From Lachnospiraceae bacterium (GTDB lineage: Bacteria; Bacillota; Clostridia; Lachnospirales; Lachnospiraceae): 35,593 nucleotides of DNA. The notes below the pieces were generated by a model. That model worked only from the letters and a program-made list of their open reading frames with translations, did not search any database and was not told the origin of the DNA. The number at the start of each line of letters is the position of its first letter. The stretch's first letter is position 1. The stretch lies in NCBI GenBank assembly GCA_016290595.1, contig JAEEUR010000016.1, forward strand, positions 1 to 35,593, given 5' to 3'. A program made the position numbers and the translations under genes. Below are positions 1 to 35,593 of the stretch, in pieces.

Positions 1-671
1 TTAAAGGTGCCGTGCACGATGCCCTGCGGGCCGATATACATCCAGCCGCCGGCCGTCATCTGGCCGTAGTTCGCCACGCCCAGCGCCGCCGCCCGGTTGA
101 AGTGCCTTAAGTCGTCGAAGGTGCCGACCATCAGGCCGTTCGTGATGATGACGCGCGGCGCCAGCTTGTGCGAGTGGAACAGGCCCAGCGGATGGCCGCT
201 CATCACGACCAGGGTCTGCTCGTCGGTCAGCTCCTCCAGATATTTCTTGATCAGGCGGTACTGCATCCAGTTCTGGCAGACCTGGCCGGTCTCGCCGTAG
301 GTGGTCAGCTCGTAAGGGTAGAGCGCCACGTCAAAATCGAGGTTGTTGTCGATCATGACCTGGATCGCCTTCCCCTCGATGCACTTTCCCTTATACTCGT
401 CGATCGGCCGGCCGTGCAGCGCGCCTTCCGGACGGAAGCGGTAGCCGTAGATGCGGCCCCTCTCCTCCAGCTCGGCCGCGAATTCCTTCGCCATCTGCGC
501 ATGGTGATCCGGATGGATGTAGCGCAGGGCGTTCTGTATGGCCAGGACTTTGTCGTTTTCGGATAAAATCGCCTCCCGTTTCGGGGCCCGGCGGTAGCGC
601 GGATCCATCTTCGGGTAAGCCGGCAGCTCGTAATCGAGCCGGATCTTCATGGCATCGGAATAATCGATCAT
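1..671 (-). CDS. hutU: Urocanate hydratase, N-terminal part (3' end beyond window start)
   Basis: Reverse-strand translation from ATG at 671 reads MIDYSDAMKIRLDYELPAYPKMDPRYRRAPKRE...GETGQVCQNWMQYRLIKKYLEELTDEQTLVVMSGHPLGLF...NYGQMTAGGWMYIGPQGIVHGTF, the typical urocanase N-terminus; open to the window edge. Confidence 0.93.
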   Translation of the reverse strand, partial: MIDYSDAMKIRLDYELPAYPKMDPRYRRAPKREAILSENDKVLAIQNALRYIHPDHHAQMAKEFAAELEERGRIYGYRFRPEGALHGRPIDEYKGKCIEGKAIQVMIDNNLDFDVALYPYELTTYGETGQVCQNWMQYRLIKKYLEELTDEQTLVVMSGHPLGLFHSHKLAPRVIITNGLMVGTFDDLRHFNRAAALGVANYGQMTAGGWMYIGPQGIVHGTF

Positions 672-930
672 GCTTTTGCCTTTCCTGATAAGCGTTCGGG
701 GCACAGTCAGACCGGCCTCTGTCGCTTTTTTTATTCTTTTCCCGTATTTTGTTTCGTTATCGGAGATAAACCTGCTCCGGAATCCGTATTTACTATAACA
801 CGTTTTGAAGGAAATGAAAAGAGAAAACAGCCCTTTTCCTCCCGGGCCGATGATCCGGGGCATCCGGCCAGCCTCCTGCTCTGCCTGACGCCTTTTTCCT
901 TCGCAAACGGCGGCCGGCTCTCCTTTTTTC

Positions 931-959
931 TTGCTTCTTTTAGCCTTTTCCTGTATACT
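931..959 (+). promoter_or_regulatory. Sigma-70-type promoter for ftcD
   Basis: TTGCTT (931-936), 17-bp spacer, TATACT (954-959), upstream of the ATG at 1007. Confidence 0.55.
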
Positions 960-1006
960 GGCGGTGTAATAACCAGTTCTGAAAACCCTCTTGAAGGAGG
1001 CCTTTT

Positions 1007-1921
1007 ATGGCAAAATTAGTGGAATGTATCCCGAATTTCAGCGTGAGCCGGGAGCGGGATCCCGAAGTGTTCGGCGCGCTGGAAAGCTGCGCGAAAAGCA
1101 TCCCCGGCTGCTTCCTGTTCGACGTCCAGTCCGACGGCAATCACAACCGCTGCGTCTTTACGCTCTTAGGCTCGCCCGAGGCCATCGAGGAGGCGGCGGT
1201 GAAGCTGACCGGTCTGGCCGCGGAAAAGATCGATATGCGGAAGCATACGGGCCAGCACCCGCGCATGGGCGCCACCGACGTGATCCCCTTTGTGCCGCAG
1301 ACCGCGGACGTCAGCATGGAGGAATGCGTGGAGCTCTCCAAACGCGTCGCGAAGCGCATCTGGGAGGAATTCGGCATCCCTTCCTTCCTCTATGAGGACT
1401 CGGCCACCCGTCCCGAGCGGCGGAATCTGGCGGACTGCCGCCGGGGCCAGTTCGAAGGCATGCCGGAAAAGCTGCTGGAGCCCGACTGGGCGCCGGATTT
1501 CGGCGAGCGGAGGATCCACCCGACGGCCGGCATCACGGCTATCGGAGCCCGCATGCCGCTGGTCGCCTTCAACGTGAACCTGGACACGCAGGACTTAAGC
1601 ATCGCGAAAAAGATCGCCAAAGCGATCCGCGGGTCCTCGGGGGGCTTCAAATACTGCAAGGCGATCGGCGTGGACTTAAAGGAGCGCGGCCTCGTGCAGG
1701 TCTCCATGAACATGGTCAATTACGAGGGCACGCCGCTCTACTACGTGTTCGAGATGATCCGCGCGCTGGCGGACCGCTATGGGGTGAGGATCATCGGCTC
1801 CGAGCTGGTGGGCTTAACGCCCGCCAAGGCGCTGATCGACTGCGCGGAGTACTATCTGAAGCTGGAAAACTTCGACTGCCGCAGCCAGGTGATGGAATAC
1901 CATCTGATCGGAATGGAATAG
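1007..1921 (+). CDS. ftcD: Glutamate formiminotransferase (stand-alone)
   Basis: MAKLVECIPNFSVSRERDPEVF...GNHNRCVFTLLG...HTGQHPRMGATDVIPFVP...; RBS aaggagg upstream; no cyclodeaminase domain. Confidence 0.94.
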   Translation: MAKLVECIPNFSVSRERDPEVFGALESCAKSIPGCFLFDVQSDGNHNRCVFTLLGSPEAIEEAAVKLTGLAAEKIDMRKHTGQHPRMGATDVIPFVPQTADVSMEECVELSKRVAKRIWEEFGIPSFLYEDSATRPERRNLADCRRGQFEGMPEKLLEPDWAPDFGERRIHPTAGITAIGARMPLVAFNVNLDTQDLSIAKKIAKAIRGSSGGFKYCKAIGVDLKERGLVQVSMNMVNYEGTPLYYVFEMIRALADRYGVRIIGSELVGLTPAKALIDCAEYYLKLENFDCRSQVMEYHLIGME

Positions 1922-1933
1922 GACAAGGACGAA

Positions 1934-1968
1934 AAAAGGCCTCCGCCGCAGCACGGCGGAGGCCTTTT
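1934..1968. terminator. Bidirectional intrinsic terminator
   Basis: AAAAGGCCTCCGCCG-CAGCA-CGGCGGAGGCCTTTT, 15-bp perfect stem between convergent genes. Confidence 0.9.
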
Positions 1969-1979
1969 GACGTCCCGGC

Positions 1980-2807
1980 TCAGAACAGGGTCGGGAAAGC
2001 GTTGCTGAAGTAAAAGCCGGCCAGCATGCTGGCCAGGTTGGCCAGGAACGCGTACAGGATCAGCTTTTTCTGCGAATGCTCCTCGTCATAGAGCTTCGAG
2101 GCGTAAACGGCGGCCTCGATGCCGAAAACCACCAGCTCGCAGATGCCGAAGCCCATCAGGTAAAAGAGGAAGACCGTCGGCATGCCGAATTTCCAGAGCG
2201 CGATATTGAGGAGCAGCTGCGTGATCAGGTTGGTGATCAGGATCACCCGCAGCTGATATTTCGACTTCAGTCCGAAGAGCAGGCCGATCAGCACTTCGAT
2301 CAGCACCGTGACGATCAGGCGCGCCGCAAAGCCCAGCACGACACCGCCCTTTCCCAGATGCGAGCTGACCGTCAGGGCGAGGTGTTCCGGCACGGCCGTA
2401 TAAACGGACTTGAAGGCGTAGCGCTCCAGCAGCGGACTTTCATAGAAACGGTTTTCGGCCTCCGAATACAGGAGGATCTTAAACGTATCCGGCGCCATGT
2501 AGGTCCAGTTCAGTTCTTTCGTTTCGGTCACGTTGACCAGGCGGCCGTTCAGGACGTAGCCGTCGATATCCGTATAGGCTTTGAATTTGAGCTCGATATC
2601 GCCGGGGATGCCCTGCGTCTGGTAAATGGAAAACTGGCCGCTCTCCGTCAGGATCGCCGCGTAGCATTCCCCGGCCGGCAGGCCTTGGAAGCTGACCCAG
2701 ATCGAGGGCTTGGGGCCCATATCCGCCTTCACCGGCAGCACCGTGCCGAGCAGCACCGTCAGGCAGATACACAGAAATAAGGCGAAAGACCGATGATATC
2801 GCTTCAT
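1980..2807 (-). CDS. Signal-peptide-bearing multi-TM membrane protein of unknown function
   Basis: N-terminal signal sequence MKRYHRSFALFLCICLTVLLGTVLPVKA, DMGPKPS motif, luminal/extracytoplasmic segment, then several hydrophobic helices; RBS aaaggagatctccc before ATG. Confidence 0.8.
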   Translation of the reverse strand: MKRYHRSFALFLCICLTVLLGTVLPVKADMGPKPSIWVSFQGLPAGECYAAILTESGQFSIYQTQGIPGDIELKFKAYTDIDGYVLNGRLVNVTETKELNWTYMAPDTFKILLYSEAENRFYESPLLERYAFKSVYTAVPEHLALTVSSHLGKGGVVLGFAARLIVTVLIEVLIGLLFGLKSKYQLRVILITNLITQLLLNIALWKFGMPTVFLFYLMGFGICELVVFGIEAAVYASKLYDEEHSQKKLILYAFLANLASMLAGFYFSNAFPTLF

Positions 2808-2851
2808 GGGAGATCTCCTTTTTACAAATCGGACGGTCGGCCGGCAGGAAA

Positions 2852-2885
2852 ATACTCCTCCTTCCGCTTGTGACAGGAGGAGTAT
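2852..2885. promoter_or_regulatory. Inverted repeat overlapping the -10 (operator or 5' leader hairpin)
   Basis: ATACTCCTCC (2852-2861) / GGAGGAGTAT (2876-2885), perfect 10-bp arms, 14-bp spacer. Confidence 0.55.
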
Positions 2886-2909
2886 AACATATGTTCATAT
2901 TTTTTTCAA
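2881..2909 (-). promoter_or_regulatory. Promoter of the 1980-2807 gene
   Basis: Minus strand TTGAAA (2909-2904), 17-bp spacer, TATACT (2886-2881); AT-rich upstream. Confidence 0.65.
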
Positions 2910-2957
2910 GATTTATTCAAATATTTTTTCATTTCAGCCCTGACGGCTCCGAAAGCA

Positions 2958-4361
2958 TCAGCCCAGCACCTCGTTTTTCTTATCCTGCAGCTCGGTGATC
3001 TGCTTTTTGCCCAGCGGGTACACGAAGCGCAGGATCAAAAAGACCAGCAGGAAAAGCACGGCGGGGATCATGACCGACGAATTGTACATGCTCTTTAATG
3101 CCTCGGCGCTTAGGCCTTCGGTCTTTAATTCGCTGCCGTTGTAGCCGATCTTAAGGAGCGGCACGTTGATCAGGATGGTCGCCACGGTCTGGCCGAGCTT
3201 GCGCATGAAGCTGTAGAAGGCGTAGCTGGTGGCCTCGTCGTTCAGGCCGTAGGTGACCTTGTTGTAGTCGATGGCGTCGGTCGCCATGGCCCAGATCAGC
3301 AGGAAGATGAAAGCTGTGCCGATGCCGCTCATCATGCAGGCGGCCAGATACAGCCAGACGTTCGTGACGCCGAAGAGGGCCAGCACGAAGAGGATCAGAT
3401 AGAAGGCGGCGGCGAGCAGGATGCCGTAGGAGCAGACCTCGCGGCGGCCGTATTTATTGCCCATCCGGCTGGCGATGAACATGATGACCGCGACCGGCAG
3501 GTACTGGAAAACGGTGGGCAGCATGGTCAGGCCCGGCTGGCCGAAGTAGTGATGGAACAGGTAGCTGTTGTAGCCCTGTCCGAACATCTGCGCGGCCAGG
3601 AAAAGCATGCTGGCCAGGCTCACGGCCATGAAGGGGCGGCTCTTTAAAAGAATCCTGATGACCCGCATGGTCTCGCCCTTCTGGCGCGGCGCGGGCTGCG
3701 ATTCGACCCGCTCCCTGCTCCATTTGTAGCAGAGCAGGTAGGCTAGGACGCTCAAAACGGCGATGACGATAGCTCCGATGAAGACCTTGCTCTGGCTCAT
3801 CTGCTTGCTGCCGTCGGCGAGCTTGACGTAGCAGATGCTGGCGAGCACCATGGCGGGCATGGCGCCGAAGGTAGAACCGATGGAGCGGAACACGGACAGG
3901 GCGGAGCGCTCTTTATCGTCCGAGGTGATGACCTGCGCGAGCGATCCGTAGGGGATGTTGATGCAGGTGTAGAGCATGCCGAAGAAGATGTAGGTCAGGT
4001 AGATCCAGGCCAGGCGGCCGCCGGCGGAAAAGCCGCGCACGTCCAGGAACATCAGGACGGCGGCGACGGCGACGGGGACCGCGAAGATGCGGATCCACGG
4101 CCGGTAGCGGCCGTCTTTCCTAGGCTTCGCGCCGTCGATGAGGCGGCCCCAGATGGGGTCGTTGATCGCGTCCCAGACGCGGGCAACGATGGTCATGATC
4201 ATGACGCTTAAGACGCTGATCTCCAGGACGTCGGTGTAATATTTGTTCAGGACGCTCTGGGTCAGGCCAAAGACCAGGCAGGATGCGAGATCGCCCATGG
4301 CGTAGCCGATCTTGTCCTTCATTTGGATGCCGCTGGTGCGGGCGATGTAGCTTTGCTCCAC
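2958..4361 (-). CDS. GPH-family (MelB/XylP-type) sugar:cation symporter
   Basis: 12-TM MFS-like protein; IGYAMGDLASCLVFGLTQSVLNKYYTDVL...ARVWDAINDPIWGRLID signature of GPH transporters; GTG start after RBS. Confidence 0.88.
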   Translation of the reverse strand: MEQSYIARTSGIQMKDKIGYAMGDLASCLVFGLTQSVLNKYYTDVLEISVLSVMIMTIVARVWDAINDPIWGRLIDGAKPRKDGRYRPWIRIFAVPVAVAAVLMFLDVRGFSAGGRLAWIYLTYIFFGMLYTCINIPYGSLAQVITSDDKERSALSVFRSIGSTFGAMPAMVLASICYVKLADGSKQMSQSKVFIGAIVIAVLSVLAYLLCYKWSRERVESQPAPRQKGETMRVIRILLKSRPFMAVSLASMLFLAAQMFGQGYNSYLFHHYFGQPGLTMLPTVFQYLPVAVIMFIASRMGNKYGRREVCSYGILLAAAFYLILFVLALFGVTNVWLYLAACMMSGIGTAFIFLLIWAMATDAIDYNKVTYGLNDEATSYAFYSFMRKLGQTVATILINVPLLKIGYNGSELKTEGLSAEALKSMYNSSVMIPAVLFLLVFLILRFVYPLGKKQITELQDKKNEVLG

Positions 4362-4365
4362 GTTG

Positions 4366-6363
4366 TTACCTCTCTGTATTTAATATATTTTTAACTTTGT
4401 CAAACACTTCTTTGAATCCGCTCTCCTTCCGGTAAAATACGGGGATCTGTCCGAGCGGGGCAGGCACGTTGAGGTCTACCGGGCCGTAGTGCTCCGCGCC
4501 GTCCCAGAGGCCGATCCATCTCCCCTCCGGTAAATGCACGCGGCGCGCGGTCTTCCCCTTCTCGATGACCGGGCAGACGAAGAGGTCGTCGCCCAGGAAA
4601 TAGGCGTAAGGATCGCGGCTCTCCGCAAACTTGCCGGCCTCCCAGAAGTCCGGACGCAGGGCGGGGATGCCCTCCTTCGCGTCAGCCAGCAGCTTCTGCA
4701 GGTAAGGCTTTAACTGCACGTGCGTCTTCGTCAGCTGCACGGTGTAGGGCAGGACGGCCTCGTCGTACGGCTGGGCATTGGCCCAGGGGCGGAGCGCCTC
4801 GTGGCTGCGCATAAGCGGCGAGAAGGCACACATCTCCATCCAGCGGGTGATCAGCTCCGGACCGCGCTTCAGCTTGCCGAAGGAGAAGAAACCGCCGATA
4901 TCGCAGTGCACGAGCGGGACGCCCGAGAAGCCCAGCGAGAAGCTGGCGGGCAGCACGCAGGGCATGCCGTAGTCCTTCGTCCAGTCGGTGTGCTGGTCGC
5001 CGTTCCAGAGGATCGGGGCCCAGCGCTCCACGCCCGGATAGCCGGAGCGCACGAAGAACATCTCGTCCCCGCGGCCGAATTCCTCCAGCGCTTCGCGGTT
5101 GATCCGCGCCCAGAGCACCGGCCAGACGTTGTGAAGCGCCGCCGGCTCGCCTTCGTGGATCACGCAGTCCGTGGGCAGGTATTCGCCGAAGTCGGCCATC
5201 CAGCCGGAGATGCCGAGCGCGAGCATGTTGTCGCGGATCAGGGTCTCTTTGATAAAGCGCACGACGGCCGGATCGGTCAGGTCCAGCATGCCGGCATCGA
5301 AGGTCGTGGATTTGATATGGTAGATGCTGCCGTCCTGGCGGCGGATGAGGTAGCCCTTCTCGGCGCATTCCTCGTACAGGCGGCCGCCCTTGACCAGGTA
5401 GGGGTTGATGTAGGCCAGGAAGCGGATGCCGCGCGCGTTCAGCTTCCGGATGGCTTCCGCAAGGCCGGGGTAGAGTTCCTTGCTCTCCTCCCAGTTCCAC
5501 CAGACCTGCTTGCCCATGACCGTGCGGTTCTCGCCGCACCAGTCCTGACACCAGACGGCGCTGATCTTCGCGCCGGCGTCCTGCAGGGCGAAGGCTTTCT
5601 CCAGCACGCGGTCGGTGCCGCCCTGCACGCCCAGGATCATGCCGTCCAGGCACCAGTCCGGCAGCCCCTGGCCGATGGGCCGTATCCGCGCCAGGCGCTT
5701 TGCCTGCTCGCGGAAGCTCCCCGCCTGCGAGAGGATCAGCCTGGCCGGGCAGGCGTCGAAGCTGAAACGGCTGCGTTCTTCCTCCAGGCGGCTGATGCCG
5801 TCCGACGGCGTCTCGAAATACAGCATCAGCCCGCTGTCCGTGACGAAGACGGGCATCGGCGCGTAGCTGCCGATCTGCGAGTGTTCTTTTTCCTTATACA
5901 GGAAGCGCGGCAGCAGGGTCTTTTCGAGGATCGTGGAGGCCTTGATGTGCTCCGAGACGAAATTGACCACGTGCTCGCCCTTTAAGTTGACCTTGCGGTA
6001 CTGCTCGCCGCCGCCGAAGACGCCCTCGCCGGGCACGGCGGGCAGATCGATCTCATAGCCCCAGCCGTCTTCGCCGGAAAAACTGGCGGCGATCATGCCG
6101 GGTTCCGGCTCGGAAAGGGTCAGGCCGAGCTGACGTCCGCCGCCTGACAGGAGCAGAACGTCTGCCGCATCTTCCGGCTGCCGGATCTCAGTCAGCGGGA
6201 TGCGTTCCTTTTCCACCACGGTCTCCTTGACCGTACCGCGGTTGGTCTCGTAGCTTTTTTCGCGGCGCACGGCCGTGGCGAAGGGCTGCTCCGGACTGTG
6301 AAGCGTCAGGGACCGGCCGCTCAGTTCTATGGTCCAGGTTCCGTTTTTGAGTTTGCTGTTCAT
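4366..6363 (-). CDS. GH31 glycosidase of the YihQ (sulfoquinovosidase-like) clade
   Basis: GGWMADFGEYLPTD-type nucleophile motif (SGWMADFGEYLPTD), LPDWCLDGMILGVQGGT, QDWCGENRTVMGKQVWWNW, WNGDQHTDW acid/base region; collinear with E. coli YihQ. The ORF track start is 6393; ATG at 6363 has a better RBS (ggagaaagcATG). Confidence 0.88.
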   Translation of the reverse strand: MNSKLKNGTWTIELSGRSLTLHSPEQPFATAVRREKSYETNRGTVKETVVEKERIPLTEIRQPEDAADVLLLSGGGRQLGLTLSEPEPGMIAASFSGEDGWGYEIDLPAVPGEGVFGGGEQYRKVNLKGEHVVNFVSEHIKASTILEKTLLPRFLYKEKEHSQIGSYAPMPVFVTDSGLMLYFETPSDGISRLEEERSRFSFDACPARLILSQAGSFREQAKRLARIRPIGQGLPDWCLDGMILGVQGGTDRVLEKAFALQDAGAKISAVWCQDWCGENRTVMGKQVWWNWEESKELYPGLAEAIRKLNARGIRFLAYINPYLVKGGRLYEECAEKGYLIRRQDGSIYHIKSTTFDAGMLDLTDPAVVRFIKETLIRDNMLALGISGWMADFGEYLPTDCVIHEGEPAALHNVWPVLWARINREALEEFGRGDEMFFVRSGYPGVERWAPILWNGDQHTDWTKDYGMPCVLPASFSLGFSGVPLVHCDIGGFFSFGKLKRGPELITRWMEMCAFSPLMRSHEALRPWANAQPYDEAVLPYTVQLTKTHVQLKPYLQKLLADAKEGIPALRPDFWEAGKFAESRDPYAYFLGDDLFVCPVIEKGKTARRVHLPEGRWIGLWDGAEHYGPVDLNVPAPLGQIPVFYRKESGFKEVFDKVKNILNTER

Positions 6364-6373
6364 GCTTTCTCCG

Positions 6374-7714
6374 TCAATATTCGTATACTTCAAAGCCGTA
6401 CATCTTCGCCAGGGCTTTCAGGGTCCCGGCGTGACGGCCCTTCATCACCACGTAGTGCGGCTCGAAGCCCGCCTCCACGCTCTCCTCCACCAGACGGCGG
6501 CAGTCCGCGTCCGTCCGGATCACGATCGACGTCCCGATGAACTGCTTCGGCTTATCCAGCGCTTCACCTTCGGCAATGAAGAAGCGGAAGCTTCCGTCCG
6601 GCTCGCGTCCGATGCGGAAAATCGTCGCCTCCGGGAAGGCCTCGCAGCCGAAATCCATAGCCGGGCCGATCTTCCGGTTCGGATGCACGCCCACCGACGC
6701 GCCGGTATCTTTCCGGGCCATCGAGCAGGGCGCCATGCCGCAGTGCCAGAAGGTCAGGGTGTTTTCCGTCTCATCCAGCGAGACCGGATCTCCGAAGAAG
6801 ACCGCTTCGCCCGAGAGCTGCCGGCCCATCCACATCGAAAGCGCGCCGTACAGATCCGCCTCGCAGGCGGCGGCGACGCCCTCGTCGTTGAGGAGCGAGA
6901 GCACCGTGCAGACCGGCGTGCCGAATTCGGTGAAGAAATCCGGCCAGCAGCGGCTGGCGAGCGCCCCGATCCCGCGCTCCCGCACGAAATCGCTGTAGGC
7001 CTTGTACAGTCTCGCATGGTCCAGCCGGTTTTTCTGCGGCGTGTTTTCCAGCCCGCAGGTAGCGCAGGCCGTTTTTTCCAGCCAGTCCGCGCACTCTTCG
7101 TCCGTAAAGCTCTTCGCCTTCCCGATCAGCTCGCGAGCCTCGATGCTCTCCAGCTCCGCACCGAAGACGTGCATCAGCTCCGCGTCCAGCGCGCGGCCGA
7201 AGCCGAAGCCCTGGGGCGTATGTCCGACGGCCGCGATCCGAAGCGACCGCACCGCCTTCTTCAGGGCGGCGGCGGCGGTGTTTTCGGCGATCGCCTGCCG
7301 CACGCTCTCCTCTTCCGGAGAACCGAAAACGTAGGCGAAGGGCCGGCCGCCGAAGTTCCGTAAGGTATGCGCCGCCGAATACGCGCCGGTCAGGGAATTT
7401 AAGCGCAGGCGGCCGCCGTCGATCACCGGCTCGCGCAGCGTCCAGAGCAGGACCGGCCCGTCATAGACGCGCAGCAGCTCGGACATATAGGCCGCGTTCG
7501 CAAAGGTCAGGTTCTGGAAAACCACCAGATCCGGCCGCAGCGGCTTCAGAAAATCCCGCAGCGCCTCCACGGAAAGCAGAGGCTCCGCCGGGACGGCAAA
7601 GCGTTCATCGACGCTCTTTACCAGTTTCACGGAACGCGCAAACTGATCGCGGGCGCTTTCCATGTGAAAAGTCCCGACGCCGACAGGCAGATAAACAGGG
7701 CAAAAAGTCTCCAT
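6374..7714 (-). CDS. L-fucose/L-arabinose isomerase-family sugar isomerase
   Basis: FucI-like organisation (DLVVFQNLTFANAAYM...; NTLTFWHCGMAPCSM...); start chosen at METFCPVYLPVGVGTFH (7714) with RBS gggaggtctt rather than 7741. Confidence 0.75.
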   Translation of the reverse strand: METFCPVYLPVGVGTFHMESARDQFARSVKLVKSVDERFAVPAEPLLSVEALRDFLKPLRPDLVVFQNLTFANAAYMSELLRVYDGPVLLWTLREPVIDGGRLRLNSLTGAYSAAHTLRNFGGRPFAYVFGSPEEESVRQAIAENTAAAALKKAVRSLRIAAVGHTPQGFGFGRALDAELMHVFGAELESIEARELIGKAKSFTDEECADWLEKTACATCGLENTPQKNRLDHARLYKAYSDFVRERGIGALASRCWPDFFTEFGTPVCTVLSLLNDEGVAAACEADLYGALSMWMGRQLSGEAVFFGDPVSLDETENTLTFWHCGMAPCSMARKDTGASVGVHPNRKIGPAMDFGCEAFPEATIFRIGREPDGSFRFFIAEGEALDKPKQFIGTSIVIRTDADCRRLVEESVEAGFEPHYVVMKGRHAGTLKALAKMYGFEVYEY

Positions 7715-7749
7715 AAGACCTCCCGAAACGATCGATTTCATTCCCGTTT

Positions 7750-7779
7750 ATCATACCTTTTGAAAGGGTCCCGTGTCAA
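7750..7779 (-). promoter_or_regulatory. Promoter of the isomerase-GH31-symporter operon
   Basis: Minus strand TTGACA (7779-7774), 18-bp spacer, TATGAT (7755-7750). Confidence 0.6.
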
Positions 7780-7831
7780 CGGCAAACTGAAAGAGAAAAA
7801 TGGGAATACCGCGCGGCCGCCGCCTTTCGCC

Positions 7832-7860
7832 TTGACTTTCCGCAGGCGAAGACCTAAACT
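7832..7860 (+). promoter_or_regulatory. Promoter of the transketolase operon
   Basis: TTGACT (7832-7837), 17-bp spacer, TAAACT (7855-7860). Confidence 0.6.
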
Positions 7861-7914
7861 GGAGACTGGGATCGGAGGATCCTGAACTATTCCGTCAACA
7901 AGGAGGGTCTGCTC

Positions 7915-8778
7915 TTGGAGCCGAATCTGAAAGACCGCGCGCTGGACGTCCGCTGCGATACGCTCCGCGCCATCGGTCACCTGGGCGTCGGGCACGTCGG
8001 CGGCTGCCTGTCCGTCGTGGAGCTGCTGACCGTTCTGTATTTTGAAGCCATGCATATCGATCCGGCGCAGCCGAAAATGCCGGGCCGCGACCGCTTTATC
8101 TGCTCGAAAGGGCACGCGGGGCCTGCCGTTTACGCAGCGCTGGCGAACCGCGGCTACTTCCCGAAAGAAATGCTGCTCACCCTGAACCAGGGCGGCACGG
8201 ACCTGCCCTCCCACTGCGACATGAACCGCACGCCGGGCATCGATATGACTACCGGCTCGCTGGGACAGGGCTTTTCCTGCGCCGTCGGCGCGGCGCTCGG
8301 CTCGAAGCTGGAGGCGGACGGCGCGGCCGTCTACGCCCTGATCGGCGACGGCGAGAGCCAGGAGGGCCAGATCTGGGAGGCCGCCATGTTCGCAGCCGCC
8401 AAAAAGCTGGACAATCTCATCGCCTTTACCGATTACAACAAGCTGCAGATCGACGGGTCCGTCGCGGAGGTGAACGATATCGCGCCGCTGGCCGCCAAAT
8501 GGCAGGCCTTCGGCTGGAACGTGATCGAAGCGGAGGACGGCAACGATCTGGAGCAGGTCCGGCTGGCCGTTCAGACTGCGCAAAAGCAGCGCGGTTCGGG
8601 CCGCCCGACCATGGTGATCCTGAACACGAAGAAGGGCTGCGGCGTGAAGTGGATCGAAGACATGGGCACCGGCAACCACAACTGCCCGCTCAGCGAGGCG
8701 CAGGCGGAGGAAGCCATCCGGGCGCTGCGGGAAGCGGCCGCTCAGGATAAGGCTGCCGCGTGCGGAAAGGAGGCATAG
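7915..8778 (+). CDS. Transketolase, N-terminal (TPP-binding) subunit
   Basis: GHVGGCLSVVELLTVLYF, RDRFICSKGHAGPAVYAALANRGYF, GSLGQGFSCAVGAALGSKL, GDGESQEGQIWEAAMFAAAKKLDNLIAFTDYNKLQIDG. Confidence 0.92.
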   Translation: MEPNLKDRALDVRCDTLRAIGHLGVGHVGGCLSVVELLTVLYFEAMHIDPAQPKMPGRDRFICSKGHAGPAVYAALANRGYFPKEMLLTLNQGGTDLPSHCDMNRTPGIDMTTGSLGQGFSCAVGAALGSKLEADGAAVYALIGDGESQEGQIWEAAMFAAAKKLDNLIAFTDYNKLQIDGSVAEVNDIAPLAAKWQAFGWNVIEAEDGNDLEQVRLAVQTAQKQRGSGRPTMVILNTKKGCGVKWIEDMGTGNHNCPLSEAQAEEAIRALREAAAQDKAAACGKEA

Positions 8779-8782
8779 GATC

Positions 8783-9703
8783 ATGGAAATGAGAGCCGTC
8801 TATGCGGAATGCCTCGCCGGGCTCATGGAAGCGGACCGGCACGTGGTGGTGCTGGACGCGGATCTGGCCAAGGCCAGCGGTACGCTTGCCCTGTACAAAC
8901 GTTTCCCGAAGCAGATGTTCGACTGCGGCGTGGCCGAGCAGAACATGGCCTCCATCGCGGCCGGGCTCGCGAGCTACGGCTTTACGCCCTGGATCGAAAG
9001 CTTCACCGCCTTTTCCTCCCGCCGCATCTGCGACCAGATCGCCATCTCCATCGCCTACGCGGGGATGAACGTGAAGATCGTCGGGTCGGACCCCGGCATC
9101 GCGGCCGAATTAAACGGGGGCACGCACATGAGCATGGAGGATATCGGCGTGCTGCGCTCCATCCCCGGCCTGGTGATCGTGGAACCGGTCGACGACGTGC
9201 AGCTGAGGGCCATGATGCCCGTGCTGCAGGCGTACCCGCACCCGGTCTATCTGCGCCTCTTCCGCAAGGAAACTCCGCGCGTTTTCGGAGAGGATTACCG
9301 CTTCGAGCTGTTCAAGGCGGACCTCTTAAGGCCCGGGAAGGATCTCACGATCTTTGTCAGCGGCTTTCTGACCGCCGACGCCCTGGCCGCCGCCGATGAG
9401 CTGGCCCGGGAAGGGGTCGAAGCTGAAGTCATCAATATCCACACCATCAAGCCGATCGACCGGGAGACGGTCATCGAGTCCGCCCGCAGGACCGGCCGCG
9501 TCCTGACCGTCGAGAACCACAACGTGATCGGCGGCCTTCACTCGGCGGTGCTGGAAGCCCTGGCCGGCGAACGCATCCCGGCGGCGGCCGTAGGCGTTCA
9601 GGACCGCTTCGGGGAGGTCGGCAAGCTGCCGTATTTAAAGGAAGCGCTGGGCCTGACGCAGGAGAACATCCTGCAGAAGGCGCGGATGCTGCTGGAAATG
9701 TAA
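8783..9703 (+). CDS. Transketolase, C-terminal subunit
   Basis: DCGVAEQNMASIAAGLASYGFTPWIESFTAF...RICDQI, VKIVGSDPGIAAELNGGTHMSMEDIGVLRSIPGLVI, INIHTIKPIDRETV. Confidence 0.9.
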   Translation: MEMRAVYAECLAGLMEADRHVVVLDADLAKASGTLALYKRFPKQMFDCGVAEQNMASIAAGLASYGFTPWIESFTAFSSRRICDQIAISIAYAGMNVKIVGSDPGIAAELNGGTHMSMEDIGVLRSIPGLVIVEPVDDVQLRAMMPVLQAYPHPVYLRLFRKETPRVFGEDYRFELFKADLLRPGKDLTIFVSGFLTADALAAADELAREGVEAEVINIHTIKPIDRETVIESARRTGRVLTVENHNVIGGLHSAVLEALAGERIPAAAVGVQDRFGEVGKLPYLKEALGLTQENILQKARMLLEM

Positions 9704-9727
9704 CGAATCAGCAACGCGCCGAGCGCG

Positions 9728-9821
9728 CCCGAACACAACTTTTGGGAGACCATTGAAGAGACCTGACTGCTCTTCTATTCCGGGAGGTCTCTGAACGGTC
9801 TCCAAAAAGTTCGTGTCGAGG
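9728..9821. repeat. Palindromic intergenic element, copy A (nested inverted repeats)
   Basis: Outer arms CCCGAACACAACTTTTGGGAGACC (9728-9751) / GGTCTCCAAAAAGTTCGTGTCGAGG (9797-9821); inner arms AGAGACCT (9757-9764) / AGGTCTCT (9785-9792); resembles copies B and C. Confidence 0.6.
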
Positions 9822-9885
9822 CAGCAAGGCGGTTATAATATCTTGAACCTCTCCCGCATCCGGGAGGAATTAGGAAGGAGAAAAC

Positions 9886-10359
9886 ATGAAACTTGCCATC
9901 GGAAGCGATAAATCCGGCTTCGCCGTCAAGGAAGCCGTCAAAGCTTGGCTCATCGAAGCCGGCTATGAATTCGACGATCTCGGCACCACGGATCTGAACG
10001 AAGTCCACCCCTACTATCAGGTGGCCTCCGAGACCGCGCCGCGCGTCGCCGCCGGCGAATACGATAAGGCCGTCCTGATCTGCGGGACCGGCGCCGGCAT
10101 GTGCGTCGTCTCGAACAAGTTCAAAGGCGTCTCCGCGGTCGCCTGCGAAAGCCTGTACGCCGCGAAGATGGCCCGCGCCATCAACAACGCGAACGTCCTT
10201 TGCATGGGCGGCTGGATCGTCGGGCCCGAGATGGCCGTCGAGATGGTCAAGACCTTCCTGAACACCGAATGGTGCCAGGATCTGGAGGACTGGCGCGCTG
10301 CCAACATGCACAAATTCGCCGCGCAGCTTCATGCCATCGAGGACAGGATCTATGGATAA
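9886..10359 (+). CDS. RpiB/LacA/LacB-family sugar isomerase (SqwI-like candidate)
   Basis: MKLAIGSDKSGFAVKEAVKAWL...LICGTGAGMCVVSNKFKGVSAVACESLYAAKMARAINNANVLCMGGWIVG; collinear with E. coli RpiB with active-site changes. Confidence 0.85.
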   Translation: MKLAIGSDKSGFAVKEAVKAWLIEAGYEFDDLGTTDLNEVHPYYQVASETAPRVAAGEYDKAVLICGTGAGMCVVSNKFKGVSAVACESLYAAKMARAINNANVLCMGGWIVGPEMAVEMVKTFLNTEWCQDLEDWRAANMHKFAAQLHAIEDRIYG

Positions 10360-11446
10360 CTTTGTTTACGCGCAGCCGGTCCGGATCCGCTTCGGCGAAG
10401 GCTGCCTTCTGGCGCTGCCGGAGGTCCTGAAGGAGTTCGGGATCGAACGCTGCGTGCTGGTCTGCGGCCGTCACTTTGCCGCCCGGGCCGAAGTGCTGCA
10501 GCAGGAGATCCCCGCCATCCGTGCCGTATTTTCGGAAGTCGAACCCAATCCGCAGCTTTCCGGCGCGGCTGAGACCGCCCGCCTGGCGCGGGAATGCAAG
10601 GCGCAGGCCGTCGTCGGCATCGGCGGCGGCAGCGCGCTGGATACCGCCAAGTTCGCGGCTGCCATCGCTCCGGGCAGCGCAGATCCGGAGGCGTACTATC
10701 ACGGCGAAGTCCCCTTCCCGTCCGATCCGCTCGCCGTCATTTGCGTCCCCACCACGTCCGGCACAGGCAGCGAGGTCACGCAGGTCTCCGTCATCAGCCA
10801 CGGAGCGGAAAAGCGGACCATCAACCACCCGGCCTTCATGCCGAAGGCGGCCCTCGTGGATCCGGCTCTTACCTATTCCGTCTCTCCGTACACCACCATG
10901 ATCACCGGCCTGGACGCCCTCTGCCACGCCGTCGAAGGCTACTGGAGCAGATATCACCAGCCGATCCCGGAACTGTACGCCGCCGAGGCGGTGCGCCTGA
11001 TCCTGGATAATCTGGAAACGGCTTATCGCGACGGCAGCAACAAAGAAGCCCGTGCCGCGCTCTCCTACGCCTCGCTCCTGGGCGGCCTGTCCTTTGCGCA
11101 GACCAAGACCGCGGCCTGCCACGCCTGCAGCTACCCCTTAAGCGAGCTTTACCACCTGCCGCACGGCGAAGCCTGCGCCTTCACCTTTGACAGCCTCGTG
11201 CGCCTGAATGCGGACGAAAGGCTGGAAGCGCTCTGCCGCCGGGCGGGGCTTTCCGGCAGCGAAGAGCTGGCGGAGCGCATCGCCGCCTTCAAAAAGACGG
11301 CCGGCCTGAAAACGCGCCTCTCCGAGCTCGGCGAAGTCGATACCGCCGCCCTGGCCGCCGCCTGCGCCGCGCATCCGCTCATGAACAACAATCCCGTCCC
11401 GCTGGATGCGGCCGCGTTAAAGGCCATGTTCGAGGCGCTGCGCTGA
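10352..11446 (+). CDS. Iron-containing (type III) alcohol dehydrogenase / aldehyde reductase
   Basis: GIGGGSALDTAKF, VPTTSGTGSEVTQVSV, DALCHAVEGYWS, HACSYPLSELYHLPHGEACA. ATG at 10352 overlaps the preceding stop (ATGGATAA), preferred over the 10331 ORF start. Confidence 0.9.
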   Translation: MDNFVYAQPVRIRFGEGCLLALPEVLKEFGIERCVLVCGRHFAARAEVLQQEIPAIRAVFSEVEPNPQLSGAAETARLARECKAQAVVGIGGGSALDTAKFAAAIAPGSADPEAYYHGEVPFPSDPLAVICVPTTSGTGSEVTQVSVISHGAEKRTINHPAFMPKAALVDPALTYSVSPYTTMITGLDALCHAVEGYWSRYHQPIPELYAAEAVRLILDNLETAYRDGSNKEARAALSYASLLGGLSFAQTKTAACHACSYPLSELYHLPHGEACAFTFDSLVRLNADERLEALCRRAGLSGSEELAERIAAFKKTAGLKTRLSELGEVDTAALAAACAAHPLMNNNPVPLDAAALKAMFEALR

Positions 11447-11515
11447 GCGCTCTCCGGAAGTTTCCTGCCGGGCTGGAACGCAAAATGTGAATTTTCACTT
11501 TCCCGTGAAAAGTTC

Positions 11516-11544
11516 TTGCGCTTTCCGGAAGAAAGCCTTATAAT
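11516..11544 (+). promoter_or_regulatory. Promoter of the foldase lipoprotein gene
   Basis: TTGCGC (11516-11521), 17-bp spacer, TATAAT (11539-11544). Confidence 0.6.
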
Positions 11545-11578
11545 AGAGCGGCTAACGATTTTTCGGAGGTTCTTTACT

Positions 11579-12580
11579 ATGAAGCGTTACAGCAAGATCC
11601 TTGCACTGTTCTTAGCCCTGATGCTGCTGATGAGCGGCTGCGGCAGCAACCCGGACTCCTACGCGGAGAAAGTGGCGGCCACCTACGGCGATCAGACCGT
11701 TTACCTGGACGAGGCCAACTTCTGGCTGCGCTACGAGCAGATGGGCTACAGCTACATCGCATATATTTACCAGTATTATTACCGCGTCTCCAACATCTGG
11801 TCTCTGGAAAGCGGCCGCCGGACGCAGACCTATGAGGAATCGGCCAAGGAAGATACCATGGCCGCCTTCTTGCAGATGTTCATCCTGCTGGACCATGCCG
11901 ACGAATACAAGATCACGCTGACCGACGACGATTACGCCAAGATCGATGCCATCATCGCCGAGCTGCGGACCGACTACGCCGACTCCCTCTTTGCCGAGAG
12001 CGCCATCGGCAGCTATCCGGATGCGAAGCTGCGGGAATCCATCGCCCAGCGGACGAAGGCCGTCAAGGTCTGGAACGCGGTGCGTGAGCAAGCCACGGTG
12101 AACGTCAGCGATGAGGACGCCAAGAGCTTCTCCGTCCACTATTTCCAGATCACCTCTTCCGCCAAGATCACGCCTGAAGGCGGCAGCGAGCTGACCGGTG
12201 AAGCGATCGCCGAATATCTGACCAACGAGCTGGTCAACGGCACGAGCTTCGAGACCTTAAAGTCCACCTTCTCCACTCTCACGGCCGGCGACGTCTCCTA
12301 CCGCTGGAACGATGAGGACACCATGAACCGTCCGCAGAACCGTCTGGGCCGCGTGCTGACCGACGGCCGCGTGACCTGGCAGAAGGACGGCGACAGCTGG
12401 TACGTCGTGCAGTGCATCTCCGCCGATGACAAAGACGCCGCCGCCGAAGCCAGAGCGACGCTGGAAAGCCGGCAGAAGGAAGCCCACTTCAACGAAGTGT
12501 ACGCCGAATGGGCCAAGTCCGCGAAGAAATTCTCCGTCAAGAAGGCCTTCAACGATCTGCCGATCATCATCTCCGAGTAA
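11579..12580 (+). CDS. SurA/PrsA-like extracytoplasmic foldase lipoprotein
   Basis: Lipobox LMSGCGS after signal sequence; SurA_N-like helical region and PPIase-like C-terminal region; start at 11579 with RBS, not 11516. Confidence 0.7.
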   Translation: MKRYSKILALFLALMLLMSGCGSNPDSYAEKVAATYGDQTVYLDEANFWLRYEQMGYSYIAYIYQYYYRVSNIWSLESGRRTQTYEESAKEDTMAAFLQMFILLDHADEYKITLTDDDYAKIDAIIAELRTDYADSLFAESAIGSYPDAKLRESIAQRTKAVKVWNAVREQATVNVSDEDAKSFSVHYFQITSSAKITPEGGSELTGEAIAEYLTNELVNGTSFETLKSTFSTLTAGDVSYRWNDEDTMNRPQNRLGRVLTDGRVTWQKDGDSWYVVQCISADDKDAAAEARATLESRQKEAHFNEVYAEWAKSAKKFSVKKAFNDLPIIISE

Positions 12581-12590
12581 GGGTCTTCCG

Positions 12591-12646
12591 GCAGACAAAA
12601 AGAGAGCGCCGCAGCTTTTGGGCTGCGGCGCTCTCTTTTTGTCTGC
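12591..12646. terminator. Bidirectional intrinsic terminator
   Basis: GCAGACAAAAAGAGAGCGCCGCAGC (12591-12615)-TTTTGG-GCTGCGGCGCTCTCTTTTTGTCTGC (12622-12646), 25-bp perfect stem between convergent genes. Confidence 0.92.
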
Positions 12647-12653
12647 TCCGGCT

Positions 12654-14447
12654 TCAGACCGGCGCGGTGATCTCCTTCAGCCAGGCAGCTTCCTCCGCCG
12701 TCAGGCCGCTCCGCAAGCGCTCGTAAACCATCGCGTGATACGCGTTCAGCGCGGCTTTTTCGTCCGGAGCCAGCAGCTCCGTCATCACCGGCGTCAAGTC
12801 GATGGGGCAGAGCGTCAGGTTTTCGAAGCGGTAGAACTGGCCGTATTCGTTGACCTCGTCCGCCACGCAAAGCAGCTCGTTCTCGATGCGGATGCCGTAC
12901 TCGCCCTCCGTATAGATGCCCGGCTCGTCCGTGGTGACCATGCCCGGCTCCAGCTCCACCAGTCCCTCCGGCACGGCCGGCTTGGCCCAGCGGAAGCCGT
13001 TCGGTCCTTCGTGCACGTTCAGGCAGAAGCCGACGCCGTGGCCCGTGCCGCAGCGGTAGTCGATGCCCAGATCCCAGACCGGCCCGCGGGCCAGGATATC
13101 CAGGAAATAGCAGGTCGAACCCTTCAGGAACTTTGCCGCGCCCAGGCGCAGGAAGCTGCGCAGCACCGCGGTATAGTGGCGTTTTTCCTTTTCCGTAAGC
13201 GGTCCCATCGCGACGGTCCGCGTGATATCCGTGGTGCCGTCGTAATACTGGCCGCCGGAATCCACCAGCAGGAAGCCCTGCTTTTTGATCATCGAATAAT
13301 TCGAAGGCGTGGCGGAATAGTGCATCATGGCGGCGTTCGGGCCCATAGCCGCGATGGTGCCGAAGGACAGCTCAAAGGCGCCCTGCTCCCGGCGGCACTT
13401 TTCCAGATAGTCGCTGACGTCGATCTCGCTTAAGGACTCCGGATCCGGGTGATGCATCAGCCAGTACAGCCACTTGACCATGGCCACGCCGTCCTTGCGG
13501 TGCGACTCGCGCAGGGCATCCTGTTCCACCGGATTCTTGACGCATTTCATGAGCGTGGTCGGGTTGATCTTTTGGATCTTCTCCGCGTCCGCGGGCAGCG
13601 AAGCCGCCAGCAGATACGCGGTCTTTGCCGGATCGAACAGGACCTTCGCCTTTTCGCCCGCGTCGGCCGCCGCCGTCCAGATCTCCTCGTATTCCTTTAA
13701 TTCGACGCCCTGCTCCGCCAGCGCTTTCCTGACGTCCTCGCCGAAACGTTCGCGGCGGCAGTAGAGCACGGCGTCCTCTTCGCTCAACTTCACGAAGCCG
13801 AAAACGACCGGGTTGTTGGGAACGTCGTCGGCGCGCAGGTTGAGGAGCCAGGCGATGTCATCCAGAGAGGAGATAAAGTGCAATGCGGCGCCGGCTTCCT
13901 TCATTTTTTCCCGGACCGCCGCGATCTTTTCGGCCGCCGTCCGGCCCGTATATTTAACGTCCAGCAGGAAGGGCTTAGAGAAGCTCTGCGCCGGCCGGTC
14001 GGTCCAGACGGCGCCGAGAAGATCCCGGCCCGCCTTAAAGGAAACCGCCTTGCCTTCCAGCGCTTTTTTCCAGTCCTCCGCCAGCTTCACGGTGGTCATG
14101 CGGCCGTCGAAGCCCAGGACCTCGCCGTCCTTCAGTTCCTGCTTCAGGAATTCCGGAACGGTGGGCACGCCAGCCTGCGCCATGCGCATCAGCTCGAATT
14201 CGCTGCCGGACAGCTCCCGTTCGGCCTGAATGAAATAGCGGCCGTCCGTCCAGAGCAGGGCTTTTTCCTTCCCCACCAGGACCGTGCCGGCCGAGCCGGT
14301 AAAGCCGCTGATAAAACGCATCGTGCGGAAATAATCGCTTAAATACTCCGAACCGTGGCAGTCGCCCGAAGGAACGATATACCAGTCGATCCCGTCTTTT
14401 GCCATCTCGGCCCGCAGGGCCGCCAGTCTTTCGTTGATCGTCGTCAT
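12654..14447 (-). CDS. Xaa-Pro aminopeptidase (M24B)
   Basis: YIVPSGDCHGSEYLSDYFRTMRFISGFTGSAGTVLV...LLVDSGGQYYDGTTDITRT...GTGHGVGFCLNVHEGPNGF...EPGMVTTDEPGIY. ATG at 14447 preceded by aaggagc; the ORF track uses TTG at 14465. Confidence 0.93.
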   Translation of the reverse strand: MTTINERLAALRAEMAKDGIDWYIVPSGDCHGSEYLSDYFRTMRFISGFTGSAGTVLVGKEKALLWTDGRYFIQAERELSGSEFELMRMAQAGVPTVPEFLKQELKDGEVLGFDGRMTTVKLAEDWKKALEGKAVSFKAGRDLLGAVWTDRPAQSFSKPFLLDVKYTGRTAAEKIAAVREKMKEAGAALHFISSLDDIAWLLNLRADDVPNNPVVFGFVKLSEEDAVLYCRRERFGEDVRKALAEQGVELKEYEEIWTAAADAGEKAKVLFDPAKTAYLLAASLPADAEKIQKINPTTLMKCVKNPVEQDALRESHRKDGVAMVKWLYWLMHHPDPESLSEIDVSDYLEKCRREQGAFELSFGTIAAMGPNAAMMHYSATPSNYSMIKKQGFLLVDSGGQYYDGTTDITRTVAMGPLTEKEKRHYTAVLRSFLRLGAAKFLKGSTCYFLDILARGPVWDLGIDYRCGTGHGVGFCLNVHEGPNGFRWAKPAVPEGLVELEPGMVTTDEPGIYTEGEYGIRIENELLCVADEVNEYGQFYRFENLTLCPIDLTPVMTELLAPDEKAALNAYHAMVYERLRSGLTAEEAAWLKEITAPV

Positions 14448-14493
14448 CTCAGTGCTCCTTGACAAGCTGTGTTTTTACAATAAACGCCTCGCG

Positions 14494-14550
14494 CCCGGGA
14501 CGAAAACTTTCTCGGACCCGGTTCCAAGGGTCCTCGAAAGTATTGTCCGG
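14494..14550. repeat. Palindromic intergenic element, copy B
   Basis: CCCGGGACGAAAACTTTCTCGGACCC (14494-14519) / GGGTCCTCGAAAGTATTGTCCGG (14528-14550); shares AAAACTTT-YTCGGAC...GTCCTC-RAAAGTATTGTCCGGCTCGC with copy C. Confidence 0.7.
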
Positions 14551-14566
14551 CTCGCTCGGCGCCGTG

Positions 14567-14956
14567 TCACTCCCTGATATGCTCCATCCCCTGGCTTAAG
14601 ATCGACACGATGTGGTCGTCCGCCAGCGAATAAAAGATCGTTTTGCCGTCCCGTCTGGCCTTCACCAGATCCATCTGCTTTAAGATCCGCAGCTGGTGCG
14701 AGATCGCCGGCTGCGTCATGCCTAAAAGCTGCGCGATATCGCAGACGCAGGTCTCCGAGCAGAGCAGCACGTAAAGGATCCGGATGCGGGTGGAATCCGC
14801 GAAGACCTTGAAAAAGTCCGCCAGCGAATACAGTTCCTCTTCATCCGGGATCGATTCCAGCACCTTCCGCACCAGTTCCGGGTGGACGTGCTTTGCGCCG
14901 CAGAGTTCTAAGGGCTCTGCGGCGCGTCTTGCCGTTTTTTCTTCAAATCCGCTCAT
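14567..14956 (-). CDS. ArsR/SmtB-family metal-responsive repressor (CadC/CzrA-like)
   Basis: FADSTRIRILYVLLCSETCVCDIAQLLGMTQPAISHQLRILKQMDLVKARRDGKTIFYSLADDHIVSILSQGMEHIRE; CVC in helix alpha-3 and an SmtB-type D-x-H-x10-H-x2-E alpha-5 motif. Confidence 0.9.
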   Translation of the reverse strand: MSGFEEKTARRAAEPLELCGAKHVHPELVRKVLESIPDEEELYSLADFFKVFADSTRIRILYVLLCSETCVCDIAQLLGMTQPAISHQLRILKQMDLVKARRDGKTIFYSLADDHIVSILSQGMEHIRE

Positions 14957-16053
14957 GACAGGATCGGAATATGGTCCGGATCACCCACCATGCGGGTCCC
15001 GTTTGCGATCCGGGTCTTCTTGTCCACGATACAGTTCTCCAGCACCACGTCGTCGCCCACGTAGACGTCGTCCATCAGGATGCAGTTTTTCACGTTGCTG
15101 CGGTCGCCCACATAAACTTTCTTGAACAGGACGGAATCCGCAACGGTCCCGTTGACGATGCCGCCGCCGGCCACCAGCGAATTCGAAACGCGGGCCGAGC
15201 CGTTGAACTTGGCGGGCGGGTTGTCGTCCACCTTGGTGTGGATGACCGGATGCTCGCTGAAGAAGAAACTGCGCAGCTTCGGATCCAGGAAATCCTTATT
15301 GCAGTCAAAATAGGCCTTCACCGACGCGATATTCGTCCAGTAAGTCTCCAGCATGTACGCCATGATCTTGCGCTCCGCCAGATGCGGGATGATCATCTCC
15401 GTGACCAGATGGCACTTGTCCTCGCGGGCAGCCTCCTCCAGCAGCTGGATCAGGTGCCGGCGGCGGATCACGTAGATGCCGCAGTTGATGATCTGCTCGT
15501 TGGGGGAGGAATGTTCATCCTTCTCCGCCCAGGAAACGATGCGGCCGTCGCCGTCCAGCTGCAGCACGCCGAAGCGTTCGCTCTCGGCCTTCGGCATCCG
15601 CTTGCAGACGATGGTCATCTCCGCGCCGGTGGCGGCGTGGCGTTCCAGCACCTCGTTGTAGTCCAGCTTGTAGACGCCGTCGCCGGAAGCGATGATCACG
15701 TAGGGCTCGTGACGCTCCTTGATAAAGTCCAGGTTCTGGATCAGGGCGTCCGCCGTGCCGCGGTACCAGTGCGTGTTTTCCGGCGTGATGGTCGGATTTA
15801 AGAGGTACAGGCCGCCCTGTTTGCGGCCGAAATCCCACCACTTGGAGGAGCTTAAGTGAATATTCAGCGAGCGGGAGCTGTACTGCGTGACCACCGCCAC
15901 GGTCCCGACGCCCGAATTGCTCATGTTGCTCAGGGAAAAGTCAATGCTGCGGTAGGTGCCCGCCAGCGGCATGGCCGCCACGGCCCGTTTCGCGGTCAGG
16001 CTCTCCAGACGGCTGGAGCCGCCCCCTGCCAAAATGATACCGACTGCCTTCAT
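14953..16053 (-). CDS. glgD: Glucose-1-phosphate adenylyltransferase, GlgD subunit
   Basis: [49 protein letters not shown]; diverged GlgC-like protein, next to glgC. Confidence 0.92.
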
Positions 16054-17321
16054 GCCCGGCCTCCCTTCTTGATGATGTAATCACCGGATTCCAGCACACC
16101 GTTCGGATAGTCTTCCGGCACGGTCTTGCCCATGATCGCCACGTTCTTGCCGATGCTTACGTTCTCCGGGATGACGCTGTTCGCGCCGACCACCGTAATA
16201 TCGTTGTTGTATACGCGCGGATCCAGCCGGGAAGCAGCGAAGAAGCCCTCTCCGATATGGGTGCCGGCGCCGATCACCGTGTTTTCGGCAATGATCGCCT
16301 TGCGGATCACCGCGCCTTCCCCGATCACCACGCCGTTCATGATGACCGAATCCCGGATCTTCGCGCCCGGTGCGATCTTAACGTTCGCGCCCAGCACGGA
16401 ATGCTTGACCGACCCCTCAATGCTGCTGCCGTCGCCGACGATGGACGATTCGGCTTTGCCGCCTTCGGCGATATAGGCCGGCGGATACGCTTCCGCGGAG
16501 GTGTAGATCTGCCAGAATTCCTCATAGAGGTTGAACTCCGGCACCAGATCCGTCAGCTCCATATTGGCTTCCCAGTAGGTGCCCAGCGTCCCGACGTCCT
16601 TCCAGTAGCTGTTGAACTGGTAGGAATAGAGCTTGCCGCCCCGTCTGTGGATGTGCGGGATCACGTGCATGCCGAAGTCGCAGTTCGGTACGTTGGAAAG
16701 CTCCTGCAGTTCATTTTTCAGGGTCTTGAAGTTGAAGATATAGATGCCCATGGAGGCCAGATTGCTGCGCGGATTCTTCGGCTTTTCCTCAAAATCCGTG
16801 ATGCGTCCTTCCGCATCCGTGATCATGATGCCGTAGCGGGACGCCTCGTCCCACGGGACGGGCATGACGGCGATGGTCGCTTCCGCGCCGGCGCTGACGT
16901 GCCGCGAGAGCATGTCTTCATAATCCATCTTGTAGATATGGTCGCCGGAAAGGATCAGCACGTAGTCGGGATTGTACTGCTCCATAAATTCCAGGTTCTG
17001 ATAGATGGCGTTGGCCGTTCCGGTATACCACTCGCTGTCGCCGGTCTTTTCATAGGGCGGCAGGATGGTCACGCCGCCGAACTGCTTGTCCAGATCCCAC
17101 GGGATCCCGATCCCGATATGGGAGTTCAGCTGCAGGGGACGGTACTGGGTCAGAACGCCTACGGTATCTACGCCGGAGTTGACGCAGTTGCTTAAGGGGA
17201 AATCGATGATCCGGTATTTCCCGCCGAAAGCCACGGCCGGTTTTGCCATTCCCTGGGTCAGCGCGCCGAGACGGCTTCCCTGTCCGCCGGCCAGCAGCAT
17301 GGCAATCATCTGCTTTTTCAC
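16050..17321 (-). CDS. glgC: Glucose-1-phosphate adenylyltransferase
   Basis: (V)[68 protein letters not shown] start at 17321 with RBS aggaggg, not the 17414 ORF start. Confidence 0.95.
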
Positions 17322-17354
17322 GGTATTCCCTCCTGTGAATGATTGTTTGGCTTC

Positions 17355-17372
17355 AGTATAGCACAGATGTGC
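17355..17372 (-). promoter_or_regulatory. glgC -10 with adjacent palindromic operator candidate
   Basis: Minus strand TATACT (17360-17355) directly preceded by GCACA-TC-TGTGC palindrome (17361-17372). Confidence 0.45.
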
Positions 17373-17373
17373 A

Positions 17374-17400
17374 TAAAAAAAAAGCCCCGTAAGAGGCTTT
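17374..17400 (-). terminator. Intrinsic terminator of the MATE gene
   Basis: Minus strand AAAGCC-loop-GGCTTT followed by a T run. Confidence 0.7.
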
Positions 17401-17417
17401 GTACTGTTCCGCATGCG

Positions 17418-18806
17418 TTATGCCGCCGTTTTTTCGGCCGGAGCGTTCTCCGCCTCCCGCCACATCCTCTTCCGGATCAGCAGCATATAGATCAGCAGGA
17501 ACAGCATGGCGAAGCTCCAGCCGAAGGGAAAGCTGGCGTTGATGACGCAGATCTCGCCGGGCCAGCGGGCCGTCGCCAGCGCAAGAAACAGCTGCCGCAT
17601 CGCGACCATGGCCGCCAGGGTCAGGATCATGGGCATGCGGCTCTTCCCGTAACCCCTTAAGTAGCCGAGCAGGACCTCGCGGACCACCATGACGCTGTAG
17701 AAGGGCAGCAGGAAATGCACCATACTGACGGCCGCGTCTATCACTTCCTGTTCTTCGCTGAAAAGACCGGCTACCGGCTCGGCAAAGAAAGCCAGCGAGA
17801 TGGCCAGCACGGCGGTCACGGCCGCGCATAAGGCCAGGCCGTACCAGATGCCCTGCCGGGCGCGTTTATACTGCGCGCCGCCGAGGTTCTGGCTGACGTA
17901 GGTGGTCGTGGTCATGGTGATGGCCTTGCAGGGCAGGATCACGAAGCGGTCGATCTTGACCGCCGTGCCGATCCCGGCGCTGACGGCTGTCGGAAAGGCG
18001 TTGATATAGTTCCAGACAAAGATGTTGGAGAAGGAGATCAGCGCGTTCTGCACACCGGCGGAAAAGCCGACGCTGACCGACGCGGCGATCTGCCGGCGGC
18101 CGTCCGTCCAGGTCTCCTTCAGCGCCACCGCGTGCGTCTGGATCTGACGGCGGATCATCTGATGCACCAGAAGGACCGAGATGCCCTGCGCGATGATCGT
18201 CGCGATGCCGACGCCGGCCGTTCCCCAGCCGAGGGAGGCTACGAAGAGCAGATCCAGCGCGATATTGAGCACGCTGGTCAGGGCCAGCACGTAAAGCGGG
18301 CTGCGGGAATCGCCTACGGCGCGCAGGATCCCGGTCCCGCAGTTGTAGATCACGGTAAACATCAGGCCGGCCAGGTAGATGCGCAGATAGACGATGGCTT
18401 CCGCGTAGATCTCTTCGTTGCAGCCGGTCAGGGACAGCAGCACCGGGGCCAGCAGGATCCCGATCGCCGAGACCACGACGCCGAGCACGATGGAAAAGGT
18501 AAACGCATAGCGGACCGCCTTCTTCGTCTGCTCTTCGTCTCCGCTGCCGAAGGCCTTCGCGACCATGACCGTATTCCCGATCGACATGCCGTTGAAAAAC
18601 CCGATCAGCAGGTTGGTGATGGGGCCGCAGACGCTGACGGCCGCCAGCGCCGCGCTGCCGACGTTTCTTCCCACCACCAGGGCGTCCACGCTGGTATATA
18701 AGCTCTGCAGCAGCTCGCTCAGAATGATCGGTACCGCAAACAGGAGCAGCTTCGGTACGATCGCTCCTTCGGTGAAATTGATGTTTTTCTGAACAGGCGC
18801 CTTCAT
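17418..18806 (-). CDS. MATE-family efflux transporter
   Basis: NFTEGAIVPKLLLFAVPIILSELLQSLYTSVDALVVGRNVGSAALAAVSVCGPI; 12 hydrophobic segments. Confidence 0.92.
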   Translation of the reverse strand: MKAPVQKNINFTEGAIVPKLLLFAVPIILSELLQSLYTSVDALVVGRNVGSAALAAVSVCGPITNLLIGFFNGMSIGNTVMVAKAFGSGDEEQTKKAVRYAFTFSIVLGVVVSAIGILLAPVLLSLTGCNEEIYAEAIVYLRIYLAGLMFTVIYNCGTGILRAVGDSRSPLYVLALTSVLNIALDLLFVASLGWGTAGVGIATIIAQGISVLLVHQMIRRQIQTHAVALKETWTDGRRQIAASVSVGFSAGVQNALISFSNIFVWNYINAFPTAVSAGIGTAVKIDRFVILPCKAITMTTTTYVSQNLGGAQYKRARQGIWYGLALCAAVTAVLAISLAFFAEPVAGLFSEEQEVIDAAVSMVHFLLPFYSVMVVREVLLGYLRGYGKSRMPMILTLAAMVAMRQLFLALATARWPGEICVINASFPFGWSFAMLFLLIYMLLIRKRMWREAENAPAEKTAA

Positions 18807-18874
18807 AGACTGCTACCCCAGTCCCCGGACCGCCAGATAGATTTGGGGCATAACGAACTCCTCCCCATGACGGA

Positions 18875-18915
18875 AAAGAGGAAAAACGACGGGGTTCCGC
18901 ACGTTTTTCCTCTTT
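18875..18915. terminator. Intrinsic terminator hairpin
   Basis: AAAGAGGAAAAACG (18875-18888) / CGTTTTTCCTCTTT (18902-18915), 14-bp perfect stem downstream of the 18930-20048 gene. Confidence 0.7.
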
Positions 18916-18929
18916 GAAAAAAGCAGGTA

Positions 18930-20048
18930 TCAGCCCTTGATGTACTGCAGGGCGTCGTACATGATCTGCCAGTGCTCGGCCGGATGCTTGCCCCAGACGA
19001 CCATCATGCAGTCCACCAGTTTGCGGACCTCTTCGTCCGTCGGGTTGATGCCGATATCCCGCAGGCTCATCGGCTGATGGATCGCCGCCATATAGCGGCT
19101 GAAGTTCTTGGTTTCGAACTCCGGACGCTCATAAGCGTACATCGCCGCCTGGCAGCCCAGGCCCACGATCTCGCCGTGCAGCCATTCGGCCGTCTCTTCG
19201 GTGTAGATGGTCTTGCAGGCGTAGTACATGGCGTGGGCGAAGGTCGCGCCCTTCTTACCGCCGCTGATCAGGGCCTTGTGGTTGTTGTAGTTGACCGCCG
19301 CCGCCAGGGCCGTGGTCGCCACGTTCGCAAAGGTGCAGGCTTCCAGTTCTTCCGTTACCTGATGCGCCGCGCAGTCGCGGTAGGCCTTCTCGCCCTTGTT
19401 TAAGAGGATCTCATTCGTCGTGCCCGCCAGGACCTTGGAGCAGTACATGCCGACCGGCGTGGAAAACAGATCGTTGTATTCCATCATCAGGCCGGTCTCG
19501 ATGTACTTCGCAAAGGCGTCCGCCATGCCGGAAGCGAAAAGCTTGACCGGGGCGTTCGCGATGATCTGCGTATCGATGATGACCGCGTTGTTCTCCTTGG
19601 CGTGCCAGATCCGGTCGATGGGCTTGTGATCCGGCGTATACATGACCGACATGGCGGACCAGCAGTTGACCGTCGCCACCGAGGTCGGAACGTTGATGAC
19701 CGGGATATCGCAGCCGTGGCCCGTGGCCTTGCCCATATCCATGACCTTGCCGCCGCCCAGGCTGATGACGCAGTCGGGCTTTACCTTCGGGACCACTTCG
19801 TTCTTTAAGTACGCCAGCGTCTCGTAGGTGCAGTCGGTGGTCATGATAAAGAGCTCGAAATCCACCCCGTAGTTCTTCAGGCTTGCCTCCAGCTGGGCGC
19901 CGGCCGCTTCATAGGCCTTCTTACCCGCAACGATCAGGGCCTTTTTGCAGTGCAGCAGCTCCGCTTCGCGTCCCACGATCTCGATCGAGCCGGGCGCCTG
20001 TACGTATCTTCCGCAGCCGAATTTTACCGGCTTGAATTCATTTGCCAT
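18930..20048 (-). CDS. Glycerol dehydrogenase-like (GldA-type) oxidoreductase
   Basis: SLGGGKVMDMGKATGH, SGMADAFAKYIET, ATFAHAMYYACKTIYTEETAEWLHGEIVGLG; RBS aaggag. Confidence 0.82.
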   Translation of the reverse strand: MANEFKPVKFGCGRYVQAPGSIEIVGREAELLHCKKALIVAGKKAYEAAGAQLEASLKNYGVDFELFIMTTDCTYETLAYLKNEVVPKVKPDCVISLGGGKVMDMGKATGHGCDIPVINVPTSVATVNCWSAMSVMYTPDHKPIDRIWHAKENNAVIIDTQIIANAPVKLFASGMADAFAKYIETGLMMEYNDLFSTPVGMYCSKVLAGTTNEILLNKGEKAYRDCAAHQVTEELEACTFANVATTALAAAVNYNNHKALISGGKKGATFAHAMYYACKTIYTEETAEWLHGEIVGLGCQAAMYAYERPEFETKNFSRYMAAIHQPMSLRDIGINPTDEEVRKLVDCMMVVWGKHPAEHWQIMYDALQYIKG

Positions 20049-20072
20049 ATTATAATCTCCTTTTCTTGCTCC

Positions 20073-21425
20073 TTACTGCAGCTTCTCCATCAGCGCGCGG
20101 ACCTTGCCGTTTCCTTCCAGCACCAGCTTTCCGATCTCTTCCGCTTCCTCTTCCGTCTTGCCGCCGTAGCAGGCCAGATCCAGGAATTTCGTCTTGAAAT
20201 CGTCCAGCGTCATGGGGATCTCGGGCTCGCCCTTGGCGAAGTCCACCTGCTTTAAGCAGTGCGTGCCGTCCTTAAAGATGATCTCCACGTTGGCCGCCCG
20301 CTTCTTCGGGACCCAGGAGGTCATTTCCGGATCCGCGATGACGTCAGTCTTTTCCGTTAAGGCCAGGATCAGCGGATCGTGGATGTTCTCCTCGGTAAAG
20401 TCGCGCATGCCGGCGGAGCCCTTCACCAGCGCCAGGCCGACGCAGAAAGGCGTGCTCATCTTGCCGGACACCGTGGTCGGGATCTCCTTGAATTCATGGC
20501 CCTTGACGCCCTGCCCGTACATGCGGACGATGATCCGCTCGATCTCGTTCAGATCCATCGGATATTCCTTCCGGAGGCCCAGGGCGCCGTCGATCGCCGC
20601 GTGGGTATGGCGGCAGGCCGCATAGGGTTTGTGGTACGCGCCGAGGATGTTGAAGTTCGGATCGTTCGCCAGATCCAGGCCGGAAGCGTCGTATTTCTCT
20701 GCCATGGTGGACAGCCAGCCGAACTGCTCCTCGAAGCTGTTCTCCGGGCCGACGAAGCCGGCTCTGGCGATCAGCGCCGCCGTGATGCCGTCGTGGCCGG
20801 CGCGGCCGATGTTGTAGGGCTTCAGGGTGGAGGAGCCGAGCATCATACGGTTGTTGCCGGCGGCCGAGGAGGTCGCCGCGCTCAAAGCCGCCTTCATCTC
20901 TTCCCGGCTGAAGCGCATGGCGGTGGCTACCGCCATCGCGGCGCCCAGCGTTCCGATGGTCCCGGAGGAATGGAAGCCGCGGTTCCGGTGCGACGGCTGC
21001 AGGCAGCGGCCCAGACGGATGCCCGTCTCATAGCCGATGATAACGCCCCGCAGAAGATCCTCCATACCGAGATCAAAGTGCTCGCAGACCGTCAGAACGG
21101 CCGGAACGACCGTGGAGCCCAGATGAACGGTGCTGAAGCGGTGACCGTCATCGATATCAAACACGTGGGCGCACATCCCGTTGACCAGCACCGCGTTCTG
21201 CAGGGAGGCCCGGCGGCCGAAGCCAACGACCGTGGAGCCTTCGCGCTCGGACATCAGGTCCAGATAGCGGTTCAGGCGGTCCTTCAGCCAGCTGGTCCCG
21301 CCGATCATGGAGCCTAAAAGGTCCAGCACGCATTTGCGGGCTTCGTAATAGACCTCCGCCGGGATGGGGCCGTTTGCCATTTCGTAAAGGGTATTTACGA
21401 AAACATCCGTCACATTCGTCGTCAT
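20073..21425 (-). CDS. MmgE/PrpD family protein (2-methylcitrate dehydratase / aconitate decarboxylase fold)
   Basis: RKCVLDLLGSMIGG...NGMCAHVFDIDDGHRFSTVHLGSTVVPAVL...KPYAACRHTHAAIDGAL. Confidence 0.9.
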   Translation of the reverse strand: MTTNVTDVFVNTLYEMANGPIPAEVYYEARKCVLDLLGSMIGGTSWLKDRLNRYLDLMSEREGSTVVGFGRRASLQNAVLVNGMCAHVFDIDDGHRFSTVHLGSTVVPAVLTVCEHFDLGMEDLLRGVIIGYETGIRLGRCLQPSHRNRGFHSSGTIGTLGAAMAVATAMRFSREEMKAALSAATSSAAGNNRMMLGSSTLKPYNIGRAGHDGITAALIARAGFVGPENSFEEQFGWLSTMAEKYDASGLDLANDPNFNILGAYHKPYAACRHTHAAIDGALGLRKEYPMDLNEIERIIVRMYGQGVKGHEFKEIPTTVSGKMSTPFCVGLALVKGSAGMRDFTEENIHDPLILALTEKTDVIADPEMTSWVPKKRAANVEIIFKDGTHCLKQVDFAKGEPEIPMTLDDFKTKFLDLACYGGKTEEEAEEIGKLVLEGNGKVRALMEKLQ

Positions 21426-21445
21426 AAGCTTACTCCGTTGCGTGT

Positions 21446-22303
21446 TTACAGTTCCACGGAGGCGTGTCTCGGCTCAAAGCAGCAGCCGGGACGGATCGCC
21501 ACGACGCGCACGCCGCTGGCGCGCTGCGGGCCGACCTTCATGAAGGTGGCCAGCACCGTCGTCTTGCCCTTTAAGCCCAGGGGGCCGACGCCGCTTTCAT
21601 TGACCTTTTCCGTGATATATTTTTCCATCTCGTTCTGCTTGCTGAAATCGCCGTAGACCATGGCTTCCATCATCATGGAAGTGGCCTCGAACTGAGAACG
21701 GCCGACGCCGACCGCCAGCGCGCAGGGCGTGCAGCCCAGCAGCCTGGTGCCGTCCTTGGCACGGGCTACGATCTCATCCAGCACCACCTGCAGGTTGTGT
21801 TTGTGGAAAATGCGGTGGGTGATGCCGCGGATGGCGGGACCGCCGCCCAGCATCAGGATATGCACGCGCAGAACGTCTTCTTCGACTTCCTTTACCAGGA
21901 ACGGCGCCAGCGCCAGGTCCTCGGAATTCGGGCTGATGCCGCCGGACATGTCGATGCGGCCCGCATCGTCGCCCATGATCGCCATGGGACGGCCGGGCAG
22001 ATCGATCAGGCCCTGACGCACGCCGTCCTGGATCGCCGTCATCATGGCGCCGGTGAGGCAGCGGTTCGGACCTACTTCGACAAAGACGTGAGGAATGCCG
22101 GTATCGTCACACAGCGGGCTTCTGTCATGCTCCGCGACCTCGGCGTTGTCCAGAATGGTCTCCAGGTTCCATTTCGCGCGCTCGAGTTCCTCGTTCGCGA
22201 TGGCGCACTTGTAGGCGTTTTTCTTGTCCTGGCGGAAGGTCGAGCCGGCCCGTACCAGACAGTCGGCTACCTTTGCAACGACTTCATTGTAATTGAATTC
22301 CAT
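21446..22303 (-). CDS. Class I fumarase / L-tartrate dehydratase / mesaconase type hydratase, alpha subunit
   Basis: PLCDDTGIPHVFVEVG, GGGPAIRGITHRIFHKH, LLGCTPCALAVGVGRSQFEAT, ESGVGPLGLKGKTTVLATFMKV. Confidence 0.9.
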   Translation of the reverse strand: MEFNYNEVVAKVADCLVRAGSTFRQDKKNAYKCAIANEELERAKWNLETILDNAEVAEHDRSPLCDDTGIPHVFVEVGPNRCLTGAMMTAIQDGVRQGLIDLPGRPMAIMGDDAGRIDMSGGISPNSEDLALAPFLVKEVEEDVLRVHILMLGGGPAIRGITHRIFHKHNLQVVLDEIVARAKDGTRLLGCTPCALAVGVGRSQFEATSMMMEAMVYGDFSKQNEMEKYITEKVNESGVGPLGLKGKTTVLATFMKVGPQRASGVRVVAIRPGCCFEPRHASVEL

Positions 22304-22317
22304 CTCGTCTTCCTCCG

Positions 22318-22827
22318 TCATTTCAGGATCTCGCCGTGCGCGGCTGCGATGATGCAGGGGAATCCGTCCACCTTCAGTTCATAGAAGGCTTCCATTCCCA
22401 GCTCGGGGGCGAACAGGCACTTCTGGGAAAGCACCTTGCTGTTCAAAAGGGCCGTCACGGGGGCGATGACCGCGTAAACGGCGTTGTATTTATCAAACAT
22501 TTCAATGGTTTCTTTCTTCAGCTCGCCCTTGCCGAGGAACATGCGGATCCCGGCGGCGGTCAGCTGCGGCATGGTGCCCTCAAGCTCCGCCTTGTTGCTG
22601 GAGGTGGGGCCGACACCGGCGCGGCTGACGGCGGTGTGGAAGATCACGCCGCCCTGAAGGTCGATACCGGTCTCCGCGAAGGTGCCGTCCTCGATCTTCT
22701 TCACGAGTCTCGGCAGGACCGCGTCGCGGCCGGCATAAATGGTTCCGGAAACGTTGACAATATCTCCGGCCTTCAGAGAGGAAAGGACCTCATCCGTGAA
22801 CGGAGCGGTAATCGTTCTGATTTCCAT
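22318..22827 (-). CDS. Class I fumarase / L-tartrate dehydratase / mesaconase type hydratase, beta subunit
   Basis: LKAGDIVNVSGTIYAGRDAVLPRLV...IFHTAVSRAGVGPTSSNKAELEGTMPQLTAAGIRMFLGKGEL. Confidence 0.92.
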   Translation of the reverse strand: MEIRTITAPFTDEVLSSLKAGDIVNVSGTIYAGRDAVLPRLVKKIEDGTFAETGIDLQGGVIFHTAVSRAGVGPTSSNKAELEGTMPQLTAAGIRMFLGKGELKKETIEMFDKYNAVYAVIAPVTALLNSKVLSQKCLFAPELGMEAFYELKVDGFPCIIAAAHGEILK

Positions 22828-22867
22828 ATGCAGTAATTCTCCTGTTTTCTCTTCCTGTTACAAAGGA

Positions 22868-22897
22868 GGCAGACAGGGGACACGTCCCCCGTCTGCC
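22868..22897. terminator. Intra-cluster hairpin (attenuator/terminator/processing site candidate)
   Basis: GGCAGACAGGGGAC-AC-GTCCCCCGTCTGCC with one mismatch, extendable with AAAGG/CTTTT flanks; between two same-strand genes. Confidence 0.55.
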
Positions 22898-22911
22898 CCT
22901 TTTATGGTTTT

Positions 22912-23817
22912 TTAGTGATTTAAAGATCCCTTCGGCGAGTACAGGGCTTCCGGATAGTACTCGTCGATCATGCGCTTGACCAGCATGACCTGTTTCGCAC
23001 GCTTCTTGGCGTCGGCATCGGTGGAATCCCAGCTGTGGGTCTTGGCCACGGAGCCGCCGGTCTTCAGATAGATAGGAGCCGCGACGCGGATCATCTCCGG
23101 CACCTCGTAGTGACGGATGAAGCCACCGGAGGATTCGGGGTTCTCAGTGTGGCAGTCGATCGGGATGTTGATGGCCGCGCGGACCGCTGCCAGATGCTGC
23201 AGCTGATAGTCGCGGACGATGTTGAAGGAGTCGGCGCCGATCTCTTCCAGCAGCTTGGCGGAGCAGGGGTTGCCGTGGCCGGAGTGAGCGGAGATCTTGA
23301 ACTTGCTGTCGGCGGGGATAAGGCCGGCGGCACGGGCTTTGTTCAGAGCCCACAGGCAGCCTTCATCATACACCAGGAAGGTGCGGCAGCCCAGACGGGC
23401 GGCACGGCGGACGTCTTCGATCGCGCGTACGATCTGATCCTGGCCGCGCAGGCGGTAGCCCATGCGGACGCCTTCCGGAGACTTCACGGAAGCGGAGGTA
23501 TCGGTGGTGGCACGCGGTCCGATCGCGAGGATCAGCTCGACCTGATGTTCCTTGGCCAGTTCGACCATCTGGGTGATCTCGGCGTCAGTCAGGGTCCAGA
23601 TGCCCTTGGTCTGGGTGACGCGGTGAATGTAGAAGCCGAGTCTGTCAAATTCTTCAAGGAGCGTACGCATAACGCCGGGGCTCTGAATGCCGGGCACCTC
23701 AAAACGGTACTGGCAGCCGTCGTCGAAACGCTTCTCGGAAGTGGGAAGGGAATACAGGTCGCCTCTGGGCTGGCCGATACTCTCAAGGAAATTTCTGGTT
23801 TCATCCATGCTGTTCAT
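22912..23817 (-). CDS. Uncharacterised, probably TIM-barrel protein in the organic-acid operon
   Basis: DDGCQYRFEVPGIQSPGVMRTLLEEFDRLGFYIHRVTQTKG...FKISAHSGHGNPCSAKLLEEIGADSFNIVRDYQLQHLAAVRAAINIPIDCHTENP; RBS aggagg; alternating beta/alpha pattern; no confident family assignment. Confidence 0.7.
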   Translation of the reverse strand: MNSMDETRNFLESIGQPRGDLYSLPTSEKRFDDGCQYRFEVPGIQSPGVMRTLLEEFDRLGFYIHRVTQTKGIWTLTDAEITQMVELAKEHQVELILAIGPRATTDTSASVKSPEGVRMGYRLRGQDQIVRAIEDVRRAARLGCRTFLVYDEGCLWALNKARAAGLIPADSKFKISAHSGHGNPCSAKLLEEIGADSFNIVRDYQLQHLAAVRAAINIPIDCHTENPESSGGFIRHYEVPEMIRVAAPIYLKTGGSVAKTHSWDSTDADAKKRAKQVMLVKRMIDEYYPEALYSPKGSLNH

Positions 23818-23857
23818 AATGTTCCTCCTGTTTTTGATTGCTCTCTATTTGAATGCC

Positions 23858-25414
23858 TCAGCGTTTGATCTGCCTGATGACATCAATTACGGTTCCGTCG
23901 CGGTATTCCACCACCGCTACGATCTTGTCGGTGCACTCGATGGGCTTCGGCGTGCCCACGATGGAGCGGGCCAGCTCGCAGAGATCCTGGATGTCGACGA
24001 GCTTCACGTTCGCCGCCGTCAGGTCTTCCTTCAGCTCCTCATAGTACTTGTGCTTCGGGTTCAGGGCTACGCCGGCTTCCGTGACGACCACGGCCACCGA
24101 GGTGCCGGGCGTGCAGCAGGTGAAGACCTTCGGCACGATGGACGGGGTCCGGCCGCGCACCACGGGCAGCGTCACGATGGAGATATCCGCGCCGTCCGCC
24201 ACGTCGGGGCCGCCGCCCAGGCCGCCCATCATCTCGCCGGAGGAGCCGGTCAGGATGTTGATGTTGAAGTCGGTATCGACTTCCAGGGCGCCCAGAACGC
24301 CGAAGTTCAGCTTATCCAGCATGCAGCCCTTGCTGTACATGTTGGAATAGACCGCGTTATCGATCTCGATAACGCCGGGGCATTCCACGATGGCTTTCGC
24401 CGCGACCGCGTCGAAGGACTGCGAGCAGGCCACGACCCGCACCTGGCCCTTCTTGTACATGTCGATGATGGCCGCCGGGATGCCGCCCAGCGCGAAGCTC
24501 GCGGTGATGCCGGCCTCTTCCATCCTCTCCGAAAGGAAGTTGGTGCAGGCGATCGCGATGGCGCCGGCGCCGGTCTGGAAGGAGAAGCCCTGCCTGAACA
24601 TCCGGGAGGCCGCGATCACGTCGACGGTCCGCTTAGCGATCATGAGGTCGCGCGGGTTCTTGGTGATGCGGGCTGCGCCGGCGCCGATCTTCGCGGGATC
24701 GCCGGCCTGGTCCACCTTGACCACGTAGTCCACGTACTGCTGCGAGATGCTGATGGGGGCGCAGGGGTAATCGACCAGGTTGTCGGTCACGATGACGACC
24801 TTGCCCGCGTTGTGGGCATCCACGAAGGCGTAGCCCATGGAGCCGCAGGCGTTCGGGCCGATCTGGCCGGTCGCGTTGCCGTACTCATCGGCGGCGGAGG
24901 CGCCCAGGAAGGCCACGTCGATCATCAGATCGCCGCTCTCGATGGCGCGCGGACGGGAGCCGTGCGGCCGCAGGATGACGGGATTCTCCATCAGGCCGTC
25001 GATGACCGCATCGCCCAGCTCGCCGCGGATGCCGCTGGCTTCGATATTCGTAATGGTGCCGTCCTTCACGAATTCCGTGACGGACGGGTTCTTGATGTTG
25101 ACGACCGCGCTCGGCGCGAAGCGCAGGTTCTTGATGCCGAGACCCCGGATCGCGGTCAGCACCTGGCCGATGACCATATCGCCTTCACGGAAGCAGTGAT
25201 GGAAGGAGATGGTCATGCCGTCCTTCAGGCCGCAGGCCTTGATAGCGTCTTCCAGCGTGGGCAGCAGCTTGGTCCCGGATTCGGGACGCAGGGAAGGGCG
25301 GCGTTTGGAGACCACCGGCGGCAGATCATCGACCGCCTTGCCGATCCCCATGAAAGGCTTAACGACGTAATTGCCGATCTTTTCGGGAAGTTCACGTCCT
25401 ACTGCATTGATCAT
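23858..25414 (-). CDS. citF: Citrate lyase alpha subunit (citrate or citramalate CoA-transferase)
   Basis: MINAVGRELPEKIGNYVVKPFMG...HHCFREGDMVIGQVL...VDVAFLGASAADEYGNATGQIG...GSSGEMMGGLGGGPDVADGADISIVTLPVVRGRTPSIVPKVFTCCTPGTSVAVVVTEAGVALNP. Confidence 0.95.
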   Translation of the reverse strand: MINAVGRELPEKIGNYVVKPFMGIGKAVDDLPPVVSKRRPSLRPESGTKLLPTLEDAIKACGLKDGMTISFHHCFREGDMVIGQVLTAIRGLGIKNLRFAPSAVVNIKNPSVTEFVKDGTITNIEASGIRGELGDAVIDGLMENPVILRPHGSRPRAIESGDLMIDVAFLGASAADEYGNATGQIGPNACGSMGYAFVDAHNAGKVVIVTDNLVDYPCAPISISQQYVDYVVKVDQAGDPAKIGAGAARITKNPRDLMIAKRTVDVIAASRMFRQGFSFQTGAGAIAIACTNFLSERMEEAGITASFALGGIPAAIIDMYKKGQVRVVACSQSFDAVAAKAIVECPGVIEIDNAVYSNMYSKGCMLDKLNFGVLGALEVDTDFNINILTGSSGEMMGGLGGGPDVADGADISIVTLPVVRGRTPSIVPKVFTCCTPGTSVAVVVTEAGVALNPKHKYYEELKEDLTAANVKLVDIQDLCELARSIVGTPKPIECTDKIVAVVEYRDGTVIDVIRQIKR

Positions 25415-25429
25415 AGCCCTTTTCCTCCC

Positions 25430-26314
25430 TTACACGTTGATGCCGGCGGCTCTTGCCTGCGCCAGCGTGGTCTGCGCGCGAAGCTCCATGGGCTTGTCGA
25501 TCATATCGCCGCCCAGGGTAACGGCGCCTTTATGCTGTCTCTTGCCTTCTTCGACCGCGGCCAGCACGCGGAGCGCGTAGTTGATCTCCTTCTTGCTGGG
25601 GGTGAAGGCGGCGTTGACCACGTCCACCTGACGGGGATGCACCACCGTCTTGCCGTCGAAGCCCAGGTTCCGGGTCAGCTTCACGTCTTCCTTTAAGCCT
25701 TCCACGTCGTTGATGTCGGAGAAGACCGCGTCGATGGCTTCCACGCCGGCGGCGCGGCAGGCCATCAGGATGGCGTTGCGGGCGTAGAAGATCTCCAGGG
25801 AGGCCTTCGTGCGGGCCGCCTTCATGCTGGCGGTAAAGTCCTCCGCGCCGAGCGCGAGGGCCACCACGCGGGGATCCGATTCCGCGATCTCGCGGGCGTT
25901 CAGGACGCCCAGATACGACTCGATATTGCACCAGAGCTCAATGGAGCCCTCCTCGATGCCGGCCGCCTTTTCGATCTCGCTGATGCGCTTTGCGATCTTC
26001 TGCACCTCATACGCGTGCTCCACCTTCGGGATGCGGATCGCATCCGGGCAAGCCCGGACGGCCGCTTCCAGATCCTCGTCGATATACTCGGAATAGATGC
26101 CGTTCACGCGGATGATGACGTACTTGCCGACGGGGCGCTGATATTTGACCAGGTTGTAGACCAGGAGACGGGCCGCGTCCTTTTCCTGTACGGGCACCGA
26201 GTCCTCCAGATCGTAAACCAGGCAGTCCTCATTGTAAAAGCGCGCCTGGAGCAGGTTGACGGGGCTGGCGCCGCTGGCGTAAAGAGAGGTCCGTTTTAAT
26301 GCGATCTTTCCCAT
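25430..26314 (-). CDS. citE: Citrate lyase beta subunit (citryl/citramalyl-ACP lyase)
   Basis: LKRTSLYASGASPVNLLQARFYNEDCLVYDLEDSVPVQEKDAARLLV...VIIRVNGI...ALALGAEDFTASM...DGKTVVHPRQVDVVN. Confidence 0.95.
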   Translation of the reverse strand: MGKIALKRTSLYASGASPVNLLQARFYNEDCLVYDLEDSVPVQEKDAARLLVYNLVKYQRPVGKYVIIRVNGIYSEYIDEDLEAAVRACPDAIRIPKVEHAYEVQKIAKRISEIEKAAGIEEGSIELWCNIESYLGVLNAREIAESDPRVVALALGAEDFTASMKAARTKASLEIFYARNAILMACRAAGVEAIDAVFSDINDVEGLKEDVKLTRNLGFDGKTVVHPRQVDVVNAAFTPSKKEINYALRVLAAVEEGKRQHKGAVTLGGDMIDKPMELRAQTTLAQARAAGINV

Positions 26315-26616
26315 TACTTATCTTCTCCCTTCCAGTTAAAGCCCTCGCCCGAGGCGCGGCAGATGGCTGCCTGCACGCGGGCGCGGATGACGCAGTCAAT
26401 GGCCCCCTTATCCACCAGGAATACTTCTGCATCCCGGATCCCGAAATCGGAGAAAACCTCCTGAACGGTGGCGCGGATCTGATCGCCGAACGTCGTTAGG
26501 ACGTTGCTCTGAAGATGGATCACCAGGCCCTGCCCTTCGGCAGGCTTGACCGTGACCATCACGTCGCTGGATTCCATCGTACCGGCGACCGCAGTCTGTT
26601 TGATGTTCAAAGCCAT
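26314..26616 (-). CDS. citD: Citrate lyase acyl carrier protein (gamma subunit)
   Basis: IKQTAVAGTMESSDVMVTVKPAEGQGLVIHLQSNVLTTFGDQI; overlaps citE start as TAATG. Confidence 0.93.
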   Translation of the reverse strand: MALNIKQTAVAGTMESSDVMVTVKPAEGQGLVIHLQSNVLTTFGDQIRATVQEVFSDFGIRDAEVFLVDKGAIDCVIRARVQAAICRASGEGFNWKGEDK

Positions 26617-26733
26617 CCCTCCCTTCTGAAATTGTTTATTTTTCGCTGATCTGTTTAAGATCCTGTTGTCCTATTTTGGATTATATCACTTTATAACGGC
26701 TTTTCCATTGCCAAACATCTTTTCCTGAATAAC

Positions 26734-26762
26734 TTGCATCTTACGCAGGAAGGGGTTATAAT
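26734..26762 (+). promoter_or_regulatory. Promoter of the LysR gene
   Basis: TTGCAT (26734-26739), 17-bp spacer, TATAAT (26757-26762). Confidence 0.65.
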
Positions 26763-26806
26763 AGGTTCACGCTTCCGGTTTTTGCCCCGGGAAAGGAGAC
26801 TCTCTT

Positions 26807-27691
26807 ATGGAATTCCTTCAGCTGACCTATTTCAAGACCGTCGCGGAATACGGCAAGATCGTTACCGCCGCGGAGGCGCTGTACATCACGCCTCCCGCTT
26901 TGAGCGCGTCCATCTCCCGTCTGGAAAAGGAACTGGGCATGAAGCTTTTTGTCCGCACCAACAACAGCATTTCCCTGAACGCCCAGGGAGAGATCTTTCT
27001 GCGCTACGCGAACCAGATCCTAAGCAGCGTGGACAACGCCAAGCTGGAACTGGAGCAGTCCATTCACGAGAAAGAGCCGCATATCCGGCTGGCCATGACG
27101 CTCTCCCATCCGTGGATCAACCTGCTGTCCGCTTTTTCTCAGGATTACCCGCACATTACGCTGTCCAACACGACCTTAAAGCTTTCGCAGGTGCCGAAAT
27201 CCAATCTTTACCCCCGCTATAACTTTCTCTTTACGGAGGAGCGCACCGTGCAGAGCACGCATTTCGACTCCATCCCGCTGGTCGTCGGCGACAAGCCGCT
27301 GCTGATGGTCTCCCCGTCCAATCCGCTGGCCCGGCTCCCCTACGTGGATCTGCGCGATCTGAAGAACGAGACCTTCCTCCTGAACGTTGCCGACACCTCC
27401 TTAAACGAGATGGCCCGCACGCTCCTCTCCATGGCCGGCATCCCCGCTACCAACGTTTACGAGTATTCCTACATGGTGCGGCGCCGCATGGTCTTAAACG
27501 GCCAGGGCATTTCCTTCAGTACGGTCGTCAGCGCGCACGGCGAGGATACCGACCTCTGCTTCGTGCCGATCGCCTTCCCCTTCTTCCGCCAGACCCACCG
27601 GATCTTCTGGGACAAGGACCGCAAGCTCTCGCCGGAGGGCGAAGCCTTCCTGGAGTACGCCAAGGATTATTTCAGCGTCAGCGAGCAGTAA
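26807..27691 (+). CDS. LysR-family transcriptional regulator
   Basis: MEFLQLTYFKTVAEYGKIVTAAEALYITPPALSASISRLEKELGMKLFVRTNNSISLNAQGE; divergent from citDEF. Confidence 0.93.
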   Translation: MEFLQLTYFKTVAEYGKIVTAAEALYITPPALSASISRLEKELGMKLFVRTNNSISLNAQGEIFLRYANQILSSVDNAKLELEQSIHEKEPHIRLAMTLSHPWINLLSAFSQDYPHITLSNTTLKLSQVPKSNLYPRYNFLFTEERTVQSTHFDSIPLVVGDKPLLMVSPSNPLARLPYVDLRDLKNETFLLNVADTSLNEMARTLLSMAGIPATNVYEYSYMVRRRMVLNGQGISFSTVVSAHGEDTDLCFVPIAFPFFRQTHRIFWDKDRKLSPEGEAFLEYAKDYFSVSEQ

Positions 27692-27711
27692 ACGCCGCCG
27701 CCGCTTCATCT

Positions 27712-27736
27712 GTCCGCCCTACGGGCGGACTTTTTT
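27712..27736 (+). terminator. Intrinsic terminator of the LysR gene
   Basis: GTCCGCCC-TAC-GGGCGGAC-TTTTTT. Confidence 0.85.
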
Positions 27737-28585
27737 GATCCATTCCAGCGCGCCCTTCCAGGTCTTGGGGCGCTCGCCCGTGATTTTATTCTTTAAGTCC
27801 AGCCGGCCGATGTCGCGCAGCTTCTCCGCAGCGGCCAGGGTCAGGCCCGGATCCAGGCCCGCGTCCTCCAGCATGCCGGCCGCCATCTCCAGCTCGTCCG
27901 CCCGGCGGGCCGCATGGATGATGCCGCCGCTGATACGTCCGTTCATGCCGGTGATGAAATCCTTTCCGTCCATGGTCTCGGCCAGGCTCTGCATCACGTA
28001 ATCTTCCACGCCGTAGGCCGCCGCTCCTTCGATCATGTCGAAGGCGATGGCCAGATGCGCCTTGGTGTACAGCGAGCGCAGCATCTTGATGGCGCTGGCT
28101 TCGCCGGGCTTCTCCCCGACCTTTTCCACGTTCGGCAGGAAGGCCGCCGTGCGTTTTAAGAATTCATCCGCGCCGGTCCCGCTCACCACGATATTGACCT
28201 TGTTGCGGAATTTGGGCAGGCCGTCCAGCATGGCGGCATCCGCAAACAGGGCGCCGCTCTTCTCGATGATCTCGGCGGCTTCCTCCATCAGCTTCGGCGC
28301 GGCGGAACTCAAGTCTGCATACAGCTGGCCCGGCTTTAAGTAAGGTGCCATGGCCCGCGCCGTCGGCACGGCCGCCGTGTTCGGCGTCATGCAGAAGATG
28401 GTGTCGCAGAGCGCCGCCATCTCCTCGTAGGAGCTGCAGCGGATCACCCCCGCGTCCTCCGGTTTTCCCTTGTAGGAGAAGGTCCGCGAGCAGGCCGCCT
28501 GCACCAGATCGGGCAGCTTCAGTTCGGCAACGCCGCAGCTCATCGCATAGGCGGCTTCTCCGTATCCGATATATCCCAGCTTCAT
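27719..28585 (-). CDS. NAD(P)-binding 6PGDH/3-hydroxyisobutyrate dehydrogenase-like protein with DUF1932-type C-terminus
   Basis: MKLGYIGYGEAAYAMSCGVAE Rossmann start; KMLRSLYTKAHLAIAFDMIEGAAAYGVEDYV; start at 28585 overlaps upstream stop (ATGA). Confidence 0.8.
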   Translation of the reverse strand: MKLGYIGYGEAAYAMSCGVAELKLPDLVQAACSRTFSYKGKPEDAGVIRCSSYEEMAALCDTIFCMTPNTAAVPTARAMAPYLKPGQLYADLSSAAPKLMEEAAEIIEKSGALFADAAMLDGLPKFRNKVNIVVSGTGADEFLKRTAAFLPNVEKVGEKPGEASAIKMLRSLYTKAHLAIAFDMIEGAAAYGVEDYVMQSLAETMDGKDFITGMNGRISGGIIHAARRADELEMAAGMLEDAGLDPGLTLAAAEKLRDIGRLDLKNKITGERPKTWKGALEWIKKVRP

Positions 28586-29679
28586 TTCTTTAAGAAATCC
28601 TCCTCCGTCTCTTCCCACACGTACTGCTGCGGATCCAGATCCAGTTTAAACTGCTCGCAGACGCCGCAGATCTCCTTCCAGGAGCCTTCTCCCATCAGGA
28701 TGCCGTGTTCTTTGTTGTACAGATATTTGCCGGCCTCCAGATCGCCCGGCATCAGGATCTTCGAAAAGCCCGGCGCCGGCTTGGAAGCGCGGATCTCGTC
28801 CAGAGCGGTCCTGATGCGTTTTTTGATCTCGGCCGGATCGCCGAAGGCCTTCAGATCCGCCGCCAGGAAGAAGTGTCCCACGCCGGGGCCGCCTTCGTGG
28901 CCTTCCTTCTGACCGTCGCGCAGATGGATGCCGTAGACCGCGCCGCTTAAGATGCCGCTCAGCATATCCACGAAGATTGCCAGGCCGGATCCTTTATGGC
29001 CGCCGAAGGGAAGCATGGTGCCCTTTAAGGCGACGGCCGGGTCCCGGGTCGGATTGCCGTCCGGATCCATGCACCATCCTTCGGGAAGCTGCTTGCCTTC
29101 GCGCTTGTAGTTCGAAACGTTCCCGCGGGCCGTCACGCTGCAGGCCACGTCCAGCACCAGCGGCTCGTCCCCTTCCGAGGGCAGTGCGATGCTGAAGGGG
29201 TTGGTTCCCAGCATGCCTTCCCGCCCGCCGAAGGGCGCCAGGTTCGGCATGCCGTTGGTGCAGGCAAAGCCGAGCATGTCCTGCCGAGCCGCCAGCAGCG
29301 GATAGTACGCCGCCATGCCGAAATGCGAGCTGTTTTTGACCGCGCAGATGCCGACGCCGTAGATCTTCGCCAGTTCCATGGCCTTTTCCATGGCGGCGGT
29401 CCCGACCAGGGAGCCGAATCCCGCGTCGCCGTCCAGAAGAGCGACCGCCGGCAGCGTCTGCGTAAAGGAAAGCCTGGGGTTCTGCGTCCAGTGCTCCTTG
29501 TGCGAGCGCTCCACGTAGGATTTCAGACGGACCGTTCCGTGCGAGGACACGCCCCGCAGATCCGCCTCCACGAGGCTGGCCGCGACCTTTTCCGCGTTTC
29601 CGGGATCCATGCCGTCAGCGGCAAAGACCGCCGCGCAGAGCTTCTCAAGCCCCTCCGGACTGATTCGATACGATTTCAT
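28582..29679 (-). CDS. Malate/L-lactate dehydrogenase family (Ldh_2/YbiC-AllD type)
   Basis: EADLRGVSSHGTVRLKSYVER, KNSSHFGMAAYYPLLAA, LGTNPFSIALPSEGDEPLVLDVACSVTARGN, LPFGGHKGSGLAIFVDMLSGILSGA. Confidence 0.93.
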   Translation of the reverse strand: MKSYRISPEGLEKLCAAVFAADGMDPGNAEKVAASLVEADLRGVSSHGTVRLKSYVERSHKEHWTQNPRLSFTQTLPAVALLDGDAGFGSLVGTAAMEKAMELAKIYGVGICAVKNSSHFGMAAYYPLLAARQDMLGFACTNGMPNLAPFGGREGMLGTNPFSIALPSEGDEPLVLDVACSVTARGNVSNYKREGKQLPEGWCMDPDGNPTRDPAVALKGTMLPFGGHKGSGLAIFVDMLSGILSGAVYGIHLRDGQKEGHEGGPGVGHFFLAADLKAFGDPAEIKKRIRTALDEIRASKPAPGFSKILMPGDLEAGKYLYNKEHGILMGEGSWKEICGVCEQFKLDLDPQQYVWEETEEDFLKK

Positions 29680-29894
29680 GACTCTTCCTCCCTGTCTCCT
29701 CTTATACGGTGCAAAGCGCCTTCCTGCCGAAGGCCTGTTTTTTCCGCGCCGAACGCCGGCAGATGGATCCTGCCGTCTTTTTGTTTCACTTCTATGTTAT
29801 GGTGCCGTTCCGGCTTTTCCCGTGCCGATAAAGCTTTTCCCCTTTGTCGCCAAACAGTATTAAGCTATTTTGCCGATTTCTTTTTTATAATAAC

Positions 29895-29923
29895 ATAGTA
29901 CGAGGGTTTCCCTGAAAAATCAA
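29895..29923 (-). promoter_or_regulatory. Promoter of the Ldh_2/DUF1932 gene pair
   Basis: Minus strand TTGATT (29923-29918), 17-bp spacer containing AGGG-AAA-CCCT, TACTAT (29900-29895). Confidence 0.5.
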
Positions 29924-29938
29924 CTATAAAAAGCAATA

Positions 29939-29966
29939 ATCTGCCTAACAGTTTTGTTAGGCAGAT
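29939..29966 (-). terminator. Intrinsic terminator downstream of citX
   Basis: ATCTGCCTAAC-6 nt-GTTAGGCAGAT, 11-bp perfect stem, T-rich tail on the minus strand. Confidence 0.75.
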
Positions 29967-30000
29967 CACCGGTTTTCCGTTTATGATCCTTTTTGCTTTT

Positions 30001-30675
30001 TCAGACCTGTTCCGCGGGGGCCCAGAGCCCGTTTACAAAGGCCGCCACTTCTTCGGGCGAATGCCGCACGGCCGCCACGCACTCCGCCGCCGGGCGGCCG
30101 CAGAGAAAGCACCTTCGGGGCGGAAGGTCCAGTTCGGCGCGCCCTATAGGGACGCCTCCCTGCGCCGTAACGTCCAGATCCAGGATCCTGCCGCGCGGCC
30201 GCGTTTCTTCCTGCCTGACGCAGAAGCGCTTGACGGCCTTCGCTTTGCCTCCGCAGGGGAGGAAGACGGCCGGCCCGTCGGCGCCGTCCAGAGATTCCGG
30301 CGTCCCGGGCTCCAAGCCTTCAGCTTTGAGGCCGACGCGAAGGCGGGACAGCTCTTCTTCCAGAAGGATTTTGGCTTCGGGTCTCGTGCGGAGCGGCAGG
30401 GGCACGCAGAGCGTGGCCGAGATCAGGGAGGAGCTTTCCGCCGCGAGTTCCATCCGTTTCTGCCAGCGCGCTTCGCGGGCAGAAAGCATAGCCGCCAGGG
30501 CGGCAGGGTCAGGGACCTGATGTGCTTCCGCCCTTCGCTCCTCGCCCGGACCAAAACTTTTTTCGGACGGTGCGTTCGCAATGTCCTCAAAAAGTATTGT
30601 CCGGCTCGCGTCGCTCGGGTTATCTGATAAGCAAGAACATTCTTTTTCTTCTTTTACGATTCTTTTTTCACCCAC
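30001..30675 (-). CDS. citX: Holo-ACP synthase for citrate lyase (CitX); exact start uncertain
   Basis: C-terminal GRILDLDVTAQGGVPIGRAELDLPPRRCFLCGRPAAECVAAVRHS is the CitX signature; ORF opens with GTG at 30675 overlapping citC, N-terminal ~45 aa not CitX-like. Confidence 0.8.
   Translation of the reverse strand: MGEKRIVKEEKECSCLSDNPSDASRTILFEDIANAPSEKSFGPGEERRAEAHQVPDPAALAAMLSAREARWQKRMELAAESSSLISATLCVPLPLRTRPEAKILLEEELSRLRVGLKAEGLEPGTPESLDGADGPAVFLPCGGKAKAVKRFCVRQEETRPRGRILDLDVTAQGGVPIGRAELDLPPRRCFLCGRPAAECVAAVRHSPEEVAAFVNGLWAPAEQV
30545..30604. repeat. Palindromic intergenic element, copy C
   Basis: CCCGGACCAAAACTTTTTTCGGAC (30545-30568) / GTCCTCAAAAAGTATTGTCCGG (30583-30604); near-match to copy B. 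Confidence 0.7.
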
Positions 30676-31691
30676 CGGATGACCTCGTCTTCATGTTTCC
30701 TGATGTACTCCGCCGTGGTTTCCGGCAGCAGGCGGAGGGCCTCCTGCGTTTTTCCTTCCGCCAGCAGGCGGCGGACCTCAGAGGCGCTGACAGCCTTCTC
30801 GTTTTCGTTCAGCGCCAGCCGCGTCAGGATATGGACGGCGATGCCGCTCTTCTCCAGCCGGGCTTTCACCTCTTCGTTATAGATCGCCGTGGACGGCGAA
30901 AAGGGTTCCTCGCCCATAAAGCGGTCGGTGACGCCGAGCGCCGGCGCGATATGCTTTGCAAAGATCTCCGCGTCGATCTTGCTCTGCAGGCGGGACCGGG
31001 CCGCATCCCGGCTGAAATAGGCCGGGAAGGTGAGCGATGAGATCACGTAGCGGCCGCCGGGCAGCACCGTCACGTTCGGAAGATCCGCCGTTCCCTTTTT
31101 GATCAGCTCCAGCCGCACGGAGAACGGAAACTCCGAGAGATCCTCCTCCACGGCCAGCAGGAAGACCTTATCGCATTCCTTCGCCGCCGTTTCCGCCAGG
31201 AAGCGGTGGCCGGCCGTGAAGGGGTTCGCGTTCATGACCAGTGCGCCGACCCTCACCGCGTCCGGATCCCGGAGCTTTGCCAGCTCGCGGCAGTACTCGC
31301 GGATGCCCGGCGAGCCCCATTCCAGCAGCGCGACCTCGCCCGGTACGTGGGCGACGGTCTGGAAACCCATCCCCTCGAAAAAGCGCACGCTCGCGCTCTT
31401 CGTGAACAGGTACAGACAGAAGATCCCGCGGCGGGCCGCCGCGTTCACCAGATGCGTCACGACGCGCACCGACAGATCCTCGCCCTGACAAGCCGGATCC
31501 ACTGCGATCATCTGCAGCATGTTGCCGACAAGCGCGCCGGTCGCCAGAAGCTCGTCGTCCTCGTCGAAGATGCCGACGCGGTAATCCGCCCGGTCCACCG
31601 GGTTCAGGCCGCATTTCTTTAAAAGCGCCTGCGCTTCAAAAAACCGTATTTCCCGTTCTTCAAACATAAGCTTCTCCTTCATTTCGGACAC
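30654..31691 (-). CDS. citC: [Citrate (pro-3S)-lyase] ligase
   Basis: VGALVMNANPFTAGHRFLAETAAKECDKVFLLAVEEDLSEFPFSVRLELIKKGTADLPNVTVLPGGRYVISSLTFPAYF with N-terminal GNAT-like domain; a start at MFEEREI (31667) is also possible. Confidence 0.94.
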   Translation of the reverse strand: MSEMKEKLMFEEREIRFFEAQALLKKCGLNPVDRADYRVGIFDEDDELLATGALVGNMLQMIAVDPACQGEDLSVRVVTHLVNAAARRGIFCLYLFTKSASVRFFEGMGFQTVAHVPGEVALLEWGSPGIREYCRELAKLRDPDAVRVGALVMNANPFTAGHRFLAETAAKECDKVFLLAVEEDLSEFPFSVRLELIKKGTADLPNVTVLPGGRYVISSLTFPAYFSRDAARSRLQSKIDAEIFAKHIAPALGVTDRFMGEEPFSPSTAIYNEEVKARLEKSGIAVHILTRLALNENEKAVSASEVRRLLAEGKTQEALRLLPETTAEYIRKHEDEVIRWVKKES

Positions 31692-32601
31692 GGGAAGCGA
31701 ACGTCTTCTCCGTAAACAGCAGAAAAAACGCGGCGCCCAGAAGATCCGCGCAGCCGCCCGCGCTGTATCCCTTTTCGCTCCAGCGATCGTTCAGATGCCG
31801 GGCCGTCTCCGCAGGCGTATAGATCGCCAGCAGTTCCCGCAGCAGCGTGCGTTCCGTTTCCATCGCCGCCCGGCTGCCGCAGCGCTTTAAGAGCGTGGTG
31901 TCGTCGACCGCAAGGATCAGCTTCAGCAGCGCTTCCGCGCCCGCGTCATTGACGCTTTTTCCGTCCGCGAGCGCCTTTTTCAGCGCCGGCAGCGCTGCGT
32001 GCTTCACCGAAGGAAAGCCGGCCGCCGCCTCGCCCCGCACGCCCGTGCTGCCGTCAGCCCGGTATGCCTTCAGGCCTGCGGTCTCCGCGCCTGCTTCGTT
32101 CTCCGGCTCTCCGGAAGAGGGCCGCGCGGCCGGAGCATCCGCAAAATCTCCAAGCGCCGGCGCCGCGATGCGTCCCGCCGTCTTAAGGATCTGGTCCGCA
32201 TCAAATTTCTCCTCCCGCCGGCCCAGGCAATAACCCGCGGCCGCCGTTAAGAGCCCCAGCAGGAAGATGGCGCCTTTATGCGTATTGACGCCGCCGGTCG
32301 CGCGGAGCATCTCACGCTCCGCTTCCTTTCCCGGCCCGCGCAGCTTTGCCAGCAGCGCCTCGCAGGCCCCGGCGTCATCCGTTCCGGCCGCCTCAAGTCC
32401 CGCCGCCGCGCACGCTTCGAAGTACGGCGTCAGCACCGCCGCACTGTCCAGGAAGGTAAAGAAATCCATGTCCCGGTGCGCGCCGTTGTCCGCCCGGTCC
32501 ACGAGACCCGGCTTCGGCGTCACCGAAACCTCATATAACAGCGCTTTCTGCGCGCACTGTGCAATTTTCCGCCGGACGGCGGTCTTTTCCTGATCCGTCA
32601 T
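31660..32601 (-). CDS. citG: Triphosphoribosyl-dephospho-CoA synthase
   Basis: EVSVTPKPGLVDRADNGAHRDMDFFTFLDSAAVLTPYF, GGVNTHKGAIFLLGLL, GEAAAGFPSV, DDTTLLKRCG. Confidence 0.93.
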   Translation of the reverse strand: MTDQEKTAVRRKIAQCAQKALLYEVSVTPKPGLVDRADNGAHRDMDFFTFLDSAAVLTPYFEACAAAGLEAAGTDDAGACEALLAKLRGPGKEAEREMLRATGGVNTHKGAIFLLGLLTAAAGYCLGRREEKFDADQILKTAGRIAAPALGDFADAPAARPSSGEPENEAGAETAGLKAYRADGSTGVRGEAAAGFPSVKHAALPALKKALADGKSVNDAGAEALLKLILAVDDTTLLKRCGSRAAMETERTLLRELLAIYTPAETARHLNDRWSEKGYSAGGCADLLGAAFFLLFTEKTFASRVRNEGEAYV

Positions 32602-32610
32602 CTTCTTTCC

Positions 32611-34011
32611 TTACCCGCCGGCTTCCTCTTCCACCAGCGAATGCACCCAGTCTCCTCTTCTGACAAAATACAGGTTGACAGCCAGCTTCAGGATCATGCC
32701 GAACTGCACCCAGAAGTACAGCGGAATGACCCGGATCTCCGTAAAACGGCTCAACACGTAAGCCGGCACGCACTGGAACAGCCACATCAGGCCGCTGTCA
32801 AGGAACGTGGTCAGGACCGTTTTGCCCCCGGAACGCACCACGTAATACGCGCAGATCAGCGCGGAATTGACCGGCAGGAACAGCGCCGTGATCAGGAGCA
32901 TGTCGCGGGCCGTGCGCCGGACCTCCGCCGTCACGTTATACAGCGCCGGCGCCGCGAAGGCGACCCCCACGAAAACGACGGCGACCGCCGCGCCGATCAG
33001 CGCGGTAAATACGATCATCTTCCGCGCCTCTTCCTTCGCTCTTTCAAAGGCCCGGACCCCGAGCTGCCGGCCGATCAGGATGCCGATCGCGATGCCGGCC
33101 GCGATAAACGTCACCGACAGCAGGTTGTAGAACGTACTGGATATGCTGACCGCCGCGACCGCCGTCAGCTCGCGCGTCGTATAGCACTGCGCCATGAAGG
33201 CCACTCCGCCCGTCCACAGCGCTTCGTTGACCATCAGCGGCGCGGCCCGCCGGATCATTTCCAGCTGCAGAGCCCCGGGGACCTTCAGCGAGCGGAAAAC
33301 GCCCTGCATAAACGGAAGTTCCCGAAGGTGGAATTTCGTCCACAGCGCGATCACCGCCAGCTCTGCGAAGCGGGAGATCACCACGGCGATCGCGGCGCCC
33401 GCAACGCCCAGGCGCGGGAAGCCGAGATTCCCGAAGATAAGCAGGATATTCAGGATCACCTTCACGCTCATGGCAATGAGGCCCGTGACCATGGGCGGCA
33501 CGGCCCTGCCGCATTCCCGCAGGGTGCTGTAAAAGCACTGGGTAAAGGCATACGGGACGAGCCCGATCATCACGATCTCGAGATACTGCTTTCCGTACAC
33601 CAGGATCTGCACCGCGTCGGCGGGACTGCCCTCTCCTTCCAGATACAGGCCGATCAGGAAATCGCCGCAGGTCAGGAAGACCAGCTCCGTCAGCGCGACC
33701 AGCACGGCCGCGAACAGGATCTTGAAGCGGACGCTGTTCCGGATGCCTTCTTCATTTCCCGTGCCGTGGTATTCGACCGTAAAGATCCCGACGCCGGAAA
33801 CGGCGCCGAAAATGCAGCCGTTGTAAATGCTGACGAGCGTATTGATAATGGCAACGCCGCTCATCTCCAGCGTTCCCAGGCGGCCGACCATGATGTTGTC
33901 CAGCAGGCCCACGAAATTCGTGATGGCATTCTGGACCATGATCGGCAGCATGACCGCAAGGATGCGCCGGTAAAAAGCCTTATCCGCGAAGTATTTCTGC
34001 CGGATGCTCAT
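32611..34011 (-). CDS. MATE-family efflux transporter (tandem paralogue 1)
   Basis: MSIRQKYFADKAFYRRILAVMLPIMVQNAITNFVGLLDNIMVGRLGTLEMSGVAIINTL. Confidence 0.92.
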   Translation of the reverse strand: MSIRQKYFADKAFYRRILAVMLPIMVQNAITNFVGLLDNIMVGRLGTLEMSGVAIINTLVSIYNGCIFGAVSGVGIFTVEYHGTGNEEGIRNSVRFKILFAAVLVALTELVFLTCGDFLIGLYLEGEGSPADAVQILVYGKQYLEIVMIGLVPYAFTQCFYSTLRECGRAVPPMVTGLIAMSVKVILNILLIFGNLGFPRLGVAGAAIAVVISRFAELAVIALWTKFHLRELPFMQGVFRSLKVPGALQLEMIRRAAPLMVNEALWTGGVAFMAQCYTTRELTAVAAVSISSTFYNLLSVTFIAAGIAIGILIGRQLGVRAFERAKEEARKMIVFTALIGAAVAVVFVGVAFAAPALYNVTAEVRRTARDMLLITALFLPVNSALICAYYVVRSGGKTVLTTFLDSGLMWLFQCVPAYVLSRFTEIRVIPLYFWVQFGMILKLAVNLYFVRRGDWVHSLVEEEAGG

Positions 34012-34053
34012 CGAATCTCCTTCCGAACGGACGGACGACCGCCTGAAAACGTT

Positions 34054-35445
34054 TTATGCCTCTTCCACCAGCGACCGCGCCCAGCCGCCTCTCCGGACAA
34101 AATAGAGCTGGACCGCCAGCTTCAGGATCAGGCCGCACTGCGCGAAGAAGTACAGCGGAATGATCCCGATCCCGGTAAAGCGGCTCAGCAGGAACGTCGG
34201 CAGGGCCTGGAACAGCCAGATGGCGCCGCAGTCCACCAGCATGACAAGGAACGTATTGCCGCCCGCCTTGAGCGTATGGTACGTAGCACTTAACGCGCCG
34301 TTGACCGGTATGAAAACGATCGTCGCCAGCAGCAGGTCCCGTGCGATCCGCCGGACCTCCGGCGTCACGTTGTACAGGCCCGGCGCTGTAAAGGCAATCC
34401 CGACGTAAACGACGGCGACCGCCAGGCCGATCATCGTCGAGAAGACGATCATCTTCGGCACCTCCTCCTTCGCTTTGGCAAAGGCGCGGACGCCGAGCAT
34501 CTGGCCGATCAGGATCCCGATGGCCGTGCCGGCCGACTTGAAGGTCACCGAAAACAGATTGTAAAACGTATTGGAAATGCTGACCGCCGCGACGACGTTC
34601 AGCGCCCGCGTCGTATAGCACTGCGTCAGGAAAGCCAGCCCCGCCGACCAGACGGTTTCGTTCACCATCAGCGGGAAGGCGCTCCGGATCATCTCCAGGC
34701 ACAGACGGCCGGGGACTTTCAGCGTACGGAACACGCCCTTCATGAAAGGAACGTCCGGCAGGTGCCGCTTCGTCCAGGAGACGATGACGCCCAGCTCCAC
34801 AAAGCGGGAGATCACGACGGAAATACCGGCGCCGACGATGCCGAGGCGCGGGAAGCCGAGATATCCGAAGATCAGGAGATAATTCAGCACCACCTTCACC
34901 GCCATGGCGGTCAGGCCCGCAGCCATGGGCGGCATGACCTTTCTGCAATTCCTCAGGGTATCGGCATACGATTGGGTAAAGGCATGCGGGATGAGCCCTA
35001 TCATGATGATACGCAGGTACTGTTTTCCGTAGTCAAGGATCTGCGCCGCGTCGGCCGGGTCGCCCTTGCCTTCCAGGTACAGGCTGATCAGGCCGTCGCC
35101 GCCGATCAGAAAGATGCTCACCGCCAGCACCGCCAGCGCGACCGCGAAGACGGTCTTGAAGCGGAAGCTGTTCCGAACCCCTTCCTCGTTCCCCGCCCCG
35201 TAGTATTCGGCCGTGTAGATCCCGACGCCGGCAACGGCGCCGAACACGCAGCAGTTGTAGACCAGCATCAGCGTATTGATCACGGAAACGCCGCTCATCT
35301 CCAGCGTTCCCACGCGGCCCACCATGATATTGTCCAGCAGGCCCACGAAATTCGTGATGGCGTTCTGGGCCATGATCGGCAGCATGACCGTTACGATGCG
35401 CCTGTAAAAATCCTTATCCCCGAAATACCTCTGGCGGATGTTCAT
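34054..35445 (-). CDS. MATE-family efflux transporter (tandem paralogue 2)
   Basis: MNIRQRYFGDKDFYRRIVTVMLPIMAQNAITNFVGLLDNIMVGRVGTLEMSGVSVINTL; collinear with the neighbouring paralogue; RBS caaaggag. Confidence 0.92.
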   Translation of the reverse strand: MNIRQRYFGDKDFYRRIVTVMLPIMAQNAITNFVGLLDNIMVGRVGTLEMSGVSVINTLMLVYNCCVFGAVAGVGIYTAEYYGAGNEEGVRNSFRFKTVFAVALAVLAVSIFLIGGDGLISLYLEGKGDPADAAQILDYGKQYLRIIMIGLIPHAFTQSYADTLRNCRKVMPPMAAGLTAMAVKVVLNYLLIFGYLGFPRLGIVGAGISVVISRFVELGVIVSWTKRHLPDVPFMKGVFRTLKVPGRLCLEMIRSAFPLMVNETVWSAGLAFLTQCYTTRALNVVAAVSISNTFYNLFSVTFKSAGTAIGILIGQMLGVRAFAKAKEEVPKMIVFSTMIGLAVAVVYVGIAFTAPGLYNVTPEVRRIARDLLLATIVFIPVNGALSATYHTLKAGGNTFLVMLVDCGAIWLFQALPTFLLSRFTGIGIIPLYFFAQCGLILKLAVQLYFVRRGGWARSLVEEA

Positions 35446-35478
35446 GGAATCTCCTTTGTCCTGCCGACGGCTGCCGTT

Positions 35479-35494
35479 TGCTAAAATATTAGCA
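35479..35494. promoter_or_regulatory. Palindromic operator candidate upstream of tandem MATE genes
   Basis: TGCTAA-AATA-TTAGCA, overlapping a TAATAT -10-like element on the minus strand. Confidence 0.4.
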
Positions 35495-35552
35495 CCTTTC
35501 GGCTTTTTTTACCAGTTATTATTCACGGATCGGCGCGTCAAAAATACAGAAA

Positions 35553-35578
35553 GCCCCCGCCGGATCTGCTGCGGGGGC
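35553..35578 (-). terminator. Intrinsic terminator of a minus-strand gene beyond the right edge
   Basis: GCCCCCGC (35553-35560) / GCGGGGGC (35571-35578), followed on the minus strand by TTTCTGTATTTTT. Confidence 0.6.
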
Positions 35579-35593
35579 GGGCGGCGTCGGATC

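Follow-up and report, generated by a model that had tools for sequence, protein, structure and literature searches.

The window, by which we mean the whole stretch of 35,593 nucleotides of Lachnospiraceae bacterium DNA that was analysed, contains a YihQ-like glycosidase gene of family GH31, whose product we call P0001, among genes resembling those of the sulfo-transketolase (sulfo-TK) route of sulfoquinovose (SQ) degradation. The isomerase, GH31 and symporter genes follow one another on the minus strand and are divergent from the transketolase halves, the RpiB-type isomerase and the iron-type alcohol dehydrogenase:

2958..4361, minus strand: GPH-type symporter, 4 bases downstream of the GH31 gene, 85-90% identical in genus relatives
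4366..6363, minus strand: GH31 glycosidase P0001, YihQ-like, Gln301/Phe508 type (665-aa open reading frame; structure and profile matches, alignment)
6374..7741, minus strand: SqvD/SftI-like sulfoquinovose isomerase, 10 bases upstream of the GH31 gene
7915..8778, plus strand: N-terminal half of a transketolase (SqwG-like)
8783..9703, plus strand: C-terminal half of a transketolase (SqwH-like), with the motif GSDPGIAAELNGGTHMSMED
9886..10359, plus strand: RpiB-type isomerase (SqwI-like)
10331..11446, plus strand: iron-type alcohol dehydrogenase (SqwF-like candidate sulfoacetaldehyde reductase)

The GH31 reading frame opens with the ATG at 6363, a TTG at 6393 being also possible. The same gene set is kept in genus relatives where the contig shows it, with the stretch of L043 being without the iron-type dehydrogenase. 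In 8 genomes of the window genus, orthologues of both the isomerase and the GH31 enzyme are present, and in 8 neither is (Fisher P = 1.6e-4), a count that leaves out a 29% paralogue in G012.

Three features of sulfo-TK loci were found: an SqvD-type isomerase, an SqwI-type isomerase and a split transketolase. The only profile matched by the window SqvD-like protein was NF048012, at 378 bits with a cut-off of 700; this shortfall speaks against the assignment, but the isomerase of a complete sulfo-transaldolase (sulfo-TAL) locus has a similar score, 387, in the same SqvD model; window-genus SqvD keeps 129 of the 138 columns that are invariant in 18 other loci and carries one fixed change. In comparison with three other sulfo-TK loci, the SqwI-like protein has the MGGWI and TE[WF]xQ[DN]LE[DE]WR motifs of the Arg-type loci (those with arginine at YihQ position 301) and differs from E. 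coli RpiB. The transketolase motif GSDPGxxAExNGGTHMSMED, in place of which ordinary transketolases have GSHCG / THAG, is common to the window, one Arg-type locus and one Gln-type locus. These shared features of the SqvD, RpiB-type and transketolase proteins, each compared across few loci, argue that the window locus handles sulfonated intermediates. The iron-type dehydrogenase reaches 161 bits against the SarD model (cut-off 700) and is 34-37% identical to the dehydrogenases of two other sulfo-TK loci. The known sulfo-TK pathway (Clostridium sp. MSTE9, reviewed in PMC9594981; rumen species, PMC13219744) likewise has SqvD, split SqwGH, SqwI, an iron-type alcohol dehydrogenase and a YihQ-like GH31 enzyme in one locus; the window locus differs in having a GPH symporter, a GH31 enzyme of the Gln/Phe type and no DUF4867 gene. 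The lack of DUF4867 and of a TauE-type exporter in the window locus counts against the reading preferred below, though four TauE-family proteins are encoded in the genome.

P0001 matches solved YihQ-type structures end to end, with E-values over four of them ranging from 1.9e-120 (8r56) to 4e-111; E. coli YihQ (5aed) gives 1.4e-119, and 6pnr and AtSQase (5ohy) are also full-length matches. Against the NCBIfam profile NF007746 'PRK10426' of the YihQ group it scores 583 bits (cut-off 553). Full-length homology, the catalytic aspartate pair (D391 and D456 in the alignment) and a sulfoglycolysis gene context, all of them traits of GH31 sulfoquinovosidases (SQases) of the YihQ group, are thus present, and no second close YihQ relative was found in the same genome. 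The sulfonate site differs. In YihQ, Arg301, Trp304 and Tyr508 reportedly bind the sulfonate of SQ, and positions 368 and 369 presumably align with a loop of GH31 enzymes that lies towards C6 in subsite -1. MAFFT alignment with YihQ placed the corresponding residues of P0001 as follows:

5506..5508, minus strand: Gln286, codon CAG (YihQ Arg301)
5497..5499, minus strand: Trp289 (YihQ Trp304, kept)
5302..5307, minus strand: Thr353-Thr354 (YihQ Gly368-Glu369), the change that accompanies Arg301 to Gln
4885..4890, minus strand: Phe492 (YihQ Tyr508; codon 4888-4890) and Phe493 (YihQ Thr509)
5191..5193, minus strand: Asp391, catalytic nucleophile (YihQ Asp405)
4996..4998, minus strand: Asp456, acid/base (YihQ Asp472)

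The alignment agrees with a preliminary description of this DNA in which glutamine, encoded at 5506-5508, had been placed at Arg301 and Trp304 had been read as kept. Phenylalanine at Tyr508 had also been recognised correctly, but the codon given for it, 4891-4893, is that of Gly491. Of the spacings reported there, 36 residues from the acid/base to the phenylalanine is right for both P0001 and YihQ, whereas the 104 residues from the nucleophile must be corrected to 101 in P0001 and 103 in YihQ. Because the triad at 301/304/508 reads Gln-Trp-Phe instead of Arg-Trp-Tyr, we keep P0001 apart from the canonical GH31 SQases, as a relative with probably the same function. Gln262 and Gln288 of YihQ are retained as Gln247 and Gln273, and the pocket presumably belongs to neither the QQRWY nor the KERWY class of GH31 SQases. 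Overall, P0001 shares with E. coli YihQ, AtSQase, 8r56 and 6pnr the fold family, the catalytic pair, the Trp304, Gln262 and Gln288 positions and the sulfoglycolysis context, yet only about one third of its residues are identical, its N-terminal loop is different and it departs from them by Arg301 to Gln, Glu369 to Thr, Gly368 to Thr and Tyr508 to Phe.

The Gln and Phe pair was present in 8 of 8 genus members with the GH31 gene; the seven orthologues from other members (L003-L009), 64-80% identical to P0001, all have it, and the pair is therefore neither chance nor a sequencing slip. Further changes are fixed in the window genus, among them Y508F (Phe492), F298M (Met283), T509F (Phe493) and D481Y (Tyr465), the last three being found in this genus only among the sequences compared. 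Together, these genus-only residues and the loss of Tyr508 may alter aglycone or sugar specificity. A single-sequence structure prediction of P0001 reached a pLDDT of 33, too low for locating any residue relative to the sulfonate.

Replacement of Arg301 extends well beyond the window genus. A survey of 397 genomes sampled from the family contained YihQ-like GH31 enzymes in 27 genomes; outside the window genus, 15 of the 25 YihQ-bearing genomes encode an enzyme with Gln301 and Tyr508 kept and 13 encode the Arg type, with both types in 3. Further examples of both the Arg and the Gln form came from samples at the level of class and phylum, among them a tandem Gln/Phe pair (L058/L063) from another family. 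The Gln-type relatives within the family (L011-L017, L019-L025, L035 and L060) share the glutamine and a TTF motif (TVF in one) with P0001, as well as clan membership and sulfoglycolysis loci, but are only about 35-42% identical to it, retain Tyr508, Thr509 and Phe298, and mostly lie in sulfo-TAL rather than sulfo-TK loci. In the GH31 tree, computed after deletion of the trait columns, a branch with support of 100/99 has the main Gln group on one side together with the window-genus clade, whose own branch is long (1.35 changes per site). The earlier label 'YihQ-clade' calls for caution, P0001 belonging to a separate Gln clan. The long branch and the fixed changes beyond Gln301 may mean that specificity has shifted in the window genus.

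Residue 301 changed at least three times in the GH31 tree, or twice in the outgroup tree, whose outgroup branches are very long, if only starred branches count; the direction was likely from arginine to glutamine, judging by the trees. Residue 508 changed three times in the GH31 tree, with Tyr508 to Phe having arisen also in L058/L063 and in L068. The change at 301 is accompanied by one at YihQ position 369, which is acidic (Glu/Asp) in 24 of 25 Arg301 sequences and in none of the 27 Gln301 sequences (Thr in 25, Val in 1, Ala in 1), while Gly368 is replaced by Thr in 27/27 of the latter. The pair 301/369 changed together about three times, and the joint replacement reads as a charge-compensated swap.

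Most Gln-type genes are housed in sulfo-TAL loci comprising isomerase, transaldolase, reductase and DUF4867 genes; L044, for example, combines its Gln-type GH31 gene with a GPH symporter, a TAL_FSA transaldolase, a reductase of the sulfolactaldehyde reductase family, DUF4867, TauE, an SftI-type isomerase and a ROK regulator. Within the stretches fetched, transaldolase or transketolase genes accompany 13/16 Gln-type and 8/13 Arg-type loci (Fisher P = 0.41). A single Gln clade was rejected by the AU test for both the transaldolases (p-AU 3.1e-44) and the isomerases (p-AU 1.3e-5), and the Gln-type locus L053 nests with the Arg-type loci L083 and L084 in both trees. This intermixing indicates that relatives of one sulfofructose-handling enzyme set occur with either GH31 type. 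On locus content and the two trees, Gln301 was also rejected as a mark of a lost role in SQ metabolism. The transporters do differ: a GPH symporter is present in 11/16 Gln-type loci versus 0/13 Arg-type loci (P = 1.3e-4), and ABC permeases occur in seven Arg-type loci. Two genomes count against the reading of P0001 preferred below. In the Gln-type genome G114, neither an isomerase of >30% identity nor a transaldolase was found, and in G539 a Gln/Phe pair lies apart from the SqvD-like isomerase and the transaldolase, which adjoin an Arg-type GH31 gene. The ABC set beside the G539 pair is homologous to the ABC sets of Arg-type loci.

The preliminary description had offered a choice between a sulfonate pocket of an unrecognised kind and a YihQ relative acting on a different 6-modified glycoside. 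The former is favoured because Arg301 to Gln is widespread within sulfo-TAL and sulfo-TK loci, because the downstream enzymes are not sorted according to the type of their GH31 partner, and because the SqvD, SqwI-like and SqwH-like proteins of the window keep the features of Arg-type loci. Loss of Arg301 in otherwise ordinary sulfosugar-degradation clusters points to a probably undescribed mode of sulfonate binding and not to a change of sugar. On these grounds, we consider it probable that P0001 is an alpha-sulfoquinovosidase feeding the sulfo-TK pathway through a charge-compensated sulfonate pocket that dispenses with Arg301. In the proposed scheme, the GPH symporter would import a sulfoquinovoside, from which P0001, acting inside the cell with retention, would free SQ; the SqvD-like isomerase would convert SQ to sulfofructose, and the split transketolase, the RpiB-type isomerase and the iron-type dehydrogenase would pass sulfofructose down the sulfo-TK route towards isethionate. 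The arginine at 301 and the acidic residue at 369 would have been lost together, to glutamine and threonine with a further threonine at 368, the net charge of the pocket being kept, and the sulfonate would be held by hydrogen bonds from Trp, Gln and Thr. Such a site would resemble that of the sulfate-binding protein, which holds sulfate with neutral donors.

The most serious alternative is that another basic residue, such as Lys148 of the N-terminal loop or His458 near the acid/base, grips the sulfonate, so that the pocket would be rearranged and not neutral. As the enzyme would still be an SQase, this disputes only the neutral-pocket step, its probability overlaps with that of the SQase assignment, and we regard it as a real but less than even prospect. 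Both residues are invariant in 17 window-genus and Gln-type sequences, histidine occupies YihQ position 474 in 24/27 Gln301 sequences and in no Arg301 sequence, and the N-terminal loop is unlike between the GH31 types (SEPG versus SEHI / AEHQ). However, the separately arisen Gln301 sequences L058, L063 and L065 have retained the classical loop and carry Leu instead of His at 474, so neither Lys148 nor His458 is needed in every case, and the position of Lys148 relative to YihQ varies between alignments. Lys148 as the substitute for Arg301 in all cases was rejected on the same sequences, which lack the changed loop.

That the window-genus enzyme has been re-specialised, while remaining in a sulfo-TK locus, to SQ carrying some other aglycone, to a sulfosugar other than SQ or to a 6-modified glucoside without a sulfonate seems unlikely. 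The long branch, the second loss at Tyr508, the genus-only F298M, T509F and D481Y and the distinct association of Gln types with the GPH transporter speak for it, but the adjacent isomerase, nearly unchanged at its invariant columns, co-occurs perfectly with the GH31 gene, the transketolase and RpiB-type proteins retain Arg-type-locus motifs, and Tyr508 to Phe also arose elsewhere. Equally doubtful is an enzyme whose fully neutral pocket, without Arg301 and the Tyr508 hydroxyl, would recognise a sulfoquinovoside or other sulfosugar glycoside, re-specialised away from sulfoquinovosyl glycerol and supplied by a dedicated GPH symporter. Finally, although two canonical sulfonate residues are missing, it is very improbable that the GH31 gene is hitchhiking or decaying, with the organism using free SQ or another SQase, given that its catalytic residues are intact, that it is strongly conserved across eight species, lies only 10 and 4 bases from its operon neighbours and co-occurs 8/8 with SqvD, and that the 2 of the genome's 3 Gfo/Idh proteins compared with solved structures best matched inositol dehydrogenases and DgpA, with GH188 absent among the matches listed.

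The preferred reading, an SQase without Arg301, bears on annotation, Arg301 being one of the signature residues used to recognise GH31 sulfoquinovosidases. Should a large Clostridia-type group release SQ without it, residue-based annotation would miss or mislabel its members, and the co-variation of 301 and 369 would offer a direct two-residue test of how sulfoquinovosides are discriminated from glucosides. It likewise bears on surveys of rumen and gut in which yihQ serves to mark SQ degraders; if the Gln-type enzymes are not SQases, counts based on yihQ would be too high, which matters equally. Divergent YihQ clades and two-copy genomes have been described from the cow rumen, in an account whose accessible portion makes no mention of pocket residues beside these clades (PMC13219744). 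YihQ relatives are treated as one orthologous group of SQases in the accessible parts of the literature surveyed, which lay outside the primary YihQ structure and GH31 subfamily papers and in which we found no comment on residue 301. Clades with a changed sulfonate residue are known from GH188 (PMC11465081); as in GH31 here, a clade of SqgA enzymes that has a gene context of its own differs at one sulfonate-binding position, but GH188 is an unrelated NAD-dependent family in which this position makes its contact through a backbone amide and models show the site intact.

Several further arrangements were observed. L055 of G114 (8579-12706) combines a Gln-type GH31 gene with a gene whose 218-aa product has no known family and with one for a GPH symporter that shares 64% identity with its window counterpart. 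In L087 of G539 (9162-17553), tandem Gln/Phe-type GH31 genes flank a solute-binding protein and two ABC permeases. On G625:C59 and G1081:C86, a YihQ-like GH31 gene adjoins an isomerase only 28% identical to SqvD, and close to the pair in G1081 there is a transaldolase with 60% identity to that of sulfo-TAL. Elsewhere in the window, named from their translations, lie citrate-lyase-type genes (CitF, CitE, CitC-, CitG- and CitX-like) with MmgE/PrpD, class I fumarase halves and an Ldh2-type dehydrogenase (20073-32601), followed by two neighbouring paralogous MATE-type transporters (32611-35445).
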